From Stanieria cyanosphaera PCC 7437 (GTDB taxonomy: Bacteria; Cyanobacteriota; Cyanobacteriia; Cyanobacteriales; Xenococcaceae), in the NCBI RefSeq assembly GCF_000317575.1, contig NC_019748.1:3120501-3184500 (forward strand): a DNA stretch of 64,000 nt, written 5' to 3'. The notes below the pieces were generated by a model that made no database searches, was not told the origin of the DNA, and was given only the letters and a program-made list of their open reading frames with translations. This document shows, piece after piece, positions 1 through 64,000 of this stretch. How positions within the stretch are numbered: the stretch's first letter is position 1; the number at the start of each line of letters is the position of its first letter. The translations under genes and the position numbers were made by a program.

Positions 1-3000
1 GTGTCGTAGATAATTTTGAGATTTGGTTGTTGTCGAATGATTGGAATGTATTTTTCGTTCAGTTCTGGTCGACAAATCCAGGCAAAATTGATTAAAGGCA
101 ATCTAGCTTTGATCTGTTCTTCAGGAATTATTCCGTAACCATCTTGAGTGTAGAGGACTTCAATTTGAAGGTTTTGTAGAATCGAGGTGTAGGGTTCGTC
201 TTTAACGCCATTATCGGCTGCAAAGATAACGTGATAGTTAAGTTCTTTAAAGATTGCTAAAAGATGGAATAGGCGTTTTGAGCCTGATTCTTTGTCATAA
301 CAGGGCATATAAGTATCTATGACTAAAATAGTTTTTTGCCCTGAGTATTTTCTTGCCGTTTGAGGAACATTTTCAGCACCTTGATTGGGTTGATACAGTT
401 CCGTTGCTAAAACTGATTGCCATTTTTGTTTAAATTTAGCTGCATTGATGACTTGATATTTTTTAGTACCGCTATTGGTAGAAGTTCCTGAAGTGATGCC
501 TTCATAATGAACTACTTCTGATTTGGGCTGATACATGACTTTTAAACCTAAACGATGGCGAATGGCAAAGCATAAATCAGTATCTTCGTAATAAGCAGGA
601 GCAAAATCTCTTTCAAAACCTTTTAAAGCTTCAAAAGTGGCTTTTTTGACCATTAAACTTGCTCCAGAACAATAATCTACCTCGCGCAAGTAATTGTATT
701 GAGGGTCATGAGGATTATCGTTTCTGCCATAATTCCAACCAGAAGCATCTTGCCAAATAATCCCACCAGCTTCTTGAAGAGAGCCTTGAGGATAAACTAG
801 TTTTGATCCTACTGCGCCTACGTGTTCGTCTTGAAGGAAAACATCAATCAGACTTTCAATACAGTTGGGGCGGATTTCTGTATCATTATTGAGGAAGTAA
901 AGATATTCACCGTTAGCTACTGCTGCACCTTTGTTACAAGAATGAATAAAACCCAAATTCTGGTTATTATCAACCAAAGTTAATCCTTCAATTGAACTTA
1001 ATGTTTCTTGAGTATTGTCTTGAGAACAATCGTTAATGACGATAATTTCAACTAATGTTGTTGCTTGGATATTTTGGACTAGAGCTTGTAAACACTGAAG
1101 AGTGTATTGAAGTTGGTTGTAAACAGGAATAATAATTGAAACTGTAGGACAATTACTTTTGGGTAAAACGACAACTGATTTAGTGGTAGTAGGTTGAGCA
1201 ACAACGTTTACCAGAGATTCAAGAACCTTCTTAACATCAGTTTGGGGATTTTTTTTAAGTAAAGTATTGTCTAAACGAATTGAAGCTTCTAAATTACGTG
1301 GTTGAATTTGCATTGCCATTTGATAGGCGATAATTGCTTCATCTAATTTTTCTTGCTTGACTAAGGCAGTCCCAAGACTAATGTAAAGTTCCGAATTATA
1401 TTTATCAATTGCTATTGCTTGATGATAGTTATGAGGTTCGTCTGGATTTTGAGCGATCGCTTGACGATAACATTGAAGTGCTAATTCGCGATCGCTTTGC
1501 ATTCTTTGATAAAGAGCATTACCTAATTTATTTTGAATGTTCGGTAAATCTGAGTTGAGTGCTACTACAGACTGATAAGCAGTAATTGCTTCATTCCAGA
1601 GTTTGAGTTTACTACAAGCTTCTCCAAGGTTATAATGCGACCAAGCAAATTCAGGATTAAGTTTAACTGCCTGACGAAGAGCATCTCCTGCTGCTTGCCA
1701 TTGTTCGATTTGAATTAAAGCGTAGCCTAAATTATTATGTGACCAAGAAAAATCTGAATTAATTTCAGTGGCATGACGATAAGCAGAAATTGCTTCATGC
1801 CATTTTTGTTGTTTGGTTAAAGCTTCACCCCAATAATGATAAGCTTCCCAGTAATTAGGCTCTAGTTGAATAGCTGCTTGATAGTGAGCGTTGGCTTTTT
1901 GCCATTGTTGTTGTTCGGCGTAAGTTTGAGCAATTTGATAATGTAAAGGAGCATAATTGGGACTGTTTTTCAGTCCTTGTTGATAACAATTAAGTGCTTG
2001 TTGTTTTTGTCCCGCTGAATTGAGTAACTCTCCAAGACGTAAATAAGGCTCTCCTAAAGATGGTTGCAATTGAATTGCTTGACGATAAAGTGCGAGTGCT
2101 TGATCCGATTTTCTTTGTTTTAAGAATTGATTACCTAATTGTAAATATTCTTCTGCTTTAATTTTTTGAGGTTCTAACTGAATTGCTCGCAACCAAAAGG
2201 AAATGGCTTTGTCTTCTTTTCCTGACTGAGTTAAAGCTCTAGCTAAATTACGATAAGCTCCAGCAAAATTAGGATTTAGTTGAATTGCTTTTTGATAATG
2301 CGCGACCGCTTTTTGCCATTGTTTTTCTTTTGCATAGATACTAGCTACATTAGCTTGGGCTTCAGCCGAATTAGGATTTTGAGCAGCTTTTTGTAAATAT
2401 TGTTGTAATTTTGAATCTGGGTTATTTGCTGGAGAAATTTGTAATTGTTCTGGACTATGGTGAGGAGTTAAAAATTTTTGTTCAATAGGATTATTTTTAA
2501 GTTCTAAAACTCGCTGATAATATTTGCTAGCTTGTTGCCATTCTCCCATTTGTTCTAAGGTAATAGCTAATTTTTGATGAGCTTCAATAGAAGTAGGAAC
2601 TAACTCAATCGCACGGAAATACTGGTGAAGAGCCTCTTGAAATTTACCTATTTTAAGTAATTGTTCACCCAACTGAAAATGTTGTTGAAAAGCTAAGTCG
2701 GGTTTAGCCTGTAATTGAATTGCTAATTGATTATATTCTTTAACTTTATCTGGATTACCTAAATTTTGCCAAACTTTAGCTAAATGCTTATAAACTCCAG
2801 GAAAGTCTGGTTTAAAAACTAAAGCTTTTTGATAATAATTAAGTGCTGATTCCCATTGTTGTGTACCCGCATAAAGAGTACCCAAATTCGCATAAATTTC
2901 CGCTAAATCAGGACGTAGTTCTAGAGCTTTAGCATAACAACCAATTGCCTCAGTTATATTGCCAATTCTTTGATAAGCATTACCTAAAAGTTTATAAGCT

Positions 3001-3302
3001 TCAACTATAGTTGGATTAATTTTAAGTGCATTTTCGCAAGCTTTAATTACTTGATCCCATTGCTGATTTTCCCAGTAAATTATTGCTTGTTCTAGATAAA
3101 TCTGTGCTACTTCCAATTTAGGCATCAAAATCTGTGTATTAGCAGTTATAGCTAGTTGAGCCAAAGCAGTTTGAGAAGATTGATAGGCAGCTATTTGCTG
3201 ATATGGAGGAGTAAAATGTTGCCAACTAAAACTAGGCGTAGGTAACTGAATAAATTCAGGTTGTTTATCTTCGTTTGGGGATTCTATTTGTTGAGATTTC
3301 AT
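1..3302 (-). CDS. TPR-repeat glycosyltransferase (GT2 plus second glycosyltransferase domain), partial
   Basis: The gene begins with ATG at 3302 and is still open at the left edge, so its C-terminus is missing. The first ~650 residues are tandem tetratricopeptide-type repeats (recurring A-x-x-x-Y-x-x-A-[IL]-x-L-x-P patterns), a protein-interaction scaffold. At about residue 715 a family 2 glycosyltransferase domain starts ([12 protein letters not shown], then INDCSQDN, then the nucleotide-sugar motif FLNNDTEI). From about residue 985 a second domain begins ([14 protein letters not shown]...IIYDT at the edge), which looks like the N-terminal half of a GT4/GT-B glycosyltransferase. Such multidomain proteins are known from cyanobacterial O-antigen and exopolysaccharide clusters and are cytoplasmic; the neighbouring rhamnose genes suggest a rhamnosyl or similar transferase, which is inference. 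It lies 650 bp beyond rfbB on the same strand. Confidence 0.85.
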
Positions 3303-3953
3303 TGCAGAAAATATTTGTATAAACGTAAACTTAGCTGGATTTACTTTAAATTAATAGCATTTATATCAAGGGGCGATCGCTTCAGTAAAATTACCTTTTT
3401 GTCTGAAATTTATGGCTAATTTTTCATGATTTTCGAGCAAATTTAGTCAAGATTTCTAACTTAGTAGATAATCATCAAATACTAATTTTAGATAAAGTCA
3501 TGAACTGTTTTAAACTTGCTCCTAGGTAATTCAAATTTGAAAATTTAAAAAAGTATTGAGCGAATCTTCATAAAAGAAACGATTAAATAATTAAAGATTA
3601 ATAAAATTTATTTATTCAAAGTCTTAACAATACTAAAATATCAAGTGTTTCAATAATATTCAAGTATTTTTTTTTTGTGTTTTTTATTTAATTAATTTCA
3701 CGTAAATAGTGTTTATACTAATAATTTAAAATTACTGAACAAATTTTAATAATGAAGCTTAACTTTAATAAAATTTTTGATTATCAATGGTTATTAAAAC
3801 TAAAGAAGCTTAATTTAATTACGTTTTAACCTTCTAGTTAACCAAAATAATTAACTGAATATAAAATAAGCTAGCTTGGAATTTAGCTAGCTGACTTAAG
3901 TAAAAATATTTAATTTTAGTTGTTAACTAATCACAACTTAATTTAGTTATAAA
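3303..3953. other. 650-bp AT-rich intergenic region
   Basis: No coding sequence, tRNA or clear terminator is visible between the TPR-glycosyltransferase start and the end of rfbB. The stretch is very AT-rich, has one HIP1 site near 3373, and presumably contains the promoter and leader of the TPR-glycosyltransferase. Confidence 0.5.
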
Positions 3954-5021
3954 TTAGGAATAAACTTGTTGATAATAACTTTGATATTCTGGAGACAGTA
4001 AAGGTTGCCACCAAGAACGATTGTTTAAATACCAAATTACTGTTTGACGTAATCCTTCTTGTACAGTGACTTGAGGAGTCCAACCTAATTCAGTTTTAAT
4101 TTTAGTAGCATTGATCGCATATCTACGGTCGTGTCCTGGTCGGTCTTTAACAAAACTTATTAATTGTCGCGCAGGAATAACGGGTAATTCAGAAGCAAGT
4201 TCATCCATCAAATCGCAAATTTGCTGAACTAGTTCAATATTTTTGACTTCGTTGTTTCCACCAATATTGTAGGTTTCTCCTGGTGTACCACGATTGATGA
4301 CAACATCTAAAGCACGACAATGATCTTCAACATACAACCAATCTCGAATATTTTGACCATCTCCGTACACTGGTAGAGGTTTACCAAGTAAGATATTAAT
4401 GCACATTAAAGGAATAAGTTTTTCAGGAAAGTGATAGGGTCCATAATTATTTGAGCAATTGGTAATTATGGTAGGCAGATTATAAGTATGATAGTAAGCA
4501 CGGGCAAGATGATCGCTACCTGCTTTCGATGCCGAATAAGGACTGTTTGGTGCATAGGGAGTAGTTTCAGAAAAAGCGGGGTCTTTTGGTGCAAGACTTC
4601 CATAAACTTCATCTGTAGAAACATGAAGAAAACGATAATCTAAGGGTTTGTCCTGATTTTCCCATCTCTGCCGAAAAGATTCGAGTAAAGTAAATGTACC
4701 AACTACATTGGTTTCTATAAAAGCACCAGGTCCTAAAATTGAACGATCTACATGAGATTCCGCAGCAAAATGGGCAATCGTATCAATTTGTTCTTCTTGA
4801 AGTAGTCGGTCAATTAAATCGCGATCGCAGATATTACCATGAACAAAACGTAGGTTAGCTTTACCTTCTAGAGTAGCAAGGTTTTGGCGATTTCCAGCAT
4901 AGGTAAGAGCATCTAAAACCACAACGCGGTCGCTGTGATAAGTTTTACACCAATGATGAACAAAATTAGAACCAATAAAACCAGCACCACCAGTTATCAG
5001 TATGTTTCGAGATTGATTCAT
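3954..5021 (-). CDS. rfbB: dTDP-glucose 4,6-dehydratase
   Basis: This 355-residue enzyme of the extended short-chain dehydrogenase family converts dTDP-glucose to dTDP-4-keto-6-deoxyglucose, the second step of dTDP-L-rhamnose synthesis in the cytoplasm. The N-terminal NAD-binding motif GGAGFIGSN is at residues ~11-19. The family signatures STDEVYG and YSASKAGSD (catalytic Tyr and Lys) follow in the middle, then [14 protein letters not shown] and the C-terminal [10 protein letters not shown] stretch. The length is normal for RfbB/RmlB. It is the last gene of the minus-strand set rfbC-rfbD-rfbA-rfbB, separated from rfbA by 86 bp that hold a small palindromic repeat, so it could also have its own promoter. 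Confidence 0.96.
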
Positions 5022-5052
5022 TATTTAATAGTTATTCAGTTATCAATTACCA

Positions 5053-5080
5053 GTAGAGACGTAATCTGTCGCGTCTATAC
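5053..5080. repeat. Short palindromic repeat between rfbA and rfbB
   Basis: GTAGAGACG at 5053-5061 faces CGTCTATAC at 5072-5080, an inverted repeat with one mismatch. It lies in a run of TTATCAGTT-like words. Palindromes of the GTAGAGACG...CGTCTCTAC type are scattered through many cyanobacterial genomes; this looks like a short, slightly decayed copy. Confidence 0.5.
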
Positions 5081-5107
5081 ATCAGTTATCAGTTGCATAA
5101 GAACAAT

Positions 5108-6181
5108 TTAAGCTAATTCAATCTGAGAATCGTCTCCAATCATAAATCTTAGGGCTTTAGGACGTTGGGGTGTAACTTTTAATTGCACCCTAGCACCAAT
5201 TAAACTATCAACAATTCGTTGCTGAATACCAATTACCTTAGCTTCAGTTAAAATTACACTATGTTCAATTTCGGTATCGATGATAGTAGCGCGATCGGCA
5301 ATACTACTGTAAGGCCCAATAAAACAGTTTTCAATTTGACAGTTTTCACCAATAGTGACAGGACCGCGAATCGTACTATTAATGATCCGAGAACCCTTAC
5401 CGATATGAACCCTACCACTGATTTTGCTATTGGCATCGACTTCTCCAGCCATAGTTGAGTCAAGACAAGTATCCAAAATAACTTGATTGGCTGCGAGTAG
5501 GTCATCTTTTTTCCCTGTATCAAGCCACCAACCTTTTAACTGGAAAGATTCAACATTTTTCTGAGTTTCGATCAGATACTGAATGGCATCAGTAATTTCT
5601 AATTCTCCTCTAGCAGAAGGTACAATATTTGCGATCGCTTCATGAATGGCAGGAGAAAATAAATATATCCCTACTAAGGCAAGATTAGAAGGAGGAACTT
5701 GTGGTTTTTCAATTAGTTCTAAGACTTTACCATCTTGATCAACTCTAGCCACCCCAAAAGCGGTAGGATTTTCTACTTCACAGAGTAAAGTTAAGGCATC
5801 TAGATGTTTGGATTTAAATTTATCTAAAAATAAATCTAACTGACTTTGAACCAAGTTATCCCCCAGATACATGACAAAAGGAGAATCTTGAAGAAAAGGT
5901 CGGGCAATCTTAACCGCGTGAGCTAAACCTAGAGGTTGGTCTTGTAAGATATAGGTAATTTTAGCTCCAAAGCGATCGCCATTACCTGTTTTTGCTTGAA
6001 CTTCTGCACCTGTTTCTGGGCTAATAATAATACCAATATCGGTGATGCCAGCAGCAATAATTGACTCAATGCCATACCAAAGAATAGGTTTGTTAGCTAC
6101 AGGGACAAGTTGTTTAGCACCAGTGTACGTCAAAGGACGTAAACGAGTACCTTTACCACCAGAGAGAATGAGTGCTTTCAT
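5108..6181 (-). CDS. rfbA: Glucose-1-phosphate thymidylyltransferase, long form
   Basis: The enzyme makes dTDP-glucose from glucose-1-phosphate and dTTP, the first step of dTDP-rhamnose synthesis. The nucleotidyltransferase signature LSGGKGTRLRPLT opens the protein (residues 6-18), followed by KQLVPVANKPILWYGIE and MYLGDN. Residues ~245-340 form hexapeptide-like repeats (isoleucine-rich, IGxGSRI, IGENCQI), the left-handed beta-helix tail of the long RmlA type (357 residues against ~290 for the short form). The start ATG at 6181 is 34 bp after the end of rfbD, so they are probably cotranscribed. Confidence 0.94.
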   Translation of the reverse strand: MKALILSGGKGTRLRPLTYTGAKQLVPVANKPILWYGIESIIAAGITDIGIIISPETGAEVQAKTGNGDRFGAKITYILQDQPLGLAHAVKIARPFLQDSPFVMYLGDNLVQSQLDLFLDKFKSKHLDALTLLCEVENPTAFGVARVDQDGKVLELIEKPQVPPSNLALVGIYLFSPAIHEAIANIVPSARGELEITDAIQYLIETQKNVESFQLKGWWLDTGKKDDLLAANQVILDTCLDSTMAGEVDANSKISGRVHIGKGSRIINSTIRGPVTIGENCQIENCFIGPYSSIADRATIIDTEIEHSVILTEAKVIGIQQRIVDSLIGARVQLKVTPQRPKALRFMIGDDSQIELA

Positions 6182-6215
6182 GATTTGTTCTTAAATAGTA
6201 ATGAGTGAGATCGAT

Positions 6216-7109
6216 TTAGATTAGCGATTGCCACTGAACCAACATTTTTTGTAAAGACTGTCGCCAATAAGGAGGATACACACCCAAAGCTTTAGTGATT
6301 TTGGTTTTGTTCAGTACTGAATAAGCTGGACGTTGGGCAGGAGTGGGATACTCAGCAGTACTAATTGGCACAATCTGCTTAACCTTAAGCGAAAATCCTA
6401 ATTGTTGTGCCTCGGCAAAAATTGCTACAGCAAAGTCGTACCAACTAGCTACACCACTATTGGTAAAGTGATAAATTCCCGTTGGTAAAACTGAATTTCC
6501 AGCTATTTCTCTAGCAAGCATTTGAGTAATAGTTACCGCAATATCATAAGACCAAGTTGGACTGCCGATTTGATCGGCAACTACCCGAATTTCTTCTCGT
6601 TCTGCTCCTAGTCTCAGCATTGTTTTAACAAAGTTACCATGTCCGCGACAACCATATACCCAGGCAGTACGGAGAATGAGATAACGAGAACAATTATTAA
6701 TAATGCCTTCTTCTCCTAATAGTTTTGATTTGCCATACACTCCAATGGGATTAGTATCATCTTCTTCTTGATAGGGAGTATGGTTACAACCATCAAAGAC
6801 ATAATCTGTCGAGATATGCACCAAAGTTGCCCCAATTTTTTCCGCTACTTCTGCCATTGCAGTAGGTGCAATAGCGTTAATTTTATTAGCTAGTTTTACC
6901 TCGGTTTCAGCTTGATCTACTGCGGTATAGGCTGCTGCATTGACAATAATACTAGGTTTGATTTGGCTGATTACTTCTTCAATCGACAGAGGATCAGTTA
7001 AATCTAACTGGTGACGTTTTAAGCCAATCACTTCTCCCAAAGAACTTAGAGTTTGTTGCAACTCTTGACCTACTTGCCCTGTAACTCCTGTAAGAACAAT
7101 TTTACTCAT
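6216..7109 (-). CDS. rfbD: dTDP-4-dehydrorhamnose reductase
   Basis: This enzyme performs the final NAD(P)H-dependent reduction giving dTDP-L-rhamnose. I place the start at the ATG at 7109 (MSKIVLTGVTGQVGQEL) rather than at the upstream in-frame codon at 7187, because the Rossmann glycine motif must lie at the N-terminus and because the ATG overlaps the rfbC stop in an ATGA tetranucleotide (7106-7109), a translational-coupling arrangement. STDYVFDG and YGKSKLLGE (catalytic YxxxK) are visible, then the substrate-binding region with WVYG and TPAQRPAYSVL. The ~297-residue length is normal. Confidence 0.95.
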   Translation of the reverse strand: MSKIVLTGVTGQVGQELQQTLSSLGEVIGLKRHQLDLTDPLSIEEVISQIKPSIIVNAAAYTAVDQAETEVKLANKINAIAPTAMAEVAEKIGATLVHISTDYVFDGCNHTPYQEEDDTNPIGVYGKSKLLGEEGIINNCSRYLILRTAWVYGCRGHGNFVKTMLRLGAEREEIRVVADQIGSPTWSYDIAVTITQMLAREIAGNSVLPTGIYHFTNSGVASWYDFAVAIFAEAQQLGFSLKVKQIVPISTAEYPTPAQRPAYSVLNKTKITKALGVYPPYWRQSLQKMLVQWQSLI

Positions 7110-7651
7110 AAAAATACCTCGGCTGTTTGTAAAGGTTGGGCTGCTTGATCTTTTGCCGAAAGGAGAGGAGTAGTTTGTAGTGGCCAATCAATATTAAGAT
7201 CAGGATCATTCCAAAGAATAGCTCTTTCGTATTCAGGAGCGTAGTAGTCAGTAGTTTTATAGAGAAAATCTGCGTTTTCGGACAAAACTAAAAATCCATG
7301 AGCGAATCCTGGAGGAATCCAAAATAATCTTTTATTTTCTGCACTCAAGATACAACCAACCCACTCACCAAAAGTAGGAGAATTTTTTCTGATATCAACT
7401 GCTACATCAAACACTTCTCCAATGACGACTCGAACTAATTTTCCTTGAGGTTGTTGAATTTGATAGTGTAATCCTCTGAGAACGTTTTTAGCAGAGCGAG
7501 AGTGATTATCTTGGACAAATTTCGCGTTAATACCTGTTTTTTGAGCAAAAGTTTTCTCATTGTAACTTTCTAAGAAAAAACCGCGATCGTCACCAAACAC
7601 TTGTGGTTCGATCATGATAACGTCAGGGATTTTAGTGCTAATTACCTTCAT
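7106..7651 (-). CDS. rfbC: dTDP-4-dehydrorhamnose 3,5-epimerase
   Basis: This 181-residue cupin-fold epimerase acts on dTDP-4-keto-6-deoxyglucose, the third step of the rhamnose pathway. Signature stretches are EPQVFGDDRGFFLESYNE, LRGLHYQIQQPQGKLVRV (catalytic His) and WIPPGFAHGFLVLSE. It is the promoter-proximal gene of the minus-strand set and ends in an ATGA overlap with rfbD. With rfbA, rfbB and rfbD it completes the four-enzyme pathway. The 196 bp to the divergent hpnA-like gene should hold both promoters. Confidence 0.96.
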   Translation of the reverse strand: MKVISTKIPDVIMIEPQVFGDDRGFFLESYNEKTFAQKTGINAKFVQDNHSRSAKNVLRGLHYQIQQPQGKLVRVVIGEVFDVAVDIRKNSPTFGEWVGCILSAENKRLFWIPPGFAHGFLVLSENADFLYKTTDYYAPEYERAILWNDPDLNIDWPLQTTPLLSAKDQAAQPLQTAEVFL

Positions 7652-7847
7652 GATTTACTTGAGTACTATTTTAAAAATTAGAACTTACAGAAGTGAAAAT
7701 TTAGATGGTTTAATTGTTGAAGTGGGGAAATATAACCACCGACTTCTCAAACAACCGATGTTAGAAAACTATAACTATTAATTATTAACGGACAAGTCTG
7801 GACTTAAGTTTATAATTGCGAAATAGTTGATCAATCAATAACTATTA

Positions 7848-8828
7848 ATGCGTGCTTTTGTAACAGGTGGGACTGGTTTTATTGGTTCTAATTTAGTTCG
7901 GCTATTGCTACAACAAGGATATGAAGTAAAGGTTTTAGTACGTTCTAGCAGTCGTTTAGATAATCTAGACTCTTTAAACATCGAAACCATTGAAGGAAAT
8001 TTAAACGACTCTAATTTATCCCAACAAATGCAGGGATGCCAGGTGTTATTTCACGTTGCTGCTCATTATTCGTTGTGGCAGGCTAGTAAAAAACAATTGT
8101 ACCAAGATAATGTTTTAGGTACGCGTAATATTTTGCAAGCAGCCCATCAAGCAGGTATTGAGCGTGTTGTTTATACAAGTTCGGTGGCAGCAATTGGTGT
8201 AGGCAAAAATGGTACTCCAGTTAATGAAGCTCATCAAAGTCCTGTTAATCAATTGGTAGGTGATTACAAAAAATCAAAATATTATGCTGAACAAGAGGCT
8301 GTTAAAGCATTTCAATTAGGTTTAGACTTAGTTATTGTTAATCCTAGTACTCCGATTGGTGCATGGGATCTCAAACCTACTCCCACGGGAGAAATAATTG
8401 TGCGTTTTTTACATCGAAAAATGCCTTTTTATGTCGATACTGGTTTGAATATTATTGATGTTAAGGATGTAGCTTGGGGACATTTATTAGCTTTAGAAAA
8501 AGGTAACTCAGGCGATCGCTATATTTTAGGTAATCAAAATATTACTCTTAAAGCATTATTAGAAAAACTTTCTCTGATTACAGGTTTACCAGCACCTCAA
8601 AAAACTATTCCCTATTGGATACCTTATACTGTTGCTTGGCTTGATGAAAAAGTTTTAAGTCTGTTTGGAAAACAACCATCAATTCCTGTAGATGGAGTAA
8701 AAATGTCGAGACAAAAAATGTATTACGATGCAACTAAAGCAATCACAGAGTTGGGTTTACCTCAATCTTCGATTGATTTAGCTTTAGAAGATGCTGTCAA
8801 TTGGTTTTCTAGCAATAGCGATCGCTAG
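7848..8828 (+). CDS. hpnA: HpnA-like NAD-dependent sugar epimerase/dehydratase
   Basis: A 326-residue extended SDR protein with GGTGFIGSNLV at residues 7-17, HVAAHYSLW, TSSVAAIGV and the catalytic YKKSKYYAE. The later PSTPIGAWDLKPTPTG and the GLNIIDVKDVAWGH stretch match the hopanoid-associated sugar epimerase HpnA group. HpnA is usually found with hopanoid biosynthesis genes; none are visible here, so the substrate stays open. It is transcribed divergently from rfbC and converges on the beta-helix gene, with which it shares its last four bases. Confidence 0.85.
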   Translation: MRAFVTGGTGFIGSNLVRLLLQQGYEVKVLVRSSSRLDNLDSLNIETIEGNLNDSNLSQQMQGCQVLFHVAAHYSLWQASKKQLYQDNVLGTRNILQAAHQAGIERVVYTSSVAAIGVGKNGTPVNEAHQSPVNQLVGDYKKSKYYAEQEAVKAFQLGLDLVIVNPSTPIGAWDLKPTPTGEIIVRFLHRKMPFYVDTGLNIIDVKDVAWGHLLALEKGNSGDRYILGNQNITLKALLEKLSLITGLPAPQKTIPYWIPYTVAWLDEKVLSLFGKQPSIPVDGVKMSRQKMYYDATKAITELGLPQSSIDLALEDAVNWFSSNSDR

Positions 8829-10861
8829 TTATGATCGTTGTTAAAGAAATTTCTCAATTTTTGTAAGAAGTTACCCGAAGAATTATTGATTGGTTTATTC
8901 TGAACCCACGCTAAATACTGTCTCATTTCTATAATAGTATCACTATCTATCTGTTGAGTAGGTAAATTACTTTCTATTTGTTTAATAGGACTATCTGCTT
9001 TCAAACGAAAATCATAATTTTCTGAATCAACAAAATAAGGTTCTCGCCAGATATAATTTGTTTCTTTTGTATAATTTGCCCATTGATTAAGATTAGTCAT
9101 GTTAGTTCTTTGAAAATCTATGCCAAAAGTTTTTTTCAAAGGAGCCCAATAATAATTTTTTCTACCTGTATATTCCTGCTGAAGAAATTGTTGATAAAGT
9201 TTTGGATCGCCCGTTTTTTGAACTATCAAAGCTTGTTTTTGTTGATTAGCAACAATCAAATTATTTTGAAATTTAGTAGAACCTAAATAAATTGGTACTT
9301 CTTGACCATCATTTTGTCCTAAAATTTGACCTAAACTATCAGTATAAGTTCGAGAACTTGCCGAAGTAAACTGAACCGAATCACCTCCATTAACCGCACA
9401 AATAATTGAATTAGATACAACAATATTATGAGCATTTTCAACTAAAAAATTGACTTCTTGATCATCAGCCAATAGTGAATTATGAACGATAAAAGGACCT
9501 GGAGAAATTTCTAAAGCTAAACCGCGAATATTGTGAAGTGCAATTAGACGCTCAATCATAATATTGCGATTTCCAATATCAAACCATAATCCTACCGTCA
9601 TATTTCCAATCGTACGATGATTGTGAAAGACACCATTCCAAGTGTTATGAATTTTTGCTCCTGCTAATGCCCATTGCACTATTTTTCCTTGATGCCCACG
9701 CCAATTATTAAAGTTAGTTTCATTGTTATCCCAAACAGTATTGAGAAGGGTATGAGCATCTACACCCATAAAACCGTTATAGTTAAATTTATTACCCCGT
9801 AAAGTAACATTTTGCTGATGAAGTAAACTTAAACCTCTGCCATTATTCCAACTAAAATTACAGTTTTCGATCAGAATATTGTTACCCCGAAACTCATTAT
9901 TACCGTACCAAGGACCAAACATAACTGCTGCCCCTGTAATTTCAATTTCATTAGCACTATGCTGAAAATTTAATCGACGCAGTACGACATTTTCCATCTT
10001 GAAAAATCGCAACAAAAATCTTTTTGTAGCAACTTCTATTTCTGCTTGAGAAAAATCAATTTCTTCTGAAGGACAAAGATAAATTTTATTACCATTTTCA
10101 TCTAGTTCGGCTATACCAAAAGTTCCTGGTTCAATAACATGGTCGGGTTGTTCATAACCAAGATAATTATAAGTACCTTTACCTTGATAATCATTTGGTG
10201 TAGTGTAACTATACTTTTCTAGTAAAACTTGTTTTAAGGGTTGTCCATTAACAAACACCATTTCACTACGATGAGCTATCACATCTGGAGGATTGTATTC
10301 ACCCCAAGCACCACCATTATTACCAAAATCGTATAACCAGTCTTTTTCGTAATAAACAATTCCATTGCGTTTAACGGTTTTCCAACTAGAAGGATGCCAC
10401 GTTTCAGCACCACTAATAATTACTTCTTCATTTCTACCTTCAATAACCAAAACTGCATCTTTAGCTTGAGGAGTTAATTGTTCTCCATCAATGACTAATT
10501 CTCCTTCCCGATACAGGCCAGGATCAAGAATAATTTTGGTGCTTTCTCCTCTATTTAAATATTGTTTGGCTTTTTCAAGGGCTGCACTCAGAGATTTTAA
10601 AGGCTGAGTTGAAGAGGCTGAATTATGATCTGAAGCGTTAGGATCATTTATATTTACATGAATAATTTGACTAATTTTATTTTCATCGATTTGAGCAGCA
10701 GTAATATTTTGAGCAGCGAGATTAGTTACTTCTGATAATTCTTCTGCTTGAGAGTTATTATTAACTGAATTTTTCGCAAAAGTTCCAATCCCAACAGCAG
10801 TTGCTAACCCCAAGCTCAACTTAAAAGTCTGTCTTCTCGTTAGCAATCTCTTGTGAAACAT
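8825..10861 (-). CDS. Tat-exported right-handed beta-helix protein
   Basis: The protein has 678 residues. The N-terminus carries a twin-arginine signal (TRRQTFKLSLGLATAVGIG, residues 8-26), so export in folded form is expected. From about residue 275 it contains short degenerate repeats rich in N and hydrophobics (ENVVLRRLNF, NNILIENCNFSWNNGRG, QNVTLRGNKFNYNGF, RNIMIERLIALHNIRG), the pattern of a right-handed parallel beta-helix as in polysaccharide lyases and hydrolases. No catalytic residues can be assigned. Its position next to the rhamnose genes suggests action on a surface polysaccharide (inference). It converges on the hpnA-like gene, and both stop codons lie in one CTAG palindrome at 8825-8828. 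Confidence 0.8.
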   Translation of the reverse strand: MFHKRLLTRRQTFKLSLGLATAVGIGTFAKNSVNNNSQAEELSEVTNLAAQNITAAQIDENKISQIIHVNINDPNASDHNSASSTQPLKSLSAALEKAKQYLNRGESTKIILDPGLYREGELVIDGEQLTPQAKDAVLVIEGRNEEVIISGAETWHPSSWKTVKRNGIVYYEKDWLYDFGNNGGAWGEYNPPDVIAHRSEMVFVNGQPLKQVLLEKYSYTTPNDYQGKGTYNYLGYEQPDHVIEPGTFGIAELDENGNKIYLCPSEEIDFSQAEIEVATKRFLLRFFKMENVVLRRLNFQHSANEIEITGAAVMFGPWYGNNEFRGNNILIENCNFSWNNGRGLSLLHQQNVTLRGNKFNYNGFMGVDAHTLLNTVWDNNETNFNNWRGHQGKIVQWALAGAKIHNTWNGVFHNHRTIGNMTVGLWFDIGNRNIMIERLIALHNIRGLALEISPGPFIVHNSLLADDQEVNFLVENAHNIVVSNSIICAVNGGDSVQFTSASSRTYTDSLGQILGQNDGQEVPIYLGSTKFQNNLIVANQQKQALIVQKTGDPKLYQQFLQQEYTGRKNYYWAPLKKTFGIDFQRTNMTNLNQWANYTKETNYIWREPYFVDSENYDFRLKADSPIKQIESNLPTQQIDSDTIIEMRQYLAWVQNKPINNSSGNFLQKLRNFFNNDHN

Positions 10862-11039
10862 AAGAAAGTTTAAATTTATTTTGCAAGTTAAATATTAACT
10901 ATTTAACGGCTAATTATCTCTAAGTCTTATAAAAATATGGATAAAGCTCAAATTAAAAGTTTAAAGCAGTCATTTCAGTGACCAGTTACCAAACATTAAG
11001 TAAAAAGTAACAAGTAGCAAGTAGCAATTAACTATCAGT

Positions 11040-11195
11040 TATAGCGTTGCTTAAATTCATGAGGTACAACTAATACCTGCCTTCTGGAGGGGCTGTGACT
11101 CGAATTCGATTCGAGTCCGAGAACAACCCCCGTCCTCTTGCCCCCTGCCTCAAAACGACTAACTTTGTACCTCACCAATATCAGAACTGCTATAT
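11040..11195. mobile_element. MITE-like element, copy A
   Basis: A ~156-bp non-coding element with imperfect terminal inverted repeats of ~30 bp: TATAGCGTTGC...GAGGTACAA on the left (11040-11069) and TTGTACCTC...GAACTGCTATAT on the right (11165-11195). The centre holds a perfect hairpin, GACTCGAA-TTCGA-TTCGAGTC (11097-11117), inside a locally G+C-rich stretch. Its right end shares GTACCTCACCAA with copies B and C. The rest of the gap 10862-11286 is AT-rich, with short repeats of AAGTAGC near 11010, and holds nothing else I recognise. Confidence 0.55.
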
Positions 11196-11286
11196 CAACA
11201 ATCAAACATTAACAATATTGTTGTTTGCTGTTTTTTTTAAGAAAATATTAGGATAGCTTTGGAATATTTTTGCGCACAAGAACTTC

Positions 11287-11967
11287 ATGAAACAAAAAAT
11301 CTCTAGCTGGCAACCAAAACAACTTTTTTTGCAGATAGGAAAGCAACATTTTAGCCGTATTCGCCTTTTAATTTGGTTAAATCTTTTAGTCATAACTATT
11401 CTTAGTAGTCTTAGTATTTATGCCAAACTAAGAAGCAAAGGACAAGGAGTTGAAAATTTATTTAGCGATCCTTTTACGATTAATACTTATTATTGGGGTT
11501 GGTTAACCAGTATTTCAGAAATTCTTTGGTGTAGTGCGATCGCAGTATGTTTATTTACTAGTACTTTATCTGCTCAACTCAATCGTCGTTCTCAAGTTTT
11601 TTTATTAGTTAGTTCTTTATTAATGACTTTATTATATATTGACGATCGCTTTCGTCTTACTTTAATTTTGACTGTATTTTTTGGTAGTTATATTAAAGTT
11701 AAAACTGTAGTTTATTCTTTTTATGGTGTAATTTTAATTTTATATGGTCGTTTATTTTGGCAAAAAATCAAGCTTACACCTTATTTTCCTTTATTAATTG
11801 CTTTCTTTTTATTTGCTTTTTCAACAGTTATCGATCTTACCCCAGTTTCTAGTCCTGGAGCTCATGCCATGCTTGAAGATGGCACGAAACTCCTGGGTTT
11901 GATTAATCTGACTTCGTATTTTTGGTACGTTTGTCGCTCAGAAATTACTCACTATTTAAAACCCTAA
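11287..11967 (+). CDS. Membrane protein of unknown function
   Basis: A 226-residue protein with a basic N-terminus and about five or six hydrophobic segments (LLIWLNLLVITILSSLSIYA near residue 30, EILWCSAIAVCLFTSTLSA, VFLLVSSLLMTLLYI, LILTVFFGSYI, VVYSFYGVILILYGRLFW, FPLLIAFFLFAFSTVIDL). I recognise no family motif. The conserved-looking IDDRFRLT after the third segment and the SPGAHAMLEDGTKLLG loop near the C-terminus are the only polar features. It converges on the membrane gene ending at 11987, leaving a 19-bp gap. Confidence 0.7.
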   Translation: MKQKISSWQPKQLFLQIGKQHFSRIRLLIWLNLLVITILSSLSIYAKLRSKGQGVENLFSDPFTINTYYWGWLTSISEILWCSAIAVCLFTSTLSAQLNRRSQVFLLVSSLLMTLLYIDDRFRLTLILTVFFGSYIKVKTVVYSFYGVILILYGRLFWQKIKLTPYFPLLIAFFLFAFSTVIDLTPVSSPGAHAMLEDGTKLLGLINLTSYFWYVCRSEITHYLKP

Positions 11968-11986
11968 CTTTTCTACAAAATTAGTC

Positions 11987-12490
11987 TTAAACTAAAGTGC
12001 AACTGCTGCGATAAAACCAGCGCAACAAAATACTACCTATGATTAGTTTACTAATTTCTAGTACCCAATAAATTCCATGCATGAGTCTCATCGTAGAAAA
12101 ATCTTGTGCTATAGGATTGGTTACATCTAAAGATAATCCTAAGCTACTCATTTCTGGAGTCAAAATATAGGTATAAGCCAAGGGAATAACTAGTAAAATT
12201 GTGCCTAAAACTAACGACCACATTTCCTGGCGATGAGGAAAATTGTGTTGATAACGAAATACCAAACAACCAGTTAAAGCTGTCGCAGCAGCTAATAATT
12301 CCAGACGGTTAAAAGTACCAAAAATTAGATAACCAGCACTAGCAAATCCTGGTTGAGTCATCATGCCTGCTGCCAACAAACCAGGAATCACTAAACAATC
12401 CAACAGTAAACTACTACTCAGCCAAAATCCTAAGACAAACAGAATAATAGTAGACCAGTTAATTGGGTTGCGAACGGAAATACTATTCAT
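11987..12490 (-). CDS. Conserved membrane protein, DUF4149-like
   Basis: A 167-residue protein with four predicted membrane segments (TIILFVLGFWLSSSLLLDCL, LELLAAATALTGCLVF, MWSLVLGTILLVIPLAYTYI, HGIYWVLEISKLIIGSILL). The segment arrangement and the F-x-x-F-N-R-L-E-L motif after the first loop resemble the DUF4149 group seen in many cyanobacteria; this is a resemblance, not a database result. No function can be given. It sits downstream of pyrE on the same strand with a 79-bp gap. Confidence 0.7.
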   Translation of the reverse strand: MNSISVRNPINWSTIILFVLGFWLSSSLLLDCLVIPGLLAAGMMTQPGFASAGYLIFGTFNRLELLAAATALTGCLVFRYQHNFPHRQEMWSLVLGTILLVIPLAYTYILTPEMSSLGLSLDVTNPIAQDFSTMRLMHGIYWVLEISKLIIGSILLRWFYRSSCTLV

Positions 12491-12569
12491 AATATATTTT
12501 ATGATTGCTCTACTATTTTCAGCTTAACCGATAGTTTCTGAGCAAAACATAACAAAAGATAAAGTATTT

Positions 12570-13160
12570 TTAAGCTTCATATTGTTGAATTTCTTTAATA
12601 GAAAATAAAGCTTTAAATTCAATACCTTGGGATTGATATAACTCTGCGCCTCCTTGCTCTCTGTCTACTAAGGCGATAATTTGAGTTACTTGGTAACCGC
12701 ACGCGGTTAGACGTTCTACTGCTTGTAGAGCAGATTTACCAGTAGTGACTACATCTTCTAAAACTACTACTTTTGCACCTGGGTTTAAATTAGGACCTTC
12801 AATATAAGCTTTAGTTCCGTGTCCTTTTGATTCTTTACGAATAATTAAAGCAGGAATGGGTTGATTATTGTAAGCAGAAACTATACTAACAGCACTGACA
12901 ATGGGATCTGCACCTAGAGTTAAACCTGCTACTGCATCTGTATCTTGAGGCAAAAGAGCAAAGAGCAAACGACCAATAACTAAAGCTCCTTCTGCTCTTA
13001 AAGTTACTTGTTTGCCATTAATATAATAACTACTTTTTGCTCCCGAAGATAGAACAAAATCACCTTCGACATAAGCATATTTGACTAATAACTCTAAGAG
13101 AATTTGACGAAGTTGAGCGGAATTTGCTGTAGTTAATTCAGACAAGATAGTTTGATTCAT
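12570..13160 (-). CDS. pyrE: Orotate phosphoribosyltransferase
   Basis: The enzyme joins orotate to PRPP, giving OMP in de novo pyrimidine synthesis. The 196-residue length fits PyrE. GDFVLSSGAKSSYYINGK is the N-terminal substrate region, GLTLGADPIV the P-loop-like segment, IRKESKGHGTKAYIEG the flexible catalytic loop, and VVVLEDVVTTGKSAL (residues ~130-144) the PRPP-binding signature of type I phosphoribosyltransferases. It starts at 13160, 86 bp from the divergent small secreted gene. Confidence 0.95.
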   Translation of the reverse strand: MNQTILSELTTANSAQLRQILLELLVKYAYVEGDFVLSSGAKSSYYINGKQVTLRAEGALVIGRLLFALLPQDTDAVAGLTLGADPIVSAVSIVSAYNNQPIPALIIRKESKGHGTKAYIEGPNLNPGAKVVVLEDVVTTGKSALQAVERLTACGYQVTQIIALVDREQGGAELYQSQGIEFKALFSIKEIQQYEA

Positions 13161-13246
13161 TATTGATCAAGAAAATTTATTGCAATACTGTTGGTTCGAT
13201 AAATCTTCAGTTAGGATTGAGCAGAAGTTACCGAGGATTAGGCACA

Positions 13247-13603
13247 ATGTCCATTAAGTTTACAGTAGTCAGTTCAATTTTGTTAACAACTGCGGTTGCT
13301 AGTTTATTTAATGTTAAAGCAATGGCACAGTCTGAATTTGCAGAAACTTTTGAAGAAGCTTATTTTACTAAATCTGGAGATGCTTTCGAGAGCGATGATT
13401 GGAGTAGACAACTAAATACTATTTTTGGTTTTAATCGTTTTCCAGAATTACAGATTGCCACCGAAGGAGAGTTAGTTAATACTATTTATCATGATGGTCT
13501 AAAACAGCAAGCTGGTAGTGCTGCTTTAATTAGAACGAGAGATTTAAACAATCCTTTTAATACTTCTTTAGGAGAAAATCCTAATTATAGTTTTGGCGAA
13601 TAA
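13247..13603 (+). CDS. Small secreted protein of unknown function
   Basis: I chose the ATG at 13247 because the N-terminus then reads MSIKFTVVSSILLTTAVASL, a good Sec signal peptide with a likely cleavage after NVKAMA. The longer reading from 13163 adds 28 residues that fit no signal peptide. The mature part (~90 residues) is acidic, with repeated phenylalanines (FEEAYFTKSGDAF, FGFNRFPEL). I recognise no domain. It is divergent from pyrE and is followed by the tRNA on the opposite strand. Confidence 0.65.
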   Translation: MSIKFTVVSSILLTTAVASLFNVKAMAQSEFAETFEEAYFTKSGDAFESDDWSRQLNTIFGFNRFPELQIATEGELVNTIYHDGLKQQAGSAALIRTRDLNNPFNTSLGENPNYSFGE

Positions 13604-13673
13604 ATAATTACAGTTTTTGACTATGATTAAGTAATCAGCTTTGATTAATTATTGTTAATTTTAGCGATTTTGA

Positions 13674-13746
13674 TCCAGGGTGCAGGAGTTGAACCTGCCT
13701 AGCACGAATTATGAGTTCGTTGCCTAAACCGCTCGGCCAACCCTGG
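13674..13746 (-). tRNA. tRNA with anticodon CAU (Met elongator or Ile2)
   Basis: The minus strand reads a full 73-nt cloverleaf: acceptor CCAGGGT/ACCCTGG, D-arm GCC/GGC with GG in the loop, anticodon stem ACGAA/TTCGT around loop CTCATAA, a 5-nt variable loop and T-arm GCAGG/CCTGC around TTCAACT, with A as discriminator. CCA is not encoded. The C1-G72 pair and the lack of three G-C pairs above the anticodon loop argue against initiator tRNA. It is either elongator Met or the Ile2 tRNA whose C34 becomes lysidine; the D-arm reminds me of plastid trnI-CAU, but sequence alone does not settle it. Confidence 0.93.
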
Positions 13747-13835
13747 TAGTTTACTTTTCCCTATAATTTATCATCAATTTAGCATTATATTAGTAAATTT
13801 AGGAAATTTAGTTATCTTAACTCAAAAGCGATCGC

Positions 13836-14519
13836 ATGAAAACCAAATCCACAGTAATACTCATCTTGACTTTATTTGTCATGATGTTGGCTGCTGGTAG
13901 TACCAGTGCTTTTATTAGCTATCTGATGGGACAACAAGCACTGAGAGTGGTGACGCAACCAGAAGTAAAAACAGACAATAAATTAAGAAAAAAACCCTTA
14001 ACAGGTCCTCATAAAGGATTACAGTTAGTTGATGAAAAGGCAGTTTTGGTTGAAGTTTATAACTTAATTCATACAGAAGATGATTCAGAAAGTTCAAATG
14101 AACAATCGCAATTACCAAAATCTAATCATTTAGTTACTCATACCATCCAAGAAGAATTAGAATCAAGCTCTACTATCTTGCCGATTAAAAATAGTTCCCA
14201 AGGAGTTACTTTAGAATTAGTCACCGCTAAAACTGATGGTAGCTCTTTTTTACTAGATTTAAACTTAAAAAATGAAGGCTCTGAGACAAGACGTTTTCTC
14301 TACAGTTTTATTGATGTCAGAGACGAACAAGGAAGATTAATTAGTGCAATTCCTGAAAATTTACCAGGAGAATTACCTGCTAACGGTCAAAATTTTCGTG
14401 GTAGCTTGAAAATTCCTTTAGCTTTACTCGACCAGAGCAATAATATTTCCCTTACTTTAACTGATTATCCCGATCAAAAACTAGAACTTAAATTAACGGA
14501 AATTCCAGTGGCAAGATAG
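13836..14519 (+). CDS. Membrane-anchored protein of unknown function
   Basis: A 227-residue protein with an N-terminal hydrophobic segment (TVILILTLFVMMLAAGSTSAF, residues 6-26) that is either an uncleaved anchor or a signal peptide. A low-complexity polar linker rich in E, S and Q follows (residues ~80-120), then a C-terminal domain of ~100 residues (GVTLELVTAKTDGSSFLLD, LKNEGSETRRFLYSFIDVRDE) with the alternating pattern of an all-beta, Ig-like fold (DUF4352-like in look; weak inference). A HIP1 site abuts the ATG. Confidence 0.7.
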   Translation: MKTKSTVILILTLFVMMLAAGSTSAFISYLMGQQALRVVTQPEVKTDNKLRKKPLTGPHKGLQLVDEKAVLVEVYNLIHTEDDSESSNEQSQLPKSNHLVTHTIQEELESSSTILPIKNSSQGVTLELVTAKTDGSSFLLDLNLKNEGSETRRFLYSFIDVRDEQGRLISAIPENLPGELPANGQNFRGSLKIPLALLDQSNNISLTLTDYPDQKLELKLTEIPVAR

Positions 14520-14604
14520 CTACGATCAGTTTAAAAAAATAATGGTATGAGTTGACTGAAGGGAAGCAAATACCAAATTATAGTTTATCTTTTTTAGTTA
14601 ATTA

Positions 14605-16011
14605 ATGACTGGTCGACAGTTTTTTCCTCTTTTATCTATATTTGTGTTGATTGCTATTAATGCTTTTTTTGTTACGGCAGAATTTTCGATTGTCTCTGTT
14701 CGGCGTAGTCGCATCAGCCAGTTAGTTAAAGCAGGCGATTTGCAAGCACAAACTGTTCAATCTTTGCAAAGAAGTATTGATCGTCTTTTATCTACTACTC
14801 AGTTAGGAATTACTCTTTCTAGTCTAGCTTTGGGTTGGATTGGTGAAGAAGTGATGGCAGGTTTTGTCATTCAAACCATTGCTAAATTACCCTTACCAAC
14901 AATGGTAACAGAAGCGATCGCTCATTCTTTGGCAATTCCCATTTCTTTTTTTACTCTAGTTTATTTACAAATAGTTTTGGGAGAACTTTGTCCCAAATCA
15001 GTTGCACTAATTTATTCAGAACAATTAGCTAAGTTTTTTGGTCCCCCGAGTCTGGTAATCGCAAGAATTTTTCGTCCTTTTATTTGGATTTTAAATCAAT
15101 CAACTCGTTTAATACTCAGATTAGCAGGGATTGAATATACTGGTCAGGGATGGTACAACCAAGTAACCTCAGAAGAATTACAATTGATGATTGCCACCGA
15201 AAGAGAATCAATTGGTTTAGAAGCAGAGGAACGAGAATTACTAAATAATGTATTTGAATTTGGGGAAGTTACGGCGATAGAAGTGATGATTCCCCGCACT
15301 AGAATCGAATTTTTACCTATAAATGCTACTTTTGCCGAATTACTACTCAAAGTTGCCGATACTGAATATTCTCGTTATCCGATTATTGGCGAATCTTTAG
15401 ACGATATCCAAGGTATTATCGATTATAAAGATTTAGCTGCTCCTTTAGCCGAAGGAAAATTACTCAATGACTCTTCAATTCAACCTTGGGTAAAACCAGT
15501 ACGCTTCATTGCTGAATCTACTCCTTTAAATGAATTGTTACCCTTAATGCAGCGATCGCAACAAAAAATGGTGATTGTGGTTGATGATTTTGGTGGTACA
15601 TCAGGATTAGTAACGCTTCAAGATTTGATTGCAGAAATCATTGGTGATAGTAATGATGCCACAGAAATTGAAACTGAATTAATGCAAATGCTTAATGAGC
15701 AAACTTTTGTAGTTTCTGCTCAAATGAATTTAGAAGAAGTAAATGAATTATTGGGATTAGACTTGCCTTTAGGAGAAGATTATTACACCCTAGGAGGATT
15801 TTTACTCGATCAATGGCAAAAAATTCCCACTTTAGGAGAAACTTTACACTATCAAAATTTAGATTTTACTGTGACTAAAGTAGAAGAAAATCGACTTTAT
15901 TTAGTACAAATCTATCGTCATGAATCTTCTGATGAGGGTCACAACCATCATGATGATCAAAGCAATTCTAATGATGAAAATGGTTTATCTTCTAAATTAA
16001 TTGACAATTAA
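14605..16011 (+). CDS. CNNM/CorC-family (hemolysin-like) membrane protein with CBS pair
   Basis: A 468-residue protein with the order DUF21 membrane domain, CBS pair, CorC/HlyC domain. The first ~195 residues hold three or four membrane segments and the DUF21 hallmarks FFVTAEFSIVSVRRSR and QLGITLSSLALGWIGE. TSEELQLMIATERESIGL precedes the CBS pair (~residues 210-345, with EVMIPRTRIEFLP and VIVVDDFGGTSGLVTLQDL). The terminal domain (~360-440) carries VSAQMNLEEVNELLGLDLP and YYTLGGFLLDQ. Family members are linked to Mg/Co efflux or tolerance. The last 30 residues are rich in His, Asp and Asn, a possible metal-binding tail. Confidence 0.88.
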   Translation: MTGRQFFPLLSIFVLIAINAFFVTAEFSIVSVRRSRISQLVKAGDLQAQTVQSLQRSIDRLLSTTQLGITLSSLALGWIGEEVMAGFVIQTIAKLPLPTMVTEAIAHSLAIPISFFTLVYLQIVLGELCPKSVALIYSEQLAKFFGPPSLVIARIFRPFIWILNQSTRLILRLAGIEYTGQGWYNQVTSEELQLMIATERESIGLEAEERELLNNVFEFGEVTAIEVMIPRTRIEFLPINATFAELLLKVADTEYSRYPIIGESLDDIQGIIDYKDLAAPLAEGKLLNDSSIQPWVKPVRFIAESTPLNELLPLMQRSQQKMVIVVDDFGGTSGLVTLQDLIAEIIGDSNDATEIETELMQMLNEQTFVVSAQMNLEEVNELLGLDLPLGEDYYTLGGFLLDQWQKIPTLGETLHYQNLDFTVTKVEENRLYLVQIYRHESSDEGHNHHDDQSNSNDENGLSSKLIDN

Positions 16012-16050
16012 AAATCGGCGTTGGTGAATCAAGATCTGATAAACTTGGTG

Positions 16051-16064
16051 AGAGCGATCGCTCT
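16051..16064. repeat. 14-bp palindrome extending a HIP1 site
   Basis: AGAGCGATCGCTCT is a perfect palindrome built on HIP1 and lies 40 bp after the CorC-like gene. A loose T-run (ATTTTTT) follows 15 bp later, so terminator activity is possible but not compelling. Confidence 0.4.
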
Positions 16065-16134
16065 TCAAGCGAGGAATTTTTTGGCAGACAAAACAAGGAC
16101 ATCCCAAAATTTAAGATAATGAATTAAGAGCCTA

Positions 16135-16262
16135 ATCGAGTACCGTCTGCCCGACGGAATCTTTAAAGCTTGGGGAGTCCGACCCTCTAGTATCGTTGGG
16201 GCAACTCTGCGGTGTTCTGGTTGGTCTGTGAACCAACAATCTTCTGCGTTCTACGCATAATG
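16135..16262 (+). mobile_element. Possible relic of an IS200/IS605 right end
   Basis: This G+C-richer island in an AT-rich gap contains GGTTGGTCTGTGAACCAA (hairpin TTGGT/ACCAA), a sequence that, as I recall it, closes many cyanobacterial IS200/IS605 (tnpB) elements just before the guide-like 3' boundary. CTTGGGGAGTCCGACC stands upstream of it. No TnpB reading frame remains open here. The rest of the gap 16012-16560 holds a HIP1 palindrome and a short MITE. Confidence 0.35.
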
Positions 16263-16363
16263 ATATTAATAAAGTAGAAACAATTCATGAATTGTTCCTA
16301 CAACAGAAAAAAAATAATTAAGTCTATAAAGTTATCACGACTAATTAGACGGATTTGAGATCA

Positions 16364-16442
16364 GAACTTACGCAAACTTCCAATCAAGGGTAGAGCTTGC
16401 CAATTTTATCTATAAATTCAAACTTTTAATTTGCGTAAGTCC
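16364..16442. mobile_element. Short palindromic MITE with perfect 11-bp ends
   Basis: ACTTACGCAAA at 16366-16376 is matched by TTTGCGTAAGT at 16430-16440, a perfect 11-bp inverted repeat that extends to 12 of 13. The ~53 bp between them are non-coding and AT-rich. Ends of the ACTTACGCA type are common in cyanobacterial MITEs and their parent insertion sequences. Confidence 0.6.
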
Positions 16443-16560
16443 TAGCGAAAGGAAAATAGCATTTATTTCGATACGTCTTGGTTAAGACGAGTAATAAACG
16501 ATATTTCTGGTTTGATTAATTCGATCAGCACGAAAACTCAAGCATCTCTGAGAATGTAAC

Positions 16561-17250
16561 TTAGGGAGTAGAACTAGAATCGGAATTGACATCAGAATCT
16601 TCATCGTAAGGACATTTGATCTCTCCACCAACACCTACAATAAAATCATCGAAGTCAACATCTTGTAGATTTTCTCGTACAAGCATAGACCCCGTATCAT
16701 CCCAGCGCAACATTACACCACCATTAGCTAATTCAGTTAAACCACCAGCAAATTGAGCTTGTTTGTTTTGACCAAGATTATCGAGATTAGTCGAGTAAAC
16801 AATACCCGCAGGCTGATTGTTAAAAGTAGATTCTAAATAAAAAGCATAGCGATTTCCTGCTATAAAAGTAAAACTATTCAAAAATTCAGGAACCGTATCA
16901 CCAGCAGTACCTATGAAATCACTGACTTGGTCTGATTCAAAGTCATCTTGATAGTTAGATTCACGATAAATCGTATCTTCAGTGTCAGCCGATTTGACTT
17001 CAACTAGTAGTGGAGTTTTTTCTCCAGTATCTAGATTAATCACACCAAAGGTCGATTGATATGCTCCGTGAGATTTGATAAATTGAAAATCTATGATCGT
17101 ATCTTCATCAAATTTAATACCCTGGTTGTCAAACATTTCGGTTGCTAATGTCGGACGAACCCCAACACAAAAAAGAGTCGTAAAAACAATAGTTGCAATC
17201 TTGACGAAGCCAAGGTGCGAATGAAGTCTGGACTTAGTTAGTTTCATCAT
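16561..17250 (-). CDS. Secreted protein of unknown function with acidic tail
   Basis: The start is placed at the ATG at 17250 because GAGGA lies 7-8 bases upstream, overlapping the end of the preceding gene; ATG codons at 17247 and 17268 are alternatives. The N-terminus has a signal peptide (basic start, IATIVFTTLFCVGV, cleavage near LATEMF). The mature domain is acidic. LRWDDTGSMLVRENLQDVD followed by FDDFIVGVGG resembles the end of DUF4114-like domains found in extracellular cyanobacterial proteins. The C-terminus is a D/S-rich tail. It is the last of three consecutive minus-strand genes for exported proteins. Confidence 0.7.
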   Translation of the reverse strand: MMKLTKSRLHSHLGFVKIATIVFTTLFCVGVRPTLATEMFDNQGIKFDEDTIIDFQFIKSHGAYQSTFGVINLDTGEKTPLLVEVKSADTEDTIYRESNYQDDFESDQVSDFIGTAGDTVPEFLNSFTFIAGNRYAFYLESTFNNQPAGIVYSTNLDNLGQNKQAQFAGGLTELANGGVMLRWDDTGSMLVRENLQDVDFDDFIVGVGGEIKCPYDEDSDVNSDSSSTP

Positions 17251-17261
17251 TTTTTTCCTCA

Positions 17262-17669
17262 TCACCATGAACTGGGATTGACATTGTCGGGTTGTTGTGT
17301 ATTAACTTGCTCGACAAAGTTTTTGACTTCTTGTATTGTCTGACTGAGTTCTTCGACTGCTGGATTGACGCATTCTTTGTTTGATTTTCTGGCAAAGTGA
17401 CGAGGACCTTTTGGTGCTGCTTCAGAAGCAGCCAATTGCTCAATAGCTTGATTTAAGTCTTGTGAAAGACTGCTAGCTTGATTAGACATTTGGGTAAAAC
17501 TGGAACCTCCACCACTACTAAAACCAAAATTAGGAGGCGCGCTATAAGTATGAGTTCCAGTGACGTCTGAATGATTGGGCTTAGATTGAACTAAATCAGC
17601 TTTAACTAAAGGAATTCCTGCTAGTATAGTCACTGCCAAAAGCCTTAAAATCCACTTTCTTTCGTACAT
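17262..17669 (-). CDS. Small secreted protein of unknown function
   Basis: A 135-residue protein with an N-terminal signal (WILRLLAVTILAGIPLVKA). The mature part has a G/S-rich stretch (FGFSSGGGSSF) followed by a helical segment (QASSLSQDLNQAIEQLAASE) and a terminal helix (VEELSQTIQEVKNFVEQVN). I recognise no domain. It lies 25 bp after the beta-barrel candidate, and its stop overlaps the ribosome-binding region of the next gene, so the three are probably one operon. Confidence 0.65.
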   Translation of the reverse strand: MYERKWILRLLAVTILAGIPLVKADLVQSKPNHSDVTGTHTYSAPPNFGFSSGGGSSFTQMSNQASSLSQDLNQAIEQLAASEAAPKGPRHFARKSNKECVNPAVEELSQTIQEVKNFVEQVNTQQPDNVNPSSW

Positions 17670-17694
17670 ACGTTCTTACTTAAAAATTTTCAGG

Positions 17695-18756
17695 TTAAAA
17701 TCTACCGCCAAAACCAAAACCAATCGCTGTGCCAAACACAAAGCGTGCGCCATCACCTGCACCTGCAATATCACGCAGTGCGGGAGTAAAAGTAATTGGT
17801 AAATTGGGGAAAGGAGAAATTGACATTCCAATTGCTAAATCTTGTCCTGTCCATTCGGTAATCACACTGACAGGTCTAGCTACTCGCAATGCTAAAGAAC
17901 CAAAGACATTAACCGTATCTTTATCTTCGATCATGTCATCTTCGCTACGATATTGTCCGTTGCCAATACCTCCAGAAATAGCCAGGCGACTGAAGGGAGA
18001 ATTAGTATTTTCTCTCAAACGAACAATTTGTGTAGCAACGCCATAAATAGAGTCTTGAAAATCATTACCGCCACCAATATTCAAAAATCCATTCCAGCCA
18101 AAAGCTACTGCTGTATTTTCGGCTAGGCGACGATGTACTTTCATATTAAAGCCACCAGAGCCAAAATCACGACTACCCCCAAAACTAGCCATGCCGTAGC
18201 TTAGTTCTGCACCGACAGTTTTACGAGCATTACCAAAAGCAACTCCCATACCGAGAGTTCCATCTGAATCATCGCTATTACCATAACGGGTATCTGATTG
18301 AAAACTGGGGCTGATGTAAAATCTACCACCATCTCCACCAAAACCATAGGGATTAGCAATAGTTATAGCTGGTGACCCCGAATTTCTTCTGAGTGGTTTA
18401 CGGTTTTTGATTTCATCCAATTCCGACTGTAATTTTTGAATTTCTTCATTATCGACGGAATTAACTTCAGAGTTGGAATTTTCAGCAGATAGTAAATCAT
18501 CTACATCGGCTTGATTCTCTTCAATGGACTCGTCAAGTTGGGCAAAAAGACGAGTTGGAGAAATTGAAAATTGAGATTTTTGCGCTTCACTATCTAAAAG
18601 AGAACTTGCTTGTGTAGAAACTCGATTAGATAAAATTTCAACTGAATTATTGCTTGATTGTTCAGAAACAAGACCGCTTGTTGGATTAGCTAAAGAACTC
18701 GTAGCAGAAATTGGTACTAAGACCAAAGTAAGCCAAGTAATATTTAGTTTATACAT
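17695..18756 (-). CDS. Putative outer-membrane beta-barrel protein
   Basis: A 353-residue protein. After a signal peptide (ITWLTLVLVPISATSSLA) comes a polar region with a short coiled coil (EEIQKLQSELDEIKNRK, ~residues 105-121). The rest is glycine-rich, alternating beta sequence (GRFYISPSFQSDTRYG, GVAFGNARKTVGAELSYGM, AVAFGWNGFLNIGGG) that ends in GTAIGFGFGGRF, a terminal aromatic residue as used by the outer-membrane barrel insertion signal. No porin family is recognised. It is the first gene of a three-gene set of exported proteins; I infer a shared envelope role only from the arrangement. Confidence 0.65.
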   Translation of the reverse strand: MYKLNITWLTLVLVPISATSSLANPTSGLVSEQSSNNSVEILSNRVSTQASSLLDSEAQKSQFSISPTRLFAQLDESIEENQADVDDLLSAENSNSEVNSVDNEEIQKLQSELDEIKNRKPLRRNSGSPAITIANPYGFGGDGGRFYISPSFQSDTRYGNSDDSDGTLGMGVAFGNARKTVGAELSYGMASFGGSRDFGSGGFNMKVHRRLAENTAVAFGWNGFLNIGGGNDFQDSIYGVATQIVRLRENTNSPFSRLAISGGIGNGQYRSEDDMIEDKDTVNVFGSLALRVARPVSVITEWTGQDLAIGMSISPFPNLPITFTPALRDIAGAGDGARFVFGTAIGFGFGGRF

Positions 18757-19197
18757 AAATTTATTGCAGTAGTTTTACATATTTGCTGCAAAGAGTTTAG
18801 ATGATACTTTGCTGTTATATCTCGATTTAATTCGACCATCAACTATTAATAATAAATTTCGTTATTTTCACGTACTAACTTGATAAAATTACAATATTTT
18901 TTGTTTATTTTTCTTAAACAAATAGCGATCGCATAAAGCATTTTTGATAATTTTTATTTAATCAATTACTACTTAAGTAATCGACCTTTTGATTTACATA
19001 AACTTTATTGACAATTCATATTAACTTTAAAATCTTATTATTGTTTTAGCTCAAAAATTATCGAAATTGTATCTAAAAGATATTTTCAGCGAAGATTTTG
19101 TAAAAAATAGGTAATATCAACGATATTCTCTAGTATTTTTCAGAGTAATTACTTAAACTAAAAATAACTTAAGAGTTATTACTTAAAAGTAATTATT
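18757..19197. other. 440-bp AT-rich divergent intergenic region
   Basis: It lies between the divergent beta-barrel candidate and the protease gene and has one HIP1 site near 18926. I see no RNA gene or repeat. Near 19150-19195 the words ACTTAA and GTAATTA repeat directly ahead of the protease GTG start. Confidence 0.45.
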
Positions 19198-20127
19198 GTG
19201 AATAAAATATTTTTTAAATCAACTTTATTCTTATTGTTATCATCTATTGATTATTTTTATTTTGTTAATTTGGCTTCGGCAAATATCAAATCAAATTTTA
19301 AGTCTGCTGATTTGTCTTTTAAAAGTATTAATCAATTCGATGTTGAACGCACAAACAACTTAATAGCTGCTATCTACGGACAAGATGACCGAGTTGCTGT
19401 TTTAAATACAACTCAAACACCTTGGAATAATATTGCTAAACTTAAAATCAAATTTCCTGATGGTAAAGAATTCGTGAGTTCTGGGGCTGCCATAGATAGT
19501 ATCCATATCATTACGGCTGCTCATAATGTTTTTTTAAAAGATCATGGCGGAAAAGCTGATTTAAATTCAATCAGTGTAAGTTTTGACCAAGATAATGCAG
19601 TCAATGTAACTAAAATAAGAATTTTAGAAGGATGGACTAACGACGACAATTGGGAATTTAAAAATAACCAGTGGCAACCTATCAGTCATAAAGATGATAT
19701 TGCTTTACTTACTTTAGACCGTCCGTTGCAAGACTTTAATCAAGTTTTTAACTTAAAAACATTAGACCATTCTTCATTTTCTAAAATTAAAATTAATATT
19801 TCTGGATATCCAGATAACCCCAAAACTGCTTGGAAAAATCTTCCACTGAAGACTGCTTCTGGAAAAATTAGTTTTATTGATAATTATCAGTTTTTTTACA
19901 ATGAAACTCTTGATACTCAAAGAGGTCAAAGCGGTAGTCCCGTATGGTATTTTGACCCCAATACAGAAGCATATAATATTGTTGGCATTCACGTTCAAGG
20001 AAATAAATGGTTCAATGGAAATTTTTATAATGTAGCAACACAAATTACTGAGGAAAAACTAACTTTAATTCAAACTTGGATTCAAGAAGATTTACAAAAT
20101 TATAAACAAGAAGAAGAATTAGTTTGA
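19198..20127 (+). CDS. Secreted trypsin-like (V8-type) serine protease
   Basis: The protein has 309 residues and starts with GTG at 19198; the N-terminus is then a typical signal peptide (FKSTLFLLLSSIDYFYFVNLASA). The triad is readable: His in IITAAHNVF (~residue 107), Asp in KDDIALLTLDRPL (~165) and Ser in QRGQSGSPVWYF (~245). This matches the S1B glutamyl-endopeptidase/V8-like group, and the residue before the catalytic Ser region (FYNETLDTQRGQSGSP) fits too. A propeptide of ~40 residues may precede the catalytic domain. It lies alone, with AT-rich DNA on both sides, and its targets are unknown. Confidence 0.88.
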   Translation: MNKIFFKSTLFLLLSSIDYFYFVNLASANIKSNFKSADLSFKSINQFDVERTNNLIAAIYGQDDRVAVLNTTQTPWNNIAKLKIKFPDGKEFVSSGAAIDSIHIITAAHNVFLKDHGGKADLNSISVSFDQDNAVNVTKIRILEGWTNDDNWEFKNNQWQPISHKDDIALLTLDRPLQDFNQVFNLKTLDHSSFSKIKINISGYPDNPKTAWKNLPLKTASGKISFIDNYQFFYNETLDTQRGQSGSPVWYFDPNTEAYNIVGIHVQGNKWFNGNFYNVATQITEEKLTLIQTWIQEDLQNYKQEEELV

Positions 20128-20158
20128 CTTATTTTAGTATTTTTTTCATAAAAAAAAT

Positions 20159-20330
20159 ATATAGCGGTTCTCAGATTAATGAGAGACATTTCATTTTTGT
20201 GGTTGAGCGTTGATAGTTGAGACCTACAGTAGTGCGCTTCGCTTATGTTAATGGTTGATTATTAATTCCTAATAATTAGTAATTAGTAATTAGTAATGGT
20301 GTACCTCACCAAGAGCGAGAAAGGCTATAT
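20159..20330. mobile_element. MITE-like element, copy B
   Basis: A ~172-bp non-coding element. The left end ATATAGCGGTTCTCAG... faces the right end ...GAGAAAGGCTATAT as an imperfect inverted repeat, with GTACCTCACCAA just inside the right end as in copy A. TAGCGGTTCTCA at the left and GAGCGTTGATAGTTG inside are shared with copy C. The interior also carries a small tandem repeat of AATTAGT (20275-20300). The rest of the gap 20128-20550 contains the 37-bp repeat listed separately. Confidence 0.55.
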
Positions 20331-20468
20331 CTACAATCAAAATTTTTTATGAAATACTCAGTATTTATACCAGTTGTTTAATACTTAATTGTTATTTATA
20401 ACTGAATCATCAGTATAGTTTCGACTGTAAATTTCTCAATTGATAAAGTTTAGTCGCAAATTGATCTA

Positions 20469-20505
20469 TTAATTAGACTCTTCTTTTTTTATGAAGCGAT
20501 CGCTC
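20469..20505 (+). repeat. 37-bp direct repeat, upstream copy (vestigial exosortase start)
   Basis: This 37-bp segment matches 21250-21286 with one mismatch (A for G in the codon after ATGA). It contains an ATG at 20491 that reads MKRSLLL and then stops, a remnant of the exosortase N-terminus MRRSL. The two copies are 781 bp apart and bracket the two small genes. Confidence 0.8.
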
Positions 20506-20550
20506 TTGTTATAGTCTAAGATATAGACAAAATTGGCTTAAAAGTTAGAA

Positions 20551-20892
20551 ATGGCTCGTTTATCTCCAGAAATTCAACTAAAAATCACTAATCTGACCGA
20601 ACAAATTTTAGATGTTATTGATGAAGCGAGAAAAGCAGAATTTTTGTTAATAGAACGTTTTGGAGAAAACGAAACAACGATAATCGCTTTAGATGAATTA
20701 GCAGAAATAGCACAACAAGCAGCCGATTTATATTCTCAACTATCTACGCTAAGGATTAGAATTGCCGAAGCTCAACCTTCGATTAGCTCTGATATGCTAA
20801 AGTTATTGAAAGATAGAATCGCAATAATTCAAAATCGAATACCTGCATTGCAAAGAAGTACTCAAGAAATTAATTTAGATTGGGGTATATAA
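20551..20892 (+). CDS. Small helical protein of unknown function (exosortase-linked)
   Basis: A 113-residue protein that is almost entirely helical by composition, with heptad-like spacing (EIQLKITNLTEQILDVIDEA, LAEIAQQAADLYSQLSTLRI). No signal, membrane segment or known motif is seen. The stop codon TAA overlaps the next ATG by one base (TAATG, 20890-20894), so the two genes are translationally coupled. It lies between the two copies of a 37-bp repeat ahead of the cyanoexosortase gene. A coiled-coil partner of the downstream small protein is a reasonable guess only. Confidence 0.6.
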   Translation: MARLSPEIQLKITNLTEQILDVIDEARKAEFLLIERFGENETTIIALDELAEIAQQAADLYSQLSTLRIRIAEAQPSISSDMLKLLKDRIAIIQNRIPALQRSTQEINLDWGI

Positions 20893-21083
20893 TGAGTGAG
20901 TTCACCAAGATGCCATCTTTGGGACAAGTAAAACAAACAGTGGTTAACTCTCGTCGTCGTCGTCAGGAATTAGAATTAGCTTGTTTAGAGTTAGAAGACT
21001 TAATTTTAAAAATAGAAGTTGAGAATATTCAACAACGCCAGCAGCAGTTAAACAAAGTATTAAATCTTTCTAATCCAATCTGA
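20892..21083 (+). CDS. Very small helical protein of unknown function
   Basis: I use the ATG at 20892 (63 residues, MSEFTKMPSLGQ...) because it overlaps the stop of the previous gene as TAATG; the in-frame TTG at 20880 is less likely. The protein is helical and charged, with SRRRRQELELACLELEDLI in the middle and a Q-rich stretch (IQQRQQQLNKVL) near the end. No known family. It is coupled to the 113-residue gene, which supports both being real. Confidence 0.55.
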   Translation: MSEFTKMPSLGQVKQTVVNSRRRRQELELACLELEDLILKIEVENIQQRQQQLNKVLNLSNPI

Positions 21084-21249
21084 AAGCTTTTCCAAGTATT
21101 TAAAGCAAGGATCAATACAAAACATTCATCTCAAAGCGATCGCATCGATTCTGATAAAATTATTACTATTATTAAATATCATCTTGACACTTTGGACATT
21201 TTATTGTCTAAGAGTTAAAATTTTGTTCGTTTCGTAGCGAGTTTATTTC

Positions 21250-21286
21250 TTAATTAGACTCTTCTTTTTTTATGAGGCGATCGCTC
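21250..21286 (+). repeat. 37-bp direct repeat, downstream copy spanning the exosortase start
   Basis: The second copy of the repeat at 20469-20505. It covers the 22 bp before the exosortase ATG (21272) and its first five codons, including a HIP1 site. Confidence 0.8.
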
Positions 21287-22138
21287 AAAACTAATCAATT
21301 TTGGTTTTATGCTAGTCTGATTAGCTTGGCAGTTTTTTATCTAACTTTAACCTGGAAAAATACCCAGAATGTTGACTTTATAGTAACTAACTCCTTGTTT
21401 TGGGGAGCAATTTTTTTATTATTATGGCGAAAGCGCAAGCAATTTAGTTTTGGTAGTGATTTTTTTTCGACTACTTTTGGATTATTTTTATTAACAATTG
21501 TCCTGATTAAAAGTGTTTCTCTTGTTTGGTTTGAATCATTATTTTTTTTACCTCTAACTCCTTTTTTCGGATTTTTAGGTCTAATTGCGATCGCTTTTGG
21601 CTTGAAAGAATTAAGAAAATATTGGTGGGAGTTATTACTATCAGGGGTACTATTTTTTCCATCAGATACTCTAGGATGGTGGTTCAATAGATTGTTTCAA
21701 ATTCAGATAATGACGGCAAAACTTGCTAATTATCTGCTCTACTATTTTGGATTTAATACAATTAGTCAAAACTATAATATTGTGCTGCACTTGCCTGAGC
21801 AAGGATATTTTACTGCTTCAGTAAATTATTCTTGTACGGGAGTTTCAATGATTATCTTGATGTTTAAACTTGCTTTATTGTTAGAGAGTTTGGTTATGAT
21901 GAAGCAGTTACAACGCTTTCTTTTTCCAACTGCTGCTGTGATGATTGGATTTTTTCTTGGTACGATTAGAGTTACTATTATGACTGTATTGTTACCAGAA
22001 CCAGACAAATTTACTTATTGGCACGGTACAGAAGGAGCGCAAATTTTTTCCACATTGGCAATTGTAATTTTTTCAAGTTTTTGTTACTTACAACTTAAAG
22101 AACAAAAATTCAATTCTCTCACTCGAACTCGGAATTAA
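21272..22138 (+). CDS. crtA: Cyanoexosortase A
   Basis: A 288-residue multi-pass membrane protein of the exosortase/archaeosortase superfamily, which cleaves and sorts proteins with C-terminal PEP-CTERM-type signals. Around eight hydrophobic segments are visible. The catalytic set is readable: Cys188 in VNYSCTGVSMI, Arg233 in GTIRVTIM and His251 in YWHGTEGAQ. The next two genes are its usual companions, which supports type A. No PEP-CTERM substrate is apparent in this window. The symbol is the one used for cyanoexosortase A and is unrelated to carotenoid crtA. The start codon lies in a 37-bp repeat whose second copy is 781 bp upstream. Confidence 0.88.
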   Translation: MRRSLKTNQFWFYASLISLAVFYLTLTWKNTQNVDFIVTNSLFWGAIFLLLWRKRKQFSFGSDFFSTTFGLFLLTIVLIKSVSLVWFESLFFLPLTPFFGFLGLIAIAFGLKELRKYWWELLLSGVLFFPSDTLGWWFNRLFQIQIMTAKLANYLLYYFGFNTISQNYNIVLHLPEQGYFTASVNYSCTGVSMIILMFKLALLLESLVMMKQLQRFLFPTAAVMIGFFLGTIRVTIMTVLLPEPDKFTYWHGTEGAQIFSTLAIVIFSSFCYLQLKEQKFNSLTRTRN

Positions 22139-22196
22139 CTTCATTTTCTCCTCAAACTTAATGTAGTTAATACTTAATACAAATAATTAATTTCTT

Positions 22197-22880
22197 ATGC
22201 TTGCTCGAATTCAATGGCAAACTAGTTTACTAGCTACCACTTGTCTTACCATTACTCTACTAACAATTTATTCATGGTTTAGCCCAACTGCAGGCAAACG
22301 TGAAGTTAAAGGTTTTACATTTCCCAATCAAATTAATCTTAAATCTTGGCAGTTAATTAAAACTGAATCTTTGCCTTTAAATCATGTTAAAACATTCCAG
22401 CCAAGCGATCGCATTAGGGCGGAAAAACATTACATTTATTTTAAAAATGGTGTTCCTTTAGAGATTAAGATGCGTTATGTAGTCGGTACTAAAGGCAACA
22501 TAATCGAACTAATCAACCAACAAACATCTATACCAAAACAACTTCTAGAAAATGCAGATTTAGAAAAAATTCCAGGAGTTGGTTATCACATCTTATTTAG
22601 TCATGACGAGCGTGCTTATCTCAGTACTTGTATTAACTCTCGTGGTTATACAACTGTTACTCCTCAACAATTTTCCCATAATCGTTATAGTCAGGATCTA
22701 AAGTTTAGTTTGCTCTTGCCTTGGCTGCAAGGAAAAGATAGTTTCAGAGATTTAAGATGTCTTTGGGTGCAATTATCAATTCCTATGAAAGAATCTACTG
22801 CTTCAGAAGCTTATCAAACTCTTACAAACGTCTGGATCAATTGGTATGATTGGTGGCAGCTTCGCTTTCCTAAGCTCTAA
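22197..22880 (+). CDS. Cyanoexosortase A system-associated protein
   Basis: A 227-residue protein with an N-terminal membrane segment (LLATTCLTITLLTIYSWF, residues ~11-28) and a soluble, presumably periplasmic domain (VKGFTFPNQINLKSWQLIKT, then HYIYFKNGVPLEIKMRYVVG). Two cysteines (in YLSTCINSRGY and LRCLW) might pair. This architecture, directly after cyanoexosortase A, is that of the exosortase-associated (EpsI/DUF3485-like) companion. The exact role of the companion is not established. It lies 58 bp after crtA and 56 bp before the HpsJ-like gene, likely one transcript. Confidence 0.8.
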   Translation: MLARIQWQTSLLATTCLTITLLTIYSWFSPTAGKREVKGFTFPNQINLKSWQLIKTESLPLNHVKTFQPSDRIRAEKHYIYFKNGVPLEIKMRYVVGTKGNIIELINQQTSIPKQLLENADLEKIPGVGYHILFSHDERAYLSTCINSRGYTTVTPQQFSHNRYSQDLKFSLLLPWLQGKDSFRDLRCLWVQLSIPMKESTASEAYQTLTNVWINWYDWWQLRFPKL

Positions 22881-22936
22881 ATTTTTTTTTGCGAGTATAC
22901 TTTGGTTGATTGTTGCCGTATTTACTTTAAATAATT

Positions 22937-23635
22937 ATGCAGTCACCTAATCAAGAATTTTTTACATTTTCGTTAATTAGACTTGTAGGCTATGGACTAT
23001 TAGGACTAACTTTTATTGATTTTATTAGTATTATTCTACCTTTACAGTTAATGAATTCTGTTTGGGAATTGCAAACGATGGGAGCTTTTATTGAGCGTAT
23101 TCCCGTTCCTTTGTTGGGTATAGCTTTTATCTATTACGGAGAAAGAAATTATCGAGCGCCGATTGAAAATTTACTCCTGCGATGGCTTTCTTATTTTTCT
23201 TTAATCTTAGCTATTTTCTTTTTGTTAATGGTTCCTTTGGGAATTAATAATACTGTTCGTATCGAGCTTACCAATAACGCAGTTATTAACCGAGAGCTAG
23301 TTGCCAAAGTCGAACAAATCGACAAGTTTAGAAACAAAATGACAGCAGCTAACTCATCAGCAGAAATTCAAGCTATCCTTCAAAAACAGTCTTATCAAGG
23401 TAAACTTCCTGATAAAATCAATGCTCAAGAAATCAAAGAGCAGATTATTTTAGAGCTTAATAACACTGAAAAAGATTTAAGAAAAGAAATAGAAGCAGTT
23501 CGTTCTAAAAAACGTTGGGATTTACTCAAAAAGTCAATTAAATGGAATTTAGGCGCTTTAGTTGCTAGTTGTTTATTTTTTGTCATCTGGAAAGATACTC
23601 TGTGGGCTAGATTGGAACGACGTGAAGACGATTGA
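22937..23635 (+). CDS. HpsJ-like membrane protein
   Basis: A 232-residue protein with three or four membrane segments in the first half (LVGYGLLGLTFIDFISIILP, VPLLGIAFIYYGERNY, YFSLILAIFFLLMVPLGI), a charged helical middle (residues ~105-195, ELVAKVEQIDKFRNKMTAAN) and one last segment (LGALVASCLFFVIW). The W-E-L-Q-T-M-G-A-F-I-E-R-I-P motif is typical of HpsJ-like proteins found next to cyanoexosortase A. HpsJ was named from the hormogonium polysaccharide locus of Nostoc. A scaffold role at the membrane is inference. Confidence 0.78.
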   Translation: MQSPNQEFFTFSLIRLVGYGLLGLTFIDFISIILPLQLMNSVWELQTMGAFIERIPVPLLGIAFIYYGERNYRAPIENLLLRWLSYFSLILAIFFLLMVPLGINNTVRIELTNNAVINRELVAKVEQIDKFRNKMTAANSSAEIQAILQKQSYQGKLPDKINAQEIKEQIILELNNTEKDLRKEIEAVRSKKRWDLLKKSIKWNLGALVASCLFFVIWKDTLWARLERREDD

Positions 23636-23662
23636 GCATCAGTAATTTTGATTTAAATTGAT

Positions 23663-24238
23663 TTACTTTACTTTGAAACTAGCACCTGTGTAACCAGTCA
23701 TCATCCACAATAATGCACGACAAGCATCCCGCATCACAACTAACCTAGATTCAGGCAATTCTTTGGAAGGTAATGAAATTGAGGTAAAAGTAATACCATG
23801 ACTTCCTAACACAAAAAAAGCGATCGCTCTAGCTCTACTCATGTGAAAATCAGAAGTAATTAAATATAGGTGTTTGATCTGATGTTTTTGAAAGTCTTTG
23901 ACTAAACTTGTAAAATTGGTGACAGTATCAACTGCTCGTCTATCTAAATAAAACCTAGTTTCAGCAATACCAGCCTCACGAAAGATTTGACGAACAACAG
24001 AATTAGGACTACCTGTAGAAACCCAAATCAGTAAATTGGGGTGAGTTTGAGCCAAGTTGGCAGTAAATTCTTCTCTGTCTCTTCCTCCGCCCAGAGTAAG
24101 AATAGCTTGAGGTTGAGGAAATCGATAGCGAGCGATCGCAAGTCGAACAGGAATTGAACCTAATATAATTATGATGATAGTAATTCCCACAAGACTGAGA
24201 AAAAGCCATGACTTCATTTTGATTGACTTAGGTTTCAT
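23663..24238 (-). CDS. YdcF/DUF218 family envelope protein
   Basis: A 191-residue protein with one N-terminal membrane anchor (SWLFLSLVGITIIIIILGSI) and a DUF218 domain. The signatures are PQAILTLGGGRDREEF near the start, WVSTGSPNSVVRQIFREAGI, and YLITSDFHMSRARAIAFF. Family members such as YdcF and SanA are membrane-attached proteins whose biochemical role is poorly known; SanA is linked to envelope barrier function. It converges on the HpsJ-like gene with a 27-bp gap. Confidence 0.82.
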   Translation of the reverse strand: MKPKSIKMKSWLFLSLVGITIIIIILGSIPVRLAIARYRFPQPQAILTLGGGRDREEFTANLAQTHPNLLIWVSTGSPNSVVRQIFREAGIAETRFYLDRRAVDTVTNFTSLVKDFQKHQIKHLYLITSDFHMSRARAIAFFVLGSHGITFTSISLPSKELPESRLVVMRDACRALLWMMTGYTGASFKVK

Positions 24239-24352
24239 GAGCGAGCTTTTTCTTGAAATTGTATTGGTTTTATTTTTAATTATGGTTGAACCAAATCACA
24301 ATTGTAGAATGATGGTAACTACTAAGGTAAAGTTTAAATTTGTTTAACTGAA

Positions 24353-25972
24353 TCAAAAGTTAAAGCTAGTCCGAATGTGTCCTACCCATTGAGTAGCGTT
24401 GTCGCTGTCGTTTTCAGGATTAATTACGGCCCAAACACCGGGAGTAATCGCAATATTATCGTTGAGTCGGAAACGATAAAATGTTTCGAGATGATAGGCA
24501 TGATCCGATTCATCCTGAACATCACTTTCAGTTATGAAGGGTGGTAATCCTACTAAAATTCCTCCCAAATTTCCCTCACCACCTAGATCGGGAAAAGTCA
24601 AACCAACTGCTCCATACCAGATATCTGCGCTATCATCGTCATTGACAAATTGAGTGTTTACCACTTCTGTACCATCAACAAAATTGCTTAACCCCGCTCC
24701 ATGCGCTCGCGCTTGAACATAACCACCCCATCCATGAATCTGAAACTTCGGCGTAATTTGATAGAAACCTTGTACAGTATAGAAATCTCCAGAAGTAGCA
24801 ATATTGTCTCCAAAGGGTTGAATTGCCAAAAAACTTCCCGTATCACTCATTAAATTAGTTTTTCCTTGAGGATAGTAAGAATGAGAATAGGCAAAACCAA
24901 TTGCTGCATTTTCACCTTTCCAAGCTAATTGAGCTAAAGCGTGATAAGTCCCATTGAATAAGCCATTGCCTTCTTCTGGGTTGTTGGCATCACCAGCTAC
25001 ATATCCAACAGACAATTCAAGATTATCGATAATTTGCCAGTTAATTCCTGCACCACCACCACCTCGACGATAGAGGGGGTTATATTCTCCAAATTTGGAA
25101 GGAATACCTAAACCATCATCAGCAATACCTGGTGGAGTAAGTGTATCTACCAAATCTGTATAACCAATGCCTACAGGGCCTCCTCTAAGAGCTATGTTGT
25201 CAGTAAGGGGAGTAAAGTACCACAGGTGAGGGATTTGTACTTGATTATCAGAATCATCGTCATAGTTAAGCCTCACCATATTAGTTCCCGTTAGAGGAGC
25301 GATCGCATCAAAATTGCCAACCTGAAGTCTGGTTCTCAAAACATCGCTGCCTGTAAAGCTACTTTCGAGATTGAGGCGAATTCTGTAAGCTAAACGAGTT
25401 TGAGTATCATCATTATCACCATCTACGGCATCGCCAAAAGTGTCATCAACTGACCAGATTACCTGACCTAGTAGTTTAGTTGTAGTAGAAAACTGATGAT
25501 CTTCGAGGAAAGCAGTACGCTCTTCAATATCATCGACTCTTCCTCTCAAGGTTGCTAATTCCGCTTCAAAATCTTGTGTCAGTCGTTTGATTGCATCAAG
25601 GTCTTCCCGTGCTACTGTTTCAGAAGACGCAATTAAACGCTCGATTTGATTTAAACAAGCATTTAAGCCTGCTGCAAATTCATAACGAGTTATTGCTCGG
25701 TTACCTCGATAGGTCTGATTTGGATAACCGACAATACAGCCATAGCGTTCTACTAAAGTTTGTAAAGCTTGATAAGCCCAATCAGTTGGCTCAACATCTC
25801 TTAATTGAGAAACCGATGTTAATTGGGACATTGAAGCGTTAGATTCAAGCAAATAAATTTGCTGATTTTGTTCAACTAATTGATTGTCATCTGGTGCTGC
25901 TAGAGCAGGTGTAATTTCTCCCAAAATACAACCAGAACACGTTATTAATGGTGCGGTTATAGCTTTGGGCAA
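24353..25972 (-). CDS. SLH-OprB type porin, 5'-truncated
   Basis: A cyanobacterial outer-membrane porin. An SLH domain (LRDVEPTDWAYQALQTLVER ... AITRYEFAAGLNAC, ~residues 57-110) precedes a coiled coil (LTQDFEAELATLRGRVDDIE, ~residues 130-155) and an OprB-like barrel ending in TSFNF. Such porins pass small solutes or iron and bind peptidoglycan through the SLH domain. The 5' end is abnormal. The frame opens only at a TTG, and the first ~16 residues are the antisense of a sugar-transporter gene; the native signal survives only as its tail (ITPALAAP). The first in-frame ATG, at 25831, lies inside the SLH region. Without a normal start and signal peptide the product may not be exported. Confidence 0.82.
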   Translation of the reverse strand: MPKAITAPLITCSGCILGEITPALAAPDDNQLVEQNQQIYLLESNASMSQLTSVSQLRDVEPTDWAYQALQTLVERYGCIVGYPNQTYRGNRAITRYEFAAGLNACLNQIERLIASSETVAREDLDAIKRLTQDFEAELATLRGRVDDIEERTAFLEDHQFSTTTKLLGQVIWSVDDTFGDAVDGDNDDTQTRLAYRIRLNLESSFTGSDVLRTRLQVGNFDAIAPLTGTNMVRLNYDDDSDNQVQIPHLWYFTPLTDNIALRGGPVGIGYTDLVDTLTPPGIADDGLGIPSKFGEYNPLYRRGGGGAGINWQIIDNLELSVGYVAGDANNPEEGNGLFNGTYHALAQLAWKGENAAIGFAYSHSYYPQGKTNLMSDTGSFLAIQPFGDNIATSGDFYTVQGFYQITPKFQIHGWGGYVQARAHGAGLSNFVDGTEVVNTQFVNDDDSADIWYGAVGLTFPDLGGEGNLGGILVGLPPFITESDVQDESDHAYHLETFYRFRLNDNIAITPGVWAVINPENDSDNATQWVGHIRTSFNF

Positions 25973-27240
25973 TTACTTTAATGCAAGTAGTTTAGCGATC
26001 GGTCTAGCAGTATCCTTAGCATTACTAGGCTCTGCGATCGGTGCGTTTTTCGCAGGTCAAATTGCCGATCGCTATGGTCGTTTAAAGACTATGATTATTG
26101 CTTCAATTTTGTTTACCATCAGTGCAATTGGTTCGGGCATTCCTGTAAATATTGAATTTTTTATCTTTTGGCGGATCTTAGGTGGAATAGGAGTTGGTGC
26201 TGCTAGCGTGATTGCTCCTGCTTATATTGCCGAAGTATCTCCTGCCAAATATAGAGGACGCTTAGGTTCACTACAACAGTTGGCAATTGTCGTAGGAATT
26301 TTTATTGCTTTACTAAGTAACTATGTTATTGCGCTGATGGCTGGTTCAGCAGACAATCCTTGGTTATTTGGTTTAGAAGCTTGGCGTTGGATGTTTTGGA
26401 CAGAAATTCCGCCTGCCATTCTCTATGGAGTTTTTGCCTTAGTCATTCCTGAATCACCTCGATACTTAGTAGCTCAAGGTAAAGAACAAGAAGCAGCTCG
26501 TATTTTAGCTAAAGTTGAAGGCGGAGATGTAAATACAAGAATTGGAGAAATTCGCTCTACGGTATTACGGGAACGCAAACCCCAACTATCAGATCTTTTA
26601 ACCAGAAAAGGTGGACTTTTACCTATCGTTTGGTTAGGAATGGGACTATCGGTGCTGCAACAGTTTGTTGGTATTAATGTCATTTTCTATTACAGCAGCG
26701 TTCTTTGGAGAGCAGTCGGATTTACTGAACAAGATGCTCTTTGGGTCACAGTGATTACTGGTTTAATTAATATCTTGACCACCTTTATCGCGATCGCGAC
26801 AGTAGACAAATTTGGTCGCAAACCACTGCTATTACTTGGTTCAATTGGCATGACTATTACATTAGGAACAATGTCAGGTATTTTTGGTTCTGCACCCATC
26901 GTTAATGGACAACCAAATTTAACTGGTTCAGGCGGTTTGAGTGATTGCATTAATAGCTGCTAACTTATACGTTGTTTGTTTTGGATTCTCTTGGGGGCCA
27001 TTAGTTTGGGTTCTCTTAGGAGAAATGTTTAATAATAAGATTCGTGGGGCTGCTTTAGCAGTTGCAGCATCAGTTCAATGGATTGCTAATTTCATAGTTT
27101 CGACAACCTTTCCTCCACTCTTAGGTACGGTTGGTTTAGGTTTCGCTTACGGTTTGTACGCAACTGCTGCTGCCATCTCAATCTTTTTTGTAATCTTTTT
27201 AGTTAAAGAAACTAAAGGCAAAACCCTTGAACAAATGTAG
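25939..27240 (+). pseudogene. Sugar porter (MFS) gene, 5'-truncated and frameshifted
   Basis: From 25941 the frame matches the sugar porter family (VINGAVIALGNYFN, FFAGQIADRYGRLKTM, GGIGVGAASVIAPAYIAEVSP, FALVIPESPRYL, LLQQFVGINVIFYYSSVLW with CUG-type variation, DKFGRKPLLLLGS). The first membrane helix up to the usual GFDT is absent and is replaced by the antisense of the porin's signal region. At 26940 the frame breaks: GSGG is followed by out-of-frame sequence, and the remainder (IALIAANLYVVCFGFSWGP ... KETKGKTLEQM) continues from 26941 in another frame. Removing one base (the A at 26940) would restore it. Two independent lesions make it non-functional unless the shift is a sequencing error. 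Confidence 0.88.
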
Positions 27241-27248
27241 AAAAAAAA

Positions 27249-27274
27249 TAGGGGTAATTCATCAATTGCCCCTA
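27249..27274 (-). terminator. Rho-independent terminator for the KaiB-like gene
   Basis: TAGGGG-t-AATT-catc-AATT-g-CCCCTA forms a strong hairpin. On the minus strand it is followed by a run of eight T (27241-27248), so it terminates the minus-strand KaiB-like gene. The same palindrome type is a frequent small repeat in cyanobacterial genomes. Confidence 0.75.
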
Positions 27275-27300
27275 CCCAAAAACCTTTGATTTGTTTACAG

Positions 27301-28077
27301 TTATAAGCTTGAGATAATTTTTACAACACGCTGAAAATCATTTAATTCTCCTACAATTCGCCTAATTGGTTCTGGCCAAACTCTTACCAAAGTAGGAGTA
27401 GCAGAAACGTGATACTTTTCCGCTTGTTCTGGATATTTAGATATATCAATTACTTTGAGAGTATAAGGACAAGTTAAACCTTGTTCCAAAATTTGATGGA
27501 TGCTAGCTAAAGTTTTTTCTGTGGTGAAATTATCATTAGAAATAAACAACTGTAAAATACAACCATCTGCTTTTTGATGATTAATTAACAAAGCTGAATT
27601 TTGGTTGTCAGAATTAAGCGATTTAACTTGAGTCTGTTTAGACGCTTGAGAATCTAACCGAATAACTAAATCATGATCTTGCCAAAGCTGAGGAAATTGA
27701 TCACGATAAGTTTCTAAGATTAAAGAACTACAATATTCTTCTTGCCACGGTGCTATTTGCCAAACTGTATCTTCTGTTTCAAATAAAACTTTCAATAAAG
27801 GTTGATAACATTGCACGGCAGGATAAATTTCTGCAATTGTCTCGATCGCTTGAGTCCGAGGATTAAGCCATCGTTCTACAGTAGCAGTATATCCAGGAAT
27901 TAAAAAATGGGGAGGTTCAGTTAAACTCAAAATTTCTTGCAATCCCATACATAAATGAACGTGCCATTGAGATTGCTTATTTGGGTTAATTCCGTAAATT
28001 AAATCTCCCCCTGGTGTAAATAGAGCAATGCCTTTAAATAATTTTGGTAAATTAGTTTGAGAACAAATCAAGGTCAC
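27301..28077 (-). CDS. Protein with C-terminal KaiB-like domain
   Basis: A 258-residue protein. Residues ~172-258 match the KaiB thioredoxin-like fold: CILQLFISNDNFTTEKTLAS, then LKVIDISKYPEQAEKY, then ATPTLVRVWPEPIRRIVGEL, which parallels the LKVIDV...ATPTL...PPPVRKIIGDL run of clock protein KaiB and also the N-domain of SasA. The N-terminal ~165 residues (LFKGIALFTPGGDLIYGIN, HFLIPGYTATVERWLNP) match nothing I can name; they may be a nucleotide-free regulatory domain. No kinase domain is present. It follows pilT on the same strand, 70 bp away, with a hairpin in between. A link between clock-like signalling and pilus function is inference. Confidence 0.78.
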   Translation of the reverse strand: MTLICSQTNLPKLFKGIALFTPGGDLIYGINPNKQSQWHVHLCMGLQEILSLTEPPHFLIPGYTATVERWLNPRTQAIETIAEIYPAVQCYQPLLKVLFETEDTVWQIAPWQEEYCSSLILETYRDQFPQLWQDHDLVIRLDSQASKQTQVKSLNSDNQNSALLINHQKADGCILQLFISNDNFTTEKTLASIHQILEQGLTCPYTLKVIDISKYPEQAEKYHVSATPTLVRVWPEPIRRIVGELNDFQRVVKIISSL

Positions 28078-28108
28078 TAATAGGTGATAAAAAAAGACTA
28101 CCTATGTT

Positions 28109-28140
28109 CAATTGGTTATTTTTTATCCTATTACCAATTG
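28109..28140. terminator. Hairpin between pilT and the KaiB-like gene
   Basis: CAATTGGT at 28109-28116 pairs with ACCAATTG at 28133-28140, extended by TA/TA, around a T-rich loop. It lies just beyond the pilT stop on the minus strand. It could be an attenuator or weak terminator that separates pilT from the next gene; the U-run is poor. Confidence 0.45.
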
Positions 28141-28147
28141 TTAGTTA

Positions 28148-29395
28148 TTAAAATCTACCTCGAAGCATCATTGCCATTTCGTTAGCAGTAGGCGATCGCT
28201 CTAGGGCAGTTTCTTCGGTAATTCTACCTTCTTCGTATAATCTAAACAAAGATTGATTAGTAGTTACCATCCCATCAAATTCTCCATCTTGCATTAAAGC
28301 ATGAATTTCGTCGTATTTGCTTTGCTTAATGTAATCTTTGACGGTTTCTGTATTAACTAGAATATCGTGATAAGCTGCTCTTTTACCATCTGTAGTTCGG
28401 CATAAACCTTGAGAAATAATTGCTACTAAAGATTCAGAAATAGCAACTCGCATGGCATCTTGTTCTTCAGCACTGTAAAGAGTTAAAATCCGCTCAATAG
28501 TTTTAATCGCACTATTAGTATGGAGAGTTCCCATGACTAAGTGACCAGTTTGAGCAGCTTTAAGAGCGGTGTTAACAGTTTCTTTGTCACGCATTTCCCC
28601 CACTAAGATTAGATCGGGGTCTTCCCGTAAGGCAGCTTTGAGGGCATTATCAAACTTGAGCGTATTAATTCCAACTTCTCTCTGCTTAATCAATGATTTC
28701 TGACTTTGGTGAACAAATTCAATCGGGTCTTCAATCGTAATAATATGTTTAGCGTGTTCTTTATTAACATAATCTACCATGGCAGCCATAGTGGTAGATT
28801 TACCCGAACCCGTTGGTCCTGTAACCAAAATTAAACCTTTATGAGCGTCTGAAACATCACGAAATACAGAAGGTAAACCTAAATCGTCGATGGTCAATAT
28901 CTTGAGAGGAATTAAACGCATTACCATTGCTGGTCCTCTAAGTGTATCAAAGATATTAATCCGCACTCGTGCAAAATCATATTGAGTTGCACCATCAAAT
29001 TCTAAATCTCTTTTAAATCTTTGTACTTCTTCTTCAGTTAAGACTTCATACAACCAACTCATAAAAGTGTTGTAGTCGGTTTTAGGGTATTCTGTCAAAG
29101 CCATCTCACCGCGATCGCGCATTCTGGGGATTTCTTCAACTCCTAAATGAATGTCAGAATAGCCCAATTCATGAGCATGCTCAACTAAAAACTTTAAAGA
29201 AGGTTGCCCAGAAGACCTTTTTGGTCGTACAGGAGCTTCTTGAGCAACCGTTTTGGATGTGTTCAGAGCAGTTTTTTGTGTTGGTTGAGTTCCATCAAGG
29301 TTAGATTGTGGTTGATTAGAATTGCCATGATTACGATGAGCAAATTGAGGTGGTGGTGGTGGCGGTGGTAAAGGTTTTCCTATGGGTTGGGTCAT
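28148..29395 (-). CDS. pilT: Twitching motility ATPase PilT
   Basis: The retraction ATPase of type IV pili, a cytoplasmic hexamer that drives pilus disassembly and so twitching and phototactic movement. A proline run and a variable linker occupy residues 1-65. The core has SLKFLVEHAHELGYSDIHLG at the start of the N-domain, Walker A GPTGSGKSTTMAAM (~residue 190), the Asp box ITIEDPIEFVH, Walker B LREDPDLILVGEMRD and the His box TGHLVMGTLHTNSA. At 415 residues it is longer than typical PilT (~345-370), mostly because of the N-terminal extension. It is probably transcribed with the KaiB-like gene. Confidence 0.95.
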   Translation of the reverse strand: MTQPIGKPLPPPPPPPQFAHRNHGNSNQPQSNLDGTQPTQKTALNTSKTVAQEAPVRPKRSSGQPSLKFLVEHAHELGYSDIHLGVEEIPRMRDRGEMALTEYPKTDYNTFMSWLYEVLTEEEVQRFKRDLEFDGATQYDFARVRINIFDTLRGPAMVMRLIPLKILTIDDLGLPSVFRDVSDAHKGLILVTGPTGSGKSTTMAAMVDYVNKEHAKHIITIEDPIEFVHQSQKSLIKQREVGINTLKFDNALKAALREDPDLILVGEMRDKETVNTALKAAQTGHLVMGTLHTNSAIKTIERILTLYSAEEQDAMRVAISESLVAIISQGLCRTTDGKRAAYHDILVNTETVKDYIKQSKYDEIHALMQDGEFDGMVTTNQSLFRLYEEGRITEETALERSPTANEMAMMLRGRF

Positions 29396-29897
29396 TTATA
29401 AAATCCTAATTAATATTTTTGCCATTACAGCGTTATTGTTGTATCGATATTGTTCCCCAAAAGTGAAAGTTTTCTGACAAAAGTCAGTTGTTATTTATCT
29501 GGGTTTGGTTCTAAAAGATTTTATTCAAATTAGCTCTTGATAAATTTTTAGGAATAATTACTTAGTGGAATTGACTTAGTAGGGGTGAAATACTCAATTT
29601 TGTTAAATTAATGAGTTTTTATACTTAAAGTTTTCCTGGAAGTAAACATAATTTCATTAATCAAACTTTGTGAGTTTTTTGTATTGTCTTTTAAGAGATT
29701 GCAGCTTTAAACCTTGGGGATCGACATTTATAGAGGGATAATTAAGACTTACCTTTAATCGATAATGTTAAATTTTATTTAAAAAAGCTTCGTATTTTCT
29801 TAGCTTTTATATACTTAAATTTAACGAGGCTGTTCGGGTTGATAACCGAAACTTAATCTTCTTTTGTTGTTGTTGTCGTTAATATCCTGGTAATAAA
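29396..29897. other. 500-bp divergent intergenic region
   Basis: It separates divergent pilT and the small membrane gene. It is AT-rich. A short inverted repeat, TTCGGGTTGATAACCGAA, lies near 29833-29850 in the leader of the downstream gene. No RNA gene is recognised. Confidence 0.4.
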
Positions 29898-30281
29898 ATG
29901 CAATTAGTACAAAAAAATTATTGGCGTAATAACGCTTATTTAGCAGTTGTTAAAAGTTTTTTACTTTGGAGTTTTACTTTGACAGTTTGCCTCCTAGTAG
30001 TAGGGTTTCCTGTCGGAGTTCTTATTGTTACAGTTGGAACGCTTTTAACAATTATTTTACAAACAGTTTTACCTACTACTGCTGTTTTATTAGTAACAGG
30101 AAGTATATGTGCAATTAACGTTTTAATAGTTGCGATCGGTGCAGCAGTTCTTACTGCGAAAGGAATTCATCCCGAACAAGTAAGTTGGTTAAATTGGTTA
30201 CATGGAGAAGCAAAATCAAGTAACAATTCGGTTTATGCTTCTTGTCCTTTAACCTGTGCTTTGACTTCTCTATCCGAGTAG
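29898..30281 (+). CDS. Small membrane protein of unknown function
   Basis: A 127-residue protein with three hydrophobic segments (SFLLWSFTLTVCLLVVGFPV, GVLIVTVGTLLTIILQTVL, AVLLVTGSICAINVLIVAIG) and a polar C-terminus containing two cysteines (YASCPLTCALTS). I recognise no family. A terminator lies 110 bp downstream, which supports a single-gene unit. Confidence 0.6.
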   Translation: MQLVQKNYWRNNAYLAVVKSFLLWSFTLTVCLLVVGFPVGVLIVTVGTLLTIILQTVLPTTAVLLVTGSICAINVLIVAIGAAVLTAKGIHPEQVSWLNWLHGEAKSSNNSVYASCPLTCALTSLSE

Positions 30282-30391
30282 ATTACGTAATTTTAAGTCA
30301 GAAAAGTTGTGAATTAAAGGCTTTAGTTCAATTGCTGACAATTTGAAATTTTTTTTCAATTTGCTCAAGTTTATCGATATTTAATTCATTA

Positions 30392-30416
30392 AACCCAGTA
30401 CATACTGGGTTTTTTT
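30392..30416 (+). terminator. Rho-independent terminator
   Basis: AACCCAGT-acat-ACTGGGTT followed by six or seven T (to 30416): an 8-bp stem with a classic U-run, 110 bp after the stop of the small membrane gene. Confidence 0.85.
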
Positions 30417-30439
30417 GTTTGATGATTTTCCGAAGAATT

Positions 30440-30624
30440 GATCTAGCGGTTCTCAATTTTTAGAGATACAGTTCATTTGATTTCCTTGATTGAGCGTTGA
30501 GTGTTGATAGTTGGTCGCTACACGTACGGTGAGGTTAATTATTCATCCCTCATCATTCATAACGGGTAACTGATAACTGATAACTGTCTTAGGTGTACTT
30601 CACCAATTTAAAAATTGATATACC
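30440..30624. mobile_element. MITE-like element, copy C
   Basis: A ~185-bp non-coding element sharing TAGCGGTTCTCA at its left end and GAGCGTTGA...GATAGTTG inside with copy B. GTACTTCACCAA near its right end corresponds to GTACCTCACCAA in copies A and B. The interior has a tandem run of TGATAACTGATAACTG (30564-30580). The outer inverted repeats are more decayed than in A and B. Confidence 0.5.
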
Positions 30625-30684
30625 ATTTTTCAAAACATAGAGTAAAATGTCGAAGTCAAAGTAAGCAAGTTTGCGGTATGGGAA

Positions 30685-30800
30685 AAAATTCTCGTCTTTC
30701 CTGGTCAAGGAAATTTCGGGCCCTAGTAATATTTGTCCCGAAGTACGTTCGGGGACTCTTCTCTTGCCGTGGGGAAATTGTTTCGCCCTTTAGATAAAAT
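30685..30800 (+). promoter_or_regulatory. Structured leader ahead of wecB (possible)
   Basis: Three consecutive hairpins stand in 115 bp directly upstream of the wecB start: TTTCCT/AGGAAA around GGTCA (~30700-30716), GTCCCGAA-GTACG-TTCGGGGAC (~30738-30760), and GGGGAAA-TTG-TTTCGCCC (~30773-30790). The stretch is more G+C-rich than its surroundings and has no convincing gene. It matches no riboswitch class I know. It could be a regulatory leader, a small RNA, or a relic. Confidence 0.4.
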
Positions 30801-30820
30801 CCAAACTGTACATTATTGTA

Positions 30821-31951
30821 ATGACTGTCTCAACCTTCTCACTGTGCGTGACTTTAGGAACTCGTCCAGAAGCAATCAAACTAGCTCCAGTAATTCAACA
30901 ACTTCGCAATTTACCTCAAGTCAAAACTCATTTGATTTTGACAGGACAACATCAAGAGATGGTTGAACAAGTCATGAAACTATTTGAGTTGGAAGCAGAG
31001 CAAAACTTAAATATCATGAAACCTAAGCAAACTTTAACCGAAATTACAATTAATAGTTTGCAAGGATTAGAACAAATTTTTACACAAATTAAACCTCAAT
31101 TAGTTCTAGTACAAGGAGATACAACTACAGCTTTTGCAGCGAGTTTAGCTGCCTTTTATCAAAAAATTCCTGTGGGTCATGTTGAAGCTGGTTTACGCAC
31201 TAATGATTTATTTAATCCTTATCCAGAAGAGGCTAATCGTCGTTTAATTTCACAATTAACTCAACTACATTTTGCCCCTACCCAATTAGCAGTTAAATAT
31301 TTACATAATTCTGGAGTTACTGGAGAAATTTATCATACTGGTAATACAGTTATTGATGCTTTATTAACAGTGGCAAAAAAACAACCAGAATGTAATATTC
31401 CTGGCTTAAACTGGGAAAAATATCGGGTGCTTTTAACCACTGTACATCGTCGAGAAAATTGGGGAAAACCTCTGAAAGATATTGTGGAAGGGTTTCGTTT
31501 AATTTTAGAAAACTTTCCTGATGTAGCTTTATTATTACCTCTACATCGCAATCCTGTAGTTAGAGAACCAATTCAAACTCTACTAGGTAATCATCCACGA
31601 GTATTTTTAACTGAACCGCTTGATTATGGTCAATTAGTAGCTGCTATTTCTAAATGCTATTTATTATTAACTGATTCTGGAGGTTTACAAGAAGAAGCAC
31701 CTAGTTTAGGTAAACCTGTATTGGTTTTAAGAGAAACGACAGAACGACCAGAAGCTATTGAAGCAGGTACAGCTAAATTAATTGGCACAACTTCTCAAGC
31801 AATTTTTGGGTCGGCTAGGGAATTATTAACTAATAAAAATATTTATCAAAATATGGCAACAGCAATTAATCCTTTTGGCGATGGTACAGCAGCAGAAAAA
31901 ATTGTTAAAATTATTGATAATTTTTTATTAAAGATTGAAAATAAAAAATAA
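30821..31951 (+). CDS. wecB: UDP-N-acetylglucosamine 2-epimerase (non-hydrolysing)
   Basis: The enzyme interconverts UDP-GlcNAc and UDP-ManNAc, a precursor of surface polysaccharides. The 376-residue length is normal for the GT-B-fold WecB/MnaA family. Signatures: LGTRPEAIKLAPVI at residues ~9-22, VQGDTTTAFAASLAAFYQ, GHVEAGLRTNDLFNPYPEEA, TVHRRENWGKPL, LPLHRNP and LTDSGGLQEEAPSLGKPVLV. The ATG at 30821 is supported because the GTRPEA motif then sits in its normal N-terminal position. Confidence 0.95.
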   Translation: MTVSTFSLCVTLGTRPEAIKLAPVIQQLRNLPQVKTHLILTGQHQEMVEQVMKLFELEAEQNLNIMKPKQTLTEITINSLQGLEQIFTQIKPQLVLVQGDTTTAFAASLAAFYQKIPVGHVEAGLRTNDLFNPYPEEANRRLISQLTQLHFAPTQLAVKYLHNSGVTGEIYHTGNTVIDALLTVAKKQPECNIPGLNWEKYRVLLTTVHRRENWGKPLKDIVEGFRLILENFPDVALLLPLHRNPVVREPIQTLLGNHPRVFLTEPLDYGQLVAAISKCYLLLTDSGGLQEEAPSLGKPVLVLRETTERPEAIEAGTAKLIGTTSQAIFGSARELLTNKNIYQNMATAINPFGDGTAAEKIVKIIDNFLLKIENKK

Positions 31952-32023
31952 TTTCATCAAAAAATTTTTAAGTTAAAAAATGTATACTTTTTCTCGGTTT
32001 TAGGATTATAATCAAAAATCAAA

Positions 32024-32049
32024 AATCAGCCTAATTAGACTGATTCTTT
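32024..32049. terminator. Bidirectional terminator between converging genes
   Basis: AATCAG at 32024-32029 pairs with CTGATT at 32040-32045, and the internal CTAATTAG is itself palindromic. T-rich DNA follows on the plus side, and on the minus side there are repeats of TTTTTGATT. It lies between wecB and the small minus-strand gene. Confidence 0.7.
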
Positions 32050-32084
32050 GTCTTAAAAACATTTTTACATTTAAAAAGAAAGAA

Positions 32085-32360
32085 TTAAATAAAATAATAA
32101 TTTAAATTCAATCTAGCTTTACGAATTTTTGCTAAAAGTTGCTCAACTGTTTCAAGTTTTTGCTCAATTTGTTCGGCTAAAGGAGAATCTTGTTTGTAGT
32201 TTTTTTGATGCAATTGAAGTTTAGTCAAAGTTGATTTAACTGTATTTAATTCTTTTTCTATTTTAGTTAATAGAATTATTAATCGGGCAACTTTAACAGT
32301 TTTTTCTTCAGCAATTATTTCTTGTTGAATAGCGTTTAAATAATTATTAATATCTTCCAT
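32085..32360 (-). CDS. Small coiled-coil protein of unknown function
   Basis: A 91-residue, highly charged helical protein with heptad spacing throughout (LIILLTKIEKELNTVKSTLT, AEQIEQKLETVEQLLAKIRK). No signal peptide, membrane segment or known domain. The AT-rich composition and isolation make it uncertain, but the uninterrupted amphipathic pattern argues for a real gene. Confidence 0.5.
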   Translation of the reverse strand: MEDINNYLNAIQQEIIAEEKTVKVARLIILLTKIEKELNTVKSTLTKLQLHQKNYKQDSPLAEQIEQKLETVEQLLAKIRKARLNLNYYFI

Positions 32361-32833
32361 GAATTTAATGATTTAATTAACCGAGCGTTTAATAATTGAG
32401 AAATTGTTTAATTTTCTTAATCTCAGTATATAAGTGAAAATCTCTAAATACTGTAAAGTTTATGTAATTGTTCGTAGAGATTATGTAAATAATATGTGAA
32501 TTACCAGAGTAAATTTACGATTGAGGTCTTGTGTATAACTAATGAGTAAAGTTTACTAAGGAGTAATTGAGAATTAGAAATTTTTGTAATTTTTGCAGTA
32601 AATTTTTTCTTATTAATTTTCTTGAAAATAACAAGAATAATTTATATAAAATCAAATTTTTAAATAATAATTACTTTAAATTTGAGCAATTTTACGGAAG
32701 ACAAAACGCAATCAACTAGTCTTCGACGCTTTTCGAGTACGCTGGCGCAACAAGCGATCGCTTTAAAAATGTAAACTTAAAACTGTTATAAATAGGCTTG
32801 ATTTGCTTGCGTAAATTTTCATCCTTGATAACC
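32361..32833. other. 470-bp AT-rich gap with one dispersed repeat
   Basis: It is mostly very AT-rich. A G+C-richer island at 32708-32749 (GCAATCAACTAGTCTTCGAC...GCTGGCGCA) is shared with 37929-37971. A HIP1 site follows. The murG promoter should lie in the last part. Confidence 0.5.
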
Positions 32834-33907
32834 GTGTCTAGAAAATCTACTTGCTTACTGATTGCAGCTAGTGGTACAGGAGGACATTTATTTCCTGCCT
32901 TAGCTGTAGCCGAACAATTATCTGATTATCAAATCGAATGGTTAGGAGTTGCTAATCGTCTAGAAAAAACGTTAGTTCCTGACTGCTACACTCGACACAC
33001 TATTAATATTGAAGGATTTCAACAAGGGTTTGGCTTGAAAACTCTTCCCATCCTTGTTCGTTTTGTGATGGCAGTTTTTCAAGTGCGACAACTAATTAAA
33101 AAGTACCAAATTGATGCCGTATTTACTACAGGAGGTTATATTGCTGCTCCTGCTATCTTAGCTGCTCGTTTACAGAATATTCCAGCGATTCTTCATGAAT
33201 CAAATTATATTCCTGGAAAAGTTACTCGTTGGTTGAGTCGTTGGTGTGATGTTGTGGCTTTAGGTTTTGCAGGCACTGCTCAGTATTTACCCAACATTGA
33301 AACTGTTTATGTTAGTACTCCTGTGCGATCGCAGTTTTTTAGCAGTCAAAATTTAGATTTAGCGATTCCTCCTGGCGTACCTTTAATTGTGGTTGTAGGA
33401 GGTTCTCAAGGTGCAGTAGCAGTCAATCAATTAGTAAGACAAGCTGCTGCTGCTTGGTTAGATCTGGGAGCGTACATCGTTCATCTCACAGGAGAAAAAG
33501 ACCTAGATGTGCAGAGTTTTCAACATCCCCATTATATTTGTTTGCCTTTTTATGAAAACATGGCAGGATTATTACAAAGAGCGAATTTAGTCATTAGTCG
33601 TGCTGGCGCAGGAACTTTAACTGAACTAGCGGTTACCAGTACTCCAGCTATTTTAATTCCCTATCCTTATGCAGCCGAAGATCATCAAACTTATAATGCT
33701 CAAGTCTTTGCTAATGCTGGTGCAGGATTAGTTTTGACTCAATCAGAATTAACCGCTCAAATTTTGCAAGAAACCGTCTTAGAATTACTGCATTCTCCTT
33801 CTCAATTGAAGGCAATGGCAACCAAAGCTAAAAATTTAGCCATGATTGATAGTGCTAAACGTTTAGCTAATTTAGTAGACAACTTGCTGACAAAATCAAC
33901 TCAATAG
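32834..33907 (+). CDS. murG: UDP-GlcNAc:lipid-PP-MurNAc-pentapeptide GlcNAc transferase MurG
   Basis: MurG makes lipid II from lipid I at the inner face of the plasma membrane. The start is uncertain: I favour GTG at 32834 (MSRKSTCLLIAASGTGGH), because the glycine loop ASGTGGHLFPA should be near the N-terminus. TTG codons at 32798 and 32825 are alternatives, and no ATG is available in frame. Further signatures are TTGGYIAAPAILAA, HESNYIPGKVTRWLS, VVGGSQGAVAVNQLV and SRAGAGTLTELAV followed by IPYPYAAEDHQTYNA. The ~358-residue length is normal. Confidence 0.93.
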   Translation: MSRKSTCLLIAASGTGGHLFPALAVAEQLSDYQIEWLGVANRLEKTLVPDCYTRHTINIEGFQQGFGLKTLPILVRFVMAVFQVRQLIKKYQIDAVFTTGGYIAAPAILAARLQNIPAILHESNYIPGKVTRWLSRWCDVVALGFAGTAQYLPNIETVYVSTPVRSQFFSSQNLDLAIPPGVPLIVVVGGSQGAVAVNQLVRQAAAAWLDLGAYIVHLTGEKDLDVQSFQHPHYICLPFYENMAGLLQRANLVISRAGAGTLTELAVTSTPAILIPYPYAAEDHQTYNAQVFANAGAGLVLTQSELTAQILQETVLELLHSPSQLKAMATKAKNLAMIDSAKRLANLVDNLLTKSTQ

Positions 33908-33927
33908 AAAGGAGTAAAAAAAAACGA

Positions 33928-34797
33928 TCAACTTTCAGAATTTTGTTTGCTCATTGCTATAGCAATTTGATAAATTTCTTGGCGAGATTGAGTAGTTAAA
34001 CTAGCTAAATGACGACTAGCTTGAGACTTATTCATCCCTTGTTGCAACAATTGTTCTAACTGATGCTTTAATTCGGTTTCTGATAAAGTTACGTTCGTTG
34101 CTACTGGTTTACCTGCAATTACTAAGGTATATTCTCCTTTAGGTTGACGTACTTCAGTATACAAAGCGATCGCATCGGCAATTGTGCCTCGCCAAAATTC
34201 TTCATAAAGTTTGGTTAATTCTCTTGCTAGTACTATTTTTCTTTCTGAACCTAACACCTGTTCTAAATCTTTTAAAGTTGATAATAAACGATGGGGTGCT
34301 TCATAAAAAATCATTGTTCGACTTTGATCTTTAATTTCATCGAGGCGAGTAGTTCTTTCTTTATTTTTATAGGGCAGAAAACCTTCAAAAACAAATCTTG
34401 CTGTGGCTAAACCAGAAGCAGCTAAAGCAGTAATTGCTGCTGTTATACCAGGAATTGGAATTACTTCTATTCCCAATTCCACAGCAGCTTTAACCAATTG
34501 ATAACCAGGATCGGAAATACTAGGCATTCCGGCATCACTAACTACCGCAATGTCTTTCCCCTCCTGTAATCTAGTTAACAATTCTGGAATACGAGTAGCT
34601 TGATTATGTTCGTGATAACTAATTTGAGATGTATTAATCTGCAAATGTTGTAATAATTTTCCAGTATGACGAGTATCTTCTGCTGCAATCAAATCTACTT
34701 CTTGTAGAATGCGAATTGCTCTTAAAGTAATATCCTCTACATTACCTATCGGTGTTCCTACTAAATAAAGTTTTCCTAAAACCAAATTTTTGCTCAT
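33928..34797 (-). CDS. rsmI: 16S rRNA (cytidine-1402-2'-O)-methyltransferase
   Basis: RsmI uses S-adenosylmethionine to 2'-O-methylate C1402 in the decoding centre of 16S rRNA. The tetrapyrrole-methylase fold is clear: LYLVGTPIGNVEDITLRA at residues 10-27, AAEDTRHTGKLL, VSDAGMPSISDPGYQLV, PIPGITAAITALAASGL and FEGFLPYKNKER. The 289-residue length fits, including the short C-terminal extension. It converges on murG with a 20-bp gap. Confidence 0.95.
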   Translation of the reverse strand: MSKNLVLGKLYLVGTPIGNVEDITLRAIRILQEVDLIAAEDTRHTGKLLQHLQINTSQISYHEHNQATRIPELLTRLQEGKDIAVVSDAGMPSISDPGYQLVKAAVELGIEVIPIPGITAAITALAASGLATARFVFEGFLPYKNKERTTRLDEIKDQSRTMIFYEAPHRLLSTLKDLEQVLGSERKIVLARELTKLYEEFWRGTIADAIALYTEVRQPKGEYTLVIAGKPVATNVTLSETELKHQLEQLLQQGMNKSQASRHLASLTTQSRQEIYQIAIAMSKQNSES

Positions 34798-34924
34798 TTT
34801 AAATCTAGGATAATATTCGGAAGTCTTATGGTCATTAACTGTGCTAAGACAGAGTAAAGAAAATTGAGCTTCAATTTTTCTATTGATATTGTTGCTTAAA
34901 TATAATTAACTTTTAGACTTAATA

Positions 34925-35725
34925 ATGATCAACAAAAGCGAATTGTTAGAAAAGTTGGCTTTACTTGGAGAACAACAGTTTACTGGAATTGTTGCTTTAG
35001 ATGCCCATAACAAAAAGCATTGGCAAATTTATTATGTTTTAGGGAAACTAGTTTGGGTTCAAAGTGACTTTCATATTTATCGTTCTTGGCGAAGAAGTTT
35101 CTTGAAATATTGTCCTGAAATATCAGTAGAAAAGATACCTTTTAGCAAAATTGCTTTATTATCTCAACAATATTACTTAATTAGTTACCTTCACGAATAT
35201 CAGTTAGTTAAACGAGAGCAAATTAAAGCTTTAATTGAAAAACAAACCAGTGAACTTCTTTTTGATCTGGTACAACAGGAATATAAACAATCTCTTCAGT
35301 ATACTTGTGAACCCAAATCTTCTCATGCTTTACTGAAAGAAGGATTTATTATATCTATTGCTCCTGATAATCTAGAAGAAACTTTAACGCAAGTTAAGCA
35401 AACATGGTTACAGTGGTCAGGAAAAGGTCTTGCTTCTTGTTCTCCTAATCTTAGTCCTTGCCTCAAAAATAATGAAGACTTAAGCCAAACTATTCCAGGT
35501 CTAATTTACCGCAATATGGCAAGATTATTAAATGGGCAAAATACCTTACGAGATTTATCTTTAATCATGAATCAAAATGTCTTTGATCTCACTTGTGCTT
35601 TGATGCCCTATTTTTTCAAAGGTTATTTACGATTATTAGAAGTTTCCGATTTACCAGAATTAAATCTCAGTCAAGTTTCTTCTCGATTTCAAAGTGCTGA
35701 TTTATCCTATTCTTCTCGATCATGA
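34925..35725 (+). CDS. PatA N-terminal-domain protein without receiver
   Basis: A 266-residue protein made of a DUF4388/PatA-N-type module only. It is clearly related to the first ~250 residues of the PatA-like regulator at 36709: both have an FTGI start, an IYY/IYF-x-L-G-x-[LI]-x-W-V segment, SWRR followed by KYCPEI or KYCPQI, a middle ELLFDLVQQ or EVLFDILQQ, and a late RLLNGxNTLRD-type block. The PatA family regulates heterocyst patterning and phototaxis in other cyanobacteria. Here the CheY-like domain is missing. Its stop overlaps the PfkB-kinase start as ATGA (35722-35725), so the two are coupled. Confidence 0.75.
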   Translation: MINKSELLEKLALLGEQQFTGIVALDAHNKKHWQIYYVLGKLVWVQSDFHIYRSWRRSFLKYCPEISVEKIPFSKIALLSQQYYLISYLHEYQLVKREQIKALIEKQTSELLFDLVQQEYKQSLQYTCEPKSSHALLKEGFIISIAPDNLEETLTQVKQTWLQWSGKGLASCSPNLSPCLKNNEDLSQTIPGLIYRNMARLLNGQNTLRDLSLIMNQNVFDLTCALMPYFFKGYLRLLEVSDLPELNLSQVSSRFQSADLSYSSRS

Positions 35726-36585
35726 AGTTTCAAGGACTGTTTGTTGGTTTAACTACTTTAGATTTAATTTATTTAGTTACTAAGTTACCTCAAAGTAATC
35801 AAAAAATTGTTGCTTTAGAACAAACTATTGCTTCTGGCGGTCCCGCTACGAATGCTGCCATAACTTTTAGTTGTTTGGGTAATCAAGCTAAATTAATCAG
35901 CGTTATAGGTAACCATCCTCTCAGTCAGCTTATTTATCAAGATTTAAACAATTATTCTGTTGAAATTAATGATTTAGCTCCATCAATATTATCTTCTCCT
36001 CCTTTATCTTCAATTTGTGTGTCACAATCTACAGGAGAAAGAGCAGTAGTCTCGATCAATGCTACTAAAATACAAGCCACCGTTGAACAAATACCAGAAA
36101 ATACTCTCCAGGAAATTGACGTAGTTTTAATTGATGGGCATCAAATTAATCTCAGTGAAATAATTGCACAACAAGCAAAACAAAAAAACATTCCCATTGT
36201 TATCGATGGTGGTAGTTGGAAACCAGGTTTAGAAAACATTTTACCTTACGCTGATTATGTCATCTGTTCGGCGGATTTTTATCCTCCCAACTGTTACAAT
36301 ATCGCCGATGTCTTTACTTACTTAAAAACACTACATATTCCTTATATTGCTATTACTAACGGGGCAGAACAAATTCAATATTGTAGTCAAGAAAATAGTG
36401 GTGAAATACAAGTCAAACCAGTAAAAGTTCTAGACACTTTAGGAGCGGGAGATATTTTTCATGGTGCTTTTTGTCATTATATTCTTCAACAAGAATTTCT
36501 TTCTGCTTTAACTAATGCAGCCACCATAGCTTCTGATTCTTGTCAGTTTTTTGGTACTCGTCAGTTTCAGCAATTTATTCCCTAA
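35722..36585 (+). CDS. PfkB/ribokinase-family sugar kinase
   Basis: A 287-residue kinase. N-terminal LFVGLTTLDLIYLVTKLP and the ASGGPATNAAITFSCLG substrate motif lead to the C-terminal signature DTLGAGDIFHGAF (catalytic Asp in GAGD, ~residue 245). The family phosphorylates sugars or nucleosides; the substrate cannot be read from this sequence. VVIDGGSWKPGLENILPYAD is typical of cyanobacterial members. The start is translationally coupled to the PatA-like gene (ATGA). Confidence 0.88.
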   Translation: MKFQGLFVGLTTLDLIYLVTKLPQSNQKIVALEQTIASGGPATNAAITFSCLGNQAKLISVIGNHPLSQLIYQDLNNYSVEINDLAPSILSSPPLSSICVSQSTGERAVVSINATKIQATVEQIPENTLQEIDVVLIDGHQINLSEIIAQQAKQKNIPIVIDGGSWKPGLENILPYADYVICSADFYPPNCYNIADVFTYLKTLHIPYIAITNGAEQIQYCSQENSGEIQVKPVKVLDTLGAGDIFHGAFCHYILQQEFLSALTNAATIASDSCQFFGTRQFQQFIP

Positions 36586-36708
36586 AAATACTTACATTGC
36601 TAATTATTGTTGAATGTTTTTAAGGTAATCTTTTGCTAAAAATACGGTAGCCTTATTTGTTAAAAAAACTTAAAATTTATTAAAATCTCTCAAAAAAGAC
36701 ATTAATTT

Positions 36709-37899
36709 ATGATTTCTGGTTTTTTTACCCAGTTAAAAGCGGAAAAATTTACAGGTATTGCTAAAATAAGAACTAAAGCTATTAATCGTCGTAATCAATG
36801 GAAAATTTATTTTTACCTTGGTCAAATAACTTGGGTAGATGGAGGCTATCATCCTCAGCGTTCTTGGCGAAGACAGTTTAAAAAATATTGTCCTCAAATT
36901 GACTTTAATGCAATTAATGTTAATTCTTTAAATTCAATAGAACATCAAGAATATTTCTTATTAAAAACTTTACTGGAACGTCAAATAGTTGAATTAGAAC
37001 AAATCAGAAAACTAATTATTAATAAAATCCAAGAAGTTCTCTTTGATATTTTACAGCAAAGTCATGGAGAATCTTTGTGTTTTGAAGTTCAATCTTCATC
37101 TGTTGCTAATTTAACTAAAAATAATTTTCCGATGTCGATTACTTTAGTTGAAATCGAGTCTGTAATTCAACCCTCAACAGTGCTGTGGTTAGAGTGGTTA
37201 CGGCAGGGATTAGGTGATTGCTTGGCTAATAGTGCGCCGATTATTAAAAATCCTTACCAATTATCTCAAGAAGTTCCTGAAGTTGTTTATCAAAACTTTG
37301 TTCGGCTGCTTAATGGTACTAATACTATTAGAGATATAGCTATGAAAATGGATAAAGATTTACTTAAAATAGCTTTGTCTCTAACACTTTATCAAAAGAA
37401 AGGTTTACTAGATTTTATTGACGTTCCCGATTTAATGTTACCCAAATCAAAAAGTGAGCCTTCTGCCAATTCTTTTCAAGCTAAAAAAATCTTATCTGGC
37501 AATCAGCCTCTCATTGTTTGTATTGATGATAGTCCACAAGTCTGTCAAATTATGGAACAGGTTATTACCCAGGTAAACTATCGTTTTTTGGGAATTCAAA
37601 AAGCCTTAGATGCAATTCCTACTTTAATTGATACTAATCCTAATTTGATTTTTTTAGATATTGGAATGCCAATTTTAAATGGTTATGAAGTTTGCGCTCA
37701 AATTAAAAAAGTTTCTAAATTAAAAGATATACCAGTAATTATGTTAACTGGAAGTGATGGAGTTTTAGATCGAGTCAAAGCAAAAGTTGTGGGAAGTGTT
37801 GATTTTATTAATAAACCGATCAATTCGGAGGAAATTCTCAAGACTATTAATAAATTTACCAAAGAAAAACAGCCACAAGTAAGTTTAAGTATTAATTAA
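36709..37899 (+). CDS. PatA-like response regulator (PixG/PtxA type)
   Basis: A 396-residue protein with a PatA N-terminal module (residues ~1-250) and a C-terminal CheY-like receiver (~265-385: LIVCIDDSPQVCQIMEQ, phospho-acceptor Asp317 in LIFLDIGMPILNG, Thr in VIMLTGSDG, Lys in INKPI). In Synechocystis and Nostoc the equivalent gene heads the phototaxis operon (PixG, PtxA), and here too it is followed by cheY, cheW, mcp and cheA homologues. I give no symbol because PixG and PtxA orthology cannot be resolved from sequence alone. Confidence 0.9.
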   Translation: MISGFFTQLKAEKFTGIAKIRTKAINRRNQWKIYFYLGQITWVDGGYHPQRSWRRQFKKYCPQIDFNAINVNSLNSIEHQEYFLLKTLLERQIVELEQIRKLIINKIQEVLFDILQQSHGESLCFEVQSSSVANLTKNNFPMSITLVEIESVIQPSTVLWLEWLRQGLGDCLANSAPIIKNPYQLSQEVPEVVYQNFVRLLNGTNTIRDIAMKMDKDLLKIALSLTLYQKKGLLDFIDVPDLMLPKSKSEPSANSFQAKKILSGNQPLIVCIDDSPQVCQIMEQVITQVNYRFLGIQKALDAIPTLIDTNPNLIFLDIGMPILNGYEVCAQIKKVSKLKDIPVIMLTGSDGVLDRVKAKVVGSVDFINKPINSEEILKTINKFTKEKQPQVSLSIN

Positions 37900-37928
37900 A
37901 ATTTTTATTGTTTTCAAAGCTTAATAGA

Positions 37929-37971
37929 GCAATCAGCTAGTCTTCAACGCTCAAAGAAGTCCGCTGGCGCA
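37929..37971 (+). repeat. Dispersed repeat, second copy
   Basis: GCAATCAGCTAGTCTTCAAC... through GCTGGCGCA matches 32708-32749 over ~22 bp at the left and 9-10 bp at the right. It lies in the gap between the PatA-like regulator and the cheY homologue, where the sequence is unusually G+C-rich up to ~38010. Confidence 0.5.
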
Positions 37972-38113
37972 TACGCGAGAGGTTCACTCCCTTCGGTCGC
38001 GGTCGCAATGTTAACCCCATTATTTATTTTGAAGCAGTTTTGTTAATTAAAAAACATTTTGGGGAATTCTATTAATAAATATATTTTATGTTCTGGTTGC
38101 GGAGTAAATCACG

Positions 38114-38479
38114 ATGAACAAAGTCTTGGTAGTCGATGACAGTTTAACTGACAGAAAAGTTGTGAGTGCTTATCTTGAACAAGCTGGTTTAACGGTACTA
38201 GATGCGAGTAGTGCCGAAGAGGCAATGGACAAACTAACTCAATATCAACCTAGTTTAATTGTCCTCGATGTCGTGATGGGAGGAAAAAGTGGTTTTGAGA
38301 TGTGTCGCACTCTTAAAGCTGAACAAAGTACTAAACCAATTCCAATTATTCTTTGCTCTTCTAAATCAACTGAAGCTGACAAAATGTGGGGTAATGTTGT
38401 CGGTGCAGACGCTTATTTAACTAAACCTGTTAATCGTGATGAACTTATTAACAAAGTTAAGCAACTGATTAACCGTTAG
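38114..38479 (+). CDS. CheY-like response regulator (PixH type)
   Basis: A 121-residue single receiver domain with acidic pocket VVDDS (Asp8, Asp9), phospho-acceptor Asp52 in LIVLDVVMGG, Ser in ILCSSKS and Lys in YLTKPV. It should shuttle the phosphate signal from the hybrid CheA to the pilus machinery. It is the second gene of the Che-like operon, 15 bp before the cheW homologue. A ribosome-binding GGAG lies ~12 bp ahead of its ATG. Confidence 0.93.
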   Translation: MNKVLVVDDSLTDRKVVSAYLEQAGLTVLDASSAEEAMDKLTQYQPSLIVLDVVMGGKSGFEMCRTLKAEQSTKPIPIILCSSKSTEADKMWGNVVGADAYLTKPVNRDELINKVKQLINR

Positions 38480-38493
38480 AACGATAAATAATT

Positions 38494-39039
38494 ATGTTAA
38501 GTCTGTCTCAATCTAATTCTTTAGCTTTGAATTTAGGTATCAAGACAAATAATTCATCTAATCGCCAACGACTCCGCAAATTTTTACAATTTCAACTAGC
38601 TGAATCAAAAGTAAATCGAGCTTTACTAGAAGCAGAGTTAGTTACTGAAATTATTACCATTTCTTCTACCGAAATTTTACCTGTTCCCCAGATGCTTTAT
38701 TGTGTTTTGGGGATTTATAGTTGGCGCAGTGAAATGCTGTGGATTGTAGATTTGGAAAATCTTTTAGGCTATCCTTCTGTTTTATTTTCCGACGCAGCAG
38801 TCACAGAAGCAAAAAGTTTAATGACAATGATTGTACAGTTTCAAGGACAAGCATTAGGTTTAGTTGTTTCTGCTGTCGATAATATTGTTCAGTTAGATTT
38901 GGAAGAATTTAAATCACCTTCTCCAGAGTTGTTTTCTAATGATGTGCTGCCATTTTTAAGCAGTTATTTTAATAGCAGCCACAATGAAATTATGATGCTC
39001 CTCGATACGGCGGAAATATTTCATTTTTTCAATTTATGA
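38494..39039 (+). CDS. CheW-like adaptor (PixI type)
   Basis: A 181-residue protein with a CheW-like beta-barrel domain (~residues 55-175: EILPVPQMLYCVLGIYSWR, MLWIVDLENLLGYPS, GLVVSAVDNIVQLDLEEF). It couples the chemoreceptor to CheA. The N-terminal ~45 residues are an unconserved polar extension. It sits 15 bp after cheY and 99 bp before the receptor gene. Confidence 0.85.
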   Translation: MLSLSQSNSLALNLGIKTNNSSNRQRLRKFLQFQLAESKVNRALLEAELVTEIITISSTEILPVPQMLYCVLGIYSWRSEMLWIVDLENLLGYPSVLFSDAAVTEAKSLMTMIVQFQGQALGLVVSAVDNIVQLDLEEFKSPSPELFSNDVLPFLSSYFNSSHNEIMMLLDTAEIFHFFNL

Positions 39040-39138
39040 ATTATGAAAATTCTTTTCTGGAGATTGTTCTGAGGCTCAGAATTTTCTCTTGAGCGCAAAT
39101 TTAAGACAAGAGATCTTTACTAAGACAAAGCAAGAATT

Positions 39139-42100
39139 ATGAATACAGCAAATACTACCGCTAATAGTAATCCAGCAAATTCCACCTCTCAACAAGATAC
39201 TCTTGAAAAAATTAAGAATAATGTTTTAAAGCAAACTAGAGAACGACTTCGCCAAGTTATTCAAACTATTCGTCAATCTTCAAATAGTCGCGAAAGTCTT
39301 TTAAATCAGACAACAACTGCGATTTGTGAAGAATTAGCAGCTAGTCGGGTACTGATTTATCAATTTGAGGATGAGAACAACGGGAAAGTTATTATGGAGT
39401 CAGGGAAGATTGATTGGACTCCAATGCAAAATGAAACTTTACCCTGTCTTTGTTTTGGAGTCGGCAGTGCAGCAGATTATCAACAAAAAGAAATTGTAGC
39501 TATTTCTCATGTCAAACAAACTAGACTAACTCCTTATCAGCAACAGTTATTAGAAAAGTTTCAAGTTCAAGCTTCTCTTGCTTTGCCTATTTGTCTGAAT
39601 CATCAGGTTTGGGGATTGGTAGTAATTCATCAATGCGATCGCCCTAGAAAATGGCAAGAAGAAGAAATTAATTTGCTTTGCCAATGGACAAATGAATTAA
39701 CTATTGCTCTACAACCACTAGAATTACGCTGGGAACTGCAACAACAACTAGAACGGGAAAAAACTACTGCTAAAGTAATTGAAAAGATTCAGCAGTCTCA
39801 AGATTTACCAGATATTTTTCGTACTGCTACCCAAGAAGTCAAAAAACTCTTAAGATGCGATCGCGTCATCGTCTATCAATTTAATCCCGACTGGACTGGA
39901 TTGGTTGTTGCCGAATCAGTAGGTAGTGGTTGGGTTTCTTTGTTAGTCGAGCAAAATAATGATGACGTTCTTAGTGGCGATCGCATTCAGTTAGATCGTT
40001 GTCTGCTCAGAAATTGGTCGAAAGAAACCAAAGCGGATATTGTTGAACCTGATAGTTTTCTCAAGCAAACTCAGGGAGGAAGATATACTCGCGGACAAAA
40101 GTTTACAGCAGTAGATAACATCTATACCAAAGACTTTCCTGACTGTTATATTCAATCTCTTGAAAAATATCAAGCTAAAGCCTATTTAATCGTACCGATT
40201 TTTCAAAAAAACACACTTTGGGGGTTACTGGGAGCATATCAAAATGATGGTATGCGAGTCTGGCAACAATCTGAAATTAATTTCATGTTACAAATAGCTA
40301 CTCCTTTAGCAGTGGCAATCCAAAGAGCAGAATTTATCAGCGATCTTGAAGCAAAAAATCAACAAGATCAAGCCGTTAATCAAATTGTGGATCGTATCCG
40401 TCACTCTCTTAAGCTCACGGATATTTTCCGTAATGCCACTCAAGAAGTAAAGAAAATCCTCAAGAGCGATCGCGTGGTAGTATATCGTTTTAATCCTGAC
40501 TGGAGTGGGGAAGTAGTAGCTGAATCATTTAATTCTCAATGGGTTTCTGTAATGGAAATTCAAGAAACTGATGAAACTCTCTACAGTACCGAAATGAGTG
40601 CAGATGACCGATGTACGTTGAAATATCTCGAATCTGGTTCTGCTCTTGATAGCGATACTTATTTTATGGAAACCCAAGGAGGCAAGTATACGAAAGGAAA
40701 GAAATTCCAAGTAGTAAATGATGTCTATCAAGCGGGATTTTCTGCTTGTTATTTACAATCTCTCGAAAAATATCAGGCAAAAGCTTATATTATTGTACCT
40801 TTGTTTCAAGAAGGACAACTATGGGGTTTACTCGCTACTTATCAAAATGACGCTCCTCGTACTTGGAAAAAATCGGAAGTAGATTTAATGCTCAAAATTG
40901 CTCCTCAATTGAGTATTGCCTTACAACAAGCACAAAAATCAGAACAACTAGCCAAAACTGTGGTTAGACAAAAAACGATCGCACGAATGGTTGATCGGAT
41001 GCAACAAGCAACGACAGTAGACGAAGTTGTTAATATTGCTACCAAAGAAACTCGCAAACTTTTAGCAGTTGAACTAACCACCATCTATCGTTTTAACTCC
41101 GACTGGAGTGGAGAAACTATTGTTGAAATTGCTGCGAATGCTGATGTCAAATCGATCAAAGCAGCAATTAATAACGACCCCTATTTACAAAAAAATCAGG
41201 GTGGCAGATATCGACGCAATGAGTATCGAGTAGTTCATAATACCGCTCAAGCTGGTTTGGAAGAATGTCGGCTCGAAATTTTAGAACAATTAGGGATTAA
41301 AGCTTATATCTCCATGCCGATTTTTGTCGATCAGCAACTGTGGGGAATTATTAGTGTTTATCAATCCCTAACTAGGGTGTGGGACGAAGAAGAAATCGAA
41401 ACCCTCAAACAAATTGGAACTCAAACAGGATTAGCGATTCAACAAACCGAATACGTTAATGAATTACAAACCCAAACTCAGCAAGAAAAAACCATCTCTG
41501 CCATTGTAGATCGCATTCGTGGCTCTCTTAAACTCAAAGAAATTTTCCGTAACGCCACTCAAGAAGTGAGAAAATTACTCAAATGCGATCGCGTGATTGT
41601 TTATCGTTTTCTTCCTGATTGGAGTGGGGAAGTTTTAGCCGAATCGGTTGGTTCGCAATGGGTTTCGGTGATGGAAATCCAAGAAACTGACGAAACTCTC
41701 TACAGTGCCGAAATGAGTAATGATGACCGCTGTACTCTAAAGTATTTAGAAGCAGGTTCGGCTCTTGATAACGATACCTATTTTATCGATACCAAAGGCG
41801 GAGATTATGCCAAAGGTAAAAAATTCCAAGTAGTTAATGATGTTTCTACTGCGGGTTTTTCTTCTTGTTATCTGCAATCTTTAGAAAAGTATCAAGCTAA
41901 AGCTTACATCATCGTTCCCATCTTTCAAGACAATAAACTATGGGGTTTATTTGCTGTCTATCAAAATTCTGGTGTGCGTAACTGGAAGGCTTCAGAAGTT
42001 ACTTTAATGCTCAAAATTGCCCCACAACTAAGTATTGCGATTCAACAAGCAGAAAAATCAGAAAAATTAGAAAAAACGGCTAAAAGAGAGCGAGGTTTAA

Positions 42101-43644
42101 CTAAACTACTTGAAAAAATCCAAGAAGTTCAAACTCAAGTCAAAATTTACCAAATTACTACCCAAGAAGCTCGTCAGTTACTCAATTTAGACCGCGTTAC
42201 CATCTATCGTTTTAATGCTGATGGCAGTGGAAAATTTGTCGGCGAATCTCTGCTTGGGAATGGGTTAATTTGTCTTGACAATCCTTCTTTTCTCAAAGAT
42301 ATCTATACCTATTTACAAGAAAGCGAAGGAATCATTTATCAAAACAATCAATCTTTGGCAGTGGCTGATATTTACAAAGCTGGTTATGACTCCTACTACC
42401 TAGAGTTACTTCAGCAACTAGAAGCTAAAGCCTACATGATTGCTCCGATTTTTGTCGAACAAAAACTTTGGGGTTTATTGGGAGCTTATCAAAACACTAA
42501 TACTCGTCAATGGGAAGAAGATGAAATTAACGCTCTCAAACAAGTAGGTTTACAAATTGGGGTTGCGCTGCAAAAAATTGCTTACCTAGAACAAGTCAAG
42601 ATTCAATCAGACAACCTTGCCCAAACTTTAGCACGGGAAAAAGCAGCCAAAGAGCGATTACAACAACAAGCAGTAGAAATGCTCCGTACCGTTCGACCAG
42701 CTTTTAGTGGTGACTTAACTGTTAGAGCGATCGTTACAGAAGATGAAATCGGTACAATTGCTGGAGCTTACAACACTACTCTTGATTCTCTCAAAGATAT
42801 TGTGATCCAAGTCCAAAAAGCTGTAGAACAAGTAGTTTATACAACTGGGGATAGTAGCGTTGCTGTTGAAGGTTTATCCAAACAAGCCCAACAACAATTA
42901 CAAGAGCTACAACAAGCCTTAGAACGAATTCAAGCCATGATCGAAGCTTCTACTATTACCACTCAAAATGCCCAAAAAGTAGAAGTTGCCATTGAGCAAG
43001 CCAATCAAACAGTTCAATCGGGCGATCGCGCTATGAATAATACGGTTGAAAGTATTCTTGGTATTCGTCAAACTGTTGCTGATGCTGGTAAACGAGTTAA
43101 ACGTCTCAGTGAGTCTTCACAAAAAATCTCGAAAGTAGTTAGTTTAATTAGTTCTTTTGCTACTCAAACCAATCTTTTAGCTCTTAATGCTGCTTTAGAA
43201 GCGACTCGTGCAGGAGAATATGGTAAGGGATTTGCCGTAGTAGCCGATGAAGTCCGCAATCTTTCCTTGCAATCATCGGAAGCGACTACCGAAATTGAAA
43301 AGCTAGTCAGAGAAATTCAGGAAGAAACTCAAGAAGTTGCTGCTGCTATGGATGCAGGAGTTCAACAGGTTGCTGAAGGAACGAGTCTCGTCAATGAAAC
43401 TCGCAATAGTTTAAATGCTATTGTGGTAGCCACTGCCGAAATTCGGGAATTAGTTCAGGGAATTACCTCAGCAGCTAATGCTCAAACCCAACAAGCAGAA
43501 TCTGTTACCAAAGTAATGGGACAAGTAGCAGAAATTGCTAGCGGTACTTCTAATGATTCTCGCAAAATTTCTAGTTCTTTCCATCAACTACAACAACTAG
43601 CTCAAAATCTCCAAGCTAGAGTTGCTCAATTCAAAGTTAATTAA
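39139..43644 (+). CDS. Six-GAF chemoreceptor with cyanobacteriochrome domains (PixJ/PtxD type)
   Basis: A 1501-residue methyl-accepting chemotaxis protein. I count six GAF domains (~45-195, 220-400, 415-600, 615-775, 790-975, 990-1145), then a HAMP-like segment ([19 protein letters not shown], ~1180-1225) and an MCP signalling domain (~1240-1500, hairpin tip [19 protein letters not shown]). The bilin-binding Cys position is filled in GAF2 (C336, CY), GAF3 (C537, CY), GAF4 (C710, CR) and GAF5 (C910, CY), absent in GAF1, and YY in GAF6. GAF2, 3 and 5 have a second Cys (C288, C492, C865) in a long insert. No membrane segment is seen. This is the expected light receptor for phototaxis, as in PtxD of Nostoc punctiforme. 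Which GAFs bind chromophore is not proven. Confidence 0.92.
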
Positions 43645-43736
43645 TTTTTCTATTCTGAATTTTGAAATGGACAACCTACTATCTGTTTCAAAGTTCAGAT
43701 TTTTTTCTTGTTTATCAGCAATTTACTAAAAAAAAG

Positions 43737-46700
43737 ATGATTACTGACCCTGATATTCGCGATCGAGCTTATCAGTATTTCCTTGAAGAAGCTCCTGCAT
43801 TACTAGAAACTATTGAAGAAGAAATTTTTGCTCTCAATAGTGACTCCATAGACGCTAAAACCAGACCTTTAAGAGTAAATACCTTAATGCGAGCAACTCA
43901 TACTCTCAAAGGAGGTGCAGCCAATGTAGGGTTAGAAACCATCAAAACTGTAGCTCATTCAATGGAGGATGTCTTTAAAGCTCTTTATAATCCTGATTTA
44001 GTTATTGATGCTGAAATCAAAAAACTTTTATACGAAAGCTATGAGTGCCTTCGGATTCCTTTGACCGCAGAATTAAGTAAAACTTCAATTGATCGCAGTG
44101 AAATTTTAGACCGTACTGCTACTGTTTTTGCTCAATTACAAGAGAAATTTGGTGATTATCTAGTCGATCAAGATGCCTTTCCTACTTCAGCAGAATTAGG
44201 TTTAGATGTAGTTGAATCTTTCTTTCAAGCAGTTATTCCTGAACGAATTCAAGAACTGTCTATCGCTTTAGCTGCTGCTAATCCTCAACACATTGCTGAA
44301 ACATTACAACTGCAAGCCGATATTTTTCTAGGTTTAGCGGAATCTTTAGAATTACCTGGTTTTGGTGAAATAGCTAAAACAATTTTAACTGCCCTACAAC
44401 AGTACCCTCAACGTGCAGAAGAAATCGCTGAACTAGCGATCGCGAATCTACGCCAAGCTCAACAACAAGTTTTAAATGGCGATCGCGCTTTGGGGGGACA
44501 ACCTTCCGAAGCTCTTTTACAACTACTCAATCATTCTGTTTCACCTAAATTAGAAGAACTTTGGTTGCCACGATCTGAGCAAGATGAACCATTTATTGAA
44601 ATTAATGCTGAAGAGGCTGAAGATTTTTCCAATGATTTTGAAACTGACACAGAATTAACGATTATTCAACTCAACATTGCTACTGAGTCTTCTGAAGAAA
44701 ATCATCCTAGTGAATTATTGAGTGAAATTTGGGGTGAAGAAATAGTTTCAGAGCCTGAATCTATCGATGATACCATTATCCAAACTGATGAAATTATTAC
44801 TTCTCAAGCTCAACAATCAGAATCAGAACCATCTTTAGATAAAGAAATTAATCATAACCAAGCAGAAGAAACCATTGCTCAAGTTACTTTAGAATCTGAT
44901 CAAATTCAACCAGAAACTATTGAGGTAGATTCCCTACCTACCACCATAGCTAAAATTGGTAATATCAGTAAACAATCTTCTACTAATAAAACTCCAAATA
45001 ATCAAACCGTCAGAGTTCATTTAGAATCTTTAGAAAAGTTAAACGATTTAATTGGAGAATTATTAATTAATCAAAATCAAAATGTCTCCAAAGACGAAGA
45101 AATTTATAATGCTATTCAAAAATTAGTTGAACAAATTAATCATAACGAACAAATAATTAATCAATTAATCGATCTGGCTGATGAAATTTCTTTATCAGAA
45201 CAACAACAAAAAATCTTACAAGAATTACCAGAAAAATTAACTCAAATTACTAATCAATCTAATTTTCTGATTCAATCTTCTCAAAAAATTGAGCGGAATA
45301 AACAATTAAATCAATTACTACAACAGGCAACAGATAGTAATTCTCACTTAGCTCGTATCGCCGATCATCTCAAAAACTTTAACAAACAATCGAGAAATAA
45401 CGTTCAAAAACAACAACGTATGTTGTTAAACATGAGAGATGAATTAATCGAAACCAGAATGTCTCCTCTGGGTAGAATTTTCAATCGTTTTCCTCGTTTA
45501 ATTGAACAGTTATTAACTTCTTACGATAAACAAGTAGACTTAAAAATTAGTGGTAGTCATGTTCTAGTTGATAAAGCAGTCGAAGAAAAACTCTACGATC
45601 CTTTATTACATCTCATTCGTAATGCTTTTGATCATGGCATTGAATCTCCCGCAGCACGTTCTCAGAGTGGTAAACCATCCAAAGGAACTATCGAACTTAG
45701 AGCTTATTATCAAGGTAATCAAACTATCATTGAAGTAAAAGATGATGGACAAGGATTAAACCTGGAAAAAATCAAACAACGTGGAATTGAAAGAAATTTA
45801 ATCACACCTCAACAAGCAAATAGTTCTAATCCTAGTCAACTCTTAGAACTGCTATTTGAACCAGGATTTTCCACTGCGGATCGAGTTAGTGATCTTTCTG
45901 GTAGAGGTGTTGGATTAGATGTAGTTCGTTCTCAAATTGAAGCTATTAACGGTGCGATCGCGATTGAATCTACTCCCAATCAGGGGACAATTTTTGCTTT
46001 ACAAATACCATTGACTTTAACTATTGCTAAGTTAATGTTAACCCAAGCCAAGGGAATGACTTATGCCCTCTTAATTGATTCGATTGAAAGAATTGTGATT
46101 CCTACTTCTAATCAAGTCAAAATCTTTGAAGGACAAAAAGTATTACATTGGGAACACAATGGTAACAATGAAATTATTCCTGTGCGTAGTTTAGCTAGTT
46201 TGATGGAATACTGCCGAACTACTCAACAACAAACTGATTTATCCCAAGAAAATGAATACAAACCAATTTTACTACTTCATCGTCAAGGAGGCTTGCTCGG
46301 TTTAGAAGTAGATCGAGTTTTAGGAGAACAAGAATTAGTCATTCGTCCTTTGGGTAGTGCGATCGCACCCCCTCGATATGTTTATGGTTGTAGTATTTTA
46401 AAAGACAGTAGTTTAACTTTAGTTATTGATGGCGCAGCTTTACACAGAGAATTTGAATATCGTAGTTTGTCCCTCAATCAACGCTCTTTTTTAGGCACTC
46501 AAACTCAACGAGCTTTGCCTTCTGAATCTGAGCAATCCCAACCACTTTTAGAAAGTTCCTCAGCTTCGGAGATAATTTCACAAACTTTACTAGTGGTAGA
46601 TGATTCTTCTAGTTTGAGGCAAACTATTGCTATGTCTCTGCAAAAAATTAGTAATCAAGTAATTCAAGCTGAAAATGGACTGAATGCGCTAGAAAAGTTA

Positions 46701-46973
46701 CATCAATCTGAAGAGATTGGTTTAGTAGTCTGCGATCTAGAAATGCCCTTTATGAATGGCTTTCAGTTTTTAAAAGCGATTCGACAACATCATAATTTCA
46801 GTAATATTCCTGTGATTATTCTTACTTCCAGAGACAGCGCAAAGCATCGGAAATTAGCTTTAGAATTGGGTGCTGCTGCTTATTTAATCAAACCTTATCG
46901 AGAAGAAGAATTACTTGATACTATTGTCAAAATTTTGAATGCTAGTAATTTGAAAGCACAAGCTTTCATTTAA
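43737..46973 (+). CDS. Hybrid CheA histidine kinase with receiver (PixL type)
   Basis: A ~1078-residue kinase. I start at ATG 43737 (MITDPDIRDRAYQYFLEEAP) because the HPt domain follows at once; the longer frame from 43662 adds 25 residues unlike the family. The order is HPt with phospho-His55 in THTLKGGAANVG, a long acidic and glutamine-rich linker, the dimerisation and ATPase domains (LIRNAFDHGIESP N-box, DDGQGL, FSTADRVSDLSGRGVGLD), a CheW-like domain and a C-terminal receiver (LLVVDDSSSLR, phospho-Asp in LVVCDLEMPFMNG, KPY). It phosphorylates the CheY and PatA-like proteins of the operon. The gap to the receptor gene is 92 bp. Confidence 0.93.
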   Translation: MITDPDIRDRAYQYFLEEAPALLETIEEEIFALNSDSIDAKTRPLRVNTLMRATHTLKGGAANVGLETIKTVAHSMEDVFKALYNPDLVIDAEIKKLLYESYECLRIPLTAELSKTSIDRSEILDRTATVFAQLQEKFGDYLVDQDAFPTSAELGLDVVESFFQAVIPERIQELSIALAAANPQHIAETLQLQADIFLGLAESLELPGFGEIAKTILTALQQYPQRAEEIAELAIANLRQAQQQVLNGDRALGGQPSEALLQLLNHSVSPKLEELWLPRSEQDEPFIEINAEEAEDFSNDFETDTELTIIQLNIATESSEENHPSELLSEIWGEEIVSEPESIDDTIIQTDEIITSQAQQSESEPSLDKEINHNQAEETIAQVTLESDQIQPETIEVDSLPTTIAKIGNISKQSSTNKTPNNQTVRVHLESLEKLNDLIGELLINQNQNVSKDEEIYNAIQKLVEQINHNEQIINQLIDLADEISLSEQQQKILQELPEKLTQITNQSNFLIQSSQKIERNKQLNQLLQQATDSNSHLARIADHLKNFNKQSRNNVQKQQRMLLNMRDELIETRMSPLGRIFNRFPRLIEQLLTSYDKQVDLKISGSHVLVDKAVEEKLYDPLLHLIRNAFDHGIESPAARSQSGKPSKGTIELRAYYQGNQTIIEVKDDGQGLNLEKIKQRGIERNLITPQQANSSNPSQLLELLFEPGFSTADRVSDLSGRGVGLDVVRSQIEAINGAIAIESTPNQGTIFALQIPLTLTIAKLMLTQAKGMTYALLIDSIERIVIPTSNQVKIFEGQKVLHWEHNGNNEIIPVRSLASLMEYCRTTQQQTDLSQENEYKPILLLHRQGGLLGLEVDRVLGEQELVIRPLGSAIAPPRYVYGCSILKDSSLTLVIDGAALHREFEYRSLSLNQRSFLGTQTQRALPSESEQSQPLLESSSASEIISQTLLVVDDSSSLRQTIAMSLQKISNQVIQAENGLNALEKLHQSEEIGLVVCDLEMPFMNGFQFLKAIRQHHNFSNIPVIILTSRDSAKHRKLALELGAAAYLIKPYREEELLDTIVKILNASNLKAQAFI

Positions 46974-47182
46974 CTCTTGATCGTGATTAGCTCTTGGTGA
47001 GATCATAAATTGTTGCTTAATATCTTACCTAAGTTAGATTTAAAGATCACGGAAGTTTACTTTTTGTAAATGCAGTACAATTTCAGTAATTTCACTGATT
47101 TAGTTTGTTAACCAACTCAAGAATTAAAACTGAATCGCATGAAAAGACAATTGCAAGTTAACAAGAGTAAACTTATAAATTT

Positions 47183-48637
47183 ATGGCTATAGAGCATATT
47201 TTTACTGAAATCACCGAAAATAAAGCTGAAAAAAAGAATTTAATTAGTGAGATTATCAAAAAAATTCGCACTACTCCTACAGAAGAAGATATTTTAAATA
47301 TTGCAGTAGAAGCACTTCATCAAGCTTTAGAATGCGACCGCGTAATAGTTTATAATTTACAGCCAGAATCAAGAGGAAAAATTGTTGCTGAATTAGTTAA
47401 TTCAGACTTTCCGAAAACTATAGATAGTGTCATTGTTGATCCTTGTTTCGAGCATAGATATATTAACAAGTATCAACAAGGTCGAGTTATTGCAGTAGCT
47501 AATATTTATGAAGCAGGCATGACTCCTTGCTATATTGAAAACTTAGAAAAAATCGCAGTTAAAGCCAATTTAGTTACTCCCATACTCATTCCTGACGAAT
47601 CATTGTATGGACTGTTGGTAGTTCATCAATGTTCTCAACCTCGTCAGTGGACACCATCGGAAATAGAGCTTGCTACTCAGATTGCTTCAGAAATAGGTTG
47701 GGCTTTAGAAAATGTTCGTCGTAAGCAACAATATCAGAAATTAACACAACAATGGCAGAGAAATTACCAATGGCAACAATCTTTACAAGCAGTTATGAAA
47801 AAGATGAATTCTGGTTGTAATTGTGCTGAAGTTTTACAAATAGCTGTTGAGCAAGTTAAAGAAATTTTACAATGTGACCGCGTAATAATCTACGGTCTTC
47901 AAAAACCTAATCAAGGAACTATTGTAGCTGAATCTACTTTTGCTGCTTTAGCTCCGATCTTAGGACAAACTATTCTCGATCCTTGTTTTGAGTATAGATA
48001 TCTTGATCAATATCGCCAAGGTCGAGTTATTGCAGTAGCTAATATTTATGAAGCAGGTATGACTCCTTGCTATATGGAAAACTTAGAAAAAATAGCCGTC
48101 AAAGCCAATTTAGTTGTGCCAATTAATTGTGAAGATGAAGCAATTTATGGTTTATTAGTAGCTCATCAATGTTTTAATTTTCGAGAATGGCAAACCGAAG
48201 AAATTGAATGGCTCAAGCAAGTAGGAATACAAACTGGATTTGCCCTATCAAAAGCTAAATTAAAAGAACAAGTAGAATCGTTCAATTCAGTTTTTACAAA
48301 CTTACAAAACACTAAACAGGAAATAGCGGTCGCAAAAACTCAAATTCGAGAAATTCGGCTAAAAGTTCAAGATACAAGCGATATTTTAGGAGAAATTAAT
48401 AATTTATACAAAATGTTAGACAGAGAAGTAACCTTGATTAATCAAGCTAATTTGATTCAAGATGACAAGAAAAGTCAATTAATTAAAATTATTTTCAAAA
48501 AAATCAGGCAAAACTCTCAGAAAATTGGAGAAAATATTCATTTATTTGCTGGACAAACTTATCAAACTGAAGAATTACTTCAAAATCTCAAGACTAATCT
48601 TGATCACAATATCCTCAATCATCACAAAACAAAATAA
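47183..48637 (+). CDS. Tandem DXCF cyanobacteriochrome GAF protein, no output domain
   Basis: A 484-residue protein with two closely similar GAF domains (~20-185 and ~200-365) and a helical tail (~370-484). Each GAF carries both cyanobacteriochrome cysteines: the DXCF Cys (C88 and C268, in DPCFEHRY and DPCFEYRY) and the canonical bilin Cys (C116 and C296, in GMTPCYIENLE and GMTPCYMENLE), 28 residues apart in both. Such dual-Cys GAFs typically give blue- or violet-absorbing photocycles. The tail has no kinase, cyclase or MCP domain that I recognise, though TSDILGEINNLY and IRQNSQKIGENI recall MCP coiled-coil sequence. It lies 209 bp after cheA on the same strand, so it may belong to the phototaxis regulon. 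Confidence 0.88.
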   Translation: MAIEHIFTEITENKAEKKNLISEIIKKIRTTPTEEDILNIAVEALHQALECDRVIVYNLQPESRGKIVAELVNSDFPKTIDSVIVDPCFEHRYINKYQQGRVIAVANIYEAGMTPCYIENLEKIAVKANLVTPILIPDESLYGLLVVHQCSQPRQWTPSEIELATQIASEIGWALENVRRKQQYQKLTQQWQRNYQWQQSLQAVMKKMNSGCNCAEVLQIAVEQVKEILQCDRVIIYGLQKPNQGTIVAESTFAALAPILGQTILDPCFEYRYLDQYRQGRVIAVANIYEAGMTPCYMENLEKIAVKANLVVPINCEDEAIYGLLVAHQCFNFREWQTEEIEWLKQVGIQTGFALSKAKLKEQVESFNSVFTNLQNTKQEIAVAKTQIREIRLKVQDTSDILGEINNLYKMLDREVTLINQANLIQDDKKSQLIKIIFKKIRQNSQKIGENIHLFAGQTYQTEELLQNLKTNLDHNILNHHKTK

Positions 48638-48650
48638 ATTAAATCTACTT

Positions 48651-50471
48651 TTAAACACTAGCAGCTATCCGAAAACCAAAAGCATCAGACTTAATATTAG
48701 GAGCAGCACTCAAACGATGAGAAGAACGACAACAACCAGGAAGATGAAGCCAAGAGCCACCTCGTAAAATACGATTATCTTTTTCTTGATTACTAGTCCA
48801 AGCACTACCATCAATAGAAGCATTATCATAGCTAGGGTGCCAGCTATCAAAACACCATTCAGCTAAATTACCGTGCATATCGTATAAACCAAAGCTATTA
48901 GAGGAAAAACTACCTACTTCAGTCGTTTCATGACGATATTTGCCTTGAATCTCAATTTCATAGCTATACTCGCCGTTATAATTAGCTAAATCAGTAGTAA
49001 TAGTCGTACCAAAATGAAAAGGCGTGTTAGTTTTACCACGACAAGCATATTCCCATTCCGATTCTGTTGGTAAGCGAAACTCTCTACCGATTAAATTCGA
49101 TAATTTTTGGCAAAATTCTAAACAATCATACCAAGATACTTTTTCTACAGGTCTATTGGGATGAATAAATCGAGCAGGATTCTTTTTCATCACTGCTTGC
49201 CATTGAGCTTGAGTCACTAAATATTTACCCAACAAAAAAGGACGAATATTTACCGAATGTTGGGGACTTTCATCATTGCCTCTTTCTGGTTCATTTTCTG
49301 GAGAACCCATTAAAAATTGACCACCAGGAATTCCCACCAAATCCATAGTTATGTCTTGAGACAATTTGAGAGTTATATACTTAGCTTTGCCTCGAAAGTG
49401 ACGAGTTTGCAGTTTAGGTTTCTTAGCAACAACTATAGATTGATCTAAAGCGATCGTAACAAAATTAAATTGAAAAATTTTTAAATCTAACTTGTGAACT
49501 GATAAAGGAGTTGGTTGGGTTTTGGCAATCGAAGCTTGATGATAAGCACGATGAGAAGATGCAGAAGCTACCTGACGTATTCCTGGTAATGGTGCTTGAT
49601 GATCAAGTGCGTGTAAAACTTCTTCGACTGATTGAAAACGCCTTTTTGTTGCACCTTCAACTAATTTATCTAAGACACGGCTAAGTTCATATCTAATCTC
49701 GTTGTCTCTTAAATATTCGCGCCAAATCCATTCTCCTTCAGCAACATCAAATAATTCTGTTGGTTCGATATTAGTAAGTAAATGAAGGCAAGTTGCTCCT
49801 AAACTATACAAATCACTAGCAAATTTTGGTTTACCGACAGCTTGTTCGGGAGCTATATATGCTGCTGAACCAATTATTGTTCCCGTGACGGATAAATCGG
49901 CTGCTTCTGTATCTTTGGCTGCACCAAAATCTACTAAAACTAGTTTGCCATCTCTTTTGCGACGAATAATATTTTCTGGTTTGATGTCACGATGAATGAC
50001 GTTATTAACATGAACAAACTTTAATACTGTTAATAAATCTTTTAGTAATTCTTGTATTTGTTGTTCGCTAAAAACTCCTTTCTGCGCTAATTCTTTAGCA
50101 AGATCATCACCATCAATAAATTCTTGAATTAAATACTGACGCTCTTCTTGACTAAAATAAGCAAATAATTCGGGAATTTGTTCGTGTTTGCCTAATTCAT
50201 CAAGACGCATTGCTTCTCTTTCAAAAAGTTCTGCTGCTTTTTTTAAGCTTTTTTCTCCTTTAACATCAGGAAGAAATTGTTTAATTACACAACGAGGTTT
50301 AGAAGGTTTAAATTCATCAATAGCTAAAAAAGTTCTACCAAAACCACCTTTACCTAAAATTTTTATAGCACGATAGCGATCAACTAGTAGTAATTTTGCT
50401 CCACATTGTTCACAAATTTGTGTAGACTGCGGATTAAGATGCAAACAATTTGGATTCAGGCATTGACTCAT
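48651..50471 (-). CDS. Ser/Thr protein kinase with FGE-sulfatase (C-type-lectin-fold) domain
   Basis: A 606-residue protein. A zinc ribbon (Cys 4, 9, 20, 23) precedes the kinase domain (~residues 33-300): LGKGGFGRTF glycine loop, VIHRDIKPENII catalytic loop, LVDFGAAKD, APEQAVG. After a linker, ~370-606 is a formylglycine-generating-enzyme-like domain (GIPGGQFLMGSPENEPERG, RLPTESEWEYACRG, YDMHGNLAEWCFDSW, RILRGGSW, GFRIA). The first catalytic Cys of true FGE is absent, so it is more likely a binding module. In some cyanobacteria this fold is the variable target of diversity-generating retroelements. It converges on the cyanobacteriochrome gene with a 13-bp gap. Confidence 0.9.
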   Translation of the reverse strand: MSQCLNPNCLHLNPQSTQICEQCGAKLLLVDRYRAIKILGKGGFGRTFLAIDEFKPSKPRCVIKQFLPDVKGEKSLKKAAELFEREAMRLDELGKHEQIPELFAYFSQEERQYLIQEFIDGDDLAKELAQKGVFSEQQIQELLKDLLTVLKFVHVNNVIHRDIKPENIIRRKRDGKLVLVDFGAAKDTEAADLSVTGTIIGSAAYIAPEQAVGKPKFASDLYSLGATCLHLLTNIEPTELFDVAEGEWIWREYLRDNEIRYELSRVLDKLVEGATKRRFQSVEEVLHALDHQAPLPGIRQVASASSHRAYHQASIAKTQPTPLSVHKLDLKIFQFNFVTIALDQSIVVAKKPKLQTRHFRGKAKYITLKLSQDITMDLVGIPGGQFLMGSPENEPERGNDESPQHSVNIRPFLLGKYLVTQAQWQAVMKKNPARFIHPNRPVEKVSWYDCLEFCQKLSNLIGREFRLPTESEWEYACRGKTNTPFHFGTTITTDLANYNGEYSYEIEIQGKYRHETTEVGSFSSNSFGLYDMHGNLAEWCFDSWHPSYDNASIDGSAWTSNQEKDNRILRGGSWLHLPGCCRSSHRLSAAPNIKSDAFGFRIAASV

Positions 50472-50709
50472 TGTGTTAATTGATCGCTTCTTGATATCCG
50501 ACTTTTATAACAACAATTAACTACAAACGACAAGATAGCAGAATAGTTTGCTGTGAAGTTTTTTAAAATGTATTAAAATTTTTTAGAATTGCAAGCAATC
50601 GCTATTCTAAGGAAATTAAGTAAAAAACAAAGATAGTTTTTCTTAGTTTCAAATTAAATCTAATATTCTGTAGACAGGTTAAAATCTACTGAATATTCAT
50701 GAGATTTGA

Positions 50710-53205
50710 TTACATTGTTTTCTGCCGCTCAAACCAGTCTTGCACTTGGAGAGTATTATCACAAGCAATTAGCTGATCTAAATTTTCGACATGACCAAAA
50801 TACTGAGCAACTTCTGCTAATTGAGCTAAATGATCTTGGGTAGTTCGCTGTGCTGGACTCAACAAAAGTACGACTACATGAACGGGTTGGGCTGCTCGCT
50901 CGTGACGTACTCCTTGAGGATGAATTCCCAAAAACATTTTGGTTTCTTTTAATTCTTGCACCCGTGCGTGAGATATAATTACTCCTGGTAGAATCTCACT
51001 GGCATAGCCGACATCGTCGTAAACCAGAGCTTTTAACACCCTATTGTGACGGGGATCTTGTTGGTCAATTGCAGTGCTTAGTAAAGCATTAACAGTTTGT
51101 TCATAGGATAAGGTATTTAGATTTAACAGCACTCGTTCTTCAGTCAAAATATCTGGTAAGTATTGTGGTTGAAAAGCACCAAAACTTCGGGCTTCTTTCT
51201 CAGAAGGGTATAGCACCAGGAAACTAGATTGGAGATCTGCTAACATTTGCGGTAAATGCTCTAACGCTCGTTCATGAGCTACAGTTCCCTCTCTAGCACT
51301 GACTAAAATGATTAAGTTGGTATCATTAGAAGTTTTTTGGAGATAAGAACGAAGTTCTTGCCAGGTGGCAACCTGCATAAAGCTAGTTGTAACTTCAATG
51401 GCTACCTCATTAAAATGCTGCTGAAGTCGATCAGCTTGATCATTAACCACTAACACTTGCAGCGACGCTCCTAATTGTGATGCTAAATGTTTGAGCGATC
51501 GCACTGCTTCGTAAAAACCTGGATTATGATCAATCAATGTAGGTAAGACAACAATTAGACACTGAAAGGTGTTCACAGGATGATTGATCTTACAAACCCA
51601 CACCTGTTGGGTCGATTTTTCTAACATCTGGTCAATCACTGTGCCAAAAATGCGCTGCTGAGGAGAGCTTGCTCCGTTCCAGCCGATCACAATATCGCTG
51701 ACTCGTCGCTCTGTTGCAGCCTCCACAATTCCTGATGCTGGATTTCGGGCAACACGAGTTACTGGATTAACAGGCAGATCTATTTCTGCTGCATGAACCA
51801 CTGCATGAGCTAACAATCGCTCCGCAGCAGCCACATTAACTTCTGTATTTTCGCTATCCGTTTCTTCTGCTACAACTGTAAGAGGGAATACCGTTTCCTC
51901 AGATTTATTTTCCCGTAGCATAGCTGCAATATTCACGAGGATTTCACTGGTGGATGGGTTTGCTAAGGGAACAAGAATTCTTTGCGGAGCTTTACCTGGT
52001 TCGTAAGGTTGTTCTTCTTGCTGTCGTGCCACTTCCCGACCAAATCGATTGACTATCGACGGACCTAAAATACAAGTAGCAAAGATCATCAGCACCACAC
52101 CATTTAAGACATCATCTCCAATAATGCCTAGCTCATAACCTACTAATGTTGCTGCTAGGGTTGCAGCAGCTTCACAAGTAGACAAACCAAAAATAACCCA
52201 CCCTTCAGCGTTGGAATAATTGTAGATACGGCGAGTAATATTTGCAGCAATCCATTTAGTTATCACATTAGTCGATAACATAGAAATCATCACAATCCAA
52301 GCAGTGAAGCCACTTGCTAAGACTGAGACATCTACCAATAAACCAATAAAGATTAAGAAAAAAGGAATAATAAAAGTCTCGCCAAAAAACTGAATACGAT
52401 TCATCAAGCGACTACGCTCAGGAATTAAACCATTCAGTGTTAGTCCAACTAAAAACGCGCCAAGAATAGCCTCAGTACCAACAGCACGAGCTAAATAAGA
52501 TAAAATAAAGACGACTGCGAGAACAAAAATAAACTCACTTTTACCACCATCTGATACATTGCGAAAAAACCAGCGAGCCAGTAGAGGAAGTAGATAAATT
52601 ACGGCTGCTATATAAATTATCATCGACAGTGCCAGAGTGATCCAGAATGTTGTAGTCAGTTCTCCTTCATATCCTCGTGCTACCACAACCAGTACCAATA
52701 AAGCAACGGTATCGGTGAGGATAGTACCACCAACTGTCGTTACGACAGCATCATTTTTCATAATGCCTAGTCGACTAATAATCGGATAAGGCACAAGAGT
52801 ATGAGAAGCAAACATACTGGCAATCAAAATTGAGGCTGCCCAATCGAATCCAAGCAGATATCGAAAGATGATAGTACCTAATACTTGAGGAATAGTAAAT
52901 GTGATCAGACCAAAAACGAGACTGCGATCGCGATTTTTACGGAACTGAGACATATTAATCTCTAACCCCGATAAAAACATGATGTAAAGCAGTCCTACAT
53001 TACCAAGCAATTCAATCGCTTGTCCTCGTTCTAAAATATTTAGGACACTAGAACCTAGAACAACCCCTGCCACAATTGGACCAATTAGCCCAGGAAGTCG
53101 CAACCGTTCAAAGAGTAGCGGTGTTGCCAAAATGACAACCATGCAAATTCCGAAAATGAGAATTGGGTCTTTAAAGGGAAGGGATAGCCCTAGAATTGAT
53201 TCCAT
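50710..53205 (-). CDS. CPA2-family cation/proton antiporter with C-terminal stress domains
   Basis: An 831-residue protein. The first ~390 residues hold about 12 membrane segments of the CPA2 (KefB/NapA-like) fold, with PGLIGPIVAGVVLG in an early helix, ASMFASHTLVPYPIISRLG and AILGAFLVGLTLNGLIPERS. After a QQEEQPYEPGKAPQRILVPL junction come two universal-stress-protein-like regions (~410-545 and ~550-700). The family exchanges Na or K for protons, and soluble domains often gate it. The small USP gene lies 10 bp upstream on the same strand, one operon. Confidence 0.9.
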   Translation of the reverse strand: MESILGLSLPFKDPILIFGICMVVILATPLLFERLRLPGLIGPIVAGVVLGSSVLNILERGQAIELLGNVGLLYIMFLSGLEINMSQFRKNRDRSLVFGLITFTIPQVLGTIIFRYLLGFDWAASILIASMFASHTLVPYPIISRLGIMKNDAVVTTVGGTILTDTVALLVLVVVARGYEGELTTTFWITLALSMIIYIAAVIYLLPLLARWFFRNVSDGGKSEFIFVLAVVFILSYLARAVGTEAILGAFLVGLTLNGLIPERSRLMNRIQFFGETFIIPFFLIFIGLLVDVSVLASGFTAWIVMISMLSTNVITKWIAANITRRIYNYSNAEGWVIFGLSTCEAAATLAATLVGYELGIIGDDVLNGVVLMIFATCILGPSIVNRFGREVARQQEEQPYEPGKAPQRILVPLANPSTSEILVNIAAMLRENKSEETVFPLTVVAEETDSENTEVNVAAAERLLAHAVVHAAEIDLPVNPVTRVARNPASGIVEAATERRVSDIVIGWNGASSPQQRIFGTVIDQMLEKSTQQVWVCKINHPVNTFQCLIVVLPTLIDHNPGFYEAVRSLKHLASQLGASLQVLVVNDQADRLQQHFNEVAIEVTTSFMQVATWQELRSYLQKTSNDTNLIILVSAREGTVAHERALEHLPQMLADLQSSFLVLYPSEKEARSFGAFQPQYLPDILTEERVLLNLNTLSYEQTVNALLSTAIDQQDPRHNRVLKALVYDDVGYASEILPGVIISHARVQELKETKMFLGIHPQGVRHERAAQPVHVVVLLLSPAQRTTQDHLAQLAEVAQYFGHVENLDQLIACDNTLQVQDWFERQKTM

Positions 53206-53215
53206 TTATTACTCC

Positions 53216-53806
53216 TTATGGTTTATATGCCACTGGAACTTGCAAATTCCACATTGATTGCTGTGCAATTTTGTTTGGCTCTCGTATACTTTTTGATGTT
53301 TTAAAATGAGACAAGTTTTGGGTTTTACTTTCAGGTTGTACAACAATGACAGAACAAGGGGCATGAAGAACCACCTGATTGGTTATGTTGCCAAATAGTT
53401 TTTCCTTCAGACTTGGTTTTCCACCATGCCCAACAACGATGAGATCTGCTTCCCATTGCTGCACTAAGGTGCAAATTTGAACTCTTGCCTCTCCCGTTTC
53501 ACATTTAACTTCTGCATTAATACCGTATGCTTGTGCTTGTAAGGCATAGTCACATAACCACAGCCAAGATTCTTTTACCTCATTCAAATGTTCATCTTGA
53601 AATTTTCGTAACTTTGCCGAACTCACCAACCCACAGCCTGCATCAATCAATAGACTTAATTGTTCTAGAGTTTTCAATTTGATCCAACTGGTGAGAATAA
53701 GATTACTGTCATTTTGCTTGGCTAGGGTGAGTGCCTGTTCAAATACTTGAACTGCTGAATCATTGCGCTCAAGTGCCACTAAAATCCTTTTAAAAGAGAT
53801 TTTCAT
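53216..53806 (-). CDS. Universal stress protein
   Basis: A 196-residue UspA-family protein. ILVALERNDSAVQVFEQALT opens the fold and VVGHGGKPSLKEKLFGNITN gives the nucleotide-binding loop (G-2x-G-9x-G-[ST]-like, with N at the last position), followed by VVLHAPCSVIVV. The ~35-residue tail beyond the fold is unusual. It precedes the antiporter by 10 bp and is the first gene of that pair; regulation of the antiporter is a plausible but unproven role. Confidence 0.9.
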   Translation of the reverse strand: MKISFKRILVALERNDSAVQVFEQALTLAKQNDSNLILTSWIKLKTLEQLSLLIDAGCGLVSSAKLRKFQDEHLNEVKESWLWLCDYALQAQAYGINAEVKCETGEARVQICTLVQQWEADLIVVGHGGKPSLKEKLFGNITNQVVLHAPCSVIVVQPESKTQNLSHFKTSKSIREPNKIAQQSMWNLQVPVAYKP

Positions 53807-54424
53807 GAAACTTTTTCCTTAGTCTAGTCACGTAAACCAAGCAAGCTCTTTTAATATCAACCAAGAACACCAAATAGATCGACAAATTTAAAATGTTGAA
53901 ATTTAGTCTTCTTTCAATGCCGACGAAGTTAGCTGACGGGCTAGGACTGAAAGATGTCCTTCTGAATTGATAAACAAATGATATTTCACTTTTTATCTAC
54001 TTCAAGATATGCCGCTCTAATATTTGCTCTTGCCAAAAACTAGCAAGCTCAAGATTTAGATTAGGCTGACTTGCTTAAAGATACAGATAATTTTATCACA
54101 TGATTATTTTTAATTTTTAACAGCTAAAAAAAGCTTGATGGACAAATTTAATGATCAGTTTATTTATAGCAGTTTATTTGTTTTAATTTGTTAAATTTAG
54201 ATAAATTTGGGCTAAGAAATTAGAATTTTAGAGAGATGATTATGGTGAAATAATTATTATTTAGACTCTACAGCAACCAAATTAACGATTATGTAGCTGA
54301 GCAAACATTGAAGCGGGCTTTAGAACACGTAATTGTGTTTCGTTGCTTTAGGATTAGTGTGTTCACTTTTCCAATCAAGTCTACAATCAGTTGATTTTTT
54401 TGAATCCATTGAGGAGAGTATTTC
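53807..54424. other. 618-bp divergent intergenic region with G+C-rich relic
   Basis: It lies between the divergent USP and DUF2092 genes. At 53905-53970 a G+C-richer stretch contains GACGAAGTTAGCTGACGGGC and the hairpin AGGAC-tgaaagat-GTCCT, possibly the end of an old insertion sequence. AACACGTAATTGTGTT (54324-54339) is an imperfect palindrome ahead of the DUF2092 gene. The rest is AT-rich. Confidence 0.4.
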
Positions 54425-55246
54425 GTGAGTAAATTTAAAACTTGCTGTAGGATAGCTGCACTTTTTACAGGATTAATAGTTAATTCACAGATGACTACGT
54501 TTGCAGAAACACCAACGCCTCAAAAACAAAATACTAGCATTATTATTGCTCAGACAGATGAATCAATTCTCAATCCTGCGATTGAAGAGAAAGCAGCCGA
54601 AATTCTGCGTCAGATGTCTGATTTTATCGAATCTCAAGAGCAATTCTCTTTTTCTGCTGAGAGTGAAAGAGATGTGCTGACTTCTACAGGTGTTTTTGTT
54701 CAGGTTACTCATTCGGGTGAGATGATTGTTAATCGTCCCAATCAATTTCGGTCAAATGCAACTGGAGATTTGGTACAAAGAGAGTTTTGGTATGATGGCA
54801 AACAAATAACTGTGGTAGACAAGCAACGTAACATCTATGCAACCGAAAATGCTTCTGCCAATATGGATCAAGCTTTAGATACCCTGATTCAAAAATTAAA
54901 CGTCAGTATGCCTCTAGCTGAACTACTCTACAGTGACATATATGAAGGTTTGCTCGAAAATGTACAAGCTGGTTTCTACTTTGGCATGGGTAAGGTTGAG
55001 GATGTTCCTTGTCACCATTTAGTCTTTGTTCAAGAAGGTATAGACTGGCAAGTATGGATTGAAGACAGCGAAACTCCTTTGTTGCGGAAAGTATCTATTG
55101 CTTATAAAAATCGAGAAGGCGTACCAAGATATACAGCGACTCTCTCAGATTGGAATTTAAAACCAGAAATAGCGACCGAGCAGTTTACTTTCTCGCCTCC
55201 TGCTAATGCTAAAAAGGTGGAGTTTGTCCAGGCAACACCTTATTAA
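54425..55246 (+). CDS. Secreted DUF2092 protein
   Basis: A 273-residue protein beginning with GTG at 54425, supported by GAGGAG ~8 bases upstream and by a signal peptide (CCRIAALFTGLIVNSQMTTFA). The mature protein has the DUF2092 pattern: EILRQMSDFIESQEQFSFSA at the start, FWYDGKQITVVDKQRNIYAT, and a late DVPCHHLVFVQEGIDWQVWI and LSDWNLKPEI. The fold resembles LolA/outer-membrane lipoprotein carriers, which suggests a periplasmic lipid- or ligand-binding role (inference). The function is unknown. Confidence 0.82.
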   Translation: MSKFKTCCRIAALFTGLIVNSQMTTFAETPTPQKQNTSIIIAQTDESILNPAIEEKAAEILRQMSDFIESQEQFSFSAESERDVLTSTGVFVQVTHSGEMIVNRPNQFRSNATGDLVQREFWYDGKQITVVDKQRNIYATENASANMDQALDTLIQKLNVSMPLAELLYSDIYEGLLENVQAGFYFGMGKVEDVPCHHLVFVQEGIDWQVWIEDSETPLLRKVSIAYKNREGVPRYTATLSDWNLKPEIATEQFTFSPPANAKKVEFVQATPY

Positions 55247-55367
55247 AGTTAATATTCTTTGATGGATGCTAAGTAGAAAAAAGTGGCAACTGGTAACTCT
55301 TATAAACGCTCATGAATTGGATTTTGGTAAAAGTTAAACAAGCTACAGAATTTGGTGTTAGAAGATA

Positions 55368-55793
55368 ATGAACGAGAAAAAAAGAAATCAACAATCAATA
55401 GTAACCACAATCGCGATCGCAATAGCAATAGTAACCATCAATGCTGATTCGGCAATGACACAGCAAGTATATCCTCAAAGCGGACAAAGTCCTCAACAGC
55501 AACAAAGAGACGAAAATCAGTGTAGCAGTTGGGCAACTCAACAAACAGGATATCAACCTCCTCTTAGTAGTAAATCAGGTGGTGGCAGAGTTTTACGAGA
55601 TGCTGCTCGTGGTGCCGGTATAGGTGCAGTCGCTGGACTTCTAGGTGGTGATATTGGCACTGGTGCAGCTATTGGTGGAGCCGTTGGAGGCATTAGTGGT
55701 GGTATACGCGATCATGATGAGAAAGAACAACGAAAAGATTTTGATCGTGCTTTTGCTGCCTGCATGGAAGGTAGAGGATACAGTGTCAAATAA
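55368..55793 (+). CDS. Glycine-zipper protein
   Basis: A 141-residue protein. A signal peptide (VTTIAIAIAIVTINADSAM) is followed by a glutamine-rich stretch and a glycine zipper (GAGIGAVAGLLGGDIGTGAA, ~residues 86-110) and a charged end (RDHDEKEQRKDFDRAFAACMEGRGY). The first Cys (in DENQCSSWA) and the last (in AACMEGRGYS) recur in this family of small envelope proteins. The zipper inserts into or spans membranes in relatives; the role here is unknown. It follows the DUF2092 gene by 121 bp. Confidence 0.75.
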   Translation: MNEKKRNQQSIVTTIAIAIAIVTINADSAMTQQVYPQSGQSPQQQQRDENQCSSWATQQTGYQPPLSSKSGGGRVLRDAARGAGIGAVAGLLGGDIGTGAAIGGAVGGISGGIRDHDEKEQRKDFDRAFAACMEGRGYSVK

Positions 55794-55832
55794 TAAATAA
55801 TAGTAATTAAAAAATGTAATTTAATGAATGTC

Positions 55833-56417
55833 TCATTTTGTATTTGACGGTTTAACGCGAATGATGACCTCATTTTCACCTTGACGACTCATCTGAATAA
55901 AATTTTTCGGCGTGTTCCACTCAAGTAGTATTGCAATGTTCTTTTCAGAGGTTTCAGGTTGATTACGCAAAGTTGTTTCTGTTTCTGGTACAGCATAGTT
56001 ATCTCTGTTAACTAATCTAAAACCTCGAATCTCAGAATCTTTTTTAGATAAACCACCTTGCGCTCTACTAGGAAGACCAAATTCTTCAATCATGGCAAGT
56101 CCTAAATCCTCATTCTTACCAATAGACTTGAAGATTATTTCTGATAATTGGGAATCACCGATGTTAAAGTTGAAAAAGACATCAAATGAGTAGCCTTCTT
56201 TTGTCCACTGACTTTTAAGTAAGGTTTGTTGATGATCATCTTTAAATAAATCTTGCTCATCAGGATTGACAGGTATTGCTTCACCTTTCGACGCTGTCAT
56301 CACTTCATCTACACTCATACCCCAGCGAGTGTACTGCCACTCTGCTTGAGCGGGTAAATTAATCATCATGACGACAATTATTGTGATGACTAAAGTTAAA
56401 AAAAATTTTTTGCTCAT
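55833..56417 (-). CDS. Secreted protein of unknown function
   Basis: A 194-residue protein with a signal peptide (FFLTLVITIIVVMMINLPAQA). The mature domain begins EWQYTRWGMSVDEVMTAS, a motif seen in small periplasmic proteins that start with W-x-x-x-x-W-G-M-[ST]. The middle is beta-rich (FDVFFNFNIGDSQLSEIIFK). No function is known to me. It lies 45 bp after the hydrolase-binding-protein fusion on the same strand and converges on the glycine-zipper gene. Confidence 0.7.
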   Translation of the reverse strand: MSKKFFLTLVITIIVVMMINLPAQAEWQYTRWGMSVDEVMTASKGEAIPVNPDEQDLFKDDHQQTLLKSQWTKEGYSFDVFFNFNIGDSQLSEIIFKSIGKNEDLGLAMIEEFGLPSRAQGGLSKKDSEIRGFRLVNRDNYAVPETETTLRNQPETSEKNIAILLEWNTPKNFIQMSRQGENEVIIRVKPSNTK

Positions 56418-56462
56418 AGTTGATAGTTGATACTTGATTGCTTGATATTACCAACTAAAAGT

Positions 56463-59075
56463 CTAGTTTTTTCGTTTATTCAGACAATAATCTAAATCAG
56501 CAACTGCTTGAGGAAAGTATTGTCCTAACCACTTCTTTTGAAGTTGTTTAGCTTGTTCATGGATAAAAATGTTAACTGTATTGTGCCATTGAAGATCTTC
56601 TTGAGGCAAAATCAATCCATAAAAATTACAAGTTAAGGGTTCTTTTGGTACTAACTGATAATTTTCTAGCACTAAATTTTGTTGTTTAAGTTCTCCCCTC
56701 AACAAAATATCATCACTGAAAAAAGCATCAATTGTTCCATTGGTAGCTGCTTTGACTCCTTCGCTTCTGCCTGTTTCTTCCTGAAAATAGATTATTTCTG
56801 CTTGGGGATAAGTTTCTTGGATGAATTGGGCAGTAGTAGTATTTTGGAGAACTCCGATCGCAACTTCTTCTAAATCTTTTTTTAAATTAACTTGAGCTAC
56901 ATTGTTATTGCTCACTAACAAACGACTACCACTGAAAAAAAAGGGATTAGAAAAGCTAATATCTTTTAGATCTGTCGCGATTGTATTAGGACCACATTCC
57001 AAATGAACTGCTTCTTGCTGAACGAGTTCAAAACGATTTTCCAGATTAGAAGGTAATTTGATTACCTCAATTTCAGAAATAAGATTGAGTTTTTTAGTCA
57101 AATATTTGCCCAAAGAATCGGCAAGATCTGCACAGTAACCTGTCCAAACGTCTTGTTCACCATCTATATACCCAAAAGGAGCAGCATCACTTCTCATTGC
57201 TACTTTGAGAGTTTTAGTTCTTTTAATTTCAGCTAAGATATTTTTTTCTTGACGAGGGGAAATAGCAACTAATGGTTCGGGAATAGGCGGAGTAGGAGGT
57301 TTATTACCGTAGGCTTGTTCTAGTTCCGTTGGAGTCAAAGATTTAATCAAATGCAAAGGTAATTCTTGATTACTAATAGTTTGGCTATAAGCATTAGTGA
57401 GATAAGATTGGTAATTGCTGCGATCGCGCAAATAAACTTCAAAAAAAGCTAAACTTAATGCTTTAAGATAGCTTCTACCCAAATCAGGACGAGGTCCTTT
57501 CAATAGAGTTGGCAAGTTAGCAATTCCCTTTTCATCACTAATAGAACTATGAGTGCCACCAACCATTACACCTAAATATTTATTTTTATTTGTCAACCAA
57601 AGAAAAGGATGAGCTTGTTCTTCAATAAAAGGAGTAATAATGTCTTCACTTCCTGCCAAAATCATGGTTGGAATGTCTATTTTTCCTATCCCTTCTGGTC
57701 CTAAAATTGAACTGGTCATAGGATTAACTGCTACTGCTGCTTTGATGCGAGGCTCTTTGAGATTGTATTCTGCTGGAGGCAAATAACTAGCACGACATTG
57801 TAGCAACATTGAAGTGTTGAGAGTGGGCTGATTTCGTTGACATATTTGATTAATTCTGGCTTGGTTAAGAGTTGCACCAGAGGTTAGTAAAGCAGTAGTA
57901 CCACCAAACGAGTGACCAAGAATACCCACTTGTTGCCAATTAATTAGTCCCTGAAACTCCGAATTCTCTTCTATGGCGTTGAGGAGATGGGTGACATCTT
58001 GGGGACGACTATAAAATTCTGAGGGACTAACATCGACACTAAGTTCTCCCCGTAAAAAAGCTTCTTTGTATTTACTACTACTACCAATGTGTTCGGGAAT
58101 TAGGACAATGTAACCATGAGAAGCTAAATGTTCTGCCAAATAATCAAAATGAGAGGGGTCTGAACCAAAACCATGAGAGATTACGATTAGGGGAGTTGGT
58201 TGCGAAATATCTTGAGGTAGATAAATCTCTGCATCGAGACTATAAGCTCTAGACAAACCTAATTGAGTTTGACGTAGCCTCTTAATCTCAAAGGTCATTG
58301 TTTTTTTCTGAACTGAATAAATTCCTTGCTGACGTAAATCTGGTGACTGCTCAAAATTGATGTGTGACTGAGAAAAAACTTCTTGATTTGCTATTGATGC
58401 GATCGCGTCTACTGTAGTTTGATTATAAGATAAAAAGTTGGCTGTCTCTTTGATCAGCGAGAAAATCAATTTGGTGTTGACTTGAATTTCTTGAGTGGGG
58501 AAGTGACGCATGACATCGATGGCATTTAAACTTCCTGAGTCTGCTGCTGCTAAAATAAGAGCGGAGCGAATCGCGTAAAGACCGTTTCTTTCTGGGTGAG
58601 TATATATTACTTCTCCTATATCCTTGAGAAACTTCTCTCCCATCGGCATAGTCGTCATTCGATAAACAGTAGTAGGACTAACCTCAAACTGTTTTTGTAA
58701 TGCCTGACGCAATTGAGTCAATGTGTGCTGGTCTAGGCGACTGGTATAAAGTTTAAGATCGTTAGCAATTTTTCCTTCTTTGGCAAACAATTCTAAAGAA
58801 TCAACTGAGACATGAAATTCCCCTAAAATAGGAAGTGAAAAACTTACTTGTTCTGCTCCTAAAACTGGTTTGGGTCTTAGTGCCATAGATATTCCCAAAC
58901 TAGCTAGAAAACCTGTAAAAATTACTTTTAATAGTTTTTTTTTGGTTATTTGAGTATTTAACTTAACCAGATGCGTTAGGTTGCGATTACGATCTGAAAT
59001 GGAGATTGCTTTTTGTAATTGAGCTAAAGTTTTTTCTTGTGGCGGATTGAGTTTAATCCTTAATGGTGCTGGCAT
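56463..59075 (-). CDS. Fusion of DUF1400 alpha/beta hydrolase and amino-acid-binding (SBP3) domain
   Basis: An 870-residue protein. After a membrane-anchor or signal segment (~residues 50-70, KVIFTGFLASLGISMAL) comes DUF1400 (~75-210, FSLPILGEFHVSVDSLELFA), then an alpha/beta hydrolase (~270-590) with oxyanion region SHGFGSDPSHFDYLAEHLAS, nucleophile Ser389 in LGHSFGG and a late His in VGGTHSSIS. The end (~615-865) is a family 3 solute-binding domain (LKVAMRSDAAPFGYIDG, WTGYCADLADSLG, GVLQNTTTAQFI). DUF1400 hydrolases are cyanobacterial lipase-like proteins; the binding-protein tail is the odd part. It may sense or bind a product of the hydrolase (inference). The frame is uninterrupted, so the fusion is real in this sequence. 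Confidence 0.88.
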   Translation of the reverse strand: MPAPLRIKLNPPQEKTLAQLQKAISISDRNRNLTHLVKLNTQITKKKLLKVIFTGFLASLGISMALRPKPVLGAEQVSFSLPILGEFHVSVDSLELFAKEGKIANDLKLYTSRLDQHTLTQLRQALQKQFEVSPTTVYRMTTMPMGEKFLKDIGEVIYTHPERNGLYAIRSALILAAADSGSLNAIDVMRHFPTQEIQVNTKLIFSLIKETANFLSYNQTTVDAIASIANQEVFSQSHINFEQSPDLRQQGIYSVQKKTMTFEIKRLRQTQLGLSRAYSLDAEIYLPQDISQPTPLIVISHGFGSDPSHFDYLAEHLASHGYIVLIPEHIGSSSKYKEAFLRGELSVDVSPSEFYSRPQDVTHLLNAIEENSEFQGLINWQQVGILGHSFGGTTALLTSGATLNQARINQICQRNQPTLNTSMLLQCRASYLPPAEYNLKEPRIKAAVAVNPMTSSILGPEGIGKIDIPTMILAGSEDIITPFIEEQAHPFLWLTNKNKYLGVMVGGTHSSISDEKGIANLPTLLKGPRPDLGRSYLKALSLAFFEVYLRDRSNYQSYLTNAYSQTISNQELPLHLIKSLTPTELEQAYGNKPPTPPIPEPLVAISPRQEKNILAEIKRTKTLKVAMRSDAAPFGYIDGEQDVWTGYCADLADSLGKYLTKKLNLISEIEVIKLPSNLENRFELVQQEAVHLECGPNTIATDLKDISFSNPFFFSGSRLLVSNNNVAQVNLKKDLEEVAIGVLQNTTTAQFIQETYPQAEIIYFQEETGRSEGVKAATNGTIDAFFSDDILLRGELKQQNLVLENYQLVPKEPLTCNFYGLILPQEDLQWHNTVNIFIHEQAKQLQKKWLGQYFPQAVADLDYCLNKRKN

Positions 59076-59112
59076 TTTTTCTTTATTGTCTCACCTTTTT
59101 ATCTTATATTTA

Positions 59113-59228
59113 ATTTCACAGAAAATAGGCTTTAGCCCTCGGAAGCACGCCTGTTTTAAAGGGGTGAAGAAGAGTCCGAGGCTTCAGCCCTCCTCCTGTT
59201 TGGTTTCATAGGTGATATAATCTTCCCT
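59113..59228 (+). mobile_element. Left end of an IS200/IS605-type element
   Basis: GGCTTTAGCCCTCGGA and TCCGAGGCTTCAGCCC face each other across ~40 bp (59130-59190), an imperfect hairpin of the subterminal type in IS200/IS605 left ends. It lies directly ahead of the tnpB fragment. Lower-case G+C content rises locally, as expected for a foreign end. Confidence 0.65.
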
Positions 59229-59408
59229 ATGAAACAAGTACTGACTATTGTTTGCCAACTCAAACCCGACAAAGATGTTGCTCAAGAAATTGAAGCGACA
59301 CTGAAAGCTTTTGCCCATGCTTGTAACTATGCCAACGAGCAAGTTAAGCCAAACATAACCAGCAAAACCACCATTCAAAACCTGGTTTATCAAACAATTA
59401 ATCATTAA
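59229..59408 (+). pseudogene. tnpB: TnpB (IS200/IS605 accessory endonuclease) N-terminal fragment
   Basis: The frame reads MKQVLTIVCQLKPDKDVAQE and continues with CNYANEQVKPNITSKTTIQN to a stop at 59406, 59 codons. This is the N-terminus of the cyanobacterial TnpB family, which normally has ~400 residues with RuvC and zinc-finger domains. The rest of the gene is gone; the peptidase gene on the other strand ends 3 bp later, so the fragment abuts it. No TnpA transposase is visible. Confidence 0.85.
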
Positions 59409-59410
59409 CT

Positions 59411-60895
59411 TTAAATATTTAACCATTCAGCTATAGTTATTGGTAAAGGCAACAAAATAATTACTAATAAACCTAAAGCTAATAATCCTAAAAAATCTCG
59501 ACCATTATTTAAATCAGTAACATCATTTAAGGCTGGTTGATCTAGTAGGGGAATTAACCATAAAATAATCGCCCAAATCCAAAAATAATTATTAGCTAAA
59601 GCAAATAAAACAGCTAAAATACGAGTTATTTGACCGATCGCAACGGCAGTTTTTTGCCCAAACACAGCATGAACAATATGTCCACCATCTAATTGTCCAA
59701 CAGGCATTAATTTTAAGGCAACTATTAACAAGCCAATATAGCCTGCGATCGCTACTGGATGAAGCGCGATTCCCATTCCTGGTTCTAATTGATTGCCAAG
59801 AGCTATTTTACTGAGAATAGCGAATAAAAAAGAAAAACGTGGATTTAAAGCCTCAAAATTAAAAACATTGGTTTCAGAAAGAGGAACTACTTGTGATTGA
59901 GACAATCCCCACCATAAAGTTGGGATGGTAACTACAAAACCAGCAATCGGCCCTGCGATCGCAATATCAAATAAAGCTTGACGATTAGGAATTGGCTCTT
60001 TTCTCTGCACAAAAGCACCGAGTGTACCCAGAAAAAATGGAAAAGGAATAAAATAAGGTAAAGTGGCGCGAATCCGATAGTAAGAAGCAGCAAAATAATG
60101 ACCTAATTCATGAATTCCCAAAATGGTTATCAAGGTCAAACTATAAGGTAATCCTTGCCAAAATAAATTAGGGTTATTCTGAAATTGTTCTGGTGAAATT
60201 CCCTTAAATTCTATGCCAACAATCGTAGTTGTTAATAAAGTAATCAATAATAATCCCAAAGCTAAATCTGGTCTAGTTACCGAAGAGCGATCGCTCTGGG
60301 GTAAACTTGAACTAGCTTGAGGATTAGGCACAAGAGCGAAAAAAGGTTGACCGCGAAAACTTTCTTGAAAAATCAAAAAAAAGCGATCGCCAAAAACCTG
60401 TTCAATATTAAGTTTAATTTTCTCATAGGCTTCTTCAGGAATAGTCTTTAATTTGCCTCGACACAAAATTGCTTGCGGACGATAATCAATATGCTGAAGA
60501 TAATAAACATTCCAAGGAAAACAGTTGCGTAAAGCAGTTTCTTCGACTTGATTAATAGGTCGAACAGGTGATATTTTTTGAGGAGGCTCAGGTGTAGTTG
60601 AATTGAGTTCGGAATCCAAATTTTCGTGAGCAGTTTCTTCTTTTGGTCTACCTCTCTGAATCAGCCAGCCATATAAAATTGGACAAGCAACAAAAGGTAT
60701 AACTACTAAAACAATCGGGATCGGTTGATTCTCGCCAGCAAAATAAGTCCAAGCAGTCCAAATAAAGGCAGGAAACATCATGACTAGCCAACATAACCAG
60801 ACTGGTGTTGTAGTAATATTTTTTACATTCCGTTGAACGAGAAAGTAAGTGATTAAACTCAGTACAATTAAAATTACAATTAACCAAAGTTTCAT
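59411..60895 (-). CDS. Site-2 (M50) membrane metalloprotease
   Basis: A 494-residue protein with many membrane segments. The zinc site is readable: HELGH in ILGIHELGHYFAAS (~residue 262) and the second motif in MPVGQLDGGHIVHAVFG (~residue 402). The N-terminal third has two membrane helices and a soluble domain (~105-200, NCFPWNVYYLQHIDYRPQAI), the EGY1-like layout of the cyanobacterial and plastid S2P group. Such enzymes cleave membrane substrates within the bilayer, often anti-sigma factors or regulators; the target here is unknown. Confidence 0.9.
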   Translation of the reverse strand: MKLWLIVILIVLSLITYFLVQRNVKNITTTPVWLCWLVMMFPAFIWTAWTYFAGENQPIPIVLVVIPFVACPILYGWLIQRGRPKEETAHENLDSELNSTTPEPPQKISPVRPINQVEETALRNCFPWNVYYLQHIDYRPQAILCRGKLKTIPEEAYEKIKLNIEQVFGDRFFLIFQESFRGQPFFALVPNPQASSSLPQSDRSSVTRPDLALGLLLITLLTTTIVGIEFKGISPEQFQNNPNLFWQGLPYSLTLITILGIHELGHYFAASYYRIRATLPYFIPFPFFLGTLGAFVQRKEPIPNRQALFDIAIAGPIAGFVVTIPTLWWGLSQSQVVPLSETNVFNFEALNPRFSFLFAILSKIALGNQLEPGMGIALHPVAIAGYIGLLIVALKLMPVGQLDGGHIVHAVFGQKTAVAIGQITRILAVLFALANNYFWIWAIILWLIPLLDQPALNDVTDLNNGRDFLGLLALGLLVIILLPLPITIAEWLNI

Positions 60896-61001
60896 TTCAG
60901 TTATTCCGAACTGCTGCTGGAGACTATAGCGTTTAAGATTTCAAATCGAGGTAACGTTTTACCAATTTTCAATACAGATTCCTAAGTACCACAATTTTAG
61001 A

Positions 61002-61709
61002 ATGCCCGAAAATCCTAGAGAAATTACTTTATCTACTACAACCACTGTTAAAACTCCCCGCTCTGTTTTGCCAGGAGTATTTGCTTTTTCACCTAATCGG
61101 GATACTTTAGGAGCTACTGCCTATTTTATTGTAGATAAAACTGGCAATATTCTCTTGGATTGTCCCACTTGGAACGAAATCAATCAAGAGTTTATTTTAA
61201 CGCATGGTGGAGTTAGCTGGCTGGTTATCTCTCACAGAGGAGGCATTGGCAAAGGAGTTGGTCAAATCCAACAGGCATTAAATTGTGAAGTAATAATTCA
61301 AGAACAAGAGGCTTATTTATTACCAGAAATTAAAATTCAGTCTTTTGCCACAAATCTCAATTTAAGTCCTAGCTTTGAGTTAATTTGGACTCCTGGACAT
61401 TCTCCTGGTTCAACTTGTCTTTATTGGCAAGAAAATCAGGGAGTATTGTTTTCTGGAAGACATTTATTACCAGATGCAACTGGAGCAATTGTACCTCTAC
61501 GTACAGCTAAAACCTTTCATTGGTGGAGACAGTTAAAAAGTATCCAAACCTTACGCGATCGCTTTTCTTCAGATAATCTTAATTATATCTGTCCTGGTGC
61601 TAATACGGGATTTTTGCGAGGCAAAGGTTTCGTAGATCATGCTTATCAGCGTTTAACTGAATTGGATTTAGTAGCTTTAAAATCTGTAACAACTTGGGAT
61701 AACACTTAA
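61002..61709 (+). CDS. Metallo-beta-lactamase-fold protein with degenerate metal site
   Basis: A 235-residue MBL-fold protein. The usual HxHxDH is replaced by LVISHRGGIGKG, and the Asp expected after the last strand (GDxL) reads SGRHLLP. WTPGHSPGSTCLYW, the third metal motif, is kept. It may therefore have lost hydrolase activity or use an altered site. It precedes tatC on the same strand by 99 bp. Function unknown. Confidence 0.82.
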   Translation: MPENPREITLSTTTTVKTPRSVLPGVFAFSPNRDTLGATAYFIVDKTGNILLDCPTWNEINQEFILTHGGVSWLVISHRGGIGKGVGQIQQALNCEVIIQEQEAYLLPEIKIQSFATNLNLSPSFELIWTPGHSPGSTCLYWQENQGVLFSGRHLLPDATGAIVPLRTAKTFHWWRQLKSIQTLRDRFSSDNLNYICPGANTGFLRGKGFVDHAYQRLTELDLVALKSVTTWDNT

Positions 61710-61808
61710 TTAAATTAATTATTTGCGAGCAATCATATTCTTGTTTAGGATCAGCCTAAATTCTTAAGATAGTTAAACAACTATCTATTTTTCTTGCCTC
61801 ACTCGTCT

Positions 61809-62576
61809 ATGTCATCAACCAATCTAGAAACCCCCAACACAGAAACAGACCAAGACGCTTATTTAGATGAACTGCCTGATGAAGTAGAAATGTCTCTCTT
61901 CGATCATCTTGAAGAGTTAAGAATGCGCATTTTCTACGCTCTCATTGCGGTGGCAGTAGGCGCAATTGGCTGTTTTATTTTTGTTAAACCTATCGTTCAA
62001 CTTTTAGAAGTTCCTGCTCAAGGAGTGAAATTTCTGCAACTAGCTCCAGGTGAATTCTTTTTTGTCTCGATTAAAGTTGCTGGTTACACTGGTATCCTCG
62101 TCTCAAGTCCTTTTATTCTTTATCAGATTATTCAATTTGTTTTACCAGGTTTGACTCGTCGCGAACGTCGTTTACTTGGTCCTGTGGTTTTTGGTTCAAG
62201 TATCCTCTTTTTTGCGGGATTGGGTTTTGCTTATATCGCTTTAATTCCTGCTGCACTGAACTTTTTCATCAATTATGGCGGGGATGTGGTCGAACAAGCT
62301 TGGTCAATTGACCGCTATTTTGAATTCGTTTTGTTATTGATGTTTAGTACTGGTTTAGCCTTTCAAATTCCTATTATTCAATTAATTTTAGGATTTTTAG
62401 GCATTGTTTCTGCCAAACAGATGCTGGCTGGCTGGCGTTTGGTAGTTTTAGGTGCAGTGGTAATGGGAGCAGTTTTGACTCCTTCTACAGATCCACTAAC
62501 CCAGTCTCTTTTAGCTGGCGCAGTTTTAGGGCTTTATTTTAGTGGCATTGGTTTGGTGAAATTAATTGGCAAATAA
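61809..62576 (+). CDS. tatC: Sec-independent protein translocase subunit TatC
   Basis: TatC is the core receptor for twin-arginine signals in the plasma or thylakoid membrane. I start at ATG 61809 ([14 protein letters not shown]); the TTG at 61794 would add five residues. The hallmark [11 protein letters not shown] and six membrane segments follow ([37 protein letters not shown], and so on), with the periplasmic loop EFFFVSIKV and the FELVLL-type segment [18 protein letters not shown]. It ends one base before the folP ATG, so the two are cotranscribed. It would export the Tat-signal beta-helix protein of this window. Confidence 0.95.
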
Positions 62577-62577
62577 A

Positions 62578-63426
62578 ATGAATCAACTAAAACCACTCCA
62601 AATCCGAGAACATCGCTTTAATTGGGGAGAAAAAACCTATTTGATGGGAATTCTTAATGTTACTCCCGATAGTTTTAGTGATGGAGGACAATTTAATAAT
62701 TTAGAATCTGCGCTGACTCAAGCACAACAAATGATTGCCCAAGGCGCAGATCTGATTGATATTGGCGGTCAATCTACCCGTCCAGGTGCAGAAGAAATTA
62801 CTTTAGATCAAGAATTAAATCGAGTTATTCCTGTTATTAAACAACTGCGTCAAATAACTTCTATTCCTATTTCCATTGACACTACCAGAGCAGCCGTAGC
62901 TCAAGTAGCCATTACAGCAGGCGCAGATCTGGTTAATGATATTTCTGGCGGTACTTTTGATCGAGAAATGTTTGCTACTGTAGCTCAGTTAAACGTTCCC
63001 ATTATTTTGATGCATCTGCGGGGAACTCCTAAAACTATGCAGCAGTTAACCGATTATCAAGATTTACTCGGAGAAATGTCCAGGTTTCTTGACAATCAAA
63101 TCGATAAAGCGATCGCAGCAGGAATATCTCATACTCAAATCATTATCGATCCTGGAATTGGTTTTGCCAAAACTTATGCTCAAAATATCAAAATATTACA
63201 AAACTTATCCCAATTTCAAACTTTAAATGTACCAATTTTAGTAGGAGTTTCTCGTAAAAGTTTTATTGGTCATATTCTTAACCAAAAAAATCCTCAAGCA
63301 AGAGTATGGGGAACTGCTACTGCTTGTTGTGCTGCCATTGCCCAAGGTGCAGATATTTTGAGGGTTCACGATGTAGCTGAAATGTACGATGTTTGTCGTG
63401 TTGCTGACCAAATTTGGCGGAATTAA
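62578..63426 (+). CDS. folP: Dihydropteroate synthase
   Basis: The enzyme condenses p-aminobenzoate with dihydropterin pyrophosphate in folate synthesis. I use ATG 62578; the in-frame TTG at 62566 lies inside tatC. Signatures: MGILNVTPDSFSDGG at residues ~18-32, DIGGQSTRPGAEEI, PISIDTTRAAVA, NDISGG, LMHLRGTPKTMQQL and DPGIGFAKT. The length of ~282 residues is normal. The one-base gap after tatC implies translational coupling. Confidence 0.96.
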   Translation: MNQLKPLQIREHRFNWGEKTYLMGILNVTPDSFSDGGQFNNLESALTQAQQMIAQGADLIDIGGQSTRPGAEEITLDQELNRVIPVIKQLRQITSIPISIDTTRAAVAQVAITAGADLVNDISGGTFDREMFATVAQLNVPIILMHLRGTPKTMQQLTDYQDLLGEMSRFLDNQIDKAIAAGISHTQIIIDPGIGFAKTYAQNIKILQNLSQFQTLNVPILVGVSRKSFIGHILNQKNPQARVWGTATACCAAIAQGADILRVHDVAEMYDVCRVADQIWRN

Positions 63427-63671
63427 ATAAGCTGTTACCCATCTAATTTCCTGGTTGAGAAAATGCAGAAGGCAGAAGCAGAGATTGAATATGCAATTTA
63501 AAGGAACAAAAGTTTACTTAAAAATCTAGTTCTCAAAAATTAAATTTAATTGAGGGATTACTTAAAAAATAAAAACTGTTTTATCTTAAAAATAAAATCA
63601 AGTAATTTAGATTTAATTATCTAAGAATTTAACATCAAAGTCGGGATTGAAACAAAATTCAAACTAGAACA

Positions 63672-64000
63672 ATGAATCAACGTTGCATGATCCCAGTTAT
63701 TAAAACTCCCAAAGACTATCGAGCTTATCGCATTAGTCCTGATGATACCAATCGCCTAGCAATTATTTTTGATTCAACGAGCGCAGGCGATTCTTTGACT
63801 GTTTGTGTAGAAATCTTCGATCCTGGAGGAAAAACACCTCCCCACCGCCATAATTTTGCCGTAGAAATGTTTTTTATCTTAAAAGGGCAAGGAATTGCAG
63901 TTTGTGATGGCAAAGAAGTTCCCTTAAACCCAGGGGATAGTATTTTAATGCCCAAAACAGGAATACATTTTATTAAAAACACAGGTACTGAAAGATTATA
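63672..64000 (+). CDS. Cupin-domain protein, partial
   Basis: The gene starts with ATG at 63672 and is cut by the right edge after 109 codons. It has both cupin motifs: GGKTPPHRHNFAVEMFFILKG (motif 1, with the metal-binding His-x-His and Glu) and GDSILMPKTGIHFIKN (motif 2, with the last His). MNQRCMIPVIKTPKDYRAYR is the N-terminal lead. Function is open, since single-domain cupins range from dioxygenases to binding proteins. The 245-bp gap after folP is AT-rich with nothing else recognised. Confidence 0.8.
   Translation, partial: MNQRCMIPVIKTPKDYRAYRISPDDTNRLAIIFDSTSAGDSLTVCVEIFDPGGKTPPHRHNFAVEMFFILKGQGIAVCDGKEVPLNPGDSILMPKTGIHFIKNTGTERL

Follow-up and report, generated by a model that had tools for sequence, protein, structure and literature searches.

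A family of stand-alone tandem DXCF-GAF proteins with a conserved, predicted helical tail, one member of which is encoded behind a phototaxis operon in Stanieria cyanosphaera

Results

The window analysed here is a stretch of 64,000 nucleotides from Stanieria cyanosphaera PCC 7437 (contig NC_019748.1), and positions refer to this stretch unless stated otherwise. On its forward strand, a Pix/Ptx-type operon (36709-46973), identified by Pfam matches, encodes a PATAN-like response regulator, CheY, CheW, an MCP with six GAF domains (PixJ) and a hybrid CheA (PixL). The next gene on the same strand (47183-48637), an intact open reading frame that starts with ATG and has orthologs in other genomes, encodes a protein of 484 aa. 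It begins 209 bp behind pixL, i.e., at the distance given in a preliminary description of this DNA, and no terminator-like site was found between the two genes by a simple scan. On the 3' side, the end of a convergent gene lies at 48651, too close for a frame-shifted output domain to fit in between. In the adjacent six-GAF MCP (39139-43644), the GAF stretches examined contain no DXCF motif and few canonical Cys residues at the usual place.

The 484-aa protein contains two GAF domains (Pfam, E 2.3e-34) and no other family above the cut-off. Both are DXCF cyanobacteriochrome GAFs encoded on the forward strand: GAF1 spans residues of about 35-177 (47285-47713; Pfam and PDB matches) and GAF2 residues of about 213-357 (47819-48253; Pfam and alignment to TePixJ). 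The closest PDB matches of GAF1 include TePixJ (3vv4/4fof) and 6oap, and comparison of the GAF fold with those of cyanobacteriochromes and phytochromes gave VIA Z values of 22-24 (rmsd about 2 over 150-170 residues). As the preliminary description had noted, each GAF has a DXCF Cys and a canonical bilin Cys, 28 residues apart. In GAF1, the second Cys, that of the DPCF motif, is Cys88 (codon 47444-47446) and the canonical Cys is Cys116 (47528-47530); in GAF2, the equivalent residues are Cys268 (47984-47986) and Cys296 (48068-48070). The GAF2 pair is in register with the DPCF and canonical Cys residues in an alignment to the solved TePixJ sequences, so a spacing of 28 residues is what the class ordinarily shows and does not set this protein apart. 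The DXCF GAF of TePixJ (PDB 3vv4, 4glq, 2m7u) thus shares its fold and both Cys positions with the window protein, but there the canonical Cys is followed by His and the receptor has an MCP output, whereas here both canonical Cys residues are followed by Tyr and the two GAFs are followed only by a tail in which no known domain is found.

The two GAF-coding segments of this gene are 82% identical at the DNA level over 204 bp around the bilin site (47432-47633 and 47972-48173) and share an exact run of 41 bases, compared with up to 24 in the orthologs measured, a pattern which suggests recent local gene conversion.

The tail, residues 350-484 (48230-48634, forward strand), was described earlier as helical and devoid of an output domain, and both parts of this description hold: no Pfam domain was found in these residues (best E 0.01, far below the cut-offs) and the AlphaFold2 model, of a monomer, places helices at residues 338-421 and 428-483. 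In this model, the last helix of GAF2 continues unbroken into the tail, to residue 421. The mean pLDDT of the whole-protein model is 82.9 with a pTM of only 0.54; when folded alone, the tail gives the same hairpin (mean pLDDT 87.8, pTM 0.63). Neither HisKA nor HATPase_c was found by Pfam in the protein or in the tails of its relatives, and MCPsignal did not rise above the cut-off in the protein or in 14 family tails (best E 0.042). Comparison of the tail fold with solved structures returned generic helical hairpins of unrelated functions, with a best Z of 12.7 (rmsd 2.6 over 128 residues), a value too low for a helical match to be informative, and a Foldseek search with the tail against solved structures yielded nothing convincing (best E 0.07). 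The predicted hairpin shape therefore says little about function, as it matches many unrelated proteins.

Alignments of the family (A1, 22 rows; A2; A3, 28 tails) identify conserved tail positions, which in the numbering of the window protein are E404, L408, L412, E415, I436 and K440, while the turn between the two predicted helices varies in length among members. In six close pairs the dN/dS ratio of the tail was 0.05-0.45 (a seventh pair was saturated), which indicates that the tail is under purifying selection; the GAF part gave 0.09-0.41 in close pairs.

A scan of the collection with the single protein returned no relatives, probably because single-sequence patterns are too specific, while the whole-genome search succeeded. 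The tail alone as query gave matches in 20 of 60 related genomes, and the whole protein as query gave frames of about 430-540 aa in those same 20 genomes. Among 293 genomes of the order, 28 gave a match to a tail profile, and these belong to two families, labelled f1 and f31; a profile built from both families detected two of 390 genomes sampled evenly across the class, both from f1. In total, orthologs were found in 21 of 27 f1 genomes (one copy is frame-broken and one is cut by a contig end) and in eight f31 genomes. The tail matches sit in frames of 432-537 aa behind two GAFs, except for the frame-broken G021 copy, and in the genomes sampled the tail was found neither fused to anything else nor in any other architecture. 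That G021 ortholog (L104:7072-8152) is split over two frames of 281 and 92 aa, by a frameshift mutation or an assembly error. In A1, A3 and the GAF tree, the window protein groups with the other members as two GAFs followed by a homologous tail and no further domain. Judged by their sequences, these about 30 stand-alone GAF-GAF-tail proteins are an orthologous family in two cyanobacterial families, new here, and the DXCF sensor with two GAFs and a conserved tail is thus real and not confined to this genome. No earlier description was found in the open-licence literature by title or abstract; a mention elsewhere is possible.

Of 29 members, 28 retain the Cys pair of GAF1 and 23 that of GAF2. 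Six f31 members do not have the canonical Cys of GAF2, and an f1 paralog (L092) has lost both Cys residues of GAF1, from which it follows that the family does not depend on having both chromophores functional. Losses in GAF2 outnumber those in GAF1, which is therefore the better conserved of the two sensors.

A maximum-likelihood tree of 84 GAF domains places all GAF1 domains of the family in one clade (support 98/78) and all GAF2 domains in another (100/99), and the two clades together form one group (99/87). The GAF thus appears to have been duplicated and joined to the tail before the two families diverged, a reading of the tree that holds unless the gene was later passed between them. The sister group is made up of GAFs from large multi-DXCF proteins that occur in the same cyanobacterial family. 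The GAFs of the adjacent PixJ, of which only the three long enough for inclusion were used, are placed in a different clade, among other cyanobacteriochromes of this genome; an origin of the gene as a recent fragment or copy of the neighbouring PixJ was rejected on these grounds.

The preliminary description had suggested that the protein modulates the neighbouring Che-like operon, and a search for the same tail beside pix or ptx operons bears directly on this proposal. Among about 30 orthologs, a pixL ortholog was found beside the gene in this genome only, such that a PixJ/PtxD-type che linkage is not conserved for the family; outside this genome, conservation is next to unrelated genes only, a pattern that the preliminary description had named as a refutation of its proposal. 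The ortholog adjoins an alpha/beta hydrolase gene at 12 loci (one member checked by Pfam) and rpsT, tatD, rpoB and rpoC at three loci (named by sequence inspection), and other neighbours include the set of ilvD, a MATE-like transporter gene and ilvC (by inspection), as well as a glycosyltransferase gene and GUN4. The GUN4-like neighbour (L082:8612-9250, in G003) was seen once only; the GUN4 family is tied to tetrapyrrole synthesis. In the stretches read around f31 orthologs, no CheA- or CheW-like gene directly adjoins. Signalling genes are found in the wider vicinity at three f1 loci: in G025, a hybrid CheA distinct from PixL (31% identity) is encoded two genes from the ortholog on the opposite strand, in G026, genes for a response regulator and CheW are located about 6-7 kb downstream, and in G011, there are two multi-DXCF-GAF genes, one of them directly adjacent.

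In G001, a genome of the same genus, the pix operon is complete (78-93% protein identity), and the kinase gene downstream of it is present at 93% identity. Here, the stretch that corresponds to 46978-48633 is missing (window positions 46977 and 48634 correspond to 14016 and 14167 of L135), and about 150 bp separate pixL from the next gene, with no trace of the GAF gene; no ortholog was found elsewhere in G001. The gene either came behind pixL by a single-gene move or was cleanly lost from the sister genome. A second stretch, of 8.8 kb (50579-59406), with a Na/H exchanger gene and others, is likewise missing from G001 at the syntenic place (window positions 50578 and 59407 correspond to 16111 and 16276 of L135), which marks the region as a variable spot.

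Across the 27 f1 genomes, 12 contain both the gene and a pixL ortholog (at 56% identity or more), nine only the gene, two only pixL and four neither, i.e., presence of the gene does not track that of pixL (Fisher p = 0.38). Draft assemblies make some of these absences uncertain, but the assemblies of G011, G012, G017, G019, G022 and G023, which contain the gene and have no pixL ortholog, are 95-100% complete.

Discussion

Cyanobacteriochromes usually signal via an attached output domain. In our reading, to which we assign a probability of about 0.6, the window protein is a soluble photoreceptor of the DXCF class whose signalling would proceed by protein contact via its predicted helical hairpin. 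From the Cys pairs and their register with TePixJ, it probably senses light in the blue range through two domains that bind pigment. For this protein we infer bilin binding, dimerisation and solubility, as well as the contact signalling itself.

The formation of a second thioether linkage, to the DXCF Cys, is established for this class of photoreceptors. DXCF GAFs typically bind phycocyanobilin (PCB) and isomerise it to phycoviolobilin (PVB) (PMC11284453). Each GAF of the window protein would thus be expected to bind phycocyanobilin at the canonical Cys, usually in a form isomerised to phycoviolobilin, and the linkage to the DPCF Cys would be expected to be made and broken by light, which would result in photoconversion of the blue/green type. 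By analogy, the most economical mechanism would be that of a phytochrome-type dimer with a helical spine that ends in a partner-contacting bundle. Specifically, the last helix of GAF2 is predicted to run into the tail, which would fold back as a hairpin, and dimerisation would bring two hairpins together in a four-helix bundle. Light might then shift the register or the splay of this bundle and thereby alter binding to a partner protein, probably one that is not tied to the phototaxis operon next to the gene. A more far-reaching proposal, which we regard as tentative and slightly less probable than its opposite, is that the tail constitutes a signalling module of an undescribed kind, confined to positions behind tandem DXCF GAFs, and that via this module a soluble cyanobacteriochrome would regulate a partner by light-dependent contact without a kinase, MCP or cyclase.

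The strand, the 209-bp distance and the lack of a terminator-like site in the simple scan are what would be expected if the protein were instead dedicated to modulating the adjacent Pix/Ptx operon, which it would do by contacting the six-GAF receptor or the hybrid CheA. However, the orthologs elsewhere adjoin unrelated genes, the operon of G001 is intact without the gene, and nine genomes carry the gene without pixL and two pixL without the gene, which makes this role unlikely. The gene is thus probably neither a dedicated part of the pix operon nor a functional unit with it, and the proposed modulation of the operon does not find support. More generally, nearness to a phototaxis operon in a single genome says little about what a gene does. 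The sequences likewise lend no support to mimicry of the receptor's coiled coil by the tail, because MCPsignal remained below the cut-off and a profile comparison of the tail with the degenerate MCP-like tails carried by the closest multi-GAF proteins was not significant (P 0.028, probability 1.8%). That same comparison weakens a different possibility, i.e., that the protein forms mixed dimers or competes with the multi-DXCF-GAF proteins that carry such tails. This scenario would fit with the sister relationship of the GAFs in the tree, with the G011 locus, where one multi-DXCF-GAF gene is directly beside the ortholog and another within 9 kb, and with a weak similarity of the tails at an equivalent position behind the last GAF (best E 5e-4 in the small set searched), yet this genome and several other carriers of the gene have no multi-DXCF-GAF protein at the threshold used, and we consider it fairly unlikely.

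The preliminary description had also considered that the tail could be a truncated MCP domain in a decayed gene. MCP-like receptors with related GAFs do exist, but the orthologs in two families share their end point and a conserved tail with dN/dS well below 1, and the GAFs are not derived from the neighbouring PixJ; a truncated or decaying MCP photoreceptor is already contradicted by the conservation data and is highly improbable, and an origin by decay was therefore rejected. Finally, the variation of the Cys pairs in some members may point to a mainly bilin-binding or redox-responsive protein in which light sensing is secondary. This interpretation appears quite unlikely, since almost every member retains the DXCF and the canonical Cys of GAF1, which is what photoconversion predicts.

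The contact-signalling photoreceptor that we favor differs from the known systems to which it is most readily compared. The phototaxis receptors SyPixJ1 and PtxD (PMC5812497) also contain cyanobacteriochrome GAFs, and the neighbouring operon in this genome encodes such a receptor, but they are MCP fusions encoded in che operons, whereas the window protein has no MCP domain. A precedent, by analogy only, for a non-enzymatic photoreceptor that acts by contact is PixD-PixE, a BLUF protein and a PATAN-CheY regulator (PMC5812497), where both chromophore and fold differ from those of the window protein. A conserved family in which only the light-sensing domains and a helical tail are retained provides a compact photoreceptor for direct tests of contact signalling, and possibly a light-switchable binding module.

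The multi-DXCF-GAF proteins of the sister clade (L091, L175-L187) have three to six GAFs, mostly DXCF, and many have tails of 210-295 aa that weakly match MCPsignal (best E 1e-8; below the cut-off in the member shown), which the tail of the window protein does not. At several of the loci of these relatives, where no full CheA was found in the stretch examined, two multi-GAF genes lie on either side of a divergent gene that encodes a PstS-like binding protein (PBP_like_2) of about 346 aa.
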